The notes under the pieces: model-generated | Told to the model about the DNA's origin: nothing | Databases searched by the model: none | The model's input: the letters and a program-made list of their open reading frames with translations, nothing else | From: Promethearchaeota archaeon | Lineage (GTDB): Archaea > Asgardarchaeota > Lokiarchaeia > Sigyniarchaeales > SOKP01 | Assembly (NCBI GenBank): GCA_019057865.1 | Contig: JAHLWP010000006.1 | Location: forward strand, 1 to 64,000 | Length of the DNA: 64,000 bases | Direction: 5' to 3' | In this document: positions 1 to 64,000 of the stretch, piece after piece | Position numbering within the stretch: position 1 is the stretch's first letter | How the letters are laid out: each line of letters starts with the position of its first letter | Made by a program: the position numbers and the translations under genes

Positions 1-50
1 GGTTAATAAATTATAAGAAGAAATTAAATCAAAGAGAAAATGCATTATAC

Positions 51-1928
51 ATGAGCCATAAAAAGAAAAATAAAGAAAGGGCTCTGCCTTTATGTAGTTC
101 AGACATGGATAAAATAGTTGCCCATGGAGCTGTTAATAATCAAAATAATTATTCGGAGGATAAAATCCAAGAATTAAAACAAAGTAAAAATCTTATGAAA
201 AATTACACGGGTAGAAAGATTATATTTGATAATGAATATTTTGGAAAATTTAAAAAAAATGTAGCTATCATTACTGACCATCTATTTGTTGAAGATAAGA
301 ATAAGAAAAAAATATATAGAAAATCTTTAGAATTATTTAATTTTGTAGTAAAAAATGGGTTGGATCCTTCAGATTTAGAAGTTAAAAGTGCTGGAGTCTT
401 ATCAATTGGCTTTTTTTATTTTTCTTTGCTTTTTTATGATTATAAAAAGATAAAAAATGATGTTCTTACATATAGTACAATATGTCGTTCTTTAGGTAAG
501 GATTTACAAAAAATTGGTATTTCAAACTGCAAATCCAGAAATTTAGGAATAGTCTCAAAATTTTTACCAGAAAATTTAAGAAAGAAATATAAAGAATTTT
601 ATTCTAAAAGACTTTATACTGGAAGATTATCCTTTGAAGAATTTATTAATTTTATCAAAGATTTAGGATTAAAAAAGACAGGAATCGAAGGAAAAGTACT
701 GAACCCAGACTTTAATTACAATCAACTAACCATAAATGGTTACCAAGGATTAACATCGGAAGAATATTATAATTTAATCGAAAATAAAAAAGGGACGGAA
801 GTTCGATTTCCGGTATGGTGTGGTAAACATGATCATGCCCCATGGAAAGGCATCCTTTCCAACTTATTACAAGAAAAATGGTGTCGTAAATGTGCGGACG
901 AAAAAAAGATTACTTTCTCACTTGAGAGACTAAAAAAAATTGCACTGAAACGCGGACGTGAAGATACTGGTGTAGAAGGTAAAATATTAAATTTTCAAAA
1001 TAGTGATATAGAACTCACTCAAAAGACATATGATAGATTGACTGCAGAAAGAACGCCAAGCAAAACCCACTTCTGGTGGAGTTGTTGTATTAAAGGACAT
1101 TCCTCATGGAGAACTACACCAGGTCATATATTTTTTGACAAAACATGGTGTCCTATTTGTAAAAAAGGTCTATATACACATACAGAATTAATTAAATTGG
1201 CGAAAATACGAGGTCATGAAGAAACTGGAGTAGAAGGCAAAATATTAGACTTGAAAAATTGTGATAAAGAACTCACTTTAGAGACATATAATAGATTAAC
1301 AGTAAATAAAAAGGCAAGTGAAGTCTCATTTTGGTGGAGCTGTGAAAGAAATCACTCTCATTTCAGGAATAATCCTGCAAATATTAGAAGAGGTCAATGG
1401 TGTCCAATCTGTTCAAGTGCTGAAGGAAAATTTGAAAAAATAATTAGAGCTCAATTTGAAAAAGTCTTTAAAGTATTATTTCCAGAAAGATATCTACGAA
1501 ATTTAAAACTTAAATATACGAAAATGGACATTGGCTTGGATTTAACTAAAGAAAAAGATAAGATTATGTTTATGGGATATAAAGTTAATTTTAGCAATCT
1601 TCCTCAGTTTAAAATCTATAGTGGAAAAATGAGATTTGATGGGTATGCGGAAATTGTGATCAGTGGGAAATTAATTAAAATTGCCTTTGAATATAACGGT
1701 ATTCAACACTATGAATTTCCAAATTATTGGTTTGGAAACTCTATTAGGGGTTATAGATCGTGGTTAAAATATATTGAAAGAGATCAGGTTAAGAAAGAAA
1801 TTTGTAAATTGAATGATATATATCTTATAGAAATTCCGTATTATATCGATTTTACATTAGAGCACCCAGAAAAAATTCAATCTTATATCATAAATCAATT
1901 TGAATTAATTACTGGGTTAAAGTTATAA
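51..1928 (+). CDS. Zinc-ribbon repeat protein with Vsr/homing-type nuclease domain
   Basis: A 625-residue protein with three tandem repeats of about 85 residues (roughly residues 200-460). Each repeat has a helix-rich lead with the phrase TGVEGKIL or a close variant, then a WxC...H...WCxxC zinc ribbon: WCGKH/WCRKC near 256-280, WWSCC/WCPIC near 340-370, WWSCERNH/WCPIC near 427-452. The C-terminal part (about 500-610) has RFDGY, FEYNGIQHY and a closing LIEIPYY. This is the acidic-residue, E-x-Q-H pattern of Vsr-like and homing-type nucleases fused to treble-clef ribbons. By family it should bind and cut DNA and behave as a selfish or homing gene. It lies 226 nt upstream of the intron-split epimerase on the same strand. 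A truncated relative of its nuclease domain lies at 40487-40918. The N-terminal 200 residues are unassigned. Confidence 0.7.
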   Translation: MSHKKKNKERALPLCSSDMDKIVAHGAVNNQNNYSEDKIQELKQSKNLMKNYTGRKIIFDNEYFGKFKKNVAIITDHLFVEDKNKKKIYRKSLELFNFVVKNGLDPSDLEVKSAGVLSIGFFYFSLLFYDYKKIKNDVLTYSTICRSLGKDLQKIGISNCKSRNLGIVSKFLPENLRKKYKEFYSKRLYTGRLSFEEFINFIKDLGLKKTGIEGKVLNPDFNYNQLTINGYQGLTSEEYYNLIENKKGTEVRFPVWCGKHDHAPWKGILSNLLQEKWCRKCADEKKITFSLERLKKIALKRGREDTGVEGKILNFQNSDIELTQKTYDRLTAERTPSKTHFWWSCCIKGHSSWRTTPGHIFFDKTWCPICKKGLYTHTELIKLAKIRGHEETGVEGKILDLKNCDKELTLETYNRLTVNKKASEVSFWWSCERNHSHFRNNPANIRRGQWCPICSSAEGKFEKIIRAQFEKVFKVLFPERYLRNLKLKYTKMDIGLDLTKEKDKIMFMGYKVNFSNLPQFKIYSGKMRFDGYAEIVISGKLIKIAFEYNGIQHYEFPNYWFGNSIRGYRSWLKYIERDQVKKEICKLNDIYLIEIPYYIDFTLEHPEKIQSYIINQFELITGLKL

Positions 1929-2154
1929 ATTAATTAACCACTCGATCACAGAGATGTGAAGATATCTTCAATCCAATACGAATAAAATTCCATATTAATT
2001 AGGTATCTTATAGATTAAACGTAGCATCCTGAATTTGCATTGTTGTATAATAAAAATATAGCCCAAAAGCTTTCTTTTTTTTATTTAATAAATTAAATTC
2101 ATAAATTTAATAAAATCATGAAAATTTTATAATGTAAAAAAAAAGGTATATCTT

Positions 2155-3256
2155 ATGGCTTATAGCATTAAAGATGATGTTAATGAAATAATCAATCGTC
2201 TCGAAAAAGGAGATATCTCATTTAAAGAAAAAACAATCTTAGTTACTGGAGGGGCGGGATTTTTGGGCTCATGGGTGTGTGATGTTCTTGTTAAACAGGA
2301 TGCATATTGCATCTGTTTAGACAATTTATCATCAGGACAACCTGAAAACATATTGCACCTTATGGAAAAAGACAAATTTCGTTTTATTAACCACGATATT
2401 TCTTATCCAATATATTTTGGAATGAGTTATCATCCATTGGGCATTTGCATAGGGGATATTAAAAAAATAGATATCGTTATGCATATGGCAAGTCGAGCAT
2501 CTCCATTTGAATTTACAAAAGAACCAATATCAATATTAAGAAGCAATACTCTGGGAACTTTGAATACTTTAGGAATTGCGAAATTCCATAATGCCATGTT
2601 TTTTTATACAAGTACCTCTGAAGTCTATGGAAATCCACCAAAAGAAGCTGTTCCTACACCAGAAAGTTACTTTGGGCACGTAAATCTTGCTTAAGGTTTC
2701 CTACAAGAACGTATACCCAGTAGGTCCCAGAAGTTGCTATGATGAGTCTAAAAGAGCTGGAGAAGCATTTATTAAAGCTTATGAACTTCAACATCAAATG
2801 AGAACAAAAATCGTGAGAATTTTTAATACAGCAGGACCTAGAATACGATATGGACCTGAATTTGGAAGAGTTGTTCCCAACTTCATACACCAAGCCATAC
2901 ATGATGAAGATATTATTGTTTTTGGAGATGGGTCACAAACTAGATCTTTTATCTATGTAGTCGATGAGATTGAAGGGATACTTAAAATGGTACATAAAGA
3001 TGAAGCCATTGGAAATGTTATAAATTTAGGTAATAATAAGGAATATACAATTCTAGAATTAGCTAATATCATAAAAGATTTAACGAATTCTAACTCAAAA
3101 ATTATATTTAATCCATTACCTATTGATGATCCAGTCCGAAGGTGTCCTGATATACAAAAAGCAAAGGAAATTCTCAATTGGGAACCAACAACATCTTTAA
3201 GGGACGGTTTGAAAAAAACTATTGCTTGGTTTAAAGATAATGAGCGTAAAAGTTAA
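2155..3256 (+). CDS. UDP-glucuronate decarboxylase-like SDR epimerase, split by a BHB intron (exons 2155-2683 and 2715-3256)
   Basis: Extended short-chain dehydrogenase. Exon 1 carries the NAD-binding TGGAGFLGS (about residues 31-39) and the catalytic TSTSEVYG. Exon 2 carries the YDESK (Y-x-x-x-K) dyad, the RIFNTAGPR motif and the usual C-terminal substrate domain. The best family match is UDP-glucuronate decarboxylase/UDP-xylose synthase (MASRASP..., TSTSEVYG), so it probably makes a nucleotide sugar for glycans. Read straight through, the frame stops at 2692-2694 just after GHVN, and the family sequence resumes in another frame. Removing 31 nt (2684-2714) joins the exons as GHVNPVGPRSCYDESKR and gives 356 residues, a normal family length. 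Start ATG at 2155 follows AAAGGT at a good distance. A true frameshift is the alternative, but the exact motif repair and the BHB fold argue for an intron. The sugar specificity is inferred. Confidence 0.85.
2684..2714 (+). other. 31-nt bulge-helix-bulge (BHB) intron in a protein-coding gene
   Basis: The RNA folds as an archaeal splicing substrate. The central 4-bp helix is ACGU (2678-2681) with ACGU (2709-2712). The 5' bulge is AAA (2682-2684) and the 3' bulge AUA (2713-2715). The intron helix UCUUG (2685-2689) pairs with CAAGA (2704-2708). The exon helix UUGGG (2672-2676) pairs with CCCAG (2716-2720), leaving C2677 unpaired. Cutting after the second base of each bulge (2683/2684 and 2714/2715) removes 31 nt and joins AAC (Asn) across the junction. 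Seen: fold and reading-frame repair. Known: the archaeal tRNA endonuclease cuts such bulges, and a few archaeal mRNAs such as crenarchaeal cbf5 carry BHB introns. Inferred: splicing in vivo. Confidence 0.85.
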
Positions 3257-3764
3257 GAGTAATGAAAAAACAAATCTAAAGAACAGTAATAAACAGTTTG
3301 AGATTATCTTAAAAATCTGTTTAATTATCGGTATTATTATAATTTCAGGTTTTATATTCTATTACATTTCTACTCCTGAGCCCGGATATGTTACTTTTGG
3401 AATTTTAAATGAGAATCAAAAGGCTGAAGATTATCCTACCGAAGCGGCTGTTAATGAGAGTGTTTTTTTTTATGTCACTGTTGAAAATCATATGAAACGA
3501 GATTTTTCATTTCACTTAGAGATTTTTAAAGGTGATAATGAAACGATTTTAAATTCAACAGGATTATTTGGCGCTAAATCATATTTCAATACAACTACAG
3601 TACATTTAAACCATAAGGATTTTTGGATGTCTAATATTTTAAATGTTTCATTTTTACAACCTGGTGCAAATCAAAGAATTATAGTAATATTATGGGAAAT
3701 TCCTTATAGTGGAATAAGAAGATACGTTTCTTCGCTATACTTATGGTTAGAAATTTTGCCATGA
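3240..3764 (+). CDS. Membrane-anchored DUF1616-like domain protein
   Basis: About 174 residues. A basic N-terminus is followed by one hydrophobic segment (about residues 22-42) and then an outward beta-sandwich-like domain with YVTFGILNENQKAEDYPT, VNESVFFYVTVEN and LNVSFLQPGANQ. This resembles the extracellular C-terminal region of archaeal DUF1616 proteins, which are otherwise uncharacterised. The ATG at 3240 overlaps the end of the epimerase gene (stop at 3254-3256), which suggests co-transcription; a TTG at 3222 is possible but less likely. A truncated paralogue lies 770 nt downstream at 4530-4871. The link to the sugar epimerase hints at a cell-surface role, but this is only inference from context. 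Confidence 0.5.
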   Translation: MSVKVKSNEKTNLKNSNKQFEIILKICLIIGIIIISGFIFYYISTPEPGYVTFGILNENQKAEDYPTEAAVNESVFFYVTVENHMKRDFSFHLEIFKGDNETILNSTGLFGAKSYFNTTTVHLNHKDFWMSNILNVSFLQPGANQRIIVILWEIPYSGIRRYVSSLYLWLEILP

Positions 3765-3804
3765 AAAATTAAAATTTATAAAAAAAAGAAAGGGTTAATT
3801 AATT

Positions 3805-4305
3805 TTATTCATAAGAGAGAATACCCATGTTAACATATACTTGTCCATCATTCCACCATTCTTGATTAAAAAATGTTACTTTTTCAACAGTTTTGCCATC
3901 AGTTAAATCATATATCTTTAATACATATACTGGTCCAGTATCATATAATTTAAAAGTACTAGATCCACCTTCATAATATGATACCGTGATTTTCGTATAA
4001 CCTCCGCCATTAAAATAAATTTGTAATAAAAGCCAAGGATCAAGGTCATCTGGATTATTATCCGCAAAAGTAATATAAAAATTAAGCACATAAATAAATA
4101 AAAATAATTCAGTTCCCTTGATTTTATATGCATCATATTGTACATCGGGATAGTAGAAACTCTCAAGGTCTCCAGCTAAATGTATTCCTTTTACTTTCAC
4201 AACTGAAGTCGGGTAAAGATTAAATACACCAAGAGCATTAACAGTAGATAAAAGGAGCATTCCACTCAAAAATGTAACAATACCTAAAAAATATTTTTTC
4301 TTAAT
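3805..4305 (-). CDS. Small secreted protein of unknown function, probable AUU start
   Basis: The frame starting at TTG 4269 (154 residues) begins in the middle of a signal peptide. Extending in frame to ATT at 4303-4305 gives a textbook signal sequence: KKKYFLG, a hydrophobic core through MLLLSTV, then NA as a likely cleavage site. There is no ATG, GTG or TTG further upstream before a stop at 4312-4314. An AGGTAG Shine-Dalgarno-like sequence lies 6 nt before the ATT. The mature part is about 140 residues, beta-rich and aromatic-rich with no cysteines, and I recognise no family. It is predicted to be exported. It faces the DUF1616-like gene convergently. Confidence 0.5.
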   Translation of the reverse strand: MKKKYFLGIVTFLSGMLLLSTVNALGVFNLYPTSVVKVKGIHLAGDLESFYYPDVQYDAYKIKGTELFLFIYVLNFYITFADNNPDDLDPWLLLQIYFNGGGYTKITVSYYEGGSSTFKLYDTGPVYVLKIYDLTDGKTVEKVTFFNQEWWNDGQVYVNMGILSYE

Positions 4306-4311
4306 ATTAAA

Positions 4312-4317
4312 CTACCT
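4312..4317 (-). promoter_or_regulatory. Shine-Dalgarno-like AGGTAG before an AUU start
   Basis: AGGTAG on the minus strand, six bases before ATT at 4305-4303. Its TAG also closes the upstream frame. It supports the extended, signal-peptide-containing start of the secreted protein over TTG at 4269, which would delete the basic n-region of the signal. Confidence 0.4.
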
Positions 4318-4529
4318 TTTTTTATTAACTCTTTTTCTTAAAAAATGAATTACTATTGAACTTTTATAAAGATTTTTTTTTGTAAGATTTTTGAAAAAAA
4401 AAAAGAAGTCAACTTCATATTTAAACTTTTTTGTCCAAAAGTAACATTAAAATCTAATCAAAAAAGATGATATTTTGAAAGGTTTTTTGATCAATTATTT
4501 ATTAATCCCTCATTATTCCAAAATGTTAA

Positions 4530-4871
4530 ATTTTAGCCATTCTGAAGTTTTTTTCTGTTAATGAAACTATTACATTTTATTTAACTGTCGATAATTATTT
4601 AAATAAAGAATTTACATTTCGGATTAAAATAAAGAAAGGAGATTATAATACTGTACTCAGTTCAATTGGCTCAAATGGTACTCTTGACTCTATAATTGGC
4701 AATTTTACTTTAAAAAATAACGAGAATTGGATTTCTGAAAAATTAAATGTTTCTTTCTCAGAAGTAGGGGCAAATCAAATAATTATTACTGAATTATGGC
4801 AGATCACTAACGATGATGAAGAAAAATTTTATAATATCTTGTGGCTCAGATTGAATATTACACTAATTTAA
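4530..4871 (+). pseudogene. N-terminally truncated paralogue of the DUF1616-like protein
   Basis: An open frame of 113 codons with no ATG, GTG or TTG near its beginning. Its translation aligns throughout with the gene at 3240-3764: SVNETITFYLTVDN against AVNESVFFYVTVEN, KKGDYNTVL against FKGDNETIL, and LNVSFSEVGANQIII against LNVSFLQPGANQRII. The membrane anchor and first third of the domain are missing. The frame opens only after a TAA at 4527-4529. The stop TAA (4869-4871) overlaps the end of the convergent pmbA gene. It is most simply a decayed tandem duplicate. A missing one-base shift in the T-run near 4548-4554 does not recover the N-terminus. Confidence 0.7.
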
Positions 4872-6238
4872 CCACCTATTATTTGAACATCCTTTATTCT
4901 AACAAAGGGTGCTTGGAAAGATCCATAGATTTTAAATTCTTTAGATACAGCATTTATATTTTTGAAGAGATCTAAAAGATTAATACCAAACATAGTTTTA
5001 TTTAATGGTTCCTTAATTTCTCCATTTTTAATTAAATTTCCATGCAAAATAAGCCCTGAAAAGTCTCCGGTTGAAATATTAGGAGAATCTCCAGTATAAT
5101 CTAAAAGAATTCCCTCTTTAATATCATTTATTATTTCATCTTTAGAGAGATTTCCTGGTTTTAAAATGAAATTAGAAATGCCAATAGAAGGTATAGAACT
5201 ATAAGAATTTCGAGATGCGTTGCCGGTACTTTCAATATTATCTTTTCCAGCAGTATAACTGTTATGTAATAATCCTGTTTTAAGAAATTTACCTCTTTCA
5301 AATATCTTTTTATTTTTGCAAGGAACTCCTTCACCATCAAATGATGAAGAACCAGGAGCACCATCAATTAAGGCATTATCTTCAATATCTAAATAGTTTG
5401 ACCCTATTATTTCTTCTCTCTTCCCGATCAAAAAGCTTCTTTTATACTGGAAAGTTTCTGCATTAATAGCAGATGCTATTGGATTTAAAATTAAATTAAT
5501 TGTACCAAAAGGTGTTAAAAGCAAAGTTATTTTCATACTTTTTATTCTTATCCTATTTAAATTTCTTTTAGCTTTTTCTAAAGCATTTGATGCAATTTCT
5601 TTTGCATTAATCTCGCTTAAAGTTCTCATAGATTGCCAATCATAGCCAAAAGAAGTTTCATTACTAACTTTATCTTTAACAATTATATTTGAAGATATTG
5701 AGCAACTGGTCTCTTTTCCAGTTATAAATAAACCATTTGAGTTAAAAATATTGGTTTTAGTATAATTGGATAGAAAATTACCAGATTGAGAAATCGCTAA
5801 TTCATCTTTACTGCATACTTGAATTAAATCTTCAACATATTTTAGAGATTCGTCAATTTCTAAATTTTTTAAATTATTATCGTATAAATTCTTCACATCT
5901 GGGTATTTATTATATTGATTAGGTAAGTTCTTAAAATCAAGGTCTATAGTGCCAGCATTCATCATCTTAAGAGCAATACTTATCATCTTTTCAATTGATT
6001 TTTTTTTTACTCTATTAGTAAAAGCAAACCCTAGGGAACCTTTTTTATTAATTACTCTAATAGCAGTCCCATAATCATCTCCTACCTCACTATTTTTAAC
6101 AGAATTTTCTTCAATTTCAATATTAATATAATTATTTTTCCCAAAGAATATTTCAGCACATTTCAGATCAGAGTTACTTCGCTCGGCTAATTTTAATCCA
6201 TAATTTGCCAAGCTATAAACATCAGAATTATGGTCCAT
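4868..6238 (-). CDS. pmbA: PmbA/TldE-family protein
   Basis: A 456-residue member of the TldD/PmbA (U62) family, the non-catalytic partner that pairs with TldD in a heterodimeric zinc protease that processes unfolded peptides or modified peptides. Recognisable blocks include the N-terminal SLANYGLKLAERS helix, FAFTNR, the glycine-rich DGEGVPC region, NASRNSYSS and the C-terminal QAPFVRIKDVQIIGG. It lacks the HExxxH motif, as expected for TldE/PmbA. Its start (6238) directly abuts the tldD stop (6239), so the two are one operon with tldD first. Family function is known; the natural substrate in archaea is not. Confidence 0.88.
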   Translation of the reverse strand: MDHNSDVYSLANYGLKLAERSNSDLKCAEIFFGKNNYINIEIEENSVKNSEVGDDYGTAIRVINKKGSLGFAFTNRVKKKSIEKMISIALKMMNAGTIDLDFKNLPNQYNKYPDVKNLYDNNLKNLEIDESLKYVEDLIQVCSKDELAISQSGNFLSNYTKTNIFNSNGLFITGKETSCSISSNIIVKDKVSNETSFGYDWQSMRTLSEINAKEIASNALEKAKRNLNRIRIKSMKITLLLTPFGTINLILNPIASAINAETFQYKRSFLIGKREEIIGSNYLDIEDNALIDGAPGSSSFDGEGVPCKNKKIFERGKFLKTGLLHNSYTAGKDNIESTGNASRNSYSSIPSIGISNFILKPGNLSKDEIINDIKEGILLDYTGDSPNISTGDFSGLILHGNLIKNGEIKEPLNKTMFGINLLDLFKNINAVSKEFKIYGSFQAPFVRIKDVQIIGG

Positions 6239-7684
6239 TTAATTTAAACCCCCAACTGTTATATCCTCAGTTCTTATATATGGTCCACCATCACATACTC
6301 TAATACTTTGACCACCTTTTCCACAGATTCCATCTGAATAATTCATAGTTTTTCCGATAGCAGAAATTTTATTAAGTACTTCAAGAGTCAAGCCAGAGAG
6401 GGATACGTCTCGCATTAATTCTCTTTTTTCTCCATGCTCAATTTTATATGAGAGTTTACATTTAAATTGAAAATTTCCAGTAGTAGGATCTGTGTAACCA
6501 TATTGAAAATCTTCACATAATACCCCGTTTTTTGTATCCTCAATTATTTCTTCATATTCCCAATCTTTTGGTACTAAATAAGTAAAACCCATCCTAACTT
6601 GGGGTCTTGAACTACATGAATTTGCCCTACCATGCCCATTAGATGGAACTGCCATTCTTGAAGATGTTTCTAAACTGTGTAAATAGTTTCTTAATATACC
6701 ATCTTCAATTATTATTGTTTTTTGCGAAGGAGTTCCCTCATCATCAGTAAAATAACTGCCAAATAATTCATAGGGCAAATTAAATTTTTTGCCTTGATTC
6801 ATAGTCGGACCATCGATAATTTTTATATCATCCATAGCAACTTTTTTTCCAATTTTTCCTTCTAATATGCTTTCTTTATTTAAAACTAAATCTGCTTCAC
6901 AAGCATGCCCAAAAGCTTCATGTATAAAAGTTCCTGTTAATTTTGGATCCATTATAACGGTAAATTTACCTCCAACTGGAGAATTTGCATTTAGTAAGTC
7001 TACTGCTTCCTTAGCTGTTTTTTCAGTCAAATTATTTGCTCCTTCGGTTTCACTTATTTCAAAACCTCCAATTCCTCCTATAGAATTTATGGATCTTTGA
7101 AGGATACCTTTCTCTTTGGCATAAATTAAACTAAATAACCTTAAAAATGATAAATCTTGAACAATATGGTGCCCAAATGAACTAAAAATCAAATCTTGGG
7201 AGTGCCCATCCAAATATAAAGTATGAGTATTTTTTATTTTCGGTGAATATTCTGAGGCGATTTTCTCATGACGCTTTACTATTTGTATTTTTTCATCAAT
7301 GCCAATATCCTCTAATCTTTTTTTACAAGTAATTTTAAAATTTTTAATTAAGGGGTCTCTATTTCTAATTTTAAATTTATTTTTACATAAAGATTCTGAT
7401 AATTTAGCTAATTTTACTGCTTTTAAAAATCCATTAATTATAGTGTTCCTATTTGGATTTTTTAGAGCATTAAAACCCCAACCTCCATTGACAAAAGTCC
7501 TAATTCCGCACTCGATAATTTCATATGACGATATTTCCTTGCTTTTTTGGTCAGTAAAGTCTAGATTAGTCCCAGTTTTCACTCCAATTCGAATATCCCA
7601 GTAATCAATTTTATCTTTAGCTATTTTTTGTAATTCGTAAGTTAATTTTTCATCAGCAATTTTTAAATCTTCTGCGATATCCAA
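6239..7684 (-). CDS. tldD: TldD-family zinc metalloprotease
   Basis: A 481-residue TldD with the zinc motif HEAFGHACEAD (about residues 254-264), which supplies the two His ligands and the catalytic Glu. Downstream are the typical DDEGTPSQKT and CGKGGQ blocks. With the adjacent PmbA it would form the TldD/E heterodimer that degrades peptides in the cytoplasm. The ATG at 7684 is followed by a normal family N-terminus. The promoter probably lies in the AT-rich gap 7685-7792. Length and motifs are complete. Confidence 0.92.
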   Translation of the reverse strand: MDIAEDLKIADEKLTYELQKIAKDKIDYWDIRIGVKTGTNLDFTDQKSKEISSYEIIECGIRTFVNGGWGFNALKNPNRNTIINGFLKAVKLAKLSESLCKNKFKIRNRDPLIKNFKITCKKRLEDIGIDEKIQIVKRHEKIASEYSPKIKNTHTLYLDGHSQDLIFSSFGHHIVQDLSFLRLFSLIYAKEKGILQRSINSIGGIGGFEISETEGANNLTEKTAKEAVDLLNANSPVGGKFTVIMDPKLTGTFIHEAFGHACEADLVLNKESILEGKIGKKVAMDDIKIIDGPTMNQGKKFNLPYELFGSYFTDDEGTPSQKTIIIEDGILRNYLHSLETSSRMAVPSNGHGRANSCSSRPQVRMGFTYLVPKDWEYEEIIEDTKNGVLCEDFQYGYTDPTTGNFQFKCKLSYKIEHGEKRELMRDVSLSGLTLEVLNKISAIGKTMNYSDGICGKGGQSIRVCDGGPYIRTEDITVGGLN

Positions 7685-7792
7685 GATAATCTAATTGATT
7701 GTTTTAATTTAAATAAGAATAATTAACCAAGGTGTTTAAAAAAGATTGTTTAAATATCCATGGTTTTTAAAAAGGATTATTAATAATAACTT

Positions 7793-8023
7793 TTAAATTT
7801 GAGTGTAAAAATTAGAAAACCCCTTATCTTCCATTTTATTCTTCAATTCTTTAATAATTGTAATTGCTATTTTAGTAGAACAGTTTTTAGTAAATTTTAG
7901 AGATTTTTTAATAAGAAATGATCGATTACATTTCCAACATTTTTTAGTTTTAATTATTCTTGTTGAATAGAACCATTCACCACAATGATAACACCGAAAA
8001 AAATAGAATTTCTGATTATACAT
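7793..8023 (-). CDS. Small zinc-ribbon protein (DUF1922-like)
   Basis: A 76-residue basic protein with two CxxC knuckles (CYHCGEWFYS and CWKCNRSF) spaced as in the archaeal DUF1922 rubredoxin-like zinc ribbon, which has the pattern RC.CG...Y....KTKKC.CG. The C-terminal half is a lysine-rich helix. The biological role is unknown; a nucleic-acid or protein-binding ribbon is likely by fold. The ATG is clear and the gene stands alone between tldD and the divergent purB. Confidence 0.6.
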   Translation of the reverse strand: MYNQKFYFFRCYHCGEWFYSTRIIKTKKCWKCNRSFLIKKSLKFTKNCSTKIAITIIKELKNKMEDKGFSNFYTQI

Positions 8024-8214
8024 TCCATAATATAATTTAAAGTATAATTTATAATGGTTTAAAGATTAGTAGTTTTCTAATTTTTTTTATCAATTAATAA
8101 GAATGATTTTTTATTGCTTTTCATCTCAAATGAAATATTATTAGTTAATAAATATCTAATAAAAAAGATAATATTACTATCTTTCATTTTTTCAATTAGG
8201 GAAAGTAATATTAG

Positions 8215-9585
8215 ATGAGAAAAGAAATGGATCATAAATTTATTCACCCAATTGAGACACGCTATCGAACTGAGATAGCTGCTCTTTTTACCGAAGAAAA
8301 AAAATTAGAAAATTGGTTAAAAGTAGAAGCTGCATTAGCTAGGGTACATGCAAAGCTTGGTAATATTCCAACAGAAGCTGCTGAAGAAATAAGTAAAAAG
8401 GCAAATATTAAATATGTTAAAGTTGAAAGAGTTAAGGAAATAGATAGACAAATACACCACGATTTGATGGCAATGGTTAAGAGTTTAGCTGAACAATGTG
8501 AAGGTGATGCTGGAAAATATATTCATTTAGGAGTTACCAGTTATGATATTGAAGATAGTGCTATGGGATTACAGTTAAAAGCGGCATTAAATTATATTAG
8601 AGATTCTCTGAAAAATTTATTAAAAGAATTATTAAGAATTATTGCTGAAAAAAAGAACCTAGTCTGTATTGGACGAACACACGGTCAACATGCAGTGCCT
8701 ACTACATATGGAATGCGGTTTGGAATATGGGCATATGAAATTGATAGACATTTGGATCGTATTTTAGAAGTTTTAGATCGTATCTCGTATGGTAAAATGT
8801 CTGGTGCTGTGGGTACAATGGCTAGTTTTGGAAATAAAGGAATAGAAATACAAAATAACGTTATGAAAGAATTAGGTTTAAATCCTGTGCTTTTAGCCAA
8901 CCAAATTGTGCAAAGGGATAGGCATGCTGAAGTTTTGCTTTTAACTGCTTTAATTGGACAGACCCTTGCTAAGATAGCCCGAGAAAACCGGATTTTACAA
9001 CGAAATGAAATAGCAGAAATGTTTGAACCCTTTAAAAAAGAACAAGTTGGAAGTTCTACAATGCCTCATAAGAGAAATCCTCACAAGTCAGAGAGAATCT
9101 GTAGTTTAGCAAGAATTATTAAATCTAACGTTATTCCTGCATTGGATAATATAGTGTTAGAAGACGAGAGAGATATAACAAATTCTGCTTCTGAAAGGGT
9201 GATTTTTGCAGAAAATTTCATATTATTGGATTATATGATTAAAGAATTAAACCGTAATCTTGAAGGAATTGAATTCAACGAAAGTAAAATAGAAGAAAAT
9301 CTTAATCTTACTAAAGGTGCTTGTTTATCTGAAAGGGTTATGGTTGAGTTAGTTAAAAGAGGAATAGGAAGACAAGAAGGACATGAAATTTTAAGAGAAG
9401 CTGCAATAGTTTCAAGGAATGAAAATAAATTTATAAAGGATATTTTATATGAAAATCAAATAATCAGTAAACAGTTTTCTAAGGAAGAATTAGATGATTT
9501 ATTGGATCCACATCAATATATTGGGACAGCGGTCGAGCAAACTGTAAATCTTTTGAAAATTCTAAAGAAAAAATATAATTGGTAA
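8215..9585 (+). CDS. purB: Adenylosuccinate lyase
   Basis: A 456-residue fumarase/aspartase-superfamily enzyme with the signature SSTMPHKRNPHKSE (about residues 280-293), the TSYDIEDSA block and GRTHGQHAVPTTYG. It catalyses two fumarate-releasing steps of purine synthesis: SAICAR to AICAR, and adenylosuccinate to AMP. ATG 8215 follows AGGGAAAG; a second ATG at 8227 fits the family N-terminus slightly better. It heads a cluster with purM 9 nt downstream and a PfkB kinase, all in one direction, probably one operon. Confidence 0.95.
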   Translation: MRKEMDHKFIHPIETRYRTEIAALFTEEKKLENWLKVEAALARVHAKLGNIPTEAAEEISKKANIKYVKVERVKEIDRQIHHDLMAMVKSLAEQCEGDAGKYIHLGVTSYDIEDSAMGLQLKAALNYIRDSLKNLLKELLRIIAEKKNLVCIGRTHGQHAVPTTYGMRFGIWAYEIDRHLDRILEVLDRISYGKMSGAVGTMASFGNKGIEIQNNVMKELGLNPVLLANQIVQRDRHAEVLLLTALIGQTLAKIARENRILQRNEIAEMFEPFKKEQVGSSTMPHKRNPHKSERICSLARIIKSNVIPALDNIVLEDERDITNSASERVIFAENFILLDYMIKELNRNLEGIEFNESKIEENLNLTKGACLSERVMVELVKRGIGRQEGHEILREAAIVSRNENKFIKDILYENQIISKQFSKEELDDLLDPHQYIGTAVEQTVNLLKILKKKYNW

Positions 9586-9594
9586 ATAAAAATA

Positions 9595-10776
9595 ATGGCT
9601 GAAAATAATAATTTATACTCACAATTGGGAGTTTCATCCAAAAAAGAAGATTTACACGAAGCAATTAAAGATGTTGATAAAGGACTTTTTCCAGGAGCTT
9701 TTTGCAAAATTGTTGAAGATATTGCAGGTAAAAAAGATTATTGTTCCATTTTCCATGAAGATGGAGCAGGCACAAAATCAAGTTTAGCATATATGTATTA
9801 TAGGGAAACTGGGGATTTATCAGTTTTTAATGGTATAGTTCAGGATGCAATTGTTATGAATATTGATGATATTTTGTGTGTAGGAGCTACAGGAAATATT
9901 TTTTTATCTAACACAATTGCAAGAAATGCTAAATTTATTACTGGGGATATAATTTCAACTATTATTAAGGAATATGAATCCTATAGTAAAAAATTATCAT
10001 CACTCGGTTTAAAAATAATAACTTGTGGTGGAGAAACAGAAGATTTAGGAGATCTAGTTAAAACTTTATCAATTTTTGCTTCAATTTTTACCAGAATGAA
10101 AAAGGAAGATGTAATTGATGCTAATAATATCAGTAAATCCGATATAATAATAGGCTTGGCTGGTTTTGGGAAAGCATCTTATGAAGATGAATACAATACC
10201 GGGATTGGAAGTAATGGATTAACATTAGCAAGACATGGAACACTTAGTCATGATTATTATAAGAAATATCCAGAATGCTATGATCAAAATACTGATAAGG
10301 ATTTGATTTTTTTTGGTAGGTATAAGTTAACTGATATGATAAACGAGATTAATTTAACAGTAGGAAAGGCTCTCTTATCTCCAACAAGAACTTATGCGCC
10401 TGTATTAATAGAAGTTTTAAAGAACTATAGAAAAGATATTCATGGTTTAATTCATAATACTGGTGGAGGACAAACCAAAAGTCTAAATTTTGGTAAAAAT
10501 ATAAAATATGTGAAGAATAATCTTTTTCCTCTTCCTAAAATTTTTCAAATAATTCAACAATCTTCTGAGACTAATTGGAAAGAAATGTATAGTGTGTTTA
10601 ATATGGGTCATAGATTGGAATTGTATTGCGATGAGTCAATAGCAAAAGAGATTATTAATATTGCTAAAAAGTTTGATATTGAAGGGAAGATTATCGGACA
10701 ATGTGAAAAATCCCCTATAACAGATAAAAATATTATTGAAATACAATCCGAATTTGGTTCTTTTAATTATAGTTAA
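9595..10776 (+). CDS. purM: Phosphoribosylformylglycinamidine cyclo-ligase-like (AIR synthase)
   Basis: A 393-residue PurM-fold protein with HEDGAGTKS (about 54-62), DAIVMNIDDIL, CGGETEDLGD and HNTGGGQTKS, the ATP-binding and fold hallmarks of AIR synthases. It converts FGAM to AIR in purine synthesis. It is about 50 residues longer than bacterial PurM, matching the longer subtype. It sits 9 nt after purB, so it is almost certainly co-transcribed with it. A role as another PurM-superfamily enzyme is less likely given the context. Confidence 0.82.
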   Translation: MAENNNLYSQLGVSSKKEDLHEAIKDVDKGLFPGAFCKIVEDIAGKKDYCSIFHEDGAGTKSSLAYMYYRETGDLSVFNGIVQDAIVMNIDDILCVGATGNIFLSNTIARNAKFITGDIISTIIKEYESYSKKLSSLGLKIITCGGETEDLGDLVKTLSIFASIFTRMKKEDVIDANNISKSDIIIGLAGFGKASYEDEYNTGIGSNGLTLARHGTLSHDYYKKYPECYDQNTDKDLIFFGRYKLTDMINEINLTVGKALLSPTRTYAPVLIEVLKNYRKDIHGLIHNTGGGQTKSLNFGKNIKYVKNNLFPLPKIFQIIQQSSETNWKEMYSVFNMGHRLELYCDESIAKEIINIAKKFDIEGKIIGQCEKSPITDKNIIEIQSEFGSFNYS

Positions 10777-10788
10777 CATGATTATTTT

Positions 10789-11745
10789 ATGACTGAATCA
10801 TATGATGTAATCTGTATAGGGGCTGCTCTAGTGGATATGATTGCTAGAGTTATAAGGCATCCTGTAGATGATGATGAAGTCTATGTATCAGATCTAGAAT
10901 TATTAGCTGGAGGTGCTGCTGCAAATACGGCTTATGTATGTGCTAAATTAGGTTTGTTAACGGCTTTTCTTGGAAAATTAGGTCTTAATGATACATTCGG
11001 TAATAAAATAATAAAAGATTTCAACGAAGTTAAAGTAGTAACAACATTAATTAAATATTCAAATAAATATGGCACTGGATCTGCTTATGTAGCTCTAAAT
11101 CGAGAAGGTGATCGGAGAATATATGCGTATAGTGGTGCAGCTAATTATCTTTCTAGAGATAACATTATAGAAGGAGAATTATCCTCAACAAAAGCAATCT
11201 TTTTAAGCAGTTTAAAAAATTTGGAGCCATTTATTAAAGCAGCAAAGATTGGGAGAAAAAATAAGATTCCTGTAATATTAAATCCAGGTATGTTAATAAT
11301 TGACCAAGACCTTGAAAATATAAAAATGTTACTTGAATATATTGATATTCTTATTTTATCTCAGAAAGAGTTTTCGACCCTTATGAACATCCAAGAACGT
11401 GAGTTAAACTTAAAAACTATTGAGGGAACTATGAAAAAACTTATCAAATTAGGCATTAAAGTCATCATAGTTACAAGAGGTGAGATTGGAGCTTTATTAT
11501 ATACAAATCTCGATTTTGAATTAATACCTTCTATTAAAGTTAGAAACGTAGTAGATACAACTGGTGCTGGTGATGCTTTTTCTGCTGGTTTTATTTATGG
11601 TTTTGTTCAGAATTTAAGTTTTGAGTTTGAAGCCCTCAAAAAAAATGTAAAAATTGGAAATTTCATTGCTGGAAAATGTATACAGAAATTAGGAGCAAGA
11701 AATGGAATCCCTTTTAAAGAAGATTTGAAATTAGTTTTTCCCTAA
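10789..11745 (+). CDS. PfkB/ribokinase-family sugar or nucleoside kinase
   Basis: A 318-residue ribokinase-fold kinase. The N-terminal GGAAANTAYVCAKLG binds substrate, and the C-terminal DTTGAGDAFSAGF (about residues 257-269) carries the catalytic Asp and the anion hole. It phosphorylates a sugar or nucleoside from ATP. The purine-gene context suggests a ribose- or nucleoside-linked substrate, but the sequence alone does not settle it. It starts 12 nt after purM, so it is likely the third gene of that operon. Confidence 0.85.
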   Translation: MTESYDVICIGAALVDMIARVIRHPVDDDEVYVSDLELLAGGAAANTAYVCAKLGLLTAFLGKLGLNDTFGNKIIKDFNEVKVVTTLIKYSNKYGTGSAYVALNREGDRRIYAYSGAANYLSRDNIIEGELSSTKAIFLSSLKNLEPFIKAAKIGRKNKIPVILNPGMLIIDQDLENIKMLLEYIDILILSQKEFSTLMNIQERELNLKTIEGTMKKLIKLGIKVIIVTRGEIGALLYTNLDFELIPSIKVRNVVDTTGAGDAFSAGFIYGFVQNLSFEFEALKKNVKIGNFIAGKCIQKLGARNGIPFKEDLKLVFP

Positions 11746-11820
11746 ATACAAATAATAAAGTTTTTAATTTTATAATTTAATAATTTTTTATTCAAATACT
11801 ATACTTTAAAATGAGAATCA

Positions 11821-12891
11821 ATGGGGAAACCAATATATAAAAAAAAAAAAACTATTCTTAAAGAAAGATTTAGATTTCTTTTTGTAGAAGTTATTTGGTA
11901 TTTTATAATTATTTACGTATTAGTCTTTCTTTCTTTAGCTTCATTAGAGTTCTTTGCGGATAAAAATTCCGTTTCTTATGGGATCATATTTTATATTGAA
12001 CGAGCTATATTGATATTTATAGCAGTACCGATTGCTTTTTTCATTTCTAAGTTTCTATCACAACCTCATAAAAGAGAGATTATTATTGAAGAGGATATTT
12101 CTCCATTCAAAGGATTTTTTATGCTTTATAAAGTAACTAAAAAGAATTATAAATATCAATTTTTGTATGGATTTTTAATATATTTCCTGGTATTTTTACC
12201 CTTGGACTTTTTTACTTACCTTTTGTTACCTGATATGATTAGCTATCAAGCTTTTTCTTTAGGTTCTAACGCGTCAAACTCTTATTTATTTAGAGACTAT
12301 TTTACATTTTTAATATCTGTTATTATAATTCAATTATGTGTTTCTTTTTCAGAAGAAACAATTTTTAGAGGTTTTATTACTAAATCGGGGAGTGAACATA
12401 TAAATAGAATATCTGTTGTTATAATAGCTTCTCTTTCTTGGGGATTAGGTCATTTTGCTTATTATTTTGATCCTATAAGTGGAGCTTATCCATTTTGGTT
12501 TCCCTTCATTTGGTTTACACAAGCATTCATAATTGGAATAATTTTGTCACTTCTAGTTTTGAGAAGGAAATGGATATTTCCAGTAATTCTCGCGCATGCT
12601 TTAAATAATATAATTTCAGCACATACTTTGTGGAATTCTTTAAAGGGAAATGATTTTACTAATATTGCTTTATTTCTTTATTGTCCGTTGCTAATTATAG
12701 GTATTGTATTATTTATATGGCAATTTCCAAGAATCAAAGAAGGTTTATCAATAGGATTCAAATTATTAAAAACTTATTTTAAAAGTGAAAGGGAATATGT
12801 TGATTCCATTGGTGATAAGTTATTTATGATCTTCATAGATTTGTTGATAGGTATAATTGTTTTTCTGGTGGGCTTTATGATTTTAATATAA
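11821..12891 (+). CDS. CPBP-family intramembrane metalloprotease
   Basis: A 356-residue polytopic membrane protein with about eight hydrophobic segments. It has the three ABI/CPBP (CAAX-protease-like) motifs: EETIFRG (about 177-183), GHFAYY (about 209) and ILAHALNN (about 256-263), whose Glu and His/Asn residues hold the catalytic site. The substrate is unknown. The next gene begins 15 nt downstream after an AGGAG sequence, so the two may be co-transcribed. Confidence 0.85.
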   Translation: MGKPIYKKKKTILKERFRFLFVEVIWYFIIIYVLVFLSLASLEFFADKNSVSYGIIFYIERAILIFIAVPIAFFISKFLSQPHKREIIIEEDISPFKGFFMLYKVTKKNYKYQFLYGFLIYFLVFLPLDFFTYLLLPDMISYQAFSLGSNASNSYLFRDYFTFLISVIIIQLCVSFSEETIFRGFITKSGSEHINRISVVIIASLSWGLGHFAYYFDPISGAYPFWFPFIWFTQAFIIGIILSLLVLRRKWIFPVILAHALNNIISAHTLWNSLKGNDFTNIALFLYCPLLIIGIVLFIWQFPRIKEGLSIGFKLLKTYFKSEREYVDSIGDKLFMIFIDLLIGIIVFLVGFMILI

Positions 12892-12906
12892 AGGAGTGAT
12901 ATTTCT

Positions 12907-13443
12907 ATGAAAATTGGGATTTTAGCTGATACTCATATTACAATTAATGATGACCCAAAAAAAATTGAGTTATTAATATCCCAATTAAACCAGATTTTTA
13001 ATGATGTTGATGAAATTATCCATGCTGGCGATCTATGTGAAAAATTTTTTTTAGATGAACTTAACAAAATTGCTCCAACGAAATGTGTTAAGGGAAATTT
13101 GGACAAAATTGAGGATTTGGAAGATTTTATTAAATTTTCAGTTGGTTGTTATAATATAGGAGTAATCCATCAATTACCCCAAAATCTTGAAGATTTTATT
13201 AGAAAACACGATCTAAATGTATTAATTCATGGTCATGATCATCAACCGATCATAGAAGGTACATCCTATAATACACTTCTTTTAAATCCGGGTTCACCAA
13301 CAAAACCAAAAGCACCTCCTCCAAAAGCGGGATTTGAACCACCAATTGCAAGACCAAGCGTGTTAATTTTAAATATCGATGAGAATGATATTATATCAAC
13401 ATTTATAATAAATTTGGATAGTATAAAAAATCAAATAAGTTAA
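12907..13443 (+). CDS. YfcE/MJ0936-type metallophosphoesterase
   Basis: A 178-residue calcineurin-like phosphoesterase with the full metal-ligand set: ADTHI near the N-terminus, HAGDL (about 40), GNLD (about 59-62), and HGHDH (about 111-115), followed by NPGSPT. By family it is a small cytoplasmic phosphodiesterase with unclear physiological substrate. ATG 12907 is preceded by AGGAGTG, a strong ribosome-binding site. The proline-rich loop KAPPPKAGFEPP after NPGSPT is typical of archaeal members. Confidence 0.88.
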   Translation: MKIGILADTHITINDDPKKIELLISQLNQIFNDVDEIIHAGDLCEKFFLDELNKIAPTKCVKGNLDKIEDLEDFIKFSVGCYNIGVIHQLPQNLEDFIRKHDLNVLIHGHDHQPIIEGTSYNTLLLNPGSPTKPKAPPPKAGFEPPIARPSVLILNIDENDIISTFIINLDSIKNQIS

Positions 13444-13573
13444 AAATAAATATAAAATAGTTCATATTATTTATACAAAAATACTTTATGAAAGAGAATC
13501 TTAAATATTAGAATAATTCTCAGTTTTTCTTTTAGAATAATGTTAAATTAACTATAAAAGAGAGTGTATTAAT

Positions 13574-13972
13574 TTGGTTAGTAGATTGGAAATGGTTCTG
13601 AAGGAACTTAATGAAAATGGTAATTTTCGAGCATCATTATTTTCCACAGCAACAGGATTAGTTTTAGCATCTCAAAAAGCTGAAGATATTGATGAAAGAG
13701 TAATAGCTGCTATGGGTTCCCTATTAAGCGATGCAGCTTATAAAGCTGCTGAAGAAATGAATTTATCAGAAGTCCAAAGTATAAAAATTAAATATAAAGA
13801 TGATTATATTATCTGTCGAAATATTATTATTGAAGAGAGCAACACACAATTTATATTAGCAGTATTGAGTGTATTACCAGAATCTAATGATGTCGAAAAA
13901 TATTATGACCAATTGCTTGATTGGGCTGTAGATAATAGCTCCTCAGACCTTGAAAAGTTATCGACAATTTAA
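13574..13972 (+). CDS. Roadblock/LC7-domain protein
   Basis: A 132-residue protein that fits the roadblock/LC7 fold: an N-terminal helix (LEMVLKELNE), a strand pair around RASLFSTATGLVLAS, a long middle helix (VIAAMGSLLSDAAYKAAEEM) and the strands IKIKYKDDYIICRNI and TQFILAVLSVL. Such proteins are greatly expanded in Asgard archaea and serve elsewhere as partners of small GTPases. No GTPase is adjacent here. The start is TTG at 13574. Length and secondary-structure order match; no catalytic residues are expected. Confidence 0.8.
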   Translation: MVSRLEMVLKELNENGNFRASLFSTATGLVLASQKAEDIDERVIAAMGSLLSDAAYKAAEEMNLSEVQSIKIKYKDDYIICRNIIIEESNTQFILAVLSVLPESNDVEKYYDQLLDWAVDNSSSDLEKLSTI

Positions 13973-14117
13973 TAATTGAATTTTTATAAAACAGTTGTAA
14001 ATTTTTTCTATTTTTAACATTGAATTCACTTTATTTTCTATAACAATTCACTTTATATTTTTTAGATTTAAAATTATCTTTGTATTATTTAATTTTAAAA
14101 AGTTATGTGTAAAGAAC

Positions 14118-14225
14118 ATGAAAGCAGCTTATATAGAAAAACATGGAAATTTAGATCAAATTCAAATTGGAGAACTCGAAAAGTTTTACTGGAGATTTGA
14201 TAAATTTTATTTTATTAATTGGTAA
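14118..14225 (+). pseudogene. N-terminal remnant of an MDR alcohol dehydrogenase/quinone reductase
   Basis: A 35-codon open frame starting MKAAYIEKHGNLDQIQIGEL, which is the hallmark N-terminus of medium-chain (zinc-type) alcohol dehydrogenases and quinone reductases. After about 20 residues the similarity ends and the frame stops at 14223-14225, inside the 3' end of the convergent hydrolase gene. The rest of the roughly 330-residue enzyme is missing, so this is a breakpoint scar from a deletion or rearrangement. Confidence 0.6.
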
Positions 14226-14874
14226 AATTTAAAAACTTTTTCAGAAATTTGGTCCTCATAACCCCAATAAAAATGGTCTGCTCCTGAAATAATTTCATAT
14301 TGCTTAGGTTTAATGTAATACTTATAATGGTCAAAAAAGTTATCAAATGAGGCAACATTATCTCTGTCTCCTTGAAGAAAAAATTTAGGTTTTTCTGATT
14401 GGGAGAGTTCCTTGTAATTAATTCCCATTGAATCCCAAGGAAAAGAAATAGCTATATAACCTATTACTTTATCTGAATGATTAACAGCAGAACAACCTAT
14501 TGCAGCTCCATAAGAATAACCACAAATAATGATTTTTTTTAAATATTTCTCATTTACTAAAAAATTGATACAAGCTTGGACATCACTTAATTCTCCTCTT
14601 CCATTAGAATGAGTACCAGTTGATCTTCCAACAGCTCGGAAATTAAACCTGATACACGAAATATCATTTTTGATGAAAATATTAAAAATTGCAGATACAA
14701 CATTATTATACATATTCCCCCCAAATATTCCCTTTTTAAGTTTTAAATCCTTAAAAATTGAGGATGTGGGTGGACTAATAAAACAGAATAAGACTCATCA
14801 GAAGTTGATTGGTAGTATTCAGCTTCAAGTTTTACATCCTTATTAGTAATAAAAAATTTTTCAGTTTTAACCAT
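14207..14874 (-). CDS. Alpha/beta hydrolase, split by a BHB intron (exons 14874-14759 and 14726-14207)
   Basis: After removal of a 32-nt intron this is a 211-residue alpha/beta hydrolase of the small dienelactone-hydrolase-like group. It has the oxyanion region HPHPQFGGNMYNNVV, the RFNFRAVGRSTG loop, the nucleophile elbow GYSYGAAIG and a late Asp (GDRD) and His (GADHFYW), completing the triad. Unspliced, the frame starting at ATG 14874 ends at a TAA right after HPHPQFLRI, and the remainder reads only from an internal ATG (14713) in a shifted frame. That downstream piece alone would lack the first strands. No Shine-Dalgarno is seen at 14874, so the mRNA may be leaderless. It lies 54 nt downstream of a LAGLIDADG gene on the same strand. 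Confidence 0.85.
14727..14758 (-). other. 32-nt bulge-helix-bulge (BHB) intron in a protein-coding gene
   Basis: In the minus-strand RNA the central 4-bp helix is UCCU (14764-14761) with GGGA (14732-14729). The 5' bulge is CAA and the 3' bulge AUA. The intron helix is a perfect 8 bp, UUUUUAAG with CUUAAAAA. The exon helix CCCACA with UUUGGG has one mismatch. Cutting after the second base of each bulge removes 32 nt and joins CA|A (Gln), restoring HPHPQFGGNMYNNVV. This is a full hBHBh' structure. Fold and frame repair are seen in the sequence; splicing itself is inferred. Confidence 0.88.
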
Positions 14875-14927
14875 AAATAGAATAAAGAACTGTATCTTTA
14901 TTAAAATTTCTTACTAAACCAATTACT

Positions 14928-16850
14928 TCATGATATGTAGCTTTGACTTAAGCCACTAATATAATTCCCTTCCTGGGTTATCAATTTTTTTGAAGTATAA
15001 GACATTTTTTCTATTTTAACTTTATTGATTAAATTGATTGTATTATGCCTAAATAAGGAGTATAATATATTTAAAGTAGGTGTTGTAATGCCATGCTTAA
15101 TGATGTCAGTTAAAATTCTTAATAAGTAATTCTCAGAAATATTCTTTCCTTGGTAAAGTAATTTATGAATTGGAGATTCAATTAATCCCTTTATGTATAA
15201 GCTATGAAAAGTGTAATTATATAATTCTTTCAATTCTATATTTACTTTTTTCAGCCAAGGGTTTAAATAAAGAATACTTTTTTTTCCTGGTGCTTTATCT
15301 TTTGGCATTGGAGTTTCAGGAACAAATTTTCTTAGTAACTCATAATTTCTTTTCCCCATTATATGTATAATATATCGATCATGCCATTTTGGATTTTTTT
15401 TACTTAATTCAATTTTTTCTAAGTTTGTTATAATTCCAAATCTTTTAAGTAGAAAATTTATACCAAAAACTAATCTCGGAGAGGAAGTATATAGTCTTAC
15501 TTTTATGTTTCTCATATTATTTGAATTCCTTATCTGTTCTTTTATTGTGGCATCACCTAGAATGAACCCTCTAAGAAATCCTTTGACACAATCTAATGGG
15601 GCATTATATATGAATGGAGGAATTTCCTTTTGATGTGCTAAAACAGGTTTCAATCCTATACCCTTTGTAAAAATACTCTTTACTAAAAGAGATTCATTTC
15701 TTAATTTGAAAGCATTTTTATAGTTTTCTCTTTTTTCTTGTTCCAATCGAAATTTAATTCCTAGGACTCTCTTTACTTTTTCGGATACTTTCATAATTAT
15801 ATTTTTATCTGTGCCACATGTAAGATTTATGATATTCATCGAACCCTCTGCGATATATTGACCTAAGATAAATCCAAGGTCAAAATCTTTTTTAATAAAA
15901 CGAGGAATATTAAATAAGTTGCTCTTTCCAAATGTTATGTATTCTTTTCCATTTATTTCATAAACAAATCCACAATCTTTCAAATCTAATGGATTATCAT
16001 TTACTAATACCTTAAGCTTTCTAGGCATTAAGATTCTATCTCCACTCTTTAATTTGAAAGCAGGAATTTTATAAATATTTAACTTATCATCTATACTGTA
16101 AATAGATTGATTTTGACTTAATAAAATATCATCAAATCTAGAAGATATTTTAATTATAGTGTTGCAAATTTTCTTACTAAAGCCTTCTACAGGCATTAAA
16201 CAAGAAATTCCATCAGATGACATGCTATAAGTACTAATATTATAATTATTCATTAATTCTTGACTTTCATATAACTTGTAAAGATTCAAGTCTTCAAGAT
16301 ATACTAAATAAAATTGATAAGGGTATTGATCATCTTGCTTTTGCTTTGGTATCATTGAATTTTTTAAAGATTTGATTGCTAATTTATTTTTAATTAATAG
16401 TCTTTCATATTGCTTAACTCCAAGATATGACCTTAATCTCTTCCTCATCAGACTTAGAGAAGGGACATTTTCTTCATCATAATATTTACTCATAAATCTA
16501 TGAGCTGTGATAAATGAGTGAAACTTTTTAACAAGCCAAATCCAATTTAAAATATCTTTTTTTGAAAATTTTTTATTGTTTTTTATCAAAGTTTTGATGT
16601 TTCCTTTATCAAACTCAATATTATCGTTATATTGATTAAAAGTATTAAGATCAACCTTTTTCGGTATAGTATTTACATTAATATCATCAAATTGATTTAG
16701 ATTTTCCTTGATTAATTTTACACCACAATTTATACAATAAAAAATTGGATCTTTATTTCCAGTAATTTCTTCGATCATTTTATTTGAAATGCTCCAACCA
16801 CATTCCAAACAATAATTTATTATTATATTTATAGAATTTTTTTCTAACAT
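14928..16850 (-). CDS. Free-standing LAGLIDADG endonuclease with zinc ribbon and Hint-like segment
   Basis: A 640-residue protein. The N-terminus has a zinc ribbon (CLECGW about 14-19, CINCG about 38-42), a type I associate with Asgard proteins. Around residues 240-285 a Hint/intein-like stretch ends in LKSGDRILMPRKL, similar to intein block B/N4 context. Two LAGLIDADG helices follow: LGFILGQYIAEGS (about 320) and VKGFLRGFILGDATI (about 418), each with the acidic catalytic residue. The end has no clear intein HN splice junction, so it is probably an intein-derived, stand-alone homing endonuclease. It directly precedes the intron-containing hydrolase on the same strand. The last codons overlap an unrelated open tail in another frame (to about 14877). 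Confidence 0.75.
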   Translation of the reverse strand: MLEKNSINIIINYCLECGWSISNKMIEEITGNKDPIFYCINCGVKLIKENLNQFDDINVNTIPKKVDLNTFNQYNDNIEFDKGNIKTLIKNNKKFSKKDILNWIWLVKKFHSFITAHRFMSKYYDEENVPSLSLMRKRLRSYLGVKQYERLLIKNKLAIKSLKNSMIPKQKQDDQYPYQFYLVYLEDLNLYKLYESQELMNNYNISTYSMSSDGISCLMPVEGFSKKICNTIIKISSRFDDILLSQNQSIYSIDDKLNIYKIPAFKLKSGDRILMPRKLKVLVNDNPLDLKDCGFVYEINGKEYITFGKSNLFNIPRFIKKDFDLGFILGQYIAEGSMNIINLTCGTDKNIIMKVSEKVKRVLGIKFRLEQEKRENYKNAFKLRNESLLVKSIFTKGIGLKPVLAHQKEIPPFIYNAPLDCVKGFLRGFILGDATIKEQIRNSNNMRNIKVRLYTSSPRLVFGINFLLKRFGIITNLEKIELSKKNPKWHDRYIIHIMGKRNYELLRKFVPETPMPKDKAPGKKSILYLNPWLKKVNIELKELYNYTFHSLYIKGLIESPIHKLLYQGKNISENYLLRILTDIIKHGITTPTLNILYSLFRHNTINLINKVKIEKMSYTSKKLITQEGNYISGLSQSYIS

Positions 16851-17056
16851 TGTATTTTCTATATTAATTTTCTTTATATCTCATCTTGTTTCATAAAAAT
16901 TACAATTTTTACAAGTTTTATTTTTAAACAGTGTTATCAAACACTATAAAATAAAATTCTTTATATTTAAATAAAAAAAGAGAACATTAAGATTAACATA
17001 ATTTTATTTAATTTTTTATCTATAATAATAATACTACTTATAATTCTGCGATAAAA

Positions 17057-17911
17057 ATGAGTTATAACAAAATTATAATAGAAAAGAAAATTAGGGAATT
17101 TCTTATAGAAGACTGTAATTTTTTTGACGTAAGTTCAAAATTTATTGATAAAGAAGCTCAAACTTCTTCAAAAATTATAGTGAAAAGTGATGGATGTGTT
17201 TCAGGCTTAGAAGAATTAAAAATTTTATATGATCTTCTGAAAGTAACTACTAATTTTTTAAAAAAGGATGGAGATGAGGTTAAAAAAGGGGATATCATTG
17301 TTTCATTAAAAGGAAAAACAAAAGATGTACTATTTGGCGAGAGAGTAGGCTTAAATCTTATTACACATATGAGCTCCATAACATCAACAGTAAGAGATTT
17401 TGTTAAAAAAATTAAAGATTCTGGTAAAAATGTTAAAATAGCATGTACTCGTAAAACAATTCCAGGAATGAGGATTTTTGAGAAAAAGGCAGCTGAATAT
17501 GGACAGGCGGATCCACATAGATTTTCACTAGATGATATGATTTTGTTAAAGGATACTCATTTGAGATATTATAATGGAAATGTTGAAAATCTTCTAAAAG
17601 ATGTAAAAAGAGTAGCCAGTTTTACTAAAAAAATTGAGATAGAAGTTGAAAAAGTAAATGATGTTCTTATTGCGGCAGAGAATGGAGCAGATGTAATTAT
17701 GTTAGATAATATGAGCCCTGATATGGTTGAGGATGCTATGAATTTGCTAAAAAAAACCAATTTACGAGAGAGTGTAATTATAGAAATTTCAGGGGGAATA
17801 ACTTTAGAAAATATTATTGATTATTTAATACCAGAACCAGATATAATAAGCATAGGTGAATTAACTCAATTTCCATCACATAAAATGGATTTTTCACTTC
17901 GATTTGATTAG
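17057..17911 (+). CDS. nadC: Nicotinate-nucleotide pyrophosphorylase (carboxylating)
   Basis: A 284-residue quinolinate phosphoribosyltransferase with the active-site arginine/lysine motifs ACTRKTIPGMR (about 130), DPHRFSLDDM (about 153), LLKDTHLRYY (about 165), a late VIMLDNMSP and the final EISGGITLENI block. It converts quinolinate and PRPP to nicotinate mononucleotide in de novo NAD synthesis. No nadA or nadB neighbour is present; an unlinked gene set is assumed. The gene ends 8 nt from the convergent RHH regulator. Confidence 0.9.
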   Translation: MSYNKIIIEKKIREFLIEDCNFFDVSSKFIDKEAQTSSKIIVKSDGCVSGLEELKILYDLLKVTTNFLKKDGDEVKKGDIIVSLKGKTKDVLFGERVGLNLITHMSSITSTVRDFVKKIKDSGKNVKIACTRKTIPGMRIFEKKAAEYGQADPHRFSLDDMILLKDTHLRYYNGNVENLLKDVKRVASFTKKIEIEVEKVNDVLIAAENGADVIMLDNMSPDMVEDAMNLLKKTNLRESVIIEISGGITLENIIDYLIPEPDIISIGELTQFPSHKMDFSLRFD

Positions 17912-17918
17912 AAAGATT

Positions 17919-18311
17919 TTAATCTATGATAATTTCACGGATAGAAAAAATAACATCCTTTATTTTAGCTAATTGTTTATATAAATCCTTAATTAACTCA
18001 ATTTCTCCTACGAGTAAGATTAATTCTATCTTCTTTTCTGCGATTCGCCAATCTGTTATTGTTTTAATAATTTGATGGAATTTTGAACATAAATCAGAGA
18101 TCTGATCGATAATTACACTTTTAAAAGGATAGACTAGATTTATGGCCATAATTTTATATCCTTCTAAATTTTCAAATTTTTCATGTTTTTCAATAAAACT
18201 TACTATTGAATCTCTTAATGCTTCACTTTTAGAATTAAATCCGCTAAAATTTCGAACTTTTTCAAACCTATCTAATAAATCATCACTAATTTGTAATGAT
18301 ATTATTGGCAT
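17919..18311 (-). CDS. Ribbon-helix-helix (CopG/NikR-like) transcriptional regulator
   Basis: A 130-residue protein that starts with a textbook RHH DNA-binding unit: strand ISLQISDDLLDRF, then a helix-turn-helix pair with GFNSKSEALRDSIVSFIE. The C-terminal half has the alternating beta/alpha pattern of NikR's ACT-like domain, but I do not see the NikR nickel-binding histidines, so a different effector or none is likely. It lies convergent to nadC and near no obvious target. Confidence 0.75.
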   Translation of the reverse strand: MPIISLQISDDLLDRFEKVRNFSGFNSKSEALRDSIVSFIEKHEKFENLEGYKIMAINLVYPFKSVIIDQISDLCSKFHQIIKTITDWRIAEKKIELILLVGEIELIKDLYKQLAKIKDVIFSIREIIID

Positions 18312-18465
18312 TATAAAATCTATTAAAGAACAATCTCTAAAAAGTTTTTTTCGTGTTTTTGAATTTGAATTATTTTTTAAATTTTAATTTAAAAAACATA
18401 TAATAGAAAATTTGATGAAAATTACAAAGAATACTTCAAATTGTTTAAAGTAATATAAAGAGGTT

Positions 18466-19299
18466 TTAGAAAAATTTTCCTATAAACTCAATACTTTGAA
18501 TCAAGTCTTTTGCTGAGGATAATTCAATGATCAATGGACCTGTATAATCATAACTCTTTATTACTGCAAAGATTTCGCCAAAATTAATTTTTCCAGTTCC
18601 CAGTGGCGGATGTGTGTCTGATTTTTTACTGAAATTGTCTACAAGATGAATATTTTTTATTTTATTATGAAATTTTACCCATAGTTTTTTTACATTCCCA
18701 TCACAGGTATAAAAATGGCTAGTGTCATAAGTAAGAAAAATTTTGGGATGATTGATTTTAGTAAATATATCTTCAATATTATTTTCATCTGACATTATAT
18801 AACAATTCTTTGGCATATTTTCAATACAAACAGTTAAATCCATTCCATTTGTGAATTCTAATAAATTTTTTACTGATTGAGCTAGTTGTATTTTATTAAA
18901 TTCTCTTATAGAATTTATTAGAAAATTAGCTAGACCTGGATGAATTGTCATTATTTTTGCTCCAACTTTTTCACATATTTTTGCAGTGTTGTAATAAGAT
19001 TCTATAGATGCTTTAGAAATATCATAATTATGAGAGCATAAATTTACATCAATAAAAGGTCCATGGATTTGCTTTTTTATTGAATAAGAATTAGTTATAT
19101 CAATGAACTTTTGTTGGTTTTCGCTATTAAATACTTCAGGAGGATCTAATACCAATTCTACAACTTTAATATTATTTTCTTCAGCAAATTTAAGACAATC
19201 CTCGGAAGCTTTAAGTAATAAGTCAAATAAGTTCTTAAACTTACCCAAAAGTCCATATTCTATAATGTGTCCTAACGAACTTATACCTAACTCTCGCAT
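18466..19299 (-). CDS. Sugar phosphate isomerase/epimerase-like TIM barrel
   Basis: A 277-residue AP-endonuclease-2/xylose-isomerase-like TIM barrel. Metal-ligand-type segments include MTIHPG, CIENMP, TYDTSHFY, IHLVDN and a final LIIELS. It is likely a metal-dependent isomerase, epimerase or dehydratase of a small sugar. It lies 22 nt downstream of the class II aldolase gene on the same strand, so the two probably form one sugar-phosphate operon. The precise substrate is not readable. Confidence 0.75.
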   Translation of the reverse strand: MRELGISSLGHIIEYGLLGKFKNLFDLLLKASEDCLKFAEENNIKVVELVLDPPEVFNSENQQKFIDITNSYSIKKQIHGPFIDVNLCSHNYDISKASIESYYNTAKICEKVGAKIMTIHPGLANFLINSIREFNKIQLAQSVKNLLEFTNGMDLTVCIENMPKNCYIMSDENNIEDIFTKINHPKIFLTYDTSHFYTCDGNVKKLWVKFHNKIKNIHLVDNFSKKSDTHPPLGTGKINFGEIFAVIKSYDYTGPLIIELSSAKDLIQSIEFIGKFF

Positions 19300-19321
19300 T
19301 TTTGATCAATTTAAAAAATTA

Positions 19322-20005
19322 TTAAGGTTTTTTCTTTCGCATACTACGTGGATAATTCGCAAATAAACTCTCAAAGTGTTTTTGGAATCTTTCAGCATGT
19401 TCGGCAGAAATAATGTTAGGTTCACCTATTTGTAATGCGCCCCAATACATTTTTGCAAGTTTTTCTACCAATTCAGCAAATTTTACTGCATGTCCTAAAG
19501 ATTTTCCACAAATAATTACTCCATGATTAGCTAATAACGCAGCATTCTTCATACCTAATGCTTGAAGAGCTGTTTCTCCGATCTCATCTGTGTGAGCTTT
19601 TCCAAATGGAGCAACATCAACAGAACCACCTAAGAAGACAACTTGCTCTTCCATTATTATAGGTATATTTTTTCTTACAATGGATAGTGTTGTAGCAAAA
19701 ATCGAATGCGTATGAATTACACATTGTACTTTTGGTCGAGAATTATAAATAGCTATATGAAGCTTTATTTCAGTTGATGGAAGTTTTTTGGCGCTTATTG
19801 TTGTACCATCAAGACTCATATGAACGATATCGTCTATTTTTAAAGTATTATATTGATTAAAAGAGGGAGTAATGAAAAATTCATCTTTTTTAACATTTCG
19901 TATGCTGATATTTCCTTCTCCAGCCTCAACTAAACCTTTATTGAAAATTGCTTTTGCTCCTTCAACTAATTCGGACCTAAGTTGATCTTCCTTACTTATT
20001 ACCAT
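19322..20005 (-). CDS. Class II aldolase/adducin-family protein
   Basis: A 227-residue class II aldolase of the L-fuculose/L-rhamnulose-phosphate aldolase type. It has the zinc histidines in VIHTHSIFAT (about 98) and LLANHGVIICG (about 160) and the GEGNISIR N-terminal block. It is expected to cleave a ketose phosphate to DHAP and an aldehyde, or to act as a related decarboxylase. The ATG at 20005 is clear. It is the first gene of a two-gene operon with the TIM-barrel isomerase. Confidence 0.85.
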   Translation of the reverse strand: MVISKEDQLRSELVEGAKAIFNKGLVEAGEGNISIRNVKKDEFFITPSFNQYNTLKIDDIVHMSLDGTTISAKKLPSTEIKLHIAIYNSRPKVQCVIHTHSIFATTLSIVRKNIPIIMEEQVVFLGGSVDVAPFGKAHTDEIGETALQALGMKNAALLANHGVIICGKSLGHAVKFAELVEKLAKMYWGALQIGEPNIISAEHAERFQKHFESLFANYPRSMRKKKP

Positions 20006-20189
20006 AAATTTTATAATTAAAACTGAGTTAAAAATATATTTTGAAAATTTAAAGATAATGTTCTATAATAATTTGAGTTTAAAGAAACATATTAAAAATT
20101 TTTAATAGTCTTTATTTTTAAATCTATTCTGGTAATACCTAAATTGTCATATTTAATGTTTGAAAGATTTTAATTTTTAATTTAAAATA

Positions 20190-21281
20190 ATGACTACTAT
20201 AATTTTACATTGCGATTTAGATTGTTTTTTTGCTGCTGTGGAGATTAGGGATAATCCAGAATATAGAGGAAAACCAGTGATTATCGGAGCAGATCCAAAG
20301 GAAGGTAAAGGAAGGGGTGTAGTAGCAACATGTTCATATGAAGCCCGTGAATTTGGACTTCATTCTGCTATGCCAATTTCTCAAGCATATAAATTATGTC
20401 CACATGGTATATATTTAAGACCTAATTCCTATAAATATAAAGATTCCTCAGATAGGATTCATGCTATTTTAAGAGGTTACGCTCCTGATCATTATCAAAA
20501 AGTTGGATCAGATGAGGCATATTTAGACGTTACAGATATTTGTACTAATTTTCAGGAAGCTAAAGATTTAGCTGATGATATTAGAGAAGAAATATATAAA
20601 AAAGTTGGAATAACAATTTCAATTGGTTGTGCTCATACAAAATCTCTTGCAAAAATCGCTTCAGATTATAATAAACCTAACGGTACAACTGTGGTTACTC
20701 CTGAAAATATGTTAGAATTCCTCAAACCAATGGATATAACAAGAATTCCGGGTATAGGGAAAAAATCTAAGAAATATTTTAATAATAAAGGTATTAAAAC
20801 GATTGGTGATATAATTAGAACACCCTTACATAAAATGATTGAACTTTTTGGAAAACATGGGAAGTGGATTTGGAATATAGCTCATGGAATTGATAATAGA
20901 GAAGTAAAAGAATTTGATGAAGCAAGAAAATCAATCAGTAAAGAAAGGACTTTTTATGAGGATACAGATAACTTCCAAATCATTTTAGAAAAAATGGAAG
21001 AGATAAATAACAAAATTCATAAAACTTTAGAAAATAATGATATTTATTACCGTACTATAACATTAAAAATAAGATTTGAAGGATTTTTAACATATACTAG
21101 AGCAAAAACCCTTCCAATTCCGATAAGAGATAAAAATAAAGCATTAAACATTGTTTTAGTTTTATATAAGGAATTTAAAGATAATAACAAGAAAGTAAGG
21201 TTAATAGGGATAAAGTTTTCGAATTTTCAACAAAATTCAAAGATTAAACAAATGCGTCTAATTAACTTTGCAGTTTCTTGA
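20190..21281 (+). CDS. dinB: DNA polymerase IV (Y-family, Dpo4-like)
   Basis: A 363-residue Y-family translesion polymerase. The catalytic carboxylates are in HCDLDCFFAAVE (residues 7-18) and GSDEAYLDVT (about 108). The YEAR motif, the two helix-hairpin-helix-like IPGIGKKS block and the little-finger domain follow. It copies damaged DNA. Its last 20 bases overlap the 3' end of the convergent phosphatase gene. I do not see a clear C-terminal PCNA box. Confidence 0.95.
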   Translation: MTTIILHCDLDCFFAAVEIRDNPEYRGKPVIIGADPKEGKGRGVVATCSYEAREFGLHSAMPISQAYKLCPHGIYLRPNSYKYKDSSDRIHAILRGYAPDHYQKVGSDEAYLDVTDICTNFQEAKDLADDIREEIYKKVGITISIGCAHTKSLAKIASDYNKPNGTTVVTPENMLEFLKPMDITRIPGIGKKSKKYFNNKGIKTIGDIIRTPLHKMIELFGKHGKWIWNIAHGIDNREVKEFDEARKSISKERTFYEDTDNFQIILEKMEEINNKIHKTLENNDIYYRTITLKIRFEGFLTYTRAKTLPIPIRDKNKALNIVLVLYKEFKDNNKKVRLIGIKFSNFQQNSKIKQMRLINFAVS

Positions 21282-22176
21282 GATGATTTACAACTTTATC
21301 ATGAATGATATTATTAGAAGCTATAACTGCTGGTTCACTCCACCTTAAAGCATCACCTTCAAACCAAATTGGTCTATTACTTGAATCAGTTACTTTTCCT
21401 CCTGCTTCTCTTACTATCAAATAACCTGGTAAAAAGTCCCATGTATAAGAATGTTCTAGATCAATTGGTTTAATATATAAATCAGCACTAGCATCAGCGA
21501 TTTTACAGAACTTCAGCATACTGTCTATTCTTATTAATTTATTGATTCCTACTTTTTTCGCAAATTCTAAAACCCATGGTTTGTTATAATGCAATGAAAG
21601 ACATAATACAGTATCTTTTAACGAATCTTGATTACTTACTGTTATTTTTTTAAAATCTTTTTCTCCATATGATGCATAAGCACCTTTACCTTTTACTGCA
21701 GAAAATATTGCCAATCCTTCATCATTATAATTTGGAACAGAAATAGCACACGTTTTAGGTTCAGATTCCACCATAAATCCAATTCCAATTGCATAAGAAA
21801 GACCCTCAATATATCCTTGAGTTCCATCTATAGGATCTATACACCATTCACTATTGGATTCTGGTCCTGAATAATTAACCATATCATGGAGGTTATTTAT
21901 GTCTATTTCTAAGTCTGAAAAGCATTTAGTTATGATATTCTCGGTTTTTGAATTAATAAATGAACCCTCTTCTTCAGCAATTATTTTATCTTCAGGAAAA
22001 AATTCTTTAATTTTTGAAATAATATAAATTTGAGTTGCTAAATCAGCAAGAGTCACAGGGGTTTCATCTTGTTTTTCGAAATAATCGAAACCTTTCTTCT
22101 TAAACCATTCAGGTATTTTACATGCTTTTTTAACTAGATCAATAGCTAATTCAGATTCTTTATTGTACATATTCAT
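21262..22176 (-). CDS. Inositol-phosphatase-family 3'(2'),5'-bisphosphate nucleotidase-like
   Basis: A 304-residue lithium-sensitive phosphatase-family protein. It has the metal motif DPIDGTQGYIEG (about 109-120), the ETPVTLADLAT opener, AEEEGS and the later SYTWDFLPGYLIVREAGG. Sequence layout is closest to Hal2-type PAP phosphatases rather than classical inositol monophosphatases. It would hydrolyse phosphoadenosine phosphate or an inositol phosphate. Convergent with dinB with a 20-nt overlap. Confidence 0.8.
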   Translation of the reverse strand: MNMYNKESELAIDLVKKACKIPEWFKKKGFDYFEKQDETPVTLADLATQIYIISKIKEFFPEDKIIAEEEGSFINSKTENIITKCFSDLEIDINNLHDMVNYSGPESNSEWCIDPIDGTQGYIEGLSYAIGIGFMVESEPKTCAISVPNYNDEGLAIFSAVKGKGAYASYGEKDFKKITVSNQDSLKDTVLCLSLHYNKPWVLEFAKKVGINKLIRIDSMLKFCKIADASADLYIKPIDLEHSYTWDFLPGYLIVREAGGKVTDSSNRPIWFEGDALRWSEPAVIASNNIIHDKVVNHLKKLQS

Positions 22177-22239
22177 ATTTCAAATAATGCAAAATTCTAA
22201 AAAATTATACTGATAATGATTATTAATTGTACTCAACTT

Positions 22240-23088
22240 TCAATCTTCTTTAATCAACTTAAATTTTTCAAAATTCATCGTTTCCAGATCTATGATTACA
22301 TAGATTAAGTGATTTTCATGTTGGTGTGATTGTCCAGGTTGAATACAAATAGTTTTTCCTATAGATGATTTCCACCTTCCTGAAACTTCTGGGCTTTCAT
22401 GAATATGACCATGAAAAGAAAGGAAGGGCTGATTTTTCTTTATAAACTCATAAACAGCAATAGATCCTACTTTTCGACCATCATGGCATACATCAAGTCC
22501 TATATTACTAGGTGGCATGTGAATTATATAAATAGTTTTTTTCATATTATCTGGTTTGATCAATTGATTCACTTCATCCTCAATTGTAGAAAGAGTTTTT
22601 ATGTATGACGACCAATCTTCAATTTTTTTCCACCCATTTGGATTAGAGATGTATTGCTTCCCAATTTGTTTTGGTAATTTAAAATCTCTGTTATCCATCC
22701 TTGCCCTATCTTTGAGTCCAAAAGGAAGATCAGTCACCCAGTTCATACCGATGAACTCATAATCATAATCTTCAATTTGGAATTTTTTTTGGGCGATATT
22801 GGTTATATAAGGATATTTTTCGCAAATATCTTCAAATAGAGTGTCAAATATTATGCAGTCATCATTGCCTAGTAAGCTAATAAAATATATTTTTAATAAT
22901 TCAAATCGAGAAAAGTATTCATCAAGAAAATCAATAATAAATTTATCTTGATGTAATAAATTACCTCTAAACGTAAGCATATCCCCCCCATTTATTACAA
23001 TATCTACCTTTAAAGACTTAGCTTCATGAAAAATCCTTTCATATTTCCATTTAATTCCATGTAAGTCTGTTACGTATAGTATCTTCAT
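22240..23088 (-). CDS. Calcineurin-like metallophosphoesterase
   Basis: A 282-residue phosphoesterase with the complete ligand set: VTDLHG (residues 6-11), NGGDML (about 34), LGNDDC (about 73), an IIHMPPS segment and a C-terminal FHGHIHESP. Similar archaeal proteins are uncharacterised metallophosphoesterases. The two-aspartate GNDD in place of GNHD is a common variant in this subgroup. It is 63 nt from the phosphatase gene on the same strand. Confidence 0.8.
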   Translation of the reverse strand: MKILYVTDLHGIKWKYERIFHEAKSLKVDIVINGGDMLTFRGNLLHQDKFIIDFLDEYFSRFELLKIYFISLLGNDDCIIFDTLFEDICEKYPYITNIAQKKFQIEDYDYEFIGMNWVTDLPFGLKDRARMDNRDFKLPKQIGKQYISNPNGWKKIEDWSSYIKTLSTIEDEVNQLIKPDNMKKTIYIIHMPPSNIGLDVCHDGRKVGSIAVYEFIKKNQPFLSFHGHIHESPEVSGRWKSSIGKTICIQPGQSHQHENHLIYVIIDLETMNFEKFKLIKED

Positions 23089-23227
23089 TTAAAAAACCTG
23101 ATTTTAGAAATGTTATATAATATGAAAGGTTCTCTCTATTTTTTAAGATCTAATAAATTAAAAGAATTAGCTTAGTAATTAATATAAATTTTTTCATTTA
23201 GTTGTTCAATAGAATTGCTTTATTAAA

Positions 23228-25312
23228 TTATATAATTAGAAGTTTTTTCATTTCATTTACATAATCAATCGTCAAGGAAAATGTATCAGCTAATATTTTA
23301 GCTTGGTCAGTTCTATTTTTTATATCGAATTCAATATTAAATTCTTTCAAAAGCCATAATAACTTATACATTTCAATTTTTTTCATAAAATCTTTGTCAA
23401 TTTTATAATATTGTGAGTAGCCTTCATAAAAAGCATTTTTAAAATTGTACTTCTCCAAGTTTTTTAATGTTAAATATTCTAGTTTAACAAAATCTTGTGC
23501 TCTGCAACCAATACACCAATCATCAAAATCTATTAATCCGCTTATTCGAAAATTGGCAGGTTCTTCTTTCACGATAATATTTTGACCTTTAAAATCATTA
23601 TGTAATAAAGTAAAATCAAACTCATCTTCAATTAACGCTTGATTGTCTCTGTAATAATCCTTAATTTCTTTTATGAAATTTAATTTATGCCTTTTAGCAT
23701 CTTGAATTTCAACTTCCAATTTTTTATTAAATATCTCTGAAAGTGAATCTTTTTTCTTACCAATATCTTTTACATTTTCATAATAAGAGTCAAAATTTAT
23801 TTTATGCAGTTTTCCTAAAATTATTCCTAAGTCCTTAAATAAATTTGGAAATTTTGTTTTCCTTAAAATAATTTCTTCACTTAAATATTGTCTTAAATAC
23901 CAAATTAATGGTTTTCCGTTAATATAATCTTGTACTGTGAAGACGTATGGAACAGTCTCTTTAGTTTCATCGTAATAAATCAAATTTCCTACAGGAACAG
24001 TAGGAGGATTATCTTTATGGAAAATATAAGCCCCTATTTTACTTGATACAATACTATTTACCTGACCTGTGAGATTGTCTGTATCTCCGCTTAAGGTTCC
24101 ATCTAAAAATGGATATAATAATTTTTCTTTAACGATATTTTCAAATGGAAAGTTTTCACAAGTTCGAAATCTAAAAATTAAATGACTATTTTCAAAATTT
24201 ACTCTATAAATTGTATTTATTGTGGCATCAAATGGACCTATTATTTTTTTTAACTTTCCTTGTTCAATTAGAACATCTACATTAGAGAATGTTTTAATAA
24301 TCTCCTTAAATTGATATAGATCTTTTTTCCCTAAGAAATATAACTGATAAATTTGTTTTTGGTTAATTAAGTAATTTATAGTGGCTTCTATTCTTCCTTT
24401 TGTTATCTCATCAATGTCTATTTGAAGGTCAGGAGAAATCAAATCAATCTCTTTTATAGGATTAGTTAATCTTTCTTTGTAGAGATGAAGAAAAGCATAT
24501 TTTAATCCACGTCTTTCTTTTCCTTCATTTATTTTAAAATCATAAATCTTATTTCTGATATCATTTATTTGATCTTGTAATTGATGAACTTCTAATATAT
24601 TATCTTCAAGAGCAAAATAGTATAATTTTGAGCTTAGATTTATTAAATTACCAATACTAGATACTATTCCACTAAATTCTCTTTTTCCTAATGAAATTAA
24701 TTGGAAAAAATTTTGAAAATTGGCCTCCATCCCACAATGAACTGAAAAATCATAATCTAGTAATTGAATATAGGATTTGCAATTTTTGATGTTATAAAAA
24801 GAATCATTTAATCCTCTTAGATTTGGGAAATCTTTTAAATTATGTAATATTTCAGGGTCAATCTCATTTCCAGCAAATTGATCGGGATTGTTGTGCAAAT
24901 AAATATGGTTTTTAAAATTGATTGACTCAAATATATCTTCAAAATATGATTTTAGACTCTGATCAGAAATTTTTTCAGAAAACGGTGGACTAATTAAAAA
25001 ATTGATATCATTAAATTTTTTTGCTAATTCTTCCATTTGATTTATTAAATCCTCGGTTTCATTGCTATAAACTCCAACTAGAATCGGATTTTTTCTTCCT
25101 GAGGCCTCAAGTGCTAAATTAATAAGCTTAATTTTCTGTTCTAATTTATCTGAAAAAATTATTCCCTCTCCCGTAGTTCCAAAAAGAATAAACGAATCAG
25201 CTCCATTTGTTAGTATGTGCCGAATTAAAAGAGAATTTAATTCTTCATTGATTTCAAAATTTTTATCATAGAATATTATTGTATCACAAATAGCACCACT
25301 AACAGTTTGCAT
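23228..25312 (-). CDS. Fusion of a DapA-like aldolase domain and an aminoglycoside-phosphotransferase-like kinase
   Basis: A single 694-residue protein. Residues 1 to about 300 are a DapA (dihydrodipicolinate synthase/NAL) TIM barrel with FGTTGEG (44-50), YLHNNP (138-143) and GLNDS at the position of the family's GIKDS. The Schiff-base lysine is replaced by Asn (about 169), so ordinary class I aldolase chemistry should be lost. Residues from about 330 are an APH/choline-kinase fold with catalytic LLHNDFKGQN (about 570-580) and metal-binding GLIDFDD. The kinase looks intact. The substrate is unknown. The fusion suggests the dead aldolase domain serves as a binding or regulatory module. The frame is continuous with no stop between domains. 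Confidence 0.75.
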   Translation of the reverse strand: MQTVSGAICDTIIFYDKNFEINEELNSLLIRHILTNGADSFILFGTTGEGIIFSDKLEQKIKLINLALEASGRKNPILVGVYSNETEDLINQMEELAKKFNDINFLISPPFSEKISDQSLKSYFEDIFESINFKNHIYLHNNPDQFAGNEIDPEILHNLKDFPNLRGLNDSFYNIKNCKSYIQLLDYDFSVHCGMEANFQNFFQLISLGKREFSGIVSSIGNLINLSSKLYYFALEDNILEVHQLQDQINDIRNKIYDFKINEGKERRGLKYAFLHLYKERLTNPIKEIDLISPDLQIDIDEITKGRIEATINYLINQKQIYQLYFLGKKDLYQFKEIIKTFSNVDVLIEQGKLKKIIGPFDATINTIYRVNFENSHLIFRFRTCENFPFENIVKEKLLYPFLDGTLSGDTDNLTGQVNSIVSSKIGAYIFHKDNPPTVPVGNLIYYDETKETVPYVFTVQDYINGKPLIWYLRQYLSEEIILRKTKFPNLFKDLGIILGKLHKINFDSYYENVKDIGKKKDSLSEIFNKKLEVEIQDAKRHKLNFIKEIKDYYRDNQALIEDEFDFTLLHNDFKGQNIIVKEEPANFRISGLIDFDDWCIGCRAQDFVKLEYLTLKNLEKYNFKNAFYEGYSQYYKIDKDFMKKIEMYKLLWLLKEFNIEFDIKNRTDQAKILADTFSLTIDYVNEMKKLLII

Positions 25313-25501
25313 TTCTAAACCCTTCAGTTGATTATACTAAAAAAGAAACTTTGATCTATTTTATAATTTGGAAGATTTAGGATTTTTCAATTAATATATT
25401 ATTATGTTTTCAAATAATAATATTTTATTTTATTTTATAAAATTAAAATATAATTAATTCTCTTGATAATAATCATTTATTAGATTTAAATTTTTGATTT
25501 T

Positions 25502-25507
25502 AGGGGT
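25502..25507 (+). promoter_or_regulatory. Shine-Dalgarno-like AGGGGT before an AUU start
   Basis: AGGGGT lies six bases before ATT at 25513-25515. The in-frame TAG at 25501-25503 prevents any further upstream start. No ATG, GTG or TTG occurs in frame before 25642, which would delete the conserved TGTSPFIGAGQFG segment. Confidence 0.45.
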
Positions 25508-25512
25508 CCAAA

Positions 25513-26238
25513 ATTTTTTGTAAAATTGATGATAAAGATATTCCACTTGTTATTACGGGAACTAGTCCATTCATAGGAGCAGGTCAATTTGGATTTAAAG
25601 GACTTGAGTGGCATCAAAAATTTTTAAATAATCCGGATAAAATGCTGGAAATTTTAGAAACAAGTTATCAAGCTGGTGCACGAGGGATTGAAGTTATTCC
25701 AACAGGGAAAATCCTAGATGCTGCAAAAATTATGATAGATACTTATAGTGATTATGTTATTACAGGATCAACTTATCCAGGAATAGATCCTAAAATTGAA
25801 GCACTTATAGAAAATGGTGCCAAATTAATATTTGTTCACGCAATTATCTCAGATAGAAAAGACAAAATAATGACTAAACTTTTAGATGCTATTTCGAATC
25901 GCGGAATAATTCCTGGGATTGCAACACATGAACCAGTATCAATGATAAGATATGTAATAGAAAATAATTTAAATGTAAGAGTGTTTTTAATACCTTTTAA
26001 TGCAAACCGAGTATTTATGGGTAATGCTAAGGAATTAGAAGAAATTGTTGACAATACAAAAGATTACCATTTTATAGGAATGAAGACTTTAGCTGCTGGA
26101 GCAATTATCCCTAAAATTGCATTCAATTATATTTCTAGGCATAATATAACTGCTGTTACTATTGGAATGGTAACAAAACAAAAAGCAGAAGAATCTACTA
26201 AAATTGCTTTAAAAGCATTAAGTAATAAAAAAGCATAA
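25513..26238 (+). CDS. Conserved archaeal TIM-barrel-like protein, probable AUU start
   Basis: From the ATG at 25642 only 198 residues are read, but the frame is open and conserved back to ATT 25513, giving about 241 residues with the family opening KIDDKDIPLVITGTSPFIGAGQFG-like. Later blocks (GIEVIPTGKI, FVHAIISD, GIATHEP, IGMKTLAAGAI, AVTIGMVT) form the beta-strand ends of a TIM barrel. The family is a widespread archaeal one whose function I do not recall with confidence; a lyase or epimerase-like activity is guessed from the fold only. An AGGGGT lies 6 nt before the ATT. Confidence 0.6.
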   Translation: MFCKIDDKDIPLVITGTSPFIGAGQFGFKGLEWHQKFLNNPDKMLEILETSYQAGARGIEVIPTGKILDAAKIMIDTYSDYVITGSTYPGIDPKIEALIENGAKLIFVHAIISDRKDKIMTKLLDAISNRGIIPGIATHEPVSMIRYVIENNLNVRVFLIPFNANRVFMGNAKELEEIVDNTKDYHFIGMKTLAAGAIIPKIAFNYISRHNITAVTIGMVTKQKAEESTKIALKALSNKKA

Positions 26239-26265
26239 TTAGATTTTTTTAGATTCTTTAATTTA

Positions 26266-26898
26266 TTATTTCAAATACTTCCTAACTATCTCTCCCCTTG
26301 GTTCTTTTTCCTCAAACAATATTGCTTGAAAAGAATATATTTTTGTATCCTTCATTTTCCATGCATCTTCAGGTAACCATGCTTTCATACATGTATGTGA
26401 AAGAAATGTTTCAACATCCCAATTTCTGTCATGATCTACTGGGACTTGGGGAAGTAGTAATCCTCTTCTCATCCCTCTTTCAGCTATAAGACCATCTCTA
26501 CCTAGTACAATTTTATCAAGATATTCTTTTGGATCATTTACATCTAATAATTTAGGGGGTGTTAATATAGATAATTCAATTATTATATCATCCATTTCTT
26601 CAATAGTTACAGAAGGAAATCGTGGATCCTCTATAGCTGAACTAATTGAAACCTTATGAATCACATCATATAAAGAATATGTTGGTTCTATGTAACCGAT
26701 ACACCCCCTTAAGGTATTTCCACTAATATCAAATCTATTTAAGGTCACAAATGCTCCAAACATTTCTCCAAATTTATTCTTCATTTCTTGAGGAATGGGG
26801 ATTCTTCTATTATTTTTCAAAAAATATTCGATATTTTCACGAGCAAACCTGATAAGTAGCTTACCATCTTCAATACTAAATTTTTCATCATTAGTCAT
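26266..26898 (-). CDS. AMMECR1-domain protein
   Basis: A 210-residue member of the AMMECR1 family, with the conserved LRGCIGYIEP block and the signature GRDGLIAERGMRRGLLLPQV, then VETFLSHTCMKA and LPEDAW. The family is found in eukaryotes and archaea; some relatives occur with radical SAM (AmmeMemoRadiSam) systems, which are not seen here. Molecular function remains unproven. ATG 26898 starts MTNDEKFSIEDG. The gene stands 60 nt from pyrC on the same strand. Confidence 0.92.
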   Translation of the reverse strand: MTNDEKFSIEDGKLLIRFARENIEYFLKNNRRIPIPQEMKNKFGEMFGAFVTLNRFDISGNTLRGCIGYIEPTYSLYDVIHKVSISSAIEDPRFPSVTIEEMDDIIIELSILTPPKLLDVNDPKEYLDKIVLGRDGLIAERGMRRGLLLPQVPVDHDRNWDVETFLSHTCMKAWLPEDAWKMKDTKIYSFQAILFEEKEPRGEIVRKYLK

Positions 26899-26957
26899 TT
26901 TCTTGCCACCAATATTCTTTATTCTATTTTTTATTATGTTATTTATACATTTATATT

Positions 26958-28382
26958 TTATAACGATCTTTTTATTACTTTTCCTATTGGTTCAATAGCT
27001 TCAACATTTATTTCGATTCCACTTAAAAATACTTTCCAAATTTGAACTGATGTTTTTAAACTTTCGAATGGTGAATATTTAGCTTTACTTTTGAACTTTT
27101 TAGAATTTATGGTATATTCGGGAATTTTTCCCACAATAATCAAATCAGCGTCGTATCCTTCTTTTATTGACCCTTTATTTATTAAATTAAATTTTTTAGC
27201 GGGATTTTCAGATGCACATTTTACAAAATTCTCTAAAGGAAGTTGGTATTGAAAAACTTTATTAAGTAATAATAGTGGATATGTTTCAAAACCTGGAAAA
27301 CCAGATGGTGCACTAGCATATTGTTGAGATTTTTCCTCTAAAGTATGTGGTGCGTGATCTGTTCCAATCAATTCGATATTTCCATTTTCAAGTTCATTAA
27401 ATAAGAATTTAGGATGTTTCTCATCTCTTAAAGGTGGTAGTACTTTACCATAGTTGTCATTTTCTAGATTTAAATTATTTGATAAAAGTAAATGATGAGG
27501 AGTAATTTCAAAAGAAATTTTAAATTTCCTTTCAGAACCTAAAGTTTCTTTTATTACACGATAACTATTTTTACAACTTATATGACAAAAATGAATAATT
27601 GGGTATTTTTCTGGAGTTAATTTATTATCGCTAATAGTTTTTTTATATTGATTTATAATAAATTTAACGTAATTTTCCTCCATATTAACAGAATGTAATT
27701 TATTATGAAAATCTAAAACATTTTTTCCTTTATTTTTAAATTCTTCAACTTTTTTTTCTTTTTCAGAATCAGAGATCGGCCAATCTGAATGTATAAATAT
27801 TGGAATCTTAAATCTAGAAGAAATAATTAAGATAGATTGGATATTACATGGGTCTTTCCAATCTATTTCGTTTAATGAGTCAAGTGGATAAATTTTAAAT
27901 CCAATAACCCCTAAATCTATAATTTTTTTTATTTCATCCTCATCAATTCCTTTAGGAACCCCTGCAATAAATCCGACATTAACATAAATATTGTTTTCTG
28001 CTCTTTTTATCCACTTTTTAATTTGTTCTGTATTGATAGCAGGAGGTTTTGTATTTGGCATATTAAACACAGTTGTTATGCCAGAGAAAGCTGCTGCTTT
28101 TGTTCCAGTTATAAAAGTCTCCTTTTCGCTTTGTCCCATATCTCGTAAATGAGAATGAATATCTATTATTCCTGGTAAAATTAATTTATTTTGACAATCA
28201 ATTTCTTTTTTATCTTCATTTTTTTCAACTAAATTTTTGTAATCTTTTTCGCTCAGGTTAAATTTAATTGAATGTATTAAGCCTTTATTAATGAGAAGAG
28301 CTCCCTTACGTATTAAGCCATCAGTATAAATTTTTACATTTTTAAGAATCATACGATTTTTAAATATAGATTTGTTGATCAA
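26958..28382 (-). CDS. pyrC: Dihydroorotase
   Basis: A 474-residue amidohydrolase with the metal motif DIHSHLRDMGQ, the FNMPNT segment, later His ligands in HSDWP and HFCHIS, and the catalytic GTDHAPH. It cyclises carbamoyl-aspartate to dihydroorotate in pyrimidine synthesis. Allantoinase-like relatives are an alternative, but pyrimidine use is more likely in archaea. ATG 28382 overlaps trmY by 23 nt; the in-frame ATG at 28352 (MILKNVKIYTDG) avoids the overlap and is a credible true start. Confidence 0.88.
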   Translation of the reverse strand: MINKSIFKNRMILKNVKIYTDGLIRKGALLINKGLIHSIKFNLSEKDYKNLVEKNEDKKEIDCQNKLILPGIIDIHSHLRDMGQSEKETFITGTKAAAFSGITTVFNMPNTKPPAINTEQIKKWIKRAENNIYVNVGFIAGVPKGIDEDEIKKIIDLGVIGFKIYPLDSLNEIDWKDPCNIQSILIISSRFKIPIFIHSDWPISDSEKEKKVEEFKNKGKNVLDFHNKLHSVNMEENYVKFIINQYKKTISDNKLTPEKYPIIHFCHISCKNSYRVIKETLGSERKFKISFEITPHHLLLSNNLNLENDNYGKVLPPLRDEKHPKFLFNELENGNIELIGTDHAPHTLEEKSQQYASAPSGFPGFETYPLLLLNKVFQYQLPLENFVKCASENPAKKFNLINKGSIKEGYDADLIIVGKIPEYTINSKKFKSKAKYSPFESLKTSVQIWKVFLSGIEINVEAIEPIGKVIKRSL

Positions 28383-29016
28383 TTTGAAAATTAATATATA
28401 AAATTTTATTTTCTACTCCTTCAATTTTTAAAAGATTTCCACATTTAATATTTTTCAACTTCTCAAATAGTTCTACAACATCAGAATTATCTTTTGATAT
28501 AGTATAAGTTGGCATAATAAATAATAACTCACTTAGATTACCTAAAGTCTCATTACTGAAGATCATAAAATCACATTCTTCTCTAGAATATTGATCACTA
28601 TCCAATATTAAATAACAGTTTCCCGTTAAAATTGATTTTAAAAAAGCGTAAAAATCGTTGTTATCCTTAAAACTTCTAACAAAAATTCCAGGGGTTGATT
28701 TTATCCATGCTTTATATATAAGACTTTTATATTGGTTAGCCATGTCAATTGCCTTTTTTAGAAGTAATGCTTGAGATCTTTCATCTGGTCCTAAATATTT
28801 TAATTTTTCTCCTTTAAATTGTATTAACAAATGTTCATTTTGAAAATATAAATAGAGATTATTGTATTTCCTAATTGAATAAGATAAACAAAATGTTTCT
28901 CTAATACATGAACAGAGTTTATATATTTCTAAAGGTGTCTTTCCTTTATCAATTTCGCTTTTTGAGTAAGTAGTTATATTTTTGACAAATAATAGGAAAT
29001 TAACCAATTTTATCAA
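28360..29016 (-). CDS. trmY: tRNA (pseudouridine54-N1)-methyltransferase, TrmY-like
   Basis: A 218-residue SPOUT-type protein. The diagnostic stretch is FKGEKLKYLGPDERSQALL (about residues 71-89), with a following LLKKAIDMA helix and the STPGIFVRSF block; both match archaeal TrmY/DUF358. Such enzymes methylate N1 of pseudouridine-54 in the T-loop of archaeal tRNA. The start is TTG at 29016. It sits between srp54 and pyrC on the minus strand, probably one transcript with srp54 upstream. Confidence 0.7.
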   Translation of the reverse strand: MIKLVNFLLFVKNITTYSKSEIDKGKTPLEIYKLCSCIRETFCLSYSIRKYNNLYLYFQNEHLLIQFKGEKLKYLGPDERSQALLLKKAIDMANQYKSLIYKAWIKSTPGIFVRSFKDNNDFYAFLKSILTGNCYLILDSDQYSREECDFMIFSNETLGNLSELLFIMPTYTISKDNSDVVELFEKLKNIKCGNLLKIEGVENKILYINFQIDQQIYI

Positions 29017-29038
29017 GAGAGCCTATTAATATATAAAT

Positions 29039-30400
29039 TTATAAACCTCCAAATTGTTTGAATAATTGATCAAAACCAGGAGGGAGTTTAGGACCTCCTT
29101 TTCCACCTTTCTTCCTCATTTGCATGAATCTTTTCATAAACTTTTTCATTTGATTATATTGATCAAGCATCTTGTTTATTACTGAATATTCTACGCCAGA
29201 TCCAATTGAAATCCTTCTTTTTCGAGTCTTTTTAATAATTTTTGGATTTTCTTTTTCTTGTTGTGTCATAGAATTAAGTACCACTTCCCATTTTTCTAAA
29301 CCCTTTTCCATATCGTCTTTTAGAACATCTGGAATATTTCCTGCACCCATCATTGTAAGTATTTGCTTCATCTTCCCTACTTTCTTTATACTTTTAAGTT
29401 GTTCATAAAGATCTTCGAGTGTGAATTTTCCATGCATTAAACGCTTTATAGTTTCCTGATCTGGCATAACTTCTGCTTCTTGCACTTTTTGAATTAGCCC
29501 TTCAATATCTGGTACTCCCAATAAGGTTCCTACAAATTTTATTGGTTCAAATTCCTCAAATTCATCAATTTTCTCACCAATACCGATAAATCGAATACCA
29601 ACTCCTGTGGCTGCACAAGCAGATAAAGCGCCACCACCTTTAGCTGTACCATCCAATTTTGTAATTATGATACTTCCTAGATTCGTAGCCTTAGCAAATT
29701 CTTCTGCTTGAGAATAAGCCTGTTGTCCTAAAGTACCATCAATGACTAGAATTACTTCATTTGGCTTTAGAGATTGCTCTATTTTTGTTATTTCTTCCAT
29801 TAATTCCTTTTCTTCCTTATGTCTTCCAGCAGTGTCAACAATAATTATATCAAATCCTTCTAAAATCGCTTTTTTAGTTTCTTTAACAGCGATTTTTATA
29901 GAATTTTTTTCATTTGGATTCCCAAAACAGCGTACTCCGATTTTTTCAGTTAACTGCACAAGTTGTTCATATGCACCAGGGCGCCATGTATCAGAAGTAA
30001 CAGTGGCAACTTTAAAACCCTTAGCTAAATAGTATTTTGCTAACTTAGCCACTGTTGTTGTTTTTCCCGATCCTTGAATTCCAACTAGTAATATAACATT
30101 TTTTTTTCCTGGTTTTATCCTTATAGGAGCTGGTTTTCCACCTAAGATTTTTATTAATTCATCGTGAATTAATTTAATTATAAAATCTTTTCGCCTTGCT
30201 TTCTGCAGTTTAGTGTTCATTGCTTCCTTTTTAATATTCTCAGTCATTTCAAACACTAATTCAACTTTCACATCAGCGGAAAGCAAAGCTCTCTGTAGAT
30301 CTTGTATTAAAGCATTAATTGCATCTTTGTCAACTTGGGGTAATCGCCTTATTTTTCTAATTACATTATCCAAACTCCTGCCTAATTTCTCTAAAACCAT
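29039..30400 (-). CDS. srp54: Signal recognition particle GTPase SRP54
   Basis: A 453-residue SRP54/Ffh. The N-domain is followed by the G-domain with [10 protein letters not shown] (P-loop), DTAGRHKEE and [14 protein letters not shown], and the methionine-rich M-domain ends in [15 protein letters not shown]. It binds 7S RNA and signal peptides and targets nascent membrane and secreted proteins. ATG 30400 opens [17 protein letters not shown]. Divergent from eIF5A. Confidence 0.96.
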
Positions 30401-30550
30401 AATTAACCTAAATCAGATTTTATCTCAATTATTTATAATTTTCAAAAAATAATATTTTTTTTGGAATAAAAATAATATTATATAAAAGAATAGAATTGTC
30501 TGAATTAAAAGTATTTTGATAAAAAAAACAATCCAAAGGTGTAAAAATAA

Positions 30551-30979
30551 TTGTCAATTAGAAGAACAGAAATACAGAAGCTAAAAACTGGACAATACAT
30601 CATGAATGAAGGTGAACCTTGTCAGATTAAGTCAACTGAGCGTTCAAAAAGTGGTAAACATGGTCATGCCAAGGTAAGAGTTGTATGTGTTGGCATATTT
30701 GATAATAATAAGAGATCTTTAACCTTTCCAAGTGGTTCGATGGTTGAGGTCCCAGAAATCATCAAAGGTAATGCTCAAATCAATTTTATCGAAGATAATT
30801 TAATTAATATCATGAATCTAGAAACTTATGAATCAATTGATATAGAATGGCCAAAAAACGAAGAATTAGTTGGTAAACTTAAAGAGTTACAAAAAGATCC
30901 AAATAAAATGTCAGCTTCTCAGATTGAATTTTGGCAACTTGCTGGTAAAACTCTGATCAATAGAGTTTTTCAAAATTAA
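30551..30979 (+). CDS. eif5a: Translation factor aIF5A (hypusine-containing)
   Basis: A 142-residue aIF5A with the hypusination loop SKSGKHGHAKVRVV around residues 32-46 (the modified lysine is in SGKHGHA), and a C-terminal OB-like domain. It relieves ribosome stalling at prolines. The start is TTG at 30551, preceded by AAAGGTG about 10 nt upstream. It lies divergent from srp54. The enzymes of hypusination are not in the window. Confidence 0.96.
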   Translation: MSIRRTEIQKLKTGQYIMNEGEPCQIKSTERSKSGKHGHAKVRVVCVGIFDNNKRSLTFPSGSMVEVPEIIKGNAQINFIEDNLINIMNLETYESIDIEWPKNEELVGKLKELQKDPNKMSASQIEFWQLAGKTLINRVFQN

Positions 30980-31090
30980 TCAAATTTTTTTTTGAATTCT
31001 TTCTAAATAGATCAAAAGTTTTATTTTCTTTAAAACCATAATTTTTTTGAGAATTAAACATAAATCAAAATTAGTTTTTGAAATTCTGAG

Positions 31091-32005
31091 ATGCCCATGG
31101 AAAAAAAAGCAATAGCAATAGCAAGCAGATTAGATTCTGAACGTGCGATAAAATTAGTAAAGAGAATTTTTGAATTTCTAATTAAGAAAGGTGAAATTGT
31201 TTATTTAGAAACTCGAATTGCTCCTAGAATTTTACCACATAGTGCAAAAGATTTAATTCAAATGACTTCTGATAATATAAAATTTGTAATATCTACTGGT
31301 GGGGATGGAACTCTTCTGCGAGTAGCAAATAGTCTACCACAAGATGATCCACCTCCGATAATAGGTGTAAATATCAGATCTTTAGGATTTTTAGATGAAT
31401 CTAATGAAAGAACTATATTTAAGGATTTAAATCAAATATTAAAAGGTGATTATTATATTGAAAAGTGCTCAAAAATAACACCTTATATTGTAAAGAATAA
31501 TTCTCAGGAAATTAAGCTAAATAATGCCTTAAATGAAATTTTAATTATATCATCTAAAAGTTCTAAAGTATTACAGATATCTGTAAAAGTTAATGGGGTT
31601 TTTTTAAATCGAAGTTATTTAGATGGATTAATTATCTCCACATCCACCGGTTCCACGGCATATAACTTGAGTGCTGGCGGAGCAATTGTTAGTCCTACCT
31701 TAGAAATTATGCAATTAACACCATTAAATAGTTTTGCTCGTTCTGGATTAAAACCAATAGTTCTTCCAATTGATAGTGAAGTAGAGGTTCAACTTTTAAG
31801 ACCACGCTTAAATGCAAAAATCGTCATTGACGGTCAATATACTGTAAAACATATACAACCAAATACTAGAATTAGGATAAGAAAGGCATCCTCATACACT
31901 AAATTTATACGATTTACTAACAAAAAAGTAAATTACTATAGGCGCTTAAGGAAGAAAATTATAGGAACATTAAGGGTCCCCCTAGATGACAGCCCTGAAG
32001 AATAA
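31091..32005 (+). CDS. nadK: NAD kinase
   Basis: A 304-residue NAD kinase with the GGDGTLLR catalytic motif (STGGDGTLLRVA), the NEI block around ALNEILI, the STGSTAYNLSAGG motif and VIDGQ. It makes NADP from NAD and ATP. Two adjacent in-frame ATGs occur (31091 and 31097). It overlaps nob1 by 20 nt (nob1 ATG at 31986), so the two are translationally coupled. Confidence 0.93.
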   Translation: MPMEKKAIAIASRLDSERAIKLVKRIFEFLIKKGEIVYLETRIAPRILPHSAKDLIQMTSDNIKFVISTGGDGTLLRVANSLPQDDPPPIIGVNIRSLGFLDESNERTIFKDLNQILKGDYYIEKCSKITPYIVKNNSQEIKLNNALNEILIISSKSSKVLQISVKVNGVFLNRSYLDGLIISTSTGSTAYNLSAGGAIVSPTLEIMQLTPLNSFARSGLKPIVLPIDSEVEVQLLRPRLNAKIVIDGQYTVKHIQPNTRIRIRKASSYTKFIRFTNKKVNYYRRLRKKIIGTLRVPLDDSPEE

Positions 32006-32546
32006 AGATAGAGATAGAAGAGAAAAGATCTCAATTTTTGATGCTAATATTTTTCTAACTGGGATAGATTTCAATATTTTTGATGAAATAATATTTACTA
32101 CTCCAGGTATTATTAATGAAATTAAAATAAACAAGACTCATAGAAACATTTTAAACAAAATTCAAGTAGCTATTGAGACTAAAAAATTAAGAGTAAGGAT
32201 TCCAGAAAAAAAATATATACAAGAGATAGAGAGAAAATCTATGATAACAGGGGATTTTAATGCACTTTCAAGAGAAGATAAGGATTTATTAGCTTTAGCT
32301 TTAGAGTTAAGAGAAGAGTCTGATCAAAATATAAGAATGTATACTAATGACTATTCGATAGAAAATGTATGTTCTAAATTGAATATCCCTTTTTCACCAA
32401 TATTTAAAGAAGGGATTAAAAAAATGATAATTTGGGAAATATATTGTCCTTTTTGTAAGCAAATTTACAATACAGACGATTTAAGTAAAAATTGTGAACG
32501 ATGTGGATCACCGCTGAAAAGAAGACCTAATCGTAATAAACATTAG
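31986..32546 (+). CDS. nob1: Nob1-like PIN-domain endoribonuclease with zinc ribbon
   Basis: A 186-residue PIN domain (FDANIFLTG, TPGIINEI, SREDKDLLALALEL, TNDYSIEN give the acidic metal site) joined to a C-terminal zinc ribbon (CPFCKQIY and CERCGSPL). This is the architecture of Nob1, which makes the final cut at the 3' end of 16S rRNA during small-subunit maturation. It overlaps nadK by 20 nt and precedes fen1. Confidence 0.9.
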   Translation: MTALKNKDRDRREKISIFDANIFLTGIDFNIFDEIIFTTPGIINEIKINKTHRNILNKIQVAIETKKLRVRIPEKKYIQEIERKSMITGDFNALSREDKDLLALALELREESDQNIRMYTNDYSIENVCSKLNIPFSPIFKEGIKKMIIWEIYCPFCKQIYNTDDLSKNCERCGSPLKRRPNRNKH

Positions 32547-32614
32547 TAGTGGTAATTATATAAATAAATATCTATATATTTATTGAAAAAGCGATTAATA
32601 AACGAGGAATGGCA

Positions 32615-33670
32615 ATGGGTGTTAAAATAAATGAATTAGTTAAAGAAGTTAAAAGAACAATTACTTTTGAAAATCTCTTTCAAAAGCGTATAGCAATTGA
32701 TGCTTTTAACACAATATATCAATTTTTAGCAATAATTCGTCAAAGAGATGGAACACCATTAAAAGATTTTCAAGGAAACGTGACCTCACATCTTTCTGGT
32801 CTTTTTTATAGGACTATTAATTTTTTAGAGCATAATGTCAAACCGATTTATGTGTTCGATGGTGAACCCTCTGTTTTAAAATTAGATACTATTAAGGAAA
32901 GGCAAAAAATTAAGGAAGAAGCTAGAGAGAAGATGATCGAAGCTCAGGAGGCTGAAGATTTTAGAGAAGCTAAAAAATTTGCTCAGATTACATCTAAACT
33001 TGATTCTAATATGATAGATGAAAGTAAAAAATTAATTAAATATATGGGAATACCGATAATTCAAGCTACTTCTGAGGGAGAAGCTCAAATAGCATATTTA
33101 GTAGAAGTAAGTGATGCTTGGGCTTGTGCTTCTCAAGATTATGATACATTATTATTTGGAGGAGAAAGATTAGTTAGAAATTTTGCTATAAGTAGGAGCA
33201 GAAAGGTTAAAGATACTACTATAACACTTGATATAGAATATATATCTTTATCAAAGTTTTTAAAAAATTTTGGAATTACCCGTGAACAATTAATAGAGAT
33301 GGGGATCTTAATAGGAACTGATTTTTATCCTGGTATAAAAGGAATTGGTCAAAAAATAGCTCTAGATTTAATAAAAAAATACGATTCTTTAGAGAATGTG
33401 ATTAAAAATAAGGTTGCGATAGGAGGAAAAGAGATTCAAATAGATTTCGAATTGATTAAACAAGTAAAAAATATCTTCTTAGATCCAAATATTAAAACAG
33501 ATTATCAAATACCAAAACAAAAGGGTATAGATTATGAAAAATTAGAAGAACTACTCATTGAACAACACAATTTTTCTCATCAAAGAGTTGAAAATGCTTT
33601 AGATCGCCTTAGGAAATTAGATTCTTCTAAGGTTCAAGTTTCTTTGGATAATTTTTTTAAAAGAAACTAA
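32615..33670 (+). CDS. fen: Flap endonuclease FEN1
   Basis: About 351 residues with all XPG/FEN motifs: an N-terminal MGVKINELV, IAIDAFNTIYQF, YVFDGEP, EGEAQIAYL, ASQDYDTLLFG and GTDFYPGIKGIG. The C-terminus QVSLDNFF is a canonical PCNA-binding box. It removes RNA/DNA flaps in Okazaki-fragment maturation and base excision repair. Two ATGs exist (32609 and 32615); GAGG lies only 1 nt before the first and 7 nt before the second, and FEN1 proteins usually begin MGV, so I chose 32615. Confidence 0.95.
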   Translation: MGVKINELVKEVKRTITFENLFQKRIAIDAFNTIYQFLAIIRQRDGTPLKDFQGNVTSHLSGLFYRTINFLEHNVKPIYVFDGEPSVLKLDTIKERQKIKEEAREKMIEAQEAEDFREAKKFAQITSKLDSNMIDESKKLIKYMGIPIIQATSEGEAQIAYLVEVSDAWACASQDYDTLLFGGERLVRNFAISRSRKVKDTTITLDIEYISLSKFLKNFGITREQLIEMGILIGTDFYPGIKGIGQKIALDLIKKYDSLENVIKNKVAIGGKEIQIDFELIKQVKNIFLDPNIKTDYQIPKQKGIDYEKLEELLIEQHNFSHQRVENALDRLRKLDSSKVQVSLDNFFKRN

Positions 33671-33758
33671 AAGAGCATGGTTCACAAAAGCAAAAATTTT
33701 TACAAAATTAAAATTTCATTTATTTAATCAAATTAAATTTTCTTAAAATCAAGATAAA

Positions 33759-36002
33759 ATGTCATCAAAAGATCCCAATAATAAGGACAAGGATAGCAAA
33801 AAAGAAGCCAATACTCCCAGTGTTACTCTAAGGGTTCAAAAAGCCAAAAAAAGAGATATTGGGCGTAATATTATAAGGATTGATCAAGAGACAATGGAAA
33901 ATCTTAACATACAAACCGGAGATGTTATTGCCCTTATTGGTAAGAAAAAAAGTGCTGGTATTGCATGGCCCAGTTATCCTCAAGATAATGGTTTAGGAAT
34001 AGTTCGTATAGATTCAAGGTTACAACAAAATACAGGAACAAGAATCGATGATACATTAGAAATATGTAAGGTTAATGCTAAGGTTGCTCAACTTGTTGTT
34101 TTAGCACCATCAAATATTCCTATTAGAAACGATCCAAGATTTGAAAGTTTTGTTAAGAGAAAGTTAAATAACTACCCTATAACGATTGATGATTTTATTC
34201 CTATATCTATTGGAATAAGTAGAGAAATACAATTTAAAGTAATAAATGTAAGACCTAATGATGTTTGCATTATAAAACAAGAAACTGTTGTTAATATAAG
34301 CGATCGAGTAACTGAAGATATAGAGAGAGGTCCTGATTATTTAACCTATGAACATGTTGGTGGATTAGATAGAGAAATACAAAGAGTAAGAGAAATGGTT
34401 GAATTACCCTTGCGACATCCATCTTTATTCAAACGATTAGGTATAGAGCCTCCTAAGGGTGTATTATTAAGGGGACCACCTGGTTGTGGAAAAACATTAT
34501 TAGCCAGAGCTGTTGCTAATGAAAGTGAAGCACATTTTATATCTATCAATGGTCCTGAAATCATGAGCAAATTTTATGGGGAATCTGAAAAAAAATTACG
34601 TAAACTCTTTATAGAGGCAGAAGAAAAAAGTCCTTCAATTATATTCATTGATGAGATTGATGCTATTGCCCCAAAGAGAGAAACAGTTACGGGAGAAGTA
34701 GAACGGAGAGTTGTTGCTCAACTTCTAGCATTAATGGATGGACTTCATGGTAGAGGTAAAGTCATTGTTATAGGTGCTACTAATAGACCAAATAGTTTAG
34801 ATCCAGCATTAAGAAGACCCGGCAGGTTTGATCGTGAAATTGAAATAAAAGTTCCTAATGAAAAAGGGAGAAGAGAAGTTTTTCAAATACACACTCGAAA
34901 TATGCCACTGGATAAGAAAATTTCATTAAAAGAATTTTCCCAAATTACTCATGGATTCGTTGGAGCAGATATTATGGCAGTATGTAGAGAAGCTGCGATG
35001 TCAGCATTGCGAAGATATTTACCAAAAATCGATTTAGAATCGGAAATTATCGAACACGAACTATTAGAACAAATTGAAGTCACTAAAAGTGATTTTGATG
35101 AAGCATTAAAAGAAGTATTGCCTTCTGGAATAAGAGAAGTATTTGTAGAAGTCCCTAATGTTACATGGGATCAGGTAGGTGGATTAGAAGATTTAAAACA
35201 AAAATTAATTGAAGCAGTAGAATGGCCTTTATCACACCCAAATATATTCAATCGTATGGGCATAACTCCACCAAGAGGAATCTTGCTCTATGGACCCCCA
35301 GGATGTGGTAAAACTCTATTAGCAAGGGCTGTAGCTACTGAAAGCGAAGCTAATTTCATAGCTATAAAAGGACCTGAGCTCTTATCTAAATGGGTAGGAG
35401 AAAGTGAAAAAGCTATAAGAGAAATTTTTCGTAAAGCCAAAATGGCGGCACCTTGTATCATATTTTTTGATGAATTCGACTCAATAGCACCAAGTAGGGG
35501 ACGACATACTTCTGATTCTGGAGTGAGTGAAAAAGTATTATCTCAATTATTAACAGAATTAGATGGATTAGAAATTAAAAAAGATATTGTAGTAATAGCA
35601 GCTACGAATCGACCGGATATATTAGACCCTGCGCTGATTAGGCCTGGTAGAATTGATAGAATATTACTTGTTCCTATTCCTGAGAAAAAAGGAAGGTTGG
35701 AAATCTTAAAGATATTTACAAAGGAGATGCCTTTAGTAAATAATATTAAAATAGAAGAATTAAATGAATTAATAGAAGGGTTTTCTGGAGCTGATATAGA
35801 AACCTGGTGTCGTGAGGCTGCTATGATAGCTCTTAGAGAAAATATTAGAGCAAGAAAAGTCTCTTTAGAACACTTTAAGGAAGCAAGAAAATTAGTTAGT
35901 CCAACATTAACAGAAGAAATAATAGAATGGTATGAAAAGTTTGGAGAAAAGCTTAAAAGTAGAAGAATTGAAGAATCAAAAGAGGATCGATTGTTTGTAT
36001 AA
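33759..36002 (+). CDS. cdc48: Cdc48/VCP-type AAA+ ATPase
   Basis: A 747-residue protein with an N-terminal double-psi barrel domain (about 25-180) and two AAA+ domains. Both carry [15 protein letters not shown]alker A and Walker B ([28 protein letters not shown]), with two ARGs in each. It is an unfoldase and segregase that can feed the proteasome. The C-terminal RLFV resembles, but is not exactly, the hydrophobic-Tyr-X tail that docks on proteasomes. Complete length. Confidence 0.96.
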
Positions 36003-36077
36003 AATTCGTAAAATTAATTTAAAAACAAAAATTAATTACTACAATTTCCAATTTTCTATTTTTAAATTTATAATAAT

Positions 36078-36082
36078 GGTGA
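36078..36082 (+). promoter_or_regulatory. Shine-Dalgarno-like GGTGA before a non-AUG start
   Basis: GGTGA, part of the archaeal anti-16S consensus, lies 3 nt before ATT 36086 and 6 nt before ATC 36089. Its TGA is the in-frame stop that closes the frame upstream, so the coding sequence must start at or just after it. Confidence 0.35.
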
Positions 36083-36085
36083 AAT

Positions 36086-36361
36086 ATTATCGAAACGCAT
36101 AGATGGAATCAGAATCCGCTAATCAATTCAATATTAGACATACTTATTAAAAATAAGGGAGAAATTTTAGATAAAAGGCTTGAGGAACTCTTGAAAAAAG
36201 AATTCCCTTATGTTAATTCTTTAAATTTAGAAGAATTATTCATGAAATTAGAGAGTATGAACGTAGTAAATGTTTTTCGAGTTTCAAAAAATAAAAAAAT
36301 GATAGTTCTCAATAAACATAATACATCAATTAAGAATAGTGTAATGAATGATTTATTGTAA
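36086..36361 (+). CDS. Small winged-helix-like protein, probable non-AUG start
   Basis: An open frame of 91 codons. Seen: WNQNPLINSILDILIKNKGE, a lysine-rich helix pair, LNLEELFMKLESMNV (recognition-helix-like), then VFRVSKNKKMIVLN (wing-like strands). This is the layout of a compact winged-helix DNA-binding protein with relatives in other archaea. No ATG, GTG or TTG is present before the first conserved residues; the frame opens at a TGA at 36080-36082, and ATT 36086 (or ATC 36089) follows a GGTGA. Its stop is immediately next to the end of convergent herA. Its job is unknown. Confidence 0.45.
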   Translation: MIETHRWNQNPLINSILDILIKNKGEILDKRLEELLKKEFPYVNSLNLEELFMKLESMNVVNVFRVSKNKKMIVLNKHNTSIKNSVMNDLL

Positions 36362-37888
36362 TTATTTATTCTGCCACTTTAAGCAAACTTGAGCTAATGA
36401 ATTATCTTCAAATTGTGGTTTATATTTTCTTTCCCTAATATCAATAAAAGCAGGGTAATTCACAGCATTTCCCATCAACAACATTTCTCCTACACCCAAA
36501 CTAGAAATCATACTTGCGTATTCCTGAGTAATTGCTTCTGAACTATCCATCAGATGTTTCAAATCATATGGATTTTTAATATTTAAAACCATCTTAGAAT
36601 TACATTGAGAAAGAGCAGTAGTACTCAACTTTTTTGGTCTTTGGCTTATTAAACATAAACATGCCATGAATTTTCTTCCCTCTCTAGCAATCATTTCAAT
36701 GATTGGTTTGGAAATAGCTTTAGAATGAGCTGCTTCAGGGCAAAATTGATGAGCTTCTTCTACAATTAACAAAAAAGGGGGAATCTTGTTCATTCTTCGA
36801 AGATAAAATAAGCGACTACATATATAATCAACAATAATTTGCTTTTTTCTTATACTAATTTCTTTTTGAAGGTTAAAAATTAAAATCTCTTGTTTATGTA
36901 TAATTTTATTTAGTAATGGATTTTCTTGGGACCCAAAGAGTGTTAAATGGTCCAATTCTGATAACCAGCCTATTAATGCTTGTTTTGTGCTCTTATTTCC
37001 ATCAGATTCATTCTCTATTATATCTAAGATATCAGAGAGAGTATACTTACCTTTTTTCTTATCATCTTTTTTTAACTTTTTGATATATTTGGCTAGTTCT
37101 CTTATTTGAACACTAGAAATTTGTTCTTGATACTTTTTGAAAGAATATTCATTTAAATTCGGAACGGCAATTTGAAAGTAAGAAATATCTTGAATTTTAA
37201 CCTTATCTTTTAATTCAATCAAATCCTTTAAATATGAATATTCTCCATGAACATCTATTAATATAATAGCAGGAGTTCCAAAAGAACTGTCTCTTGTTAT
37301 AAGCTCTTCAATAAGAATTGATGTTAAATAACTTTTACCTGCTCCTGAAATTGCGAGAATAGAAAAATGTTTATTTAATAGTCTATCCATGCTGATTTTT
37401 GCATTGAAATTTGAAACTTTAACTTGTCCTACATTTAATCCATGTTCAATATCAAATCCCAGGAATTTGTTAAGGAGCTCTTCTTCAACAAGATAAACTT
37501 CTATTCCTGGACTTGCTGGATAAGTCATTCTTTGAATTTTTGATATTTCTTTTTCTTTATCATCTTTAAATTTAATAATACCTAGACATTTAACAATAGC
37601 TATTGCAAACTCAAACTCATCACTTGGAAAAAGGCCTTTTAAAATGTTAGGATTATTATTGTTATTATAAGCTTTAATTGTTAATGCATCAGAGAAATAT
37701 TCATTTAATAAAACAATTTTTTCAATAATGCCAATTAAAAATCCTTCATTAGATTTTGTATAAACAAACAATCCTTTTCTAATTAAAACTCCATCTCTTC
37801 TTTTATTTATGACAAAAGGGAATTTTGATACATCTGGTAATTGTAAATAATTAAAAACAATACCAACTTTAGTTGCCATTTTTTTCAA
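36362..37888 (-). CDS. herA: HerA-type bipolar DNA translocase/ATPase
   Basis: A 508-residue HerA/FtsK-superfamily ATPase: an N-terminal beta-barrel-like HAS domain, AISGAGKSYL as Walker A (about 185), ILIDVHGEYSYL, LIVEEAHQFCPEA as Walker B, and the EGRKFMACLCLISQRPKKLS sensor and arginine region. In archaea HerA works with NurA in end resection at double-strand breaks; nurA and mre11-rad50 are not in this window. ATG 37888 (MKKMATKVG) is preceded by no strong SD; an in-frame ATG follows 9 nt later. Confidence 0.85.
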   Translation of the reverse strand: MKKMATKVGIVFNYLQLPDVSKFPFVINKRRDGVLIRKGLFVYTKSNEGFLIGIIEKIVLLNEYFSDALTIKAYNNNNNPNILKGLFPSDEFEFAIAIVKCLGIIKFKDDKEKEISKIQRMTYPASPGIEVYLVEEELLNKFLGFDIEHGLNVGQVKVSNFNAKISMDRLLNKHFSILAISGAGKSYLTSILIEELITRDSSFGTPAIILIDVHGEYSYLKDLIELKDKVKIQDISYFQIAVPNLNEYSFKKYQEQISSVQIRELAKYIKKLKKDDKKKGKYTLSDILDIIENESDGNKSTKQALIGWLSELDHLTLFGSQENPLLNKIIHKQEILIFNLQKEISIRKKQIIVDYICSRLFYLRRMNKIPPFLLIVEEAHQFCPEAAHSKAISKPIIEMIAREGRKFMACLCLISQRPKKLSTTALSQCNSKMVLNIKNPYDLKHLMDSSEAITQEYASMISSLGVGEMLLMGNAVNYPAFIDIRERKYKPQFEDNSLAQVCLKWQNK

Positions 37889-38039
37889 AATGCGGTGGTG
37901 GGTTTATTGGGAAAAGTATACTTTGATTTTAATTAAGAATTGAACTTAATAAAAAGGAGATAAGAGCAAAAATTTTCTAATTTAAATTAAAGGATTAAAA
38001 ATAAAATAATAAATTAGTTGAGAATTTCTTAGATAAAAT

Positions 38040-38651
38040 TTATTGTTGCTTTTCTTCTTTTTCCAAAGCTCCCATCATTTTCAGAATTATATAATACCCA
38101 TTTTTCCAAAAGTAGATCATGAAAAGTACTATGCCTACAAGCAAGAAGAGTCCTATTCCTGATGCTAATATTATAGGACCTGCAGTATCTAGGATTTCTA
38201 AAAGAGATAATGTACCATCTTCAGATCCGGTTATAAAATCAACAACTATAGCAAAAATAATTCCTATTATAATACCTATTAAGCTAATTAATAGCCCTCC
38301 AGCAGCAATTTTCACACCAGTTCTATTCTTATACTTTTCCTCAAGTTCTCTAACCTTGTAGATGAAATTTATCAAAGAACGTGAAGTTTTCTTAAACAAT
38401 CCAAAAAAGAAAACTAATAGAAAAAATAAACCCGCCATAAGTCCCCCGATTATTGCTATTTGGAAACCTAAATTAAGATGTAAAAACTTCTCAAGTTTTC
38501 CTGTTGGACCTATAAAGATTTCTGTAAGTGTAAAAACAGCTCCTCCTATAGTAATTAAACTTGCTAGCACTATAATGATATAAAAAACTAATGCTACAAT
38601 TTTCTGCCTTTTATTATACTCAATAGGTCGAATTGGGACAGATCTTTCCAT
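38040..38651 (-). CDS. Multi-pass membrane protein of unknown function
   Basis: About 203 residues from ATG 38651 (MERSVPIRPIEYNKRQK), with four hydrophobic segments: IVALVFYIIIVLASLITIG, the FQIAIIGGLMAGLFFLLVFF region, IAAGGLLISLIGIIIGIIFA and the ASGIGLFLLVGIVLFMIYF region. There is a positively charged linker between the second and third. A frame-compatible TTG at 38750 would add 33 residues, but ATG looks more natural. I recognise no family. It stands alone between herA and glpK. Confidence 0.5.
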   Translation of the reverse strand: MERSVPIRPIEYNKRQKIVALVFYIIIVLASLITIGGAVFTLTEIFIGPTGKLEKFLHLNLGFQIAIIGGLMAGLFFLLVFFFGLFKKTSRSLINFIYKVRELEEKYKNRTGVKIAAGGLLISLIGIIIGIIFAIVVDFITGSEDGTLSLLEILDTAGPIILASGIGLFLLVGIVLFMIYFWKNGYYIILKMMGALEKEEKQQ

Positions 38652-38862
38652 TTTATTCACATTTAGTTCTTTTATTGATTTTTCAGTTTTAGAGATTATT
38701 CCTTCAGTTATAAGTAAAATTGAACATAAAAGAATTCTATGTCCAAACAATAACTTAACTATGCAATTATAATTAAAAAAACAATATCAATATACATATA
38801 TAAAATTGATTATTATCAATTCGATTATTTAATAATAAAAAATAATATAGCTATTTTGGACT

Positions 38863-40389
38863 CTAATTCTGATTTAAATTGCTAAAATTTTTATAGAAAT
38901 CATTACCCTCTAAATAATTATACAATTCATATGAAAGTTTATAGATTTTTTCATAAATTTCATGATTTTCATTATTAGGTATCCACTTCTTATCAACCTT
39001 ACATAAATTTTCTGCTGCTTTAGAGATATCAGGATATAATCCTGCTCCTGAAGCTGCTAATATAGCTGCACCCAATGATGTGGATTCTTCAATTATATTT
39101 CTTACACACGTAATACCTAAAACATCAGCATATATCTGATTCCAAAAATCTGAACGAGAACCGCCTCCAGTTAACATTAATTCTTTAGGGACAATTCCTA
39201 TTTCTTTGAAAACTTCGACATTTTTTCTTACTTCAAACGCCACGCCTTCAAGAACAGCTCGATAAAGATCTTTTCGTTCATGACCTAAAGACAGCCCAAA
39301 GAGTATTCCCTTTGCGAAAGGATTCCAATGGGGAGCTCCTGCCCCTACTAAGTGGGGAATCAATATTAATCCATTAGCGCCCATTGGAGACTGTTTTGCT
39401 TCAGATATCATATTTTCATATGGATCTTGACCTATCTCTTCTGCTACTAAGCATTCAGCTTTGCCCACTTGATCTCTGAACCATCTTAGTGTGGCTCCGG
39501 ATGTGAAAATGCTAGCTTCTTGCACCCAAGATCCTGGTACTGCATGACAGCTACATATTACTCTCTTCTCTGGATCGAATTTTGGTTTGTCTAAATAAGC
39601 TAAAATAAAACTTCCTGTTCCTGTTGTACATTTAATATCACCAAGAGAAACTACTCCTACTCCTAAAGCTGCAGATTGTTGATCTCCTGCACCTGTAACC
39701 ACTAAAGTTTTCTTATCGAATAATGTCTCATCTGTTACAATTTCTCCAATATCTATTCCACTTTCTATTGCTTCTGGCATTTTATCTAAATCTATTTCAA
39801 GCTCGGAAGCGATGTCTTCTGAATATCGAAGGTTATTGATATCAAATAACATTGTTCTAGAAGCATTTGAAAAATCGGTATAAAACTTACCTGTTAATTT
39901 GTGTATTATGAAATCTGATACCAATAAGAATTTATGAGTTTTTTGATAAATATCTGGTTTCTCATCCTTGAACCATAATATTTTAGTAGCAGAAAAATAT
40001 GGATCTATTGTCAATCCTGTAATCCCATAAATTTTATCTAATCCTAACTTAGATTTAATTGTTTCCACTTGATTTATAGTGCGTCGATCTTGCCAAACTA
40101 ATGCATTATGAAGAGGATTTCCCTCTTTATCAACAGGTACTATAGTTTCTCGTTGATTGGTAACAGATAGGCTTACAATATCTGTTTTATCAATCCCACT
40201 CTTTTTTATGGCATTATCAATAGTTTTTTTGATTGAATCCCACCACACTTTAGCGTCCTGTTCAACATAAGAAGGAGAAGGATAAAAGCTATTCCATTCT
40301 TGATAATCACTAGCAATTATTGTACCAGCTAAATCAAAAATATAGGTTCTACACCCTGTTGTCCCTAAATCCAATGCAGCGACAAACAT
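38863..40389 (-). CDS. glpK: Glycerol kinase (FGGY family)
   Basis: A 508-residue FGGY kinase. The phosphate-binding LDLGTTGCR is at residues 6-14, with VTNQRETIVPVDKEG and VWQDRRT typical of glycerol kinase rather than xylulokinase. GAGDQQSAALG, CTTGTGSFIL and LTGGGSRSDFWNQI complete the ATPase. It phosphorylates glycerol to glycerol-3-phosphate. There is no neighbouring glycerol dehydrogenase. The first 139 bp are nearly identical to a fragment at 41811-41949, on the far side of a nuclease remnant; see the repeat entry. Confidence 0.9.
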   Translation of the reverse strand: MFVAALDLGTTGCRTYIFDLAGTIIASDYQEWNSFYPSPSYVEQDAKVWWDSIKKTIDNAIKKSGIDKTDIVSLSVTNQRETIVPVDKEGNPLHNALVWQDRRTINQVETIKSKLGLDKIYGITGLTIDPYFSATKILWFKDEKPDIYQKTHKFLLVSDFIIHKLTGKFYTDFSNASRTMLFDINNLRYSEDIASELEIDLDKMPEAIESGIDIGEIVTDETLFDKKTLVVTGAGDQQSAALGVGVVSLGDIKCTTGTGSFILAYLDKPKFDPEKRVICSCHAVPGSWVQEASIFTSGATLRWFRDQVGKAECLVAEEIGQDPYENMISEAKQSPMGANGLILIPHLVGAGAPHWNPFAKGILFGLSLGHERKDLYRAVLEGVAFEVRKNVEVFKEIGIVPKELMLTGGGSRSDFWNQIYADVLGITCVRNIIEESTSLGAAILAASGAGLYPDISKAAENLCKVDKKWIPNNENHEIYEKIYKLSYELYNYLEGNDFYKNFSNLNQN

Positions 40390-40391
40390 TT
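40251..40391 (-). repeat. Copy A of glpK 5' repeat (part of intact glpK)
   Basis: The first 45 codons of glpK and its ATG. It is almost identical to 41811-41949 on the same strand. The differences I count in about 137 aligned bases are few, and all except the last codon before the break are synonymous, which suggests the two copies diverged while coding. Homology stops at the same point, two bases upstream of the ATG, in both copies. Confidence 0.85.
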
Positions 40392-40486
40392 TTATAACTC
40401 TTATGTCTTAAATTTCTAAAAATATATTTAATTATAAATAGAGTATTAATAAAAAAGTTATCCTTCAATAGATTGATAATTCTGGT

Positions 40487-40918
40487 TTAAAAATTAAAAA
40501 AAGAATTCACTTCATTTTTTATAAAATCTTTAATTCTATTCGGTCTGTTCATTTTCGGGCAGATCCAATATGGAAATTCAAAAAAGATAATTCCATTATG
40601 GTAGAGAAGATAGATTTTAAGAAGATCATTAATTATACCATTTAAAAACGAATCTAGTTCATTAATATTTTTATGAAAATAATTCGGAAAAATATAATGC
40701 TGAATTCCATTATATTCGAATGTTATCCATATGAAATTTTCGCTATGATAATTAAAGGGGGTATTAATTTCACGCTCAAGAAGAAAAATTTTATTATTTT
40801 TAATGGTAATTTTAATATAACCAATAGGGAACTGAATTTTTATTAGTTTTGAATCAATTTTCGTATAATCATCTTTAATTTTATCAACAATCTTCTGAAT
40901 TTGGAAAGCATCGAAAAG
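40487..40918 (-). pseudogene. 5'-truncated relative of the Vsr/homing-type nuclease
   Basis: An open frame of 143 codons without a start codon, opening after a TAA at 40919-40921. Its core FEYNGIQHYIFPNYF matches FEYNGIQHYEFPNYWF of the gene at 51-1928, and the tail has NGIIFFEFPYW where that gene has IYLIEIPYY. The zinc-ribbon repeats are absent. In place of RFDGY there is no clear match, and the QVKK-type segment has drifted, so it is probably inactive. It lies 97 nt upstream of glpK. Confidence 0.7.
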
Positions 40919-41144
40919 TTAAAATATGATGGATATCATTACTCTGATATATATTATAATACTAATCAAGTCGGGTGTTCCTCAAGTAAGAAATCAGTAT
41001 TATACACACATTCAGTGCAGTTATTATGGAGCTCACATACCTTTTGTTTTACGCTTTCCGCTAATTTGCTCCGAAAAATCTTACAGTGTTCCTTTAGAGT
41101 AACATTTTATATATATTTTTTAATCAGAAAAAACATGATTACAT

Positions 41145-41501
41145 ATGATAGGTTTTGTTATATCTCTTATTCTCGCCATATCTTCCTTGTTGTTGGGAAT
41201 ACCTTTGATATTCAGAAAAGTTAAACCTAATCATTTTTATGGTTTTCGTGTGTCAAAATTCATTTTTAAAAGTGATGATATATGGTATGAAGTAAATGCT
41301 AAAGGAGGGATGCATTTAATCATTATTGGAGGTGTTTTAATAGTTATAGCTTCATTAGCATTAGTATATATTAATGATAATATCTTGCAAGGCATTTTTT
41401 TATTCATCACTTTACTTATCGAGGCATTGGGACTTATTTTATCTTTAATCATAACATATAATCTAGCACATAGACTAGCAAAGGAAAAAGGATTAAAATA
41501 A
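41145..41501 (+). CDS. SdpI-family membrane protein
   Basis: A 118-residue protein with three hydrophobic segments and the SdpI/YhfL signature PNHFYGFRVSKF plus WYEVNAKGG between segments one and two. In bacteria SdpI gives immunity to a killing factor and signals through a regulator; in archaea family members are common and uncharacterised. A start at ATG 41145 places the first segment at residues 2-22. It lies inside the putative insertion next to the nuclease remnant. Confidence 0.7.
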   Translation: MIGFVISLILAISSLLLGIPLIFRKVKPNHFYGFRVSKFIFKSDDIWYEVNAKGGMHLIIIGGVLIVIASLALVYINDNILQGIFLFITLLIEALGLILSLIITYNLAHRLAKEKGLK

Positions 41502-41770
41502 ATATTTTCACTGCAATTTAAAAGCAGAAAAAGGATTCTTCTATAAGAAAAAGAGAAGCAACAACAGATTTTATTTAACTGACTTTGGGTGTAGGAAATT
41601 CTTTCAGATTTCTTTTCAAATTGAAAAAAAAATTGATCTTTCCATAGGATTATCAACTTCCTTTAACACATTTTTCAATTTATAGTAGTATAAGGTTTTA
41701 TTCACAAATTTATTGGACGAAGTACATCTCTTATTTATGCCTTTTCATGTAGACAATTTACTCCAAATAT
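41502..41770. other. Intergenic stretch, nothing recognised
   Basis: About 270 bases, AT-rich, with stops in all frames I checked by eye. I see no tRNA, repeat or coding remnant. It may be decayed sequence belonging to the insertion upstream of the glpK fragment. Confidence 0.4.
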
Positions 41771-41947
41771 TTAAATAAGTTTGGAGATATTATGAATTTG
41801 GGAAACTGTTGCATCTTGTTCAACATAGGAAGGAGAAGGATAAAAGCTATTCCATTCTTGATAATCACTAGCGATTATTGTACCAGCTAAATCAAAAATA
41901 TAGGTTCTACACCCTGTTGTCCCTAAATCCAATGCAGCGACAAACAT
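41771..41947 (-). pseudogene. Detached 5' fragment of glycerol kinase
   Basis: An ATG at 41947 opens a 58-codon frame whose first 45 or so codons repeat those of glpK (LDLGTTGCRTYIFDLAG, then YPSPSYVEQDA). It then diverges to TVSQIHNISKLI and stops at 41771-41773. It contains only the first beta strands of the kinase, so it cannot be active. Its nucleotide differences from glpK are synonymous. It is the displaced 5' end of the old gene, or a copy that came in with the insertion. Confidence 0.85.
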
Positions 41948-41949
41948 TT
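41811..41949 (-). repeat. Copy B of glpK 5' repeat
   Basis: A direct copy of 40251-40391, same strand. Homology runs from just before codon 46 to two bases upstream of the ATG. See the glpK entry. Confidence 0.85.
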
Positions 41950-42045
41950 ACTTCAAATCTCTTTAATTAAACTTTTTTATAAAATTAATTTAACAATATT
42001 CTTATAAGGATACTTATTAATGCGTTCTTTTAATAAGTTTATGAT

Positions 42046-42747
42046 TTAACTACTTTTATATCCACAACGAGGACAGACTAACCTACCAAAGCCTACACTA
42101 TAATCCTTAAGTTCCTTCATTAATTCATTACAAATAGGACATAATTTATTTGACAATTTTGGTTTATAAGATGGGAACCAAGCCCCTTCAATATTAGGCA
42201 TATTCTTTAACATCTCTACATACTTTAATTTATCAATATAATTCTTATCAACTTGAAAAAGTTGTTGTTCCTCTGCGATTGATTTACCCATTGGTGCTAA
42301 TATCACTAAAAATTTAATATTTGAAGGATTATTTAAAAGAGAAAGAGTTTTTAATATTGCTCCTTCTTTGTGTTCAGCGAATAATTTAGCAAGTTCGGGG
42401 GGAGCTAAAGCAACTAAAATACCTTGAGAATCCTCTCTTTCAGTTTTTTTCACTCTTTGAAATAAAAATTGAAACATACGATTTTGATTATCAAAAGCCC
42501 AAATAAAATTCCAGTTAAAAATATCATAATCTTCATTATTAGGCCCAACTATTCTTCTTAGGCATTTAATCCATGAATAATGATTGTAATTATATACTTT
42601 TGAAAGGATATCGTCAAAAAATTCCTGCTGAATAACTGGAAATGTTTTAAGTATATTTTTCAGGGAAAATAATTTAACTTTACTTAATAAATTTGAATTG
42701 AGTGTATCCCAAGGTGTTAAGGTAAAAACTGTGAAATAACTGCTCAT
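42046..42747 (-). CDS. Unknown protein with C-terminal zinc ribbon
   Basis: A 233-residue protein I do not recognise. The last 35 residues hold a CPICNELM...CPRCGYKSS zinc ribbon (two CxxC). The middle region (VALAPPELAKLFAEHKEG, FLVILAPMGKSIAEEQQ) has alternating helix/strand character. ATG 42747 begins MSSYFTVFTL. It is next to the glpK 5' fragment and a second orphan on the other strand, in an accessory-looking patch. Confidence 0.45.
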   Translation of the reverse strand: MSSYFTVFTLTPWDTLNSNLLSKVKLFSLKNILKTFPVIQQEFFDDILSKVYNYNHYSWIKCLRRIVGPNNEDYDIFNWNFIWAFDNQNRMFQFLFQRVKKTEREDSQGILVALAPPELAKLFAEHKEGAILKTLSLLNNPSNIKFLVILAPMGKSIAEEQQLFQVDKNYIDKLKYVEMLKNMPNIEGAWFPSYKPKLSNKLCPICNELMKELKDYSVGFGRLVCPRCGYKSS

Positions 42748-42872
42748 ATAATAACCATATAAAGTTCACTAATAAAAAATTGACCTTATAATTAAAAAAA
42801 AGAATTATTAAATAGCAATCTTAACATTTAATAAATTAATATTTTAAAAGTACTTTCTAGACTTTCTTTCTT

Positions 42873-44039
42873 ATGAATACAATTTGGGATACTAAATCTG
42901 ATACTGTACAAAAAGGTGACAATCTGAGAGATGTTACTTCCTTAATGGATAAAACAAGAATAGATGAAAATGATTTCACACATTATATTTTCAGTAAAAC
43001 TATGTTTAATAATCCATGGTATGTTATCCCAGATAATGATTTAGAATTATTTAATAAATTTATAGAAGGAGGTTCAAGAGCCTATCCATCAGATGGCAAT
43101 GTTCCTTGTGATATTGTTGCAAAAGAAGCAAGGATTCTTCTTAATAAGATTATTGATCTTTCTCAGGATTCTACTTCTCACCATTTTGAAGAGGCACGTA
43201 AAGCACTTGAAAATGGAAAAGATTCTCTCGTTAGAGGTACATTAAAGCTTTACTTAGGAAAATATACGACAAGAGATTGGAGAAGAAAAAGATTTACTGA
43301 TGATATTGATTTTTGGATTCGTCAAATCCATGTATTACATCATGTGTTAAGAAGATCTGGATGGTTAAAGAATAATACTACAAAGGAGTGGGAAAAAAAG
43401 ATTCAATGGAGAAATCTTTTAACAAATGAAGAGAGAAGTGCAACGCTTATAGCCGCAAATGATTTAGATCAATTACTTGATTTTGGAGCTGGGAGTTATC
43501 TTGAGGGATCTAGTCTCAAAGAAATTTTCCAAAAAAAATTAAAAAGGGGACATGATGTTGATCTTAGTGATATAATTAATGTTATAATGGTGAATGGAGC
43601 AGATGGAAAATACATTGGCGATGAAATCAGAGAACAAAAATGGCATAATGCATGGAAGGCTTTTGAAGAAGCTGCAAATACAAGAAATACTAGAACAACA
43701 TCCAATTTGATCTCATTATGTAGAGTTTCATTAGGAATTGCTGATCATTCAGAGAGGGTTAGCAGCACCATAAAAAAATATAATGATATAATTTTGGATA
43801 AAATAGAATATCCAGATAAGGAATTAGATAGAATCTGTAGAACTTCCATACATTGGAAGAATTATTTAGAAGATCACGGTCCTGATGCAACTAGGAAAAT
43901 CTTTCATAGTTTTTATCACAAGCAAGTTGAAGAGACGTTAAACCATGCAAAAAATCTTAGAAATTTTGTTAAAAAGTTATTGGGTTTGCTTAATTCTAAA
44001 TATCAACATCTGAAGGTTATCTTCGATATTGAAAACTAG
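42873..44039 (+). CDS. Unknown 388-residue protein
   Basis: Mostly helical and charged, without membrane segments. The phrase WRRKRFTDDIDFWI (about 139-152) resembles the RFTxDIDF segment seen in nucleotidyltransferase-like toxins of the AbiEii kind. The N-terminal GS signature typical of that fold is not evident, so I leave the function open. It starts at ATG 42873, in an accessory patch next to the glpK duplication. A toxin or effector role is speculation. Confidence 0.4.
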   Translation: MNTIWDTKSDTVQKGDNLRDVTSLMDKTRIDENDFTHYIFSKTMFNNPWYVIPDNDLELFNKFIEGGSRAYPSDGNVPCDIVAKEARILLNKIIDLSQDSTSHHFEEARKALENGKDSLVRGTLKLYLGKYTTRDWRRKRFTDDIDFWIRQIHVLHHVLRRSGWLKNNTTKEWEKKIQWRNLLTNEERSATLIAANDLDQLLDFGAGSYLEGSSLKEIFQKKLKRGHDVDLSDIINVIMVNGADGKYIGDEIREQKWHNAWKAFEEAANTRNTRTTSNLISLCRVSLGIADHSERVSSTIKKYNDIILDKIEYPDKELDRICRTSIHWKNYLEDHGPDATRKIFHSFYHKQVEETLNHAKNLRNFVKKLLGLLNSKYQHLKVIFDIEN

Positions 44040-44186
44040 ATTTAGATTAGTTTTCAAAATTTTTGAACCTGATTTGTGATATCAAAAAGTTCGTGAAAGA
44101 TACGTTTTACGATCTTTAATAACAAAAGGAGAAAAAAGGTATGATTGTTTAATGGGTGATTTATTTATAAGAAAAGGATAATAAAC

Positions 44187-44447
44187 TCATTCCAATGCCT
44201 TCACTTTTGAATAATTAATAGTAATTGTATGTTTTGTCTCAATTATTTCTCCGATGATCAACACTTTTTTATCTAGAAATTTATGCAATTCAGGATCTTT
44301 TTGCCATAAGTGAGTTTTTTTCCTAACAAGAATCTCTGACCATCTGTTTTTGTAATCGTCCAACGGTTTAATGAAATATTCAGGTCCTTCCGATCGTGTC
44401 CCCTTTCCTTTTATTATTGCAAAAAGAATTCCTCTAATTTCATTCAT
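44187..44447 (-). CDS. Small unknown protein, possible OB-like fold
   Basis: An 86-residue basic protein. The end (LDKKVLIIGEIIETKHTITINYSKVKAL) reads as alternating beta strands with an IIGEI core, in the manner of a small OB fold. No family is recognised. A conserved-looking middle with KTHLWQKDP precedes it. ATG 44447 is clear. It lies between the unknown 388-residue gene and the phosphofructokinase gene. Confidence 0.4.
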   Translation of the reverse strand: MNEIRGILFAIIKGKGTRSEGPEYFIKPLDDYKNRWSEILVRKKTHLWQKDPELHKFLDKKVLIIGEIIETKHTITINYSKVKALE

Positions 44448-44537
44448 AGATTAAATCCATATTAATGAGTATTGTAATAGATCAAAAATCGTAGGTTTTG
44501 ATGTGTATTAAATATATTTAAAAATAAATGAAAATAA

Positions 44538-45692
44538 TTACTTTTGTTTTGATAAATACCTAATTTTTACAAGTAAATCCCGCAATTCCATTTTATCGTT
44601 TTCAGGTGTAAGGTATTTCTTTTTAACGCCTTCTGATAATGGAATAGTTTCAATTTTATTGCCTTGAAGTGAAACCATATTTCCAAATTTACTTTCTAAA
44701 ACAAGTTTCATAGCAGCTAAACCAAATCGTAGTCCTAAAATTCGATCAAATGAGTTTGGAGCTCCTGCGCGCATAGTATGACCAAGTACTACACTTCTAC
44801 ATTCAAATTCTACCCCATTTTTCTGGAACTCTTGCTTTAAGTCGTCTCTTAAGTTTAATTCATCAACAATTATTTGAGACATATTTAATTTTACAAGTAA
44901 TGGGTTTCCATAAGTATCTTTAGGTAATTTATCTATAGTTTCTTTGGAAATCGTTTTAAAATCTCTCTCTAATGACTTTAGACTCGGATATGCTCCTTCT
45001 GAAATTGCTATTATGTGATATTTATATCCCGCATTAGCTCTTTTTTTAAGAATTTCAACAATATCTTTCTCAAAATCAAATGGCGTTTCTGGGATTAAAA
45101 TGATATCAGCACCAGCAGAAATCCCACTATACATTGTAAGAAATCCAGCATCCCTCCCCATTATTTCAACAATAAATACTCTCTGATGAGAACATGCTGT
45201 AGTTGTGAGATTGTCCATAGCGTTAGAAGCTAATTGCGTCGAACTCCAAAATCCGAATGTATAATGAGTTCCCTGCAAGTCATTATCAATGGTTTTTGGC
45301 ACTCCTACTACTTTTGCATCAGCATAATTACACATAAGATCCGCAACTCCTAAGGTATCATCGCCACCTATTGCAATTAAAGCGTCTATTCCTAGTTCTT
45401 TAAATTTTTCTGCTAGTTCTTTAGCTCTTTTCTCTTTTGATTCGACTCCTTTAAATGGATTTGTCCTACTTGTGTATAGAATCGTTCCACCAACAGTATG
45501 TAAATCATCATGTTCAGCAATATCAAGTGGAATTGTTTGATTTTCCAAAAATCCTTTCCAACCTTTAAGGATTCCAATACATTCAATGCCAACATCGTAC
45601 GCTTTAAGCATGATTCCATAGAGGACAGAATTTAAACCAGGACAATCTCCTCCTCCAGTTAAAATTCCTACTTTTTTTATTTGATTTCCCAT
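44538..45692 (-). CDS. pfp: 6-phosphofructokinase, probably pyrophosphate-dependent
   Basis: A 384-residue PfkA-family enzyme with GILTGGGDCPGLNSV (residues 9-23), ALIAIGGDDTLGVADL, VPKTIDNDLQGT and VEIMGRDAGFLT. The GGDD in place of GGDG, plus the lysine in PKTIDND, are the residues used to distinguish PPi- from ATP-dependent enzymes, so pyrophosphate is the likely phosphate donor. It converts fructose-6-phosphate to the 1,6-bisphosphate, reversibly if PPi-dependent. It is a single gene with its own promoter region upstream. Confidence 0.88.
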   Translation of the reverse strand: MGNQIKKVGILTGGGDCPGLNSVLYGIMLKAYDVGIECIGILKGWKGFLENQTIPLDIAEHDDLHTVGGTILYTSRTNPFKGVESKEKRAKELAEKFKELGIDALIAIGGDDTLGVADLMCNYADAKVVGVPKTIDNDLQGTHYTFGFWSSTQLASNAMDNLTTTACSHQRVFIVEIMGRDAGFLTMYSGISAGADIILIPETPFDFEKDIVEILKKRANAGYKYHIIAISEGAYPSLKSLERDFKTISKETIDKLPKDTYGNPLLVKLNMSQIIVDELNLRDDLKQEFQKNGVEFECRSVVLGHTMRAGAPNSFDRILGLRFGLAAMKLVLESKFGNMVSLQGNKIETIPLSEGVKKKYLTPENDKMELRDLLVKIRYLSKQK

Positions 45693-45772
45693 TTCATTTC
45701 ACATGTTTAGTTGTGTTAGATTATAACAAATTAGTTTATAATAAAAAATTATGATAATTTTATATTTTATAT

Positions 45773-46342
45773 TTATTCTAATTCTATTTTCTCAATTTTC
45801 TTAAAAGTATATTTTGATTTATTTTTTGGAATTATATAACTCCCTCCTTGGGTATCAGTTATTTTTAAAGTGAATTTAAATCTACCATCCATTGCTTTTT
45901 TTAAATTATCTAAGAGTTCGTCTATTTCGCTTTTTTCATGATCATTTTCATCAAGGTTATTTCTATAAATTAAAACAGCACTTTCAAATCTATATAAAAT
46001 ACCCTCTATATTTGTATAATAAAAATCGGCTCTAGGACCCGGTTCTACGGTTAATTCCAATTCTGGTATTTCTAACTTGCCTACTGGGGAACGATAGATT
46101 TTAGATTTTAGATCCTCTTCATTTGTAATTTGTAAAGTCATAATTCCCGGCTTCATATTTGTTGTTAAAGGAATAACATCATTTTTATGAAAATTACATG
46201 TATTACATTCAAATTTTAATATGAGCATTTTGTCACCATCAGGAACATTATAAATATTCTTAACAATATCGATAATTCCCTGTTGACATAAAGGACATTT
46301 GAAAGAATAGATAATATTATTATTTTCTTTCTCATCAGACAT
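45773..46342 (-). CDS. zpr1: ZPR1 zinc-finger domain protein
   Basis: A 189-residue protein with one ZPR1 unit. FKCPLCQQG and FECNTCNFH form the C4 zinc finger, followed by the MKPGIMTLQITNEEDLKSKI region and the VEPGPRADFYYTNIEG beta domain. Eukaryotic ZPR1 has two such units and helps fold eEF1A; archaeal versions have one. ATG 46342 opens MSDEKENNN. It is divergent from the por operon. Confidence 0.88.
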   Translation of the reverse strand: MSDEKENNNIIYSFKCPLCQQGIIDIVKNIYNVPDGDKMLILKFECNTCNFHKNDVIPLTTNMKPGIMTLQITNEEDLKSKIYRSPVGKLEIPELELTVEPGPRADFYYTNIEGILYRFESAVLIYRNNLDENDHEKSEIDELLDNLKKAMDGRFKFTLKITDTQGGSYIIPKNKSKYTFKKIEKIELE

Positions 46343-46584
46343 ATTAAAATTTCCTAGTTTAATTTATAGTGAATTTAAATGTTTTTTTTTCATTACCTAT
46401 CAAAAATAATTTAAAATAATACCTATTTGAAAATAAATTAATTAATATAACAATTATTATTTTAAATTCTATATTATTGTTTGATATTGTAATTATATAT
46501 GTTAAATCAATAGAACTTTTATTCATTGTGTCTTTATTGGATATATTGCACTCAATTGAAATAAATAAAATTCAGTTGAATAAA

Positions 46585-47163
46585 TTGTCAAACAATGAAA
46601 AGATTATAGAAATATCAATGCATTGTAGAGGTGGTCAAACTTGTATCACCGCAAGCCAATTGTTAGCTGAAATGGCATTTGAGGAAGGTTTTAAGGACAC
46701 AATCGCAATTCCAATAATAGGAGCTGAGCGAAGGGGGGCTCCAATACAAGCATTTACAAAAGTTTCTAAGAGTAAACCAATTAAAACCTATGACAGTGTA
46801 GTAAATCCAGATTATATATTTATGTTTGATACCTCATTATTAGACATACCAAGGATAAGGGTTACTATAAAGGAAGGTGTAAATATAATAATTAATAGTC
46901 CAGATCCTATAGATACAACTGGTCTCCCTAATAATATAAAGATCTTTATTGTCGACGCCACAGGCATTTGTATTAAACGAGAATTCATGCATTCAAGTGG
47001 TCCAATTCTAAATATTCCTATGTTAGGGGCTTTTGGAAAGATTACGGGGTATTATAATCTTAAAACAATGGAAAAAGTAATTAAAAAGGAATTTGGAGAA
47101 AGTAGATTAGAAAAAAATATGAGTGTTGCAAAAGACGCTTATGAATCAGTAAGGGAAATATAA
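46585..47163 (+). CDS. porG: Pyruvate:ferredoxin oxidoreductase gamma subunit
   Basis: About 192 residues from TTG 46585. The family opens E-I-x-H-G-R-G-G-Q-G; here it reads IEISMHCRGGQTCITASQLLAEMA, so two conserved glycines are changed to Cys and Thr. The rest (IPIIGAERRGAPIQAF, FDTSLL) is normal. A longer TTG frame from 46477 would add a hydrophobic stretch absent from the family. First gene of porG-D-A-B; its stop is 5 nt from porD. Confidence 0.85.
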   Translation: MSNNEKIIEISMHCRGGQTCITASQLLAEMAFEEGFKDTIAIPIIGAERRGAPIQAFTKVSKSKPIKTYDSVVNPDYIFMFDTSLLDIPRIRVTIKEGVNIIINSPDPIDTTGLPNNIKIFIVDATGICIKREFMHSSGPILNIPMLGAFGKITGYYNLKTMEKVIKKEFGESRLEKNMSVAKDAYESVREI

Positions 47164-47165
47164 TT

Positions 47166-47513
47166 ATGTCAGAATCTGAAAAATGGAAAAAAATTAATAA
47201 ATCAGTAAAAGAACGTCCCAAAGTTCAAGAATACAAAAATTGGAAAGAATTATCCCCAATTCCAATTTCATTACCAATTGAAGGGAATATTGGAACGACG
47301 GGTGATTGGAGAACTTTTAGACCAGTTATTAAAGAAGGATGTAATAAGTGCGGAATATGCTGGATGTATTGTCCAGAGGGTGTAATTAAAAGAAAAGAAG
47401 ATGGTTCATTCGAAATTAATTTGGTTTATTGTAAAGGTTGTGGGATATGTGCTAAAGAATGTCCAACAAATAATATAGAAATGGTCAGAGAGAGTGATAT
47501 AAAAGATGACTGA
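47166..47513 (+). CDS. porD: Pyruvate:ferredoxin oxidoreductase delta (ferredoxin) subunit
   Basis: A 115-residue subunit with two 4Fe-4S motifs: CNKCGICWMYCPEGVI and CKGCGICAKECPTNNI. These pass electrons from the TPP site to external ferredoxin. The N-terminal GTTGDWRTFRPVI segment is typical of PorD. It overlaps porA by 8 nt (porA ATG at 47506). Confidence 0.94.
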   Translation: MSESEKWKKINKSVKERPKVQEYKNWKELSPIPISLPIEGNIGTTGDWRTFRPVIKEGCNKCGICWMYCPEGVIKRKEDGSFEINLVYCKGCGICAKECPTNNIEMVRESDIKDD

Positions 47514-48762
47514 AGTACAGAATGATTTTATTCAGAAGAGAGAAGCTATTATTATAAAAGGTAATGTAGCAGTAGCTTATGCAGCAAAATCAGCACGAGT
47601 TCAAGTTATTAGTGCGTATCCAATTACTCCACAAACAACTGTGGTTGAAAAATTATCTGAATTTGTAGATAATGGACTAATGCCAGGAACTCAATATATA
47701 AAAATGGAGTCAGAACATAGTGTTTTTGCTGCTGTAGTTGGTGCAAGTAAAGCAGGAACTAGAACATTTACAGCAACATCTGGTCAAGGTATATTTTATG
47801 CGCATGAAATGATTCATTGGGCTGCTGGAGCTAGGCTACCTATTGTTGTTGCTATAGCATCTCGAGGACCCGCACCGCCATGGAACATTTGGGCCGATTT
47901 TACTGATGTGATGAGTCAACGGGATACAGGATGGATGAATTGCTTTTGCTCAGAACATCAAGAAATATATGATGAAATTTTAATGTCATATAAGATTTGT
48001 GAAGATCACGATATTCTTTTACCTAAGTTTGTATCTTATGGGGGGTTTATTCTTTCACATACTTCAAAACCGGTTATTCTCGAAGATCAAGATCTTGTAG
48101 ATAAATTTTTACCTCCATTACCAAGTGAGGAAGGCTGGCCACATATCTGGATGGATCCAAAAAGACCAATGATGTTTGGGAACCTTATTATGCCTTCCAG
48201 TTTTTATTATGAATTTAGATTAAAAATTCATGATGCGCTTATAAGAGCGAAAGCGAAAATTAAAAAAGTTGCTAAAGAATTTGAGAAAATTTTTGGCAGA
48301 AATTATGGTAATGGATTAATTCAAGAATATAAAATGGATAATGTAAATGTAGGAGTAATTACTTATGGAGATTTGGCTTTACAAATGGAACAAGCTGTAG
48401 ATGATTTAAGAGATGAAGGGTATAAAGTTGGGATGGTGAAATTGAGGCATTTTAGACCATTTCCAACAGAAGATATTATTGAAGTTGCTAAAAAGGTGAA
48501 AGTTCTTGGAGTTATAGATAGAGCAACAGCATTTGGTTCTCAAACTGGAGGACCAGTGAGTTGTGAAGTTAAAGCAGCTCTACATGAAACTAAAGGAACT
48601 GCAACAGTATTACCAATAATTAATGGACTGGGGGGAAGAGAAGTTACAATTGAACAACAAAAAAATCAATTGATAAAGTTAGTCAAATATAATGAAACTG
48701 GAGAATTTCCAAAAGATATTATTCATGGAACTCTCTGGGATGGTTTATTAGAGGTTGAATAA
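47506..48762 (+). CDS. porA: Pyruvate:ferredoxin oxidoreductase alpha subunit
   Basis: A 418-residue alpha subunit with the substrate-site opener AYPITPQTTVVE, the SEHSVFAAVVGASKAG block, RGPAPPWNIW and the C-terminal Rossmann-like YGDLALQMEQAV and RHFRPFP. With porB it forms the TPP-dependent oxidative decarboxylase of pyruvate or another 2-oxoacid. Substrate choice between pyruvate and others is inferred from overall similarity. Overlaps porB (48755) by 8 nt. Confidence 0.92.
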   Translation: MTEVQNDFIQKREAIIIKGNVAVAYAAKSARVQVISAYPITPQTTVVEKLSEFVDNGLMPGTQYIKMESEHSVFAAVVGASKAGTRTFTATSGQGIFYAHEMIHWAAGARLPIVVAIASRGPAPPWNIWADFTDVMSQRDTGWMNCFCSEHQEIYDEILMSYKICEDHDILLPKFVSYGGFILSHTSKPVILEDQDLVDKFLPPLPSEEGWPHIWMDPKRPMMFGNLIMPSSFYYEFRLKIHDALIRAKAKIKKVAKEFEKIFGRNYGNGLIQEYKMDNVNVGVITYGDLALQMEQAVDDLRDEGYKVGMVKLRHFRPFPTEDIIEVAKKVKVLGVIDRATAFGSQTGGPVSCEVKAALHETKGTATVLPIINGLGGREVTIEQQKNQLIKLVKYNETGEFPKDIIHGTLWDGLLEVE

Positions 48763-49708
48763 AGGAATGGTTAAATTAAAAGAGGCCTTAGAATCTTGCC
48801 AGGAAGAATATTTTCTTCCAGGGAATTCTTGTTGTGCGGGATGTGGCTTAGAAATCGCCCTTAGATGGGCTATAAAAGCGTTAGGACCTAAGATAGCTCT
48901 AGTAACACCAGCTTCCTGCTTAAATGTTGTAGTAGGATTATGGCCTAAAACAGCACCAAATTTCCCATTTACAAATATGGCTTTTGCAGCGGGTGCAGCG
49001 GGTGCGACAGGTATGTCTGCTGCTTTCAAAGCGAAAGCTTATAGATTTCCGGGTAAGGGTTGGGATGAGATAACTGCAATTACCTTTGCTGGAGATGGTG
49101 GTACTGCTGATATTGGAATTCAAGGTTTAAGTGGAGCAGCAGAAAGAAATTCTGATCAAATTTATGTTTGTTACGATAATGAAGCATATATGAACACTGG
49201 TATTCAAAGATCTTCAAGTACTCCACATGGTGCATGGACAAGCACAACCACAAAGGGAAAAGATCGCTTTAAGAAGAATCTTCCCGCAATTATGGCAGCT
49301 CATGATATACCTTATGTAGCTACTTGTTCTATTAGTGAACCACTTGATTTATATGATAAATTTAAAAAAGCTAAATCGATTAAAGGCTGTAGATATATCC
49401 ATATTATGGCTCCTTGTTGTATTGGATGGGGATTTAATTCTGAAGATACAATAGAAATAGCTCGATTAGCTGTAAAAACTGGTTCATGGATTTTATATGA
49501 AGTAGAAAATGGAATCATAAAGTTATCAAAAACAAGTAGACTATTATTGGATCCTTCTAAGAGAATTCCACTGATGGATTATCTATCTAAACAAAAAAGA
49601 TTCGCAAATATTTCCGAAAAGGATCTAATTGAACTTCAAGAATATTTAGATCATACTTGGAAACGTATAGAAGCTGATTTAAGTTGCCAAGAACAATATC
49701 CAAAATAA
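48755..49708 (+). CDS. porB: Pyruvate:ferredoxin oxidoreductase beta subunit
   Basis: A 317-residue TPP-binding subunit. It has GNSCCAGCGLEIALRWA (cluster cysteines), FAGDGGTADIGIQGLSGAA (the GDG...N TPP/Mg motif), and VCYDNEAYMNTGIQRS. Downstream MAPCCIGWGF provides another cysteine. It would hold the TPP and one 4Fe-4S cluster. It is the last gene of the operon; sua5 starts 60 nt later. Confidence 0.94.
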   Translation: MNKGMVKLKEALESCQEEYFLPGNSCCAGCGLEIALRWAIKALGPKIALVTPASCLNVVVGLWPKTAPNFPFTNMAFAAGAAGATGMSAAFKAKAYRFPGKGWDEITAITFAGDGGTADIGIQGLSGAAERNSDQIYVCYDNEAYMNTGIQRSSSTPHGAWTSTTTKGKDRFKKNLPAIMAAHDIPYVATCSISEPLDLYDKFKKAKSIKGCRYIHIMAPCCIGWGFNSEDTIEIARLAVKTGSWILYEVENGIIKLSKTSRLLLDPSKRIPLMDYLSKQKRFANISEKDLIELQEYLDHTWKRIEADLSCQEQYPK

Positions 49709-49768
49709 TCTTTATATATTTAGTTGTTTCATCTTTTATAATTAATTTCAATTTTTAATTGAGCTCAA

Positions 49769-50434
49769 ATGGGATTTTTAATAAGACTGGCTGGGAAAGA
49801 GTTAAAAGATACTGAGTTTTATTTACAAATCGCAGTAGAGAACATAATCGAAGGAAAAATAATTGCTTTTCCTACTAATTCTGTTTATGGTATAGGAGGT
49901 GATCCACTAAATCTTGATGTTGTTGAGCGAATATTTGAGATAAAATTTCGGGATCGATCTAAAGGATTTTTATTACTCGTTTCTGACTTTGAGGAAGCTT
50001 CTAAAATAGTTGAATTTAATGAAGTTGCTAAAAAATTAGCGGATAAATATTGGCCAGGACAATTAACTCTAATTTTAAAAAGAAAGGAACCAAATATAAT
50101 CCCCTTAGAAGTATCAGTTCATCAAGATGCATTAGGTTTAAGAGTTCCTGAGAATAAAATCATTTTAAAGATTTTAAGGATATTAAAGGAGAAAGGGTAT
50201 TTAGGGGGGATTATAGGGACTTCTGCTAATTACTCAGGTGAACCCCCTTCTATTAGTGGAGATGAAGTAGTAAAAAAATTATTAAGCCCAATAGATTTAA
50301 TAATAGATGGAGGGAAATCAAAATCAAAAACCCCTACAACAATTATCGACTGTACCACTCAAGAGTTAAAATTTTTGCGAATTGGAAAGATTTCCAGAGA
50401 AGAAATAAATGATTATTTGTCTAGTTTTCAATAA
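49769..50434 (+). CDS. sua5: Threonylcarbamoyl-AMP synthase (Sua5/YrdC)
   Basis: A 221-residue YrdC-domain protein with the phosphate-binding FPTNSVYGIGGDP opening, KFRDRSKGFLLL, WPGQLTLILKR and TSANYSGEPP. It makes threonylcarbamoyl-AMP, the first intermediate of the t6A modification at tRNA position 37. It lacks the extra Sua5 C-terminal domain, as archaeal short forms often do. Neighbours include THUMP and Cgi121 genes. Confidence 0.9.
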   Translation: MGFLIRLAGKELKDTEFYLQIAVENIIEGKIIAFPTNSVYGIGGDPLNLDVVERIFEIKFRDRSKGFLLLVSDFEEASKIVEFNEVAKKLADKYWPGQLTLILKRKEPNIIPLEVSVHQDALGLRVPENKIILKILRILKEKGYLGGIIGTSANYSGEPPSISGDEVVKKLLSPIDLIIDGGKSKSKTPTTIIDCTTQELKFLRIGKISREEINDYLSSFQ

Positions 50435-50445
50435 GAAATAAGAGT

Positions 50446-50958
50446 GTGATAAAATTGAAAAATTTTAACTTGCTAGTCTCAACATCTAGATTCAATGAAA
50501 TTAATGCGAAGGCAGAACTTTGGTTTACACTATTAATGTGCGGTGATGATTATCCGATTATCTCAAGATTAAATTTTCCGGGATTGGTAACAGGTTTAAC
50601 CAATTTGAGTACTAAAGAGGTAGTTTTAAAAATTAAGAAAATTTTAGAAAAAGATCCTTATTTTTTTCAATATATTTTAAAAATAATTCCAATAGATTTT
50701 GTTTGTGAGACAAACTCTCAAGTTATAAATCAATTAGTAGAATTGCATTATAGAGATTATCTTAATGATACAGATTCTTATAAAATAACATTAAAACGTA
50801 GGAAACATGAGCAAATTGAAAGAGTCAATTTTATACAAAAACTTGCTAAAAACATTCCTAATAAAGTAGATCTTGAAAACCCTGATAAATTTATTAGAAT
50901 AGAGATTCTGGGCAGTATTTGTGGAATATCATTTCTGTCAAAAGAGGATATTATTTAA
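50446..50958 (+). CDS. THUMP-domain protein (Tan1-like)
   Basis: A 170-residue protein with a THUMP-type RNA-binding fold at the C-terminus: SYKITLKRRKHEQI, LAKNIPNKVDLENPDKFIRIEILG and the final CGISFLSKEDII. This resembles Tan1/THUMPD1, which helps acetylate tRNA cytidines with Kre33/TmcA. The start is GTG 50446, giving MIKLKNFNLLV; an in-frame TTG at 50455 is the alternative. It lies 11 nt after sua5, so both belong to one tRNA-modification operon. Confidence 0.7.
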   Translation: MIKLKNFNLLVSTSRFNEINAKAELWFTLLMCGDDYPIISRLNFPGLVTGLTNLSTKEVVLKIKKILEKDPYFFQYILKIIPIDFVCETNSQVINQLVELHYRDYLNDTDSYKITLKRRKHEQIERVNFIQKLAKNIPNKVDLENPDKFIRIEILGSICGISFLSKEDII

Positions 50959-50981
50959 ATTAAAATTTATATAGAGTGAAA

Positions 50982-51671
50982 TTAATCAACTTTTAGCTTC
51001 TCTGTATTTAAAAGAGCCATTTTTTCACATAATAAATCATGAAGAGCCATATACATGGCGTTTAAATTATAATCTAATTGTTTTTCGTTAAAGTTGTGAA
51101 CTCCATAGGATTTTAAAATAGAGGAGAGTTGTTTATTGGAGATCTCATAAAAGTTTTGAATCATGTTGAATTTTTCAACTAATTGGTCGTTTATTGTTAT
51201 ATCTATTTCATAAGCGTTTAAATTTAGTAATATATTATTGTTAATCTCTTTTAAATTATTTACTGAGGAAATAATACAAGATATTAAGTAATTCTTTTTT
51301 AAATCAATATCAGTAATCCCAAAAGCATCAATTCCTTTACTAATTTGCCGATTAGTTGATAAATATAGGAATATTTCAATATTTCTTTTATTTGAAATAT
51401 TTAAATTTTGAAGAAATGCCTTTTGTAGATAATATCCTGCTGTAAAGATATGATCTTGGTTTAAAATATATTTACTCTTGATAAGTTGTATAGTTGAGTT
51501 TAAAAATTTATTTTGAATAGCGTCAATTTTATCAAAAATAAGATCTTCAGCTTTTTTCTCATCAGTAATTTTATTTATCTCAAGAAATTTCTTTAGATCG
51601 ATCCTAATTTGATTTATCCCAACAAAATAGTGTAAATTTAAATCTTTAATTTTAAATTCCTTTACAATCAT
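50982..51671 (-). CDS. cgi121: KEOPS subunit Cgi121-like
   Basis: From ATG 51671 (229 residues). The core matches Cgi121: NQDHIFTAGYYLQKAFLQ, then EIFLYLSTNRQISKGIDAFG, the family's YLSGSRQI..AI segment. Cgi121 binds the Bud32-Kae1-Pcc1 complex and recruits tRNA for t6A synthesis. The ATG overlaps the ecfT stop in the classic ATGA arrangement. The rest of the protein is longer than usual (Cgi121 is often about 150-180 residues) with an extra C-terminal helical region. Confidence 0.65.
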   Translation of the reverse strand: MIVKEFKIKDLNLHYFVGINQIRIDLKKFLEINKITDEKKAEDLIFDKIDAIQNKFLNSTIQLIKSKYILNQDHIFTAGYYLQKAFLQNLNISNKRNIEIFLYLSTNRQISKGIDAFGITDIDLKKNYLISCIISSVNNLKEINNNILLNLNAYEIDITINDQLVEKFNMIQNFYEISNKQLSSILKSYGVHNFNEKQLDYNLNAMYMALHDLLCEKMALLNTEKLKVD

Positions 51672-52435
51672 ACTATCAATTCCCAACTTAGCCAATCTGG
51701 CATGATTGCGAAATTAATTCGAACTATAATTGAAATTATTAAAAATGATAATAAATATAATGTAAAAATCCAATCTTTAAATGAATATTTTATTGTATAA
51801 TAATATGTACGTTCCTTTTTGCTTCCAAATGCTCTAGATTCAAGAGCTTCTGCTACATTGAAAGCTCTTTTTATAGAACAAATTATTAAGGGAATTAATA
51901 GGGGAAAAAGGTTTTTAATTTGATTGATAAGCCCACTTTTTTGCATTTCATATCCTCGACTTTGTTGAGCATCTATAATATTTTGTGCTTCAGTTGCAAT
52001 TGTAGGGATAAATCTGAAAGCTAATGATAAAGAAAAGGCAAATTCATAAGGAAATTTCATTGATATTAAAGATAATGCTAAATCATTGGGATCAGAAGTC
52101 AAGAAAAAGATTGAAAAAGCCGATACCATTATGCAAATTCTAATAATCATTGAAATTGCAAATGATAATGACAGAAAAAAAGTATTCAATATTATTATCA
52201 TAAGAATTAAATATGATAAGCCTTGGATGCTTTTAAGCCATTGTTTTATTAATTTTCCTGCCAAAATAAGAGGTATTAAACTCAAGAAGATTAAGATTAA
52301 AGGAATGATTTCAGTAAAAAGTAAAGCACTAATAGAGTATATTAATGCAAATATTAATTTTGCTCGTGGATCCAAGTTATGGATGAATGAATCTTTTTTC
52401 ATGAACTTAAAAGCATTGAGAAATTCTAAAGACAT
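51668..52435 (-). CDS. ecfT: ECF transporter transmembrane subunit EcfT
   Basis: A 255-residue EcfT with six or so hydrophobic segments. The AEALESRAFGSKKER stretch near residues 198-212 carries the Ala-x-x-Arg-Ala-type coupling signature to the ATPases, and an earlier AQQSRGYEMQKSG is the second such box. ATG 52435 is directly next to the upstream ecfA stop (52436). It would power uptake of a vitamin or metal with a substrate-binding S component, which I do not see in the window. Confidence 0.88.
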   Translation of the reverse strand: MSLEFLNAFKFMKKDSFIHNLDPRAKLIFALIYSISALLFTEIIPLILIFLSLIPLILAGKLIKQWLKSIQGLSYLILMIIILNTFFLSLSFAISMIIRICIMVSAFSIFFLTSDPNDLALSLISMKFPYEFAFSLSLAFRFIPTIATEAQNIIDAQQSRGYEMQKSGLINQIKNLFPLLIPLIICSIKRAFNVAEALESRAFGSKKERTYYYTIKYSFKDWIFTLYLLSFLIISIIVRINFAIMPDWLSWELIV

Positions 52436-53317
52436 TTAATCATTACCCTCCACGATCTCACTGGTTTTATTTTTTATAAAATCTCTAATGAAATTGATCA
52501 ATTTATCTTTTGAAAATAAGTCATTTGGACATTGAATTCCTGATTTTTTTAAAGCTAAATTAAGTTGATGAGTTTGGGGTAATATTAAAGATGCTTTTTC
52601 AACTAATATTTGATTGCCTAATACTTTTTCTGTAGGCCCATCAGCCAAAATTAGTCCATCTGCCATTAAAATCGTTCTTGGTATATGTTCATTGGCAAAT
52701 TCAATGTTATGAGTAACTATTATTATTGTTTTTCCTTTCTTCCTTTTGTTTTTAATTAAATTAATTAAAAATTCTATTTCTCTTCCATCTTGTCCCAATG
52801 TAGGTTCATCAAATACTATAATATCAGGATCTCTGCAGATTATGGAAGCCAGAGCTAATTTTTTTGCTTCTCCACCAGATAAATTAAGTGGAGATCTATT
52901 TCTATACTTTTCAAGGTTAAATTCTTTTAATATTTCATTTGTCTTGTTTTGAATTTCTTCTTTAGTGAACTCAAAACTTTTTAATGAGAATTCAATCTCA
53001 TCCTTTACAGAGTTTGAAAATAATTGATGCAATGGATTTTGAAAAATTACACCTACTTTTTTAGATAAAGTTGCTATACTTTTAGAAGCAATATTTTCGC
53101 CATAAAGGTATATTGCTCCATTTGTTGGACGGATTAACCCATTTAAAGTCCTGATTAGAGTTGTTTTTCCAGCTCCATTCTTACCCATTATTCCTATTAA
53201 TTCTTTATTATCGATTTTCAAATTAATATTTCTTAATGCTTTGGTCCCGTTGGGATAAGTAAAATCTACATTATCTATAAGAATTAAGGGTAATTGTTTC
53301 TCTATATCCTTCACCAA
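52436..53317 (-). CDS. ecfA: ECF transporter ATP-binding protein (second)
   Basis: A 293-residue ABC ATPase with GKNGAGKTTLIRTLNG (Walker A), NLSGGEAKKLALASI (signature), VFDEPTLGQDG (Walker B) and IIVTHNIEFAN (switch His). The C-terminal FSKDKLINFIRDF is longer than the core. It forms a heterodimer with the preceding ATPase. Starts 10 nt downstream of the first ecfA stop. Confidence 0.93.
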   Translation of the reverse strand: MVKDIEKQLPLILIDNVDFTYPNGTKALRNINLKIDNKELIGIMGKNGAGKTTLIRTLNGLIRPTNGAIYLYGENIASKSIATLSKKVGVIFQNPLHQLFSNSVKDEIEFSLKSFEFTKEEIQNKTNEILKEFNLEKYRNRSPLNLSGGEAKKLALASIICRDPDIIVFDEPTLGQDGREIEFLINLIKNKRKKGKTIIIVTHNIEFANEHIPRTILMADGLILADGPTEKVLGNQILVEKASLILPQTHQLNLALKKSGIQCPNDLFSKDKLINFIRDFIKNKTSEIVEGND

Positions 53318-53326
53318 CCTGTTTAA

Positions 53327-54163
53327 TCATAAACCTTTTAAATAATTGATTACCTTAGAAATGGAAGCGGGTATATATTGATTAAATAATTTCTCTTCTT
53401 TTAATTGATTGAAAATTGAATAAATGACAGGTTTATTTAATCTTAATGTTTGAAAATTAATACCATTAATAATTTTATTACTATTATCATGTTCAATTAA
53501 GTTTCCGTCTTTCATTAAAATTAATTCATCTGCAAATGGCAGGACTAAATCTAAACGATGTTCACTAATCAATATAGTTATCTGTTTTTCTATTTGAATT
53601 TCTTTTAACAATTCAATTATTTTTTTTGCCATATAAGGGTCCAATAAAGCAGTAGGTTCATCTAAAACAATGATTTTTGGTTCTAGTACTAAAATAGAAG
53701 CAATAGCTACTCTTTGTTGTTCACCACCACTTAATTCAAAGGGCGCTTTATTTAAAAGGTGTTCAATTTCTGTTATTTTAGTAACTTCTTTTATTTTCTT
53801 CGAAATTTCTCCAGATTCAATACCCAAATTCTCTAAACCGAAGGCAATTTCATGCTCTACATTCATTGCAACTAATTGATTCTCAGGATTTTGAAACACA
53901 ATGCCAACTTCAGTAGATAAATCTGCGATTGCCGTTATTGTTGTATCCTTTCCAGAGACTTCAACACTTCCCCTATAAAATCCTGAATAAAATTGAGGGA
54001 TTAAACCATTCATGCATCTAATTAACGTTGTTTTACCAGATCCCGTTTCTCCACAGAGTAATATAAACTTATTGTCTTCGATCTTTAAATTAATATTGTT
54101 TAATGCATACTCTTCATTCCCTTTATATCGATAGTAGAAGTTTTTATATTCAATTAAAGTCAT
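53327..54163 (-). CDS. ecfA: ECF transporter ATP-binding protein (first)
   Basis: A 278-residue ABC ATPase with CGETGSGKTTLIRCMNG, ELSGGEQQRVAIASI, VLDEPTALLDP and ILISEHRLDLVLPF. It is the first gene of an operon ecfA-ecfA-ecfT-cgi121. Together with EcfT it forms the shared energising module of an ECF importer. ATG 54163 opens MTLIEYKNFYYRY. Confidence 0.93.
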   Translation of the reverse strand: MTLIEYKNFYYRYKGNEEYALNNINLKIEDNKFILLCGETGSGKTTLIRCMNGLIPQFYSGFYRGSVEVSGKDTTITAIADLSTEVGIVFQNPENQLVAMNVEHEIAFGLENLGIESGEISKKIKEVTKITEIEHLLNKAPFELSGGEQQRVAIASILVLEPKIIVLDEPTALLDPYMAKKIIELLKEIQIEKQITILISEHRLDLVLPFADELILMKDGNLIEHDNSNKIINGINFQTLRLNKPVIYSIFNQLKEEKLFNQYIPASISKVINYLKGL

Positions 54164-54205
54164 GCTTACAGAAAATTCATTTCCACTTTTGATTATTAAT
54201 AATAT

Positions 54206-55219
54206 CTATTCATTTAAAACTTGTTTAATTTTCTCAATGATTTTATCTAAAATATTTTTTACTTCCATTTTGCAAGTTAAAGATGCCGCACCATCATGTC
54301 CACCACCACTTCCTCCACAATATTTTGATATTTCTTCTAAAATCTTGCCAACATGTAAACCTGTTCTTAAACAAAGGTTTTTTTTTGCCCTTATTGTAAT
54401 TATTGATTCTAACTTTTCTTTTGAATGTACAATACCAATATCAAATCCTACTTTAATCAACATCGATGCAATATTAGATCCGTAACTACTAACATTTGTT
54501 ATTCCAATTAAATAATCTCCTTCACGATATAGTTCCACTCTTTGTAAGCCCTTTATTTTTGCTATTTTCTCAGACAGATCTGCCTCTGTCTCAAGTAATA
54601 ATTTTATATCTTGAATATCTAAATCATTATCCAATAAGTTACTTACGTTTTTAATGGTTCTATTGTTTCCATATCTAAAGTAACCTGTGTCTGTTAAAAT
54701 AGCAGCAGCTATAAGATATCTAATTGGAAGAGTTAATTTTAAGTTCTTCTTTTCAAGTAACTCTAAAATAATTTCTGCCGTAGAAGAAAAGTTCTCAAAT
54801 ATTAAATTTAATGGATTTAAAGTATCTAAATTATTTTTCTTTTCTATATAATGATGGTCTATAAAAATAAAGGGAATTTTAGATCCTGAAATTTCGAAAT
54901 TTCTATCTAAAGCTGTTTGGCTTGTTTTATTCGTATCTAATATTAAACAGACGTTAAAATTTGATAAATTAATGGATTTCTCATAAAAAAAGTTAAAATC
55001 AAGGAACTTTTCACAGAATTTTTTCATAAATTCTTTTGTAGGTTTTAAAAGGTCTGAAAAAATTATAGAGACTTGTTGATTTTTAAAGTATTGGTTTAAA
55101 AAATATTTTAACCCATAGCAAGATGCTAAACCATCAATATCAACTAAATCATGAGTTGTAATCAAAATTTTTTTATTTTTTAAATATGCTAGAAAAGCAC
55201 TAAATTCATTAGTGAACAT
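54206..55219 (-). CDS. DHH-family phosphoesterase
   Basis: A 337-residue DHH/DHHA1 phosphoesterase. The metal residues are in THDLVDIDGLASCYG (DxD) and FIDHHYIEKK (DHH), with AAAILTDTGYFRYGN as the fourth motif. The C-terminal DHHA1 region has GGSGGGHDGAAS. The family includes archaeal RecJ-like nucleases and small-oligonucleotide phosphatases; which one this is cannot be told. It is divergent from rpl37ae. Confidence 0.85.
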   Translation of the reverse strand: MFTNEFSAFLAYLKNKKILITTHDLVDIDGLASCYGLKYFLNQYFKNQQVSIIFSDLLKPTKEFMKKFCEKFLDFNFFYEKSINLSNFNVCLILDTNKTSQTALDRNFEISGSKIPFIFIDHHYIEKKNNLDTLNPLNLIFENFSSTAEIILELLEKKNLKLTLPIRYLIAAAILTDTGYFRYGNNRTIKNVSNLLDNDLDIQDIKLLLETEADLSEKIAKIKGLQRVELYREGDYLIGITNVSSYGSNIASMLIKVGFDIGIVHSKEKLESIITIRAKKNLCLRTGLHVGKILEEISKYCGGSGGGHDGAASLTCKMEVKNILDKIIEKIKQVLNE

Positions 55220-55374
55220 AAATTTGAAAAATCAATTATTATATTATTAAAATTATTTAGAACCTAATTAATTAAGTTTTTTTATATAAATAGAAAAGTT
55301 AATTTAAAATTAAAAATTAAGATTATTAAATTAGTTATCAAGGTTATTCATGCCTGTAATTTGAAGTGATTTGA

Positions 55375-55665
55375 ATGCCCAGTAAAAAGGTTGGAATCAG
55401 TGGTCGGTTTAAGGCGAGATACGGTGCTACTCTCAGAAAAAGATGGAGACTGATCATGGAAAAACAAAAAGTTGATAGTATACGATGCCCTAAATGTGAA
55501 ACAAGAGGATCAATTTATCGTGTCTCTGTAGGTATTTGGCATTGTAAAAAGTGTAACGCAAAGTTTACTGGTGGTGCTTATAATATAGAAACACCTCGAG
55601 GTGCAGAATCTTTTCGCGTTGCAAAACGCAAGCAGAGAGAATCAGAAGTAATTGAGGAAGAATGA
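55375..55665 (+). CDS. rpl37ae: Ribosomal protein L37Ae (eL43)
   Basis: A 96-residue eL43 with the zinc ribbon CPKCETRG and CKKCNAKF, the N-terminal KKVGISGRFKARYG and GGAYN motifs. It binds 23S rRNA. ATG at 55375 is clear. It overlaps pcc1 by 4 nt (ATGA), so the two are co-transcribed. In many archaea it follows rrp42 in the exosome superoperon. Confidence 0.96.
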   Translation: MPSKKVGISGRFKARYGATLRKRWRLIMEKQKVDSIRCPKCETRGSIYRVSVGIWHCKKCNAKFTGGAYNIETPRGAESFRVAKRKQRESEVIEEE

Positions 55666-55934
55666 ATCGTACTAATTATTTTACTATAAAAGCTACAATT
55701 GAAATAATATTTAAGAATCCTCAATTACGTGATATTTCTTATAACTCTTTCTCCCCAGAATTCAAGAGGTTACAAACAAAGAGATCAGTAGTTTTAATGG
55801 AAAAAAAGAGTAATAATTCTTTATCATTTCAAATAGAGAGTCAAGATATTACTGCTTTTAGAGCAACATTTAATGAGATCATAAGTTTTGGGAAAATAAT
55901 TGATAATACATTAAAAATTACTGATAATTCATAA
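55662..55934 (+). CDS. pcc1: KEOPS subunit Pcc1
   Basis: A 90-residue Pcc1-type protein: an N-terminal strand IKATIEIIF, an ISYNSFSPEFK helix, strands NSLSFQIESQDITAFRATFNE, and a final helix FNEIISFGKIIDN. Pcc1 is the dimerising platform of KEOPS, which makes t6A in tRNA. Its coupling to rpl37ae is the usual archaeal arrangement. Confidence 0.75.
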   Translation: MNRTNYFTIKATIEIIFKNPQLRDISYNSFSPEFKRLQTKRSVVLMEKKSNNSLSFQIESQDITAFRATFNEIISFGKIIDNTLKITDNS

Positions 55935-56002
55935 GAAAAGGATTTATTATTTAATATATAAAATAATTTATTGATATAATAAACATAGAGTAATGGAAAA
56001 GT

Positions 56003-56365
56003 ATGACTATAAATCTGAACGAGTTAGATGAAGAACAAAGAAAGAAAATAATTAATTTAAACAATCTACAACAATCCTTTGAATTTATAACAACTCAAAG
56101 AATTCAGCTTGAAAGCAATCTCAGGGATACAGAGATAGCTATAGAGGAGTTAGAAAAAATTAATCCAGATGATGCTGTATACAAGGTAATAGGAGGAATT
56201 TTGTTAAAGAGTGAGAAAAATAAATTATTAGATGAGAAAAAAAGTTTGAAAGTTACTTTGGAGATGCGATTGAAAACATTGAAGCAAAAAGAAGAACGTG
56301 TAAAGAATCAAATCGAGACTATGAGAAAGTCTCTACAAGCCGACTTTCAAGCTAAAGGAGATTAA
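56003..56365 (+). CDS. pfdB: Prefoldin beta subunit
   Basis: A 120-residue all-helical protein with two long coiled coils flanking a short beta hairpin (INPDDAVYKVIGGILLK), the prefoldin beta form. It hands unfolded proteins to the thermosome. The pcc1-pfdB order follows the common archaeal pattern. It converges with rrp42. Confidence 0.88.
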   Translation: MTINLNELDEEQRKKIINLNNLQQSFEFITTQRIQLESNLRDTEIAIEELEKINPDDAVYKVIGGILLKSEKNKLLDEKKSLKVTLEMRLKTLKQKEERVKNQIETMRKSLQADFQAKGD

Positions 56366-56495
56366 CTGGAGGAATTTTTATTTTTGAATTTCTCACATAC
56401 TATTTTTTTCCAGTGCATTAGTATATTAAATAACTTGAATTTTTTATTCTCTTTTTGCTTAAATAAGTTTAAAAAAAAAATTTAGTTTAAAAAAA

Positions 56496-57323
56496 TTATT
56501 TATATTTCGCTTTATATTGCCAAAGATTCAAATCTTTTCTAAATTTCTTACCAATTTCTAATGATTTGTCACCTAACATTTTAAGATCATCTATGGAAAA
56601 GGTAGCAGCTCCACTTTTTTGAATTGAAGTTATCTTATCTTCTGTAACTGATATTGAAATTCTACCATCACACACTAATTCTTCCGGTAAATTGGGGTCT
56701 AAAAAGATAATATCGCCAATTTTGCCATAAGTAATTACCATAGGTAATTCATTTACTATTGATTCTCCAGTAAAATATTTACCTGTCCACTCAAGATTAC
56801 CATTCTCAATTTTTCCTTCAGGAATATGAGCTGATATTAATGTTGTAAGAGCACTTATTCCTCCTGCATCAATTAGATTTCCATCATAATTCATAACATA
56901 CATATCAATAAATAATATATATACAGCTTCATTTTCTTTGATACAAAGCTTCTTAGTCTGAACACAATCTGCATGTCTAATTCCACGATCAACTACCCTA
57001 GCTAATTCAATTGACTGTTCATCAGGGGGTCCCCTTTCAAATAGGGGAGAGGCTAGAGGTAACAATTCAGCCATGACAGTACAAACTCCTTCATTTGGAA
57101 GATCGGGAAATGGTTTACCAACTTCATATTTCAAGCCTGTAATTATCCTTGTTTCACCAAGACAAACATCTGCAGAACCTTCAGCTGAAGAGATTATATC
57201 GCTTTGTATTTTAAACTTACGGTAATCCCAAAGCCCTCTACCATCAATTCTCTCTTGCTTTCTTAAATTATTTATTATGTAATTTTTTTCAATTTTTGAA
57301 ATGACTCTTTTAACATCCATCAT
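56496..57323 (-). CDS. rrp42: Exosome subunit Rrp42
   Basis: A 275-residue RNase PH-fold protein, ERIDGRGLWDYRK N-terminal motif, SAEGSADVCLGETRI block and ELARVVDRGIRHAD. It pairs with Rrp41 in the hexameric ring of the archaeal exosome, and is the inactive partner that lines the active site. It starts 2 nt after the rrp41 stop. Confidence 0.93.
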   Translation of the reverse strand: MMDVKRVISKIEKNYIINNLRKQERIDGRGLWDYRKFKIQSDIISSAEGSADVCLGETRIITGLKYEVGKPFPDLPNEGVCTVMAELLPLASPLFERGPPDEQSIELARVVDRGIRHADCVQTKKLCIKENEAVYILFIDMYVMNYDGNLIDAGGISALTTLISAHIPEGKIENGNLEWTGKYFTGESIVNELPMVITYGKIGDIIFLDPNLPEELVCDGRISISVTEDKITSIQKSGAATFSIDDLKMLGDKSLEIGKKFRKDLNLWQYKAKYK

Positions 57324-57325
57324 TT

Positions 57326-58111
57326 TTAACTTTCACCCTGATTCTCTTTATTTACTATTATTTCATCACTTTTTTCTTGTATTGTTAGAAACTTGCTTTT
57401 AAGAGCGTCTAATTGAATTTGATGAATTCTTCCAAGAGCATCTTTAGCTAGATCTAAAAATTCGCTCATCTCATTCAAATCCATATTTCCATCAAATTGT
57501 AATAACGATATTTCTTTATTATACCATGTTATTGCACACGGTAGATCTGCTTCGCCTGCTTTATCTTCAATTCCAGATAGATCAACTACAATTTTTCCAT
57601 CAATTTTTCCCACAGCGACAGCCGATACCAAACTTTTCATAGGAATTCCCGCGTCTGCTAATGCTAAAGCTGCACCAGTAGTACTTGCACATCTTGTTCC
57701 ACCATCAGCATCTATAACTTCAATAAACACTTCAAAACTCGTACCAGGATATAATTCAAGAAAAAGGATAGGTTCTATGCAGTCTGAAATTATCATTGAA
57801 ATCTCCTTTTCTCGTCGTCCAGGAGCAGGTCTTTTTCTATCAAACACTGAATAAGTAGCCATTCTATAAAAAACTCTTAAAATTCCTCGATCTGGTTTAG
57901 CTAAATGATGGGGATGAACTTCTCTTGGCCCGTAAACAGCAACAAAAATTTTATTGTTTCCCCATTCCAAATATGCTGATCCATCAGCATTCTTTATAAC
58001 ACCTACTTCCATCTTGATGGGTCTTACCTCATTCTTTTCTCTACCATCAAGTCTTTTACCATCTTCCCGGAATAAAACCTCAGGATATTCATCTTTAATT
58101 ATTAAAGGCAT
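57326..58111 (-). CDS. rrp41: Exosome catalytic subunit Rrp41
   Basis: A 261-residue RNase PH-like enzyme, with FREDGKRLDGREKNEVRPI at the start, GPREVHPHH, PAPGRREKEISM and the catalytic DADGGTRCASTTGA segment. It degrades RNA 3'-5' using phosphate. Its start (58111) abuts the rrp4 stop (58112). Confidence 0.94.
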   Translation of the reverse strand: MPLIIKDEYPEVLFREDGKRLDGREKNEVRPIKMEVGVIKNADGSAYLEWGNNKIFVAVYGPREVHPHHLAKPDRGILRVFYRMATYSVFDRKRPAPGRREKEISMIISDCIEPILFLELYPGTSFEVFIEVIDADGGTRCASTTGAALALADAGIPMKSLVSAVAVGKIDGKIVVDLSGIEDKAGEADLPCAITWYNKEISLLQFDGNMDLNEMSEFLDLAKDALGRIHQIQLDALKSKFLTIQEKSDEIIVNKENQGES

Positions 58112-58888
58112 TTATTTGATACCTCTTTTCTCTTTTTCTTTTATAATAAATTCTTGCATTCTATCTGTTAAGCCCATAGTGTGAGCTTCTGATGCAATTT
58201 TATAAATAGATTCAATAACTAACCTCTCATGAGCTAAATCTTCGCCCTTTAACCAAATTCGACCATTTTGCGTAACAAAGATATTACAATTCGTTAAATT
58301 TTTTAACATTTTAATCATGGATCCACTACGACCAATCACTCTTGGAATTTTTGGTGGATCTATAGAAATTACAATTCCATTCGATTTTTTGCCTAAATAT
58401 TTTCCAATAGTGGTTAATTCAGGTTTATTTAGACGATCTGCTGAAAGTATTTTTACAATTAAGATATCTCCAATGTCAAATTTATCAGTGGATAATCTTT
58501 CATGTTCAAAATCCTTTCCTCTCCCTCCACGGATTCTCCCCTTTCTTTCCGTATTCTTAGGTTTAAGTTGAGCATAGTCTTTAGCGTTTATATCACATTT
58601 ATATTTAACAGGATTCTTGTCGACTACAAGAGCAATTGCCTTATCTCCAGGACGTGGGGTATAGAACCCTCTTAAAGGAATGACATTTATATAATTCTTT
58701 TTAATTTGTTTTAATCCTATATTTAAGGATATAATTTTATCTCCTTCGTTATTTAAAATTGTGCCTCTTCCAGGTAAAAAATTCTTTGTATCTTCTGTTA
58801 ATACTTCTCCAGGAACTACAAGATCTCTAGTAGTTTCTTCATCTTCAAACTCATCGAGTTCTTCGGTCTGATCTTTATCATTTTCCAT
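58112..58888 (-). CDS. rrp4: Exosome RNA-binding cap Rrp4
   Basis: A 258-residue Rrp4 with an N-terminal domain (VVPGEVLTED, PGRGT), an S1 domain (about 85-160) and a KH domain with IPRVIGRSGSMIKMLKNLT and GRIWLKG. It caps the exosome ring and guides RNA. Third gene of psmA-SBDS-rrp4-rrp41-rrp42. Confidence 0.93.
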   Translation of the reverse strand: MENDKDQTEELDEFEDEETTRDLVVPGEVLTEDTKNFLPGRGTILNNEGDKIISLNIGLKQIKKNYINVIPLRGFYTPRPGDKAIALVVDKNPVKYKCDINAKDYAQLKPKNTERKGRIRGGRGKDFEHERLSTDKFDIGDILIVKILSADRLNKPELTTIGKYLGKKSNGIVISIDPPKIPRVIGRSGSMIKMLKNLTNCNIFVTQNGRIWLKGEDLAHERLVIESIYKIASEAHTMGLTDRMQEFIIKEKEKRGIK

Positions 58889-58977
58889 TATAATTTTTCA
58901 CTTTTCGTTAATAATTATTCATTACCTAACCTATATAAAAAAATAACATAAATCAGAATTAATAAAAACCTTTTAGG

Positions 58978-59769
58978 TTAGGATTTTAAGAGTTTAGTTT
59001 GAACTCTTCCATGTGTTAATTTATTTAACTTGTCTATTAATTCAATTTGAAAACCTGCTGGTAAAGAAATTACAGATACCCAAGAACCATCAGATTGCCA
59101 TTCCCCCTTCTTAATTTGAGCATATTGAGCAACAATATTGTAACCTTTTGCTGTAAAAGTTGAAGGTATTTTAATCGCCATCTCTACTTGTTCCATTCGG
59201 ATTGGAATTATGGCTCTTATGCTTTTTACAATATCATCAACTTGTTCTTCAGCACTTCTCATTAAATCTATATTAACTTTTGCTTCTTCAATAGCTTTTT
59301 CAATTCTTTGATAAGGATGTGGTTTTTTATTCTGTGGGTTTATAGCGTTTTTACTAATGATATTTATAATTTGCTTTAATTTTTTGCTTCTTTCCTCTTC
59401 TCGTTGAGCTTTTGTCCAGTGAATTTCTCCATCTAATAATATAAAAGCAGCAATTTTCATACCCTCAGTAGTTTCGAAAACAGCCTCCATATCTCCATCA
59501 GTAGCTTTTTTACCCCTTCTTAAATCTTCAAATACCGTGAAACTTTCAAAAATTAATTCTAAATCAATTTTTTGATCATTTAATAATTCATCACCAGTCA
59601 TTCGCGACTTTACATTACCTGCCTTTAATCTTTTATCGATTTCTTCACGAATAATTTTTTTAGCTTCCCATGCTTTCTCTGGATCCATTAACATTTCGAA
59701 TGTTCTTCCTGATTTTTCAATGCGTCCAATGATTAAACCGCCTAAGTCTATTCTTGCTCTATCTATCAT
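58978..59769 (-). CDS. sdo1: SBDS/Sdo1 ribosome-maturation protein
   Basis: A 263-residue SBDS homologue with the FYSH domain (MLMDPEKAWE, DLRRGKKAT, EVFETTEG-like), a helical middle (NPQNKKPHPYQRIEKAIEEA) and the C-terminal ferredoxin-like domain. It helps release aIF6 from the large ribosomal subunit. 89 nt separate it from rrp4. Confidence 0.94.
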   Translation of the reverse strand: MIDRARIDLGGLIIGRIEKSGRTFEMLMDPEKAWEAKKIIREEIDKRLKAGNVKSRMTGDELLNDQKIDLELIFESFTVFEDLRRGKKATDGDMEAVFETTEGMKIAAFILLDGEIHWTKAQREEERSKKLKQIINIISKNAINPQNKKPHPYQRIEKAIEEAKVNIDLMRSAEEQVDDIVKSIRAIIPIRMEQVEMAIKIPSTFTAKGYNIVAQYAQIKKGEWQSDGSWVSVISLPAGFQIELIDKLNKLTHGRVQTKLLKS

Positions 59770-59898
59770 ATTGTGATTTCACATTCTGTTGATTATATTA
59801 CCTAGATTTTCCTTCTTTGCCAATTTTTTGCCTTTGCGTTAAAAGATAAATGTAAAGAGCTTTTACCTTGATATTACCTATAAATTATATTAGATTAA

Positions 59899-60615
59899 TT
59901 ATAATTTATTTAATAATTCCTCCTTTTCATCAAAACTAAGTAGCCTAAAAGTTTTATCTTCCTTCAAAATAAAGGCTACATCACAGGTATTTTTATTTAA
60001 ATTATCTCCCATAAGTTCTTTTAAAGCTCTTAATGGTAATAATTTTAATTCCTCATCTATTATATCTTCTTTATAATGTTCTTCAAGGTATACTCTTGCT
60101 TCTGTTGCTCCGGAACCAATCGCGAATGCGTAATATGACCACATTGCACCACTAGGATCCGTTAAATAAAGGGATGGACCATTACCATCAACTCCAGAAA
60201 TCAGAAACGACACACCGAATGGTCTAACACCCGCATTCTGGGTAAAGACCTGTTTGTATTCGCATATATTTAATGTGCTGTCCTTCACGGAAATCTTCTC
60301 ATCATAATTCAATAAATTAATTTGAGCTTGAACCCTGGCTCTATCAATTAAAACTCGGGCATCAGCGGTAAGTCCCGCGATGGCTACCCCAATATGATCA
60401 TCAATTTTAAATATTTTCTCTGACCCTAGGGTTTCCTCTTGTAATTGAGAGCTCTTTTTCTCAACCGCAAATACAACTGAATTTTTATTTCTACATACTA
60501 TTGCGGTAGTACCCCTTCGAACGGCTTCAATAGCATATTCTACTTGAAATAGCCGTCCTTCAGGTGAAAATTGGGTTATGGCCATATCATATCCTCTTCC
60601 CGCTTGCTGGAACAT
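59899..60615 (-). CDS. psmA: 20S proteasome alpha subunit
   Basis: A 238-residue alpha subunit with the gating N-terminal tail RGYDMAITQFSPEGRLFQVE, GTTAIVCRNKNSVV and SGATEARVYLEE. It forms the outer proteasome rings. First gene of a minus-strand run psmA-sdo1-rrp4-rrp41-rrp42, an ancient archaeal cluster. The beta subunit is not in the window. Confidence 0.96.
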   Translation of the reverse strand: MFQQAGRGYDMAITQFSPEGRLFQVEYAIEAVRRGTTAIVCRNKNSVVFAVEKKSSQLQEETLGSEKIFKIDDHIGVAIAGLTADARVLIDRARVQAQINLLNYDEKISVKDSTLNICEYKQVFTQNAGVRPFGVSFLISGVDGNGPSLYLTDPSGAMWSYYAFAIGSGATEARVYLEEHYKEDIIDEELKLLPLRALKELMGDNLNKNTCDVAFILKEDKTFRLLSFDEKEELLNKL

Positions 60616-60770
60616 TCTAATCCACCTAAAAGATTTTTATTTGTTTTTTAAATTTATATTATTTTTTTATTACTGATTAAAAAGTAGTAATAAACGATAT
60701 AATAAATATTTTTTTTATATAATTTAAAAATAGAATTCAATTAAATAGGTTATATTCTATTGTATCATTT

Positions 60771-61751
60771 TTATTGATTGTTTTCTTTTATTTCTTCTGT
60801 TTTTTCAACCTTGGATTTTTTTCGCTTTTCTTTAATTTTTTGAAGAGTTATACCTCGTAGATTTATCATTTTTCTTATAAAAATAAATGATGCTAATGCT
60901 ATACCAAACAAATAAAAGATATTAATTGTCCAAAACATATTAGAAATTTCAGTGTAAAAATTCAAGTTAAAAATTGGTGAAAGAGTAGCTATTATTCCAA
61001 TACATGACATTGCAATGATTATAGCTATTTTTTCATAATTTTTAGGCTCCCCATCTAAAAATTCAAAAATACCTAACCAGAACATAACACAAATAAAGGT
61101 TATGGGTGAAAAAGTTAAGGATCCAGCTGCGATTATTAATAAGAAATATACTGCAAACTTACTCTGCCATAAATTTAGCAATTCCTTTATTGTCATTTGA
61201 TCTTGGATCTGTACTTTTGCGTAATCTTTTCTAAATTTAAAATATCTTTTTTTAATTCCTCTTCCTACTTTCTTTACTGATTTTTTAAATCCCTGAAATT
61301 TTCCTTGTTCTACTGCTTTTTCGAATTGTTCACTAATTATTGGAATTATGTATAAATTAATAAGTAAAGAGGCGATTCCATAAACAAATAAAATCAAATC
61401 AATCCAAAAGATAAAATTATCTTGGGAAAACAATTCAGGATCAAGGTAACTTGAAATTACCTGAAATATAGCCCATATAATTAATATAATCGGAATAACA
61501 ATCTGAGCAATTACAATATTTTTAATGATTTTTTCATTTTTACCAATCTTTTCTTTTGTTTTATCTAACAATAGTAAAAATCCATTAGAAATGCTAAGGA
61601 TCAAACCAAATCCAGCTAGAAATTTAACAACCCAGAAAAAGATTAAAAATGTAAAATTCACCTTTAAAATTCCAAATAAAATAAGAAGCATAAGAATTGT
61701 TGTAGCAACTAAACCAATAATATAAATTATGAGGTAATTTCTATCATTCAT
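60771..61751 (-). CDS. Multi-pass membrane protein of unknown function
   Basis: A 326-residue protein with about eight hydrophobic segments in two groups: the first four within about 1-150, then a basic cytoplasmic loop (KSVKKVGRGIKKRYFKFRKDY) and four more. The C-terminus is lysine/glutamate rich. No family is recognised. It is on the same strand as the profilin gene, 48 nt downstream of it. Confidence 0.5.
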   Translation of the reverse strand: MNDRNYLIIYIIGLVATTILMLLILFGILKVNFTFLIFFWVVKFLAGFGLILSISNGFLLLLDKTKEKIGKNEKIIKNIVIAQIVIPIILIIWAIFQVISSYLDPELFSQDNFIFWIDLILFVYGIASLLINLYIIPIISEQFEKAVEQGKFQGFKKSVKKVGRGIKKRYFKFRKDYAKVQIQDQMTIKELLNLWQSKFAVYFLLIIAAGSLTFSPITFICVMFWLGIFEFLDGEPKNYEKIAIIIAMSCIGIIATLSPIFNLNFYTEISNMFWTINIFYLFGIALASFIFIRKMINLRGITLQKIKEKRKKSKVEKTEEIKENNQ

Positions 61752-61799
61752 AAATAATGTAAAAAACGGTTAATTATAATGTTTTTCTAGTTAGTTGGA

Positions 61800-62171
61800 T
61801 TATGACCATGCAATTTTATTGATAAAGATTGACCATTCCAGCAATATCATACCTTCATCTCTGGTATGAGCAATAAGGTAATATCCCTCCCTAGTAATTG
61901 ACCCTACAATATTTCCTTTTCCAGCGCCAATATTTTTAGCGGCTAATTGGATATCGTCGTTTTTTAAAATAGCAAATCGGTGATTTTGAAACATAAGAGC
62001 GGTTTCTTTTGATTTCCAAGCCTTAAGGATTGCTTTTGCTTCTTCATTAGTTAAAGGAAAATCTCCAGACTTGAAGATTATATCTCCTTCTCCATTTAAA
62101 AGAAAAGTTTCTTCAACACCTTCATATTCGTTTAATGCATTTACCAAATAATCAAATCTGTTTTCATCCAT
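61800..62171 (-). CDS. Asgard profilin-like protein
   Basis: A 123-residue protein that fits the profilin fold end to end: an N-terminal helix, EETFLLNGEGDIIFKSGDF (strands), NEEAKAILKAW (helix), then FAILKNDDIQLAAKNIGAG, and GYYLIAHTRDEGM matching the VIIAHY strand of yeast profilin, ending in a helix (SIFINKIAW). Asgard profilins bind eukaryotic actin. No actin-like gene is in the window. A roadblock fold is the main alternative, but the length and the IIAH-type strand favour profilin. Confidence 0.65.
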   Translation of the reverse strand: MDENRFDYLVNALNEYEGVEETFLLNGEGDIIFKSGDFPLTNEEAKAILKAWKSKETALMFQNHRFAILKNDDIQLAAKNIGAGKGNIVGSITREGYYLIAHTRDEGMILLEWSIFINKIAWS

Positions 62172-62348
62172 ATTTTTTCAGCTTCTCAACAATTTTATCA
62201 TTAATTTTATTGAAAAGTAAAACTTTTGTAATTTAAATCTTTTTAGAACTATAGGTAAAATATTTTATAATTGCATCTAAATTATTTTACTCGAAATATA
62301 TTAATACTCTTTAAGTTAGATTGTTTACGTTAATTCAAAATTCACTTT

Positions 62349-63134
62349 ATGACAAAAAAAATCGTTCTATTTGATAAAATTTATAATATTTCTTCGGAAA
62401 AGAAGAAAAGAGATATATCTATTAGATATCTTAAATATTTGAATGAACGCATCAAAGGTTTTTCAAAAACATCTATAAATATCAATAAATTACGAAATTT
62501 TGATCACAGATTTGAGATTAATATCCATGGACAAGATGAGAATTTCATTTTTAATTTATTGCAAAAAGAGATAGGCACTATAATTGAATTCAAAGATGTA
62601 AAAGAAGGACAGATATATAAAGGATCAATGGTGGATGTCGGGAATGTTGGGTTTGGAATATTTGTTGATTGTGCAATCCTCAATCCAAAAGTAGATGTCT
62701 TAATTAATTTGCATTCTCTTCGAACTCAATTATGTAATGGTAAAGAAAAATCTTTAAGGCAAATTGTAAAAGCATATGATTTTATTGACCATTTTCCCGT
62801 TTATGTTAGAATTACCAGAATTGATGAGGTAAATAACAAATTACAAGGAGAACTAGACCAGAAATCACTAAAACTATTTAAGAAAATACTAAAGGAAAAT
62901 ATCGAAGGTGTATTTTTAAGTGGTGATACCAAGGGGCAATTTAAAAAAGCTTTAATTAAAAAAGGACATTTACGAGACATTATCTCAATAAAAAGGTTTG
63001 GATTTTTAGAAAACCTTGTATTATTAAAGAAAGATTCTGATGCCCCTGGAATTATTGCTCATATTGGTAGGGAATTAAAAAATTGTAAATTAAGCGCTTT
63101 AAGACCTGAAAGAATAAAAAAATTACTAGATTAA
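62349..63134 (+). CDS. DUF2110-family archaeal protein
   Basis: A 261-residue protein of the archaeal DUF2110 kind. The middle (EGQIYKGSMVDVGNVGFGIF) reads like an OB/S1-type barrel, with a C-terminal IIAHIGRELK helix. Function is unknown; an RNA-linked role is suggested by the fold. Followed at once by two tRNA genes on the other strand. Confidence 0.7.
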   Translation: MTKKIVLFDKIYNISSEKKKRDISIRYLKYLNERIKGFSKTSININKLRNFDHRFEINIHGQDENFIFNLLQKEIGTIIEFKDVKEGQIYKGSMVDVGNVGFGIFVDCAILNPKVDVLINLHSLRTQLCNGKEKSLRQIVKAYDFIDHFPVYVRITRIDEVNNKLQGELDQKSLKLFKKILKENIEGVFLSGDTKGQFKKALIKKGHLRDIISIKRFGFLENLVLLKKDSDAPGIIAHIGRELKNCKLSALRPERIKKLLD

Positions 63135-63147
63135 TTTAGAAAAATGA

Positions 63148-63221
63148 TGGGCCAGGAGAGACTTGAACTCCCGACCTTCGCGGTGTAAACGCGACGTCAT
63201 ACCAAACTAGACCACTGGCCC
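63148..63221 (-). tRNA. tRNA-Val (anticodon UAC)
   Basis: A complete cloverleaf of 74 nt: acceptor GGGCCAG with CTGGCCC, D arm, anticodon stem TCGCG/CGCGA with the loop TTTACAC (anticodon UAC), and T arm GGGAG/CTCTC-type around TTCAAGT. CCA is not encoded. No intron. Confidence 0.93.
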
Positions 63222-63232
63222 TATATTTTAAA

Positions 63233-63336
63233 CGCTCAGGGTGGGATTCGAACCCACGAGTCCGTTCGGACACCGGTTTAGCAGACCGGCGCTAATGGCA
63301 CAATTATATTGTTCTACCAGGCTAAGCGACCTGAGC
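63233..63336 (-). tRNA. tRNA-Ser (anticodon GCU) with a D-loop intron
   Basis: Acceptor GCTCAGG with CCTGAGC, anticodon stem CCGGT/ACCGG with loop CTGCTAA (anticodon GCU), long variable arm GTCCGAACGGAC and T arm GTGGG/CCCAC around TTCGAAT. The raw gene is 104 nt because the D-loop is 31 nt instead of about 11. Removing a 20-nt BHB-like intron (63294-63313) leaves an 11-nt D-loop closed by GCT/AGC and a normal 84-nt tRNA-Ser. CCA is not encoded. Confidence 0.9.
63294..63313 (-). other. 20-nt noncanonical (D-loop) BHB-like tRNA intron
   Basis: Helix UGGU pairs with GCCA (4 bp, one G-U). Bulge AGA lies on the 5' side and UUA on the 3' side. The intron hairpin is ACAAU/AUUGU with loop AUA. Cutting after the second base of each bulge gives the 11-nt D-loop UAGCCUGGUAG. 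The exon-side helix is weak, so it is a relaxed bulge-helix-loop form. Noncanonical tRNA introns are known in some archaea; here the position is the D-loop. Confidence 0.8.
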
Positions 63337-63452
63337 GCAATTTTTTCAATAGTAAAGAGTATTACATTTTGAATATAACAATTCAAAATTTTAATACTTT
63401 TTCATACAATTATTCTACTAAAGCATTAGTAAAATAAGAAACTGAATGCAAA

Positions 63453-64000
63453 TTATTTATTAGGTTTTTTACGTTGATTATCTAAGTATTCTTTACGAGT
63501 TTTTGTATCAAGACGATACCATAAAACACCTAATGGAATACATATTACCCAGTTAATTACTAAGTAAATAAAACATATAATACCCCCACCAAGATTAATA
63601 CCAATAATACTAGCACAGTAATGATTATCATATAATGCCTCAACAATCCCAAAATAAAATATCTGTGCTAATAAAATATGATAAGTTGATTTTCCGATCA
63701 GAGAAACCATACCTGCAAATCTATTATCTGATTTTTTGGGCAATAGCATAATTACAAATAGAACTAAAAACGCAGAATAAGGATAAAAGAAATAATTGTA
63801 ATCACCTACTATAAAAGAAAAGCGAATATCATAGAATTGATAAATAATAATGTAAAAAAGACTCAATGGAAATAATATTAACATAAAAAAATTTTGTTTT
63901 GCCAAGATCCTATGATTTTTGGAAAACCACATTCCTAACCCAACAGCAGAGAGATGAAAGAAAATGTTGCAGATAAAAAACCATGCTAAGAAGAGAGTAT
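63453..64000 (-). CDS. Acyltransferase-3-like membrane protein (partial, runs off the window)
   Basis: The C-terminal 182 or so residues of a polytopic membrane protein; the frame stays open through the window edge at 64000, so the start lies outside. The IGKSTYHILLAQIFYFGI segment and hydrophobic helices on both sides match the C-terminus of acyltransferase-3 family proteins, which O-acylate surface sugars. A basic tail (RKPNK) ends it. The assignment rests on the C-terminal part only. Confidence 0.5.
   Translation of the reverse strand, partial: TLFLAWFFICNIFFHLSAVGLGMWFSKNHRILAKQNFFMLILFPLSLFYIIIYQFYDIRFSFIVGDYNYFFYPYSAFLVLFVIMLLPKKSDNRFAGMVSLIGKSTYHILLAQIFYFGIVEALYDNHYCASIIGINLGGGIICFIYLVINWVICIPLGVLWYRLDTKTRKEYLDNQRKKPNK

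What the first reader, a model, noticed from the sequence alone, without database searches (positions are those of the whole stretch)
14727..14758. A second mRNA BHB intron, 32 nt, in an alpha/beta hydrolase gene
The insert falls inside the oxyanion motif HPHPQ|FGGNMYNNV. It has a full hBHBh' fold: UCCU/GGGA central helix, bulges CAA and AUA, an 8-bp intron helix and an exon helix of 5 of 6 pairs. The same cutting rule gives in-frame HPHPQFGGNMYNNVV and a 211-residue enzyme. Two independent genes obeying one rule in a 64-kb window make chance frameshifts an unlikely explanation.
Basis: partly seen in the sequence, partly recalled or inferred. Interest (0 to 1): 0.95.

Follow-up and report, generated by a model that had tools for sequence, protein, structure and literature searches.

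The report
Tiny spliced introns in Asgard mRNAs
A 32-letter insert interrupts an enzyme gene of a Lokiarchaeon, relatives in two other genera carry inserts at exactly the same spot, and it is predicted to be cut out of the messenger RNA by the tRNA-splicing machinery, which would make it one of the few introns known in protein genes of archaea.

Summary
Confirmed. The 32-nt insert (14727-14758, minus) breaks an alpha/beta hydrolase gene. It sits in a full bulge-helix-bulge (BHB) fold, and cutting between bulge nucleotides 2 and 3 restores a 211-residue frame. Comparison shows it is real: of 57 same-family genomes whose junction I read, 19 carry an insert at this exact site (30, 31, 32 or 33 nt; three genera) and 38 have none. 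All 19 fit the same cutting rule, with compensatory pair changes. A survey blind to BHB found two more inserted genes: phosphofructokinase (7 genomes) and TldD (2). Flanking synonymous codons differ between intron-bearing and intron-free alleles. The genome has two splicing-endonuclease genes and RtcB. A tRNA in the window fits the same rule. Splicing itself is untested: I had no RNA data, and BHB scanning alone is not specific. The papers whose passages I read name only cbf5 as an archaeal mRNA with such an intron.

The parts
14759..14874 (-). exon 1 of the alpha/beta hydrolase gene (ATG at 14872-14874; ends within HPHPQ)
   Evidence: tblastn match of residues 1-41 at C75:14752-14874
14727..14758 (-). 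32-nt predicted BHB intron
14207..14726 (-). exon 2 of the hydrolase gene (FGGNMYNNV... to stop)
   Evidence: Pfam Abhydrolase_11 and Abhydrolase_1 on the joined protein
14761..14764 (-). 5' strand of the central helix (UCCU)
14758..14760 (-). 5' bulge CAA; predicted cut CA|A between 14759 and 14758
   Evidence: rule as in PMC2738675
14750..14757 (-). 5' strand of the 8-bp intron helix
14733..14740 (-). 3' strand of the intron helix
14729..14732 (-). 3' strand of the central helix (GGGA)
14726..14728 (-). 3' bulge AUA; predicted cut AU|A between 14727 and 14726
14765..14770 (-). exon helix, 5' exon side (CCCACA)
14720..14725 (-). exon helix, 3' exon side (UUUGGG), 5 of 6 pairs
2684..2714 (+). 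31-nt predicted BHB intron, joins GHV|NPVGPRS
2715..3256 (+). exon 2 of the epimerase-like gene
63295..63312 (-). 18-nt predicted BHB intron in the D-loop of a tRNA gene (63233-63336), same cutting rule: in-window control

Best explanation
The 32-nt insert at 14727-14758 (minus strand) splits a conserved alpha/beta hydrolase gene of a Lokiarchaeon and is predicted to be a bulge-helix-bulge pre-mRNA intron, likely cut out by the cell's own tRNA-splicing endonuclease with the exons likely rejoined by RtcB. Predicted steps: the transcript folds so that exon codons around the site pair with each other and with the end of the insert. The splicing endonuclease, for which the genome has two genes (one looks catalytic, one probably structural), would cut each three-nucleotide bulge between its second and third base. 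RtcB would join ...CCUCA to AUUUGG..., giving an in-frame 211-residue hydrolase. Shown: the insert, the predicted fold's fit, the restored frame, inserts at the same site in 19 of 57 genomes, constraint on both exons, and the enzymes' genes. Inferred: cutting, ligation and translation of the spliced mRNA. It belongs to a set of at least four gene positions in this family with such inserts, whose presence varies between close relatives along with recombined alleles.
For: Fold and frame. Same-site inserts in 19 of 57 junctions read, in genera g1 (1 of 17), g2 (16 of 22) and g5 (2 of 5), lengths 33 (14), 31 (2), 30 (2) and 32 (1). All 19 fit the cutting rule at the best of 3-5 allowed junctions, 17 with 4 of 4 central pairs and 2 with 3 of 4. 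Pairing on 13 distinct rows is 91% against at most 73% when slid; 5 pairs with changes on both sides, 9 cells (1 of 500 shuffles reach the 9). Pro codon CCT next to the site 18 of 18 with intron against 13 of 34 without. Both exons dN/dS below 1 in all 10 hydrolase pairs that I chose. Endonuclease genes and RtcB. In-window tRNA insert with the same rule. Two further genes found by a BHB-blind survey.
Against: No RNA or protein data. De novo BHB scanning is unspecific (36 frame-rejoining motifs against 179 for a decoy pairing rule, and the hydrolase itself was not among its hits). Fit is weaker in some copies: hydrolase of G030 and G062 3 of 4 central pairs; PFK of G070, G071 and G073 2 of 4, the other four 3 of 4, and five of the epimerase copies 3 of 4; TldD 86 of 5000 and G025 epimerase 1232 of 5000 shuffles. 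The MFE fold of the window's epimerase site is not the BHB, which is within about 0.8 kcal/mol of it; the MFE folds at the TldD site are not BHB either. On covariation, the number of pairs with double changes alone is not unusual (80 of 500 shuffles).
Confidence: 0.92

Rival explanations
1. The insert stays in the mRNA and ribosomes hop over it (translational bypassing, as recalled for T4 gene 60 and yeast mitochondrial byp elements), the hairpin helping the hop.
For: Short hairpin inserts of 30-33 nt inside coding frames, some with in-frame stops.
Against: No matched take-off and landing codons: CAA against ATA in the window, GGA against GAA in PFK of G005, GGA against AGA in TldD of G022 (read from the sequences; that bypassing wants such a match is recalled). 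The exon sides pair with each other and with the insert in BHB geometry in all 19 hydrolase copies; bypassing does not need that. The genome has genes for the splicing enzymes.
Confidence: 0.04
2. Pseudogene, sequencing error or assembly artefact: the gene is broken and nothing removes the insert.
For: The window's genome has 5.15% estimated contamination, and the named relatives are metagenome assemblies. The window and its closest relative G005 are mosaics with breakpoints near the introns, so strain-chimaeric assembly is possible.
Against: Inserts at the same site in 19 separate genome assemblies, 11 for the epimerase and 7 for PFK. Both exons have dN/dS below 1 in the 9 hydrolase pairs and 5 epimerase pairs where both members carry the insert. 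Insert sequences are better conserved than fourfold sites.
Confidence: 0.02
3. Mobile self-splicing or protein-level element (group I or II intron, or intein).
For: A LAGLIDADG_3 protein gene lies just upstream.
Against: The only Rfam matches in the window at gathering score are two tRNAs. 30-33 nt is too short for a ribozyme (recalled). Inserts of 31 and 32 nt shift the frame and others carry stops, so no intein. The LAGLIDADG gene is not beside the hydrolase in the relatives' loci that I held.
Confidence: 0.01
4. BHB site used for regulation: the endonuclease cuts the mRNA there but the pieces are not rejoined into hydrolase mRNA (a cleavage switch).
For: A BHB in the 5' UTR of a Haloferax mRNA is cleaved by the endonuclease (HVO_1309; passages read).
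Against: The cuts restore the conserved frame in all 19 copies, and exon 1 has dN/dS below 1 in the pairs tested, which a mere cleavage switch would not need.
Confidence: 0.03

Closest known systems
cbf5 pre-mRNA intron of Crenarchaeota (PMC2738675; abstract and part 1 of Results and discussion read)
   Same: BHB at the exon-intron borders, often unconventional, predicted cut between residues 2 and 3 of the bulges, in-frame joining, patchy presence with lineage-specific loss
   Different: one gene for an RNA pseudouridine synthase in Desulfurococcales and Sulfolobales, with cDNA for several species; here four other genes in Lokiarchaeota, 30-33 nt, no cDNA
Archaeal tRNA BHB introns, including the many in Atabeyarchaeia and Freyarchaeia (PMC11291895; passages read)
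   Same: same fold and rule; one such insert is in a tRNA gene of the window
   Different: the host transcript is an mRNA, so the reading frame and codons constrain the exon helix
HVO_1309 5' UTR of Haloferax volcanii (PMC7714728; passages read)
   Same: a BHB in an mRNA cleaved by the splicing endonuclease
   Different: outside the coding frame
Translational bypass elements (recalled)
   Same: short structured inserts in coding genes
   Different: no matched take-off and landing codons in the three cases looked at; exon-intron pairing follows the BHB plan

Membership tests
Archaeal BHB pre-mRNA intron | BHB (4-bp helix between two 3-nt bulges) at the exon-intron borders | tested here: met
   4 of 4 central pairs in the window and 16 other hydrolase copies, 3 of 4 in two
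Archaeal BHB pre-mRNA intron | cutting between bulge residues 2 and 3 restores a conserved protein frame | tested here: met
Archaeal BHB pre-mRNA intron | fit better than chance for the same insert composition | tested here: met
   8 of 5000 shuffles for the window hydrolase; six cases tested in all: 8, 9, 2, 7, 86 and, for G025 epimerase, 1232 of 5000, which does not pass
Archaeal BHB pre-mRNA intron | intron-free homologues with precise absence at the same site | tested here: met
   38 of 57 junctions
Archaeal BHB pre-mRNA intron | hetero-oligomeric splicing endonuclease able to take unconventional motifs, and an RNA ligase | tested here: inconclusive
   two PF01974 genes, one matching best the 3p1z/3ajv chains and one with another residue at the aligned His; RtcB gene present. 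Assembly and specificity untested.
Archaeal BHB pre-mRNA intron | spliced transcript (cDNA or RNA-seq junction) | not testable with these tools
   no RNA data at hand
cbf5 intron | lies in cbf5 | tested here: not met
   host gene is an alpha/beta hydrolase (Pfam)
Group I or group II intron | catalytic core | tested here: not met
   only two tRNA matches in Rfam over the whole window at gathering score; 32 nt long
Intein | in-frame open insert with splicing domain | tested here: not met
   32 nt, frame-shifting, stop inside
Translational bypass element | matched take-off and landing codons (recalled) | tested here: not met
   read by eye in three cases (sequences)

The most novel reading that the evidence does not exclude
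Lokiarchaeota carry a population of mobile mini-introns in messenger RNAs: 30-33-nt BHB introns that copy into intron-free alleles together with short flanking exon stretches that already hold the pairing codons. Intron content would then be a fast-changing, lineage-crossing trait, and mRNA splicing a routine part of gene expression in archaea of the group from which eukaryotes are thought to come.
Probability: 0.25. Interest if true: 0.96.

Novelty: new member of a known kind. Interest (0 to 1): 0.9.

Why it matters
In the passages I read, a 2020 paper still names the cbf5 mRNA as the only further archaeal BHB intron reported (PMC7714728). A set of such introns in several genes of Asgard archaea would show that splicing of coding mRNAs by the tRNA-splicing system is not a crenarchaeal curiosity. 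It would give a natural system to study intron gain, loss and spread, and it would mean that gene callers cut such genes in two. It makes testable whether mRNA splicing is in use in archaea related to the ancestor of eukaryotes, by a route that needs no spliceosome.

Tried and rejected
De novo BHB scan with frame rejoining over 603 kb (G000, G030, G005): not specific, decoy pairing gave more hits; so I turned to homology. The best-scoring BHB-like hairpin of the window (40949-41005, minus) lies in a stretch with no match across it in relatives; dropped. The LAGLIDADG gene upstream as a homing partner: not beside the hydrolase in the relatives' loci that I held, related proteins elsewhere in 8 other genomes; dropped. 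The in-frame TGA flagged in several epimerase hits is the normal C-terminal stop in the ones that I translated. A recent transfer of the PFK intron between genera (30 of 30 identical in G005 and G033/G019, fourfold sites 42-48% identical) is not proven: the gene tree does not reject the three as one clade (p-AU 0.407). The remaining insertion calls of the surveys (about 25 clusters; one in G007 and one in G009) look like chance alignments or wrong-strand echoes; judged by eye only. An RNA covariance model was not built: I expected it to find only the hydrolase intron again. No structure was predicted.

Full report
WHAT IS THERE. The window is bases 1-64000 of contig C75 of a 4.26-Mb archaeal genome, 28.7% GC. 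The nine named records with the best hydrolase matches are Candidatus Lokiarchaeota or Lokiarchaeia assemblies. On the minus strand, exon 1 of an alpha/beta hydrolase (ATG at 14872-14874) runs to 14759, a 32-nt insert follows (14758-14727), and exon 2 runs from 14726 to the stop at 14207. The insert brings a frame change and a stop. Without it the frame is 211 residues through HPHPQFGGNMYNNVV. Pfam sees Abhydrolase_11 and Abhydrolase_1 in the joined protein.

THE FOLD. The MFE fold of 61-101 nt around the site is the claimed BHB. At the allowed junctions the best one has central helix UCCU/GGGA, bulges CA|A and AU|A, an 8-bp intron helix and 5 of 6 exon pairs. Shuffling the insert (dinucleotides kept) and taking the best allowed junction each time, 8 of 5000 reach the observed score. 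In a scan of the window with fixed BHB geometry it ranks second of 636 candidates (302 plus, 334 minus) and first among those that rejoin frames. Against this stands: with a looser geometry and a coding filter over G000, G030 and G005 stretches, real pairing gave 36 rejoining motifs and a decoy pairing rule 179, and the hydrolase was not among the real hits (its short exon 1 probably missed the coding filter). The decoy favours purine runs, so it is not a fair null, but the lesson is that a BHB alone proves little in this DNA.

SAME-SITE INSERTS IN RELATIVES. Of 65 genomes of the family, 58 have the hydrolase at E up to 1e-15. I had loci for 57 of them (G001, cut by its contig end, was not fetched). 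Junctions read: 19 with an insert at exactly HPHPQ|(F/Y)GG, 38 without. The 38 are 33, four with HPHS shown there as protein, and G061, read. Lengths: 33 nt in 14, 31 in 2, 30 in 2, and 32 in the window. By genus: g1 1 of 17, g2 16 of 22, g5 2 of 5, others 0 of 13 (my tally). All 19 have a rule-conforming BHB at the best of 3-5 allowed junctions, 17 with 4 of 4 central pairs and G030 and G062 with 3 of 4. On 13 distinct rows of the window-like and g2 introns, 91.0% of cells pair, against 30-73% when slid. Five pairs show changes on both sides (9 cells, reached by 1 of 500 shuffles), among them A-U to G-C in the exon helix and U-A to C-G in the intron helix; the count of such pairs alone is not unusual (80 of 500). 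With G030 and G062 added, 85.9%. A quick protein tree of 52 rows (18 with intron; five of the 57 not read by that script) needs at least 5 changes of state, against about 15 when shuffled.

THE OTHER GENES. The same gene is split at the same place, by 31 nt each time, in 11 genomes of g1, g2, g5 and g8, out of 62 with a match, one of them (G079) uninformative. A survey by tblastn that does not look at folds compared stretches of 13 genomes (repeated with more sequence and stricter limits; a smaller first run was). Apart from calls that I judged by eye as chance, the frame-breaking or stop-bearing inserts inside well-aligned genes were all 30-32 nt: the epimerase-like gene, the hydrolase (G030; the window's own copy only), a phosphofructokinase insert (IGG|DDT) in G005, and a TldD insert (LTG|TFIHE) in G022. 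Pfam names the window's homologues PFK and PmbA/TldD. Across the family the PFK insert is in 7 genomes of 56 with a match, three of which cover only the C-terminus, and the TldD insert in 2 of 62; there I examined only hits flagged with stops. Both fit the cutting rule at an allowed junction: PFK with 7-10 bp intron helices but 2 or 3 of 4 central pairs, TldD with 4 of 4 central pairs but a 2-bp intron helix. Shuffle tests: PFK G005 7, TldD G022 86, hydrolase G030 9, epimerase G000 2, epimerase G025 1232, each of 5000; the last does not pass, its fold being a relaxed form with a bulged U.

SELECTION. Both exons have dN/dS below 1 in 10 of 10 hydrolase pairs (9 with both members intron-bearing) and 6 of 6 epimerase pairs (5 with both), pairs chosen by me. 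Exon 1 would be free to decay if only the downstream frame were used. Flanking synonymous codons go with the intron: Pro codon CCT 18 of 18 with intron against 13 of 34 without; epimerase His codon CAC 10 of 11 against 0 of 23 intron-free sequences with His (38 of 41 epimerase loci read). These sequences are related, so the counts are not independent. Insert sequences are much more alike than fourfold sites between the same genomes (median excess 0.34, 0.36 and 0.41 for 153, 55 and 21 pairs), which fits constraint, transfer, or both.

THE MACHINERY. The genome has two PF01974 splicing-endonuclease genes. One matches best the PDB chains 3p1z and 3ajv and keeps the H of EHSPF; the other aligns to 1a79 with another residue at that place, so it is probably the structural partner (that this His is catalytic, and the source organism of 3p1z, are recalled). 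RtcB is on the same contig, outside the window. A tRNA gene of the window (63233-63336, minus) has an 18-nt insert in its D-loop that obeys the same rule.

HOW THE INTRONS COME AND GO. The closest relative, G005, lacks both window introns but has the PFK one. Where the two align, most 500-nt windows are 90-99% alike, with patches of sharply higher divergence and some stretches that do not align at all (1-2212, 3681-4554, 14727-16993 and 40392-41804 of the window). The three known differences in intron content lie in such places: epimerase exon 1 and the intron's surroundings (dense differences end 22 nt past the intron), hydrolase exon 1 and upstream (differences end 18 nt past the intron, then become sparse), and the PFK gene. 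Other patches, at 21.5-24 and 38-39 kb, have no intron difference that I know of. So intron presence appears to change with recombined alleles; whether the introns drive this or ride along is open. G005 still has the CCC and GGGGGG codons of the exon helix at the hydrolase site.

HOW COMMON. In the last survey G000 had 196 kb covered by cross-genome matches (54.6 kb in the window); no further insert turned up in its other 141 kb, nor, apart from the two calls set aside, in 174 kb of G016, 123 kb of G009 or 101 kb of G007. That run and one search also missed the window's own hydrolase, so short exons escape such surveys. The four genes all lie in the region homologous to the window, where most comparisons were made, so no genome-wide rate can be given.

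LITERATURE. cbf5 in Crenarchaeota: PMC2738675 (abstract and the first part of its results). [quoted passage not shown] Abundant tRNA introns in other Asgard archaea: PMC11291895 (passages). In the rows that my searches for introns in Asgard or Lokiarchaea showed (general ones; several lists were cut) I saw no report of mRNA introns there; the library holds open-licence papers only and no preprints. Further papers opened for passages: PMC12397907, PMC13149111, PMC6125680.

VERDICT. A real, evolutionarily maintained BHB-type insert in a coding gene, one of at least four such positions in this family; removal from RNA is predicted, not shown.

Noticed in passing
window 14928-16850 (-): A 640-residue protein with a LAGLIDADG_3 domain lies just upstream of the hydrolase; related proteins occur in 9 of 65 genomes (own included) but not beside the hydrolase in the loci held.
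   Followed up: partly
window 63233-63336 (-): tRNA gene with an 18-nt D-loop insert fitting the BHB rule; ARAGORN did not report the gene, Rfam did.
   Followed up: yes
window 40949-41005 (-): The strongest BHB-like hairpin of the window (13-bp helix, 57-nt candidate) in a non-conserved stretch between genes.
   Followed up: partly
window 2200-2750, 14726-16990, 44560-46400, 21500-24000, 38000-39000 against G005:C62: Mosaic of sharply diverged or unalignable patches in DNA that is otherwise mostly 90-99% identical; three of them coincide with differences in intron content.
   Followed up: partly
L001 (G005) hydrolase junction: Intron-free, but keeps the CCC and GGGGGG codons that form the exon helix in the window: possible trace of a lost intron.
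   Followed up: no
L221 (G005), L219 (G033), L222 (G019): PFK introns identical at 30 of 30 bases between two genera whose fourfold sites in the same gene are only 42-48% identical.
   Followed up: partly
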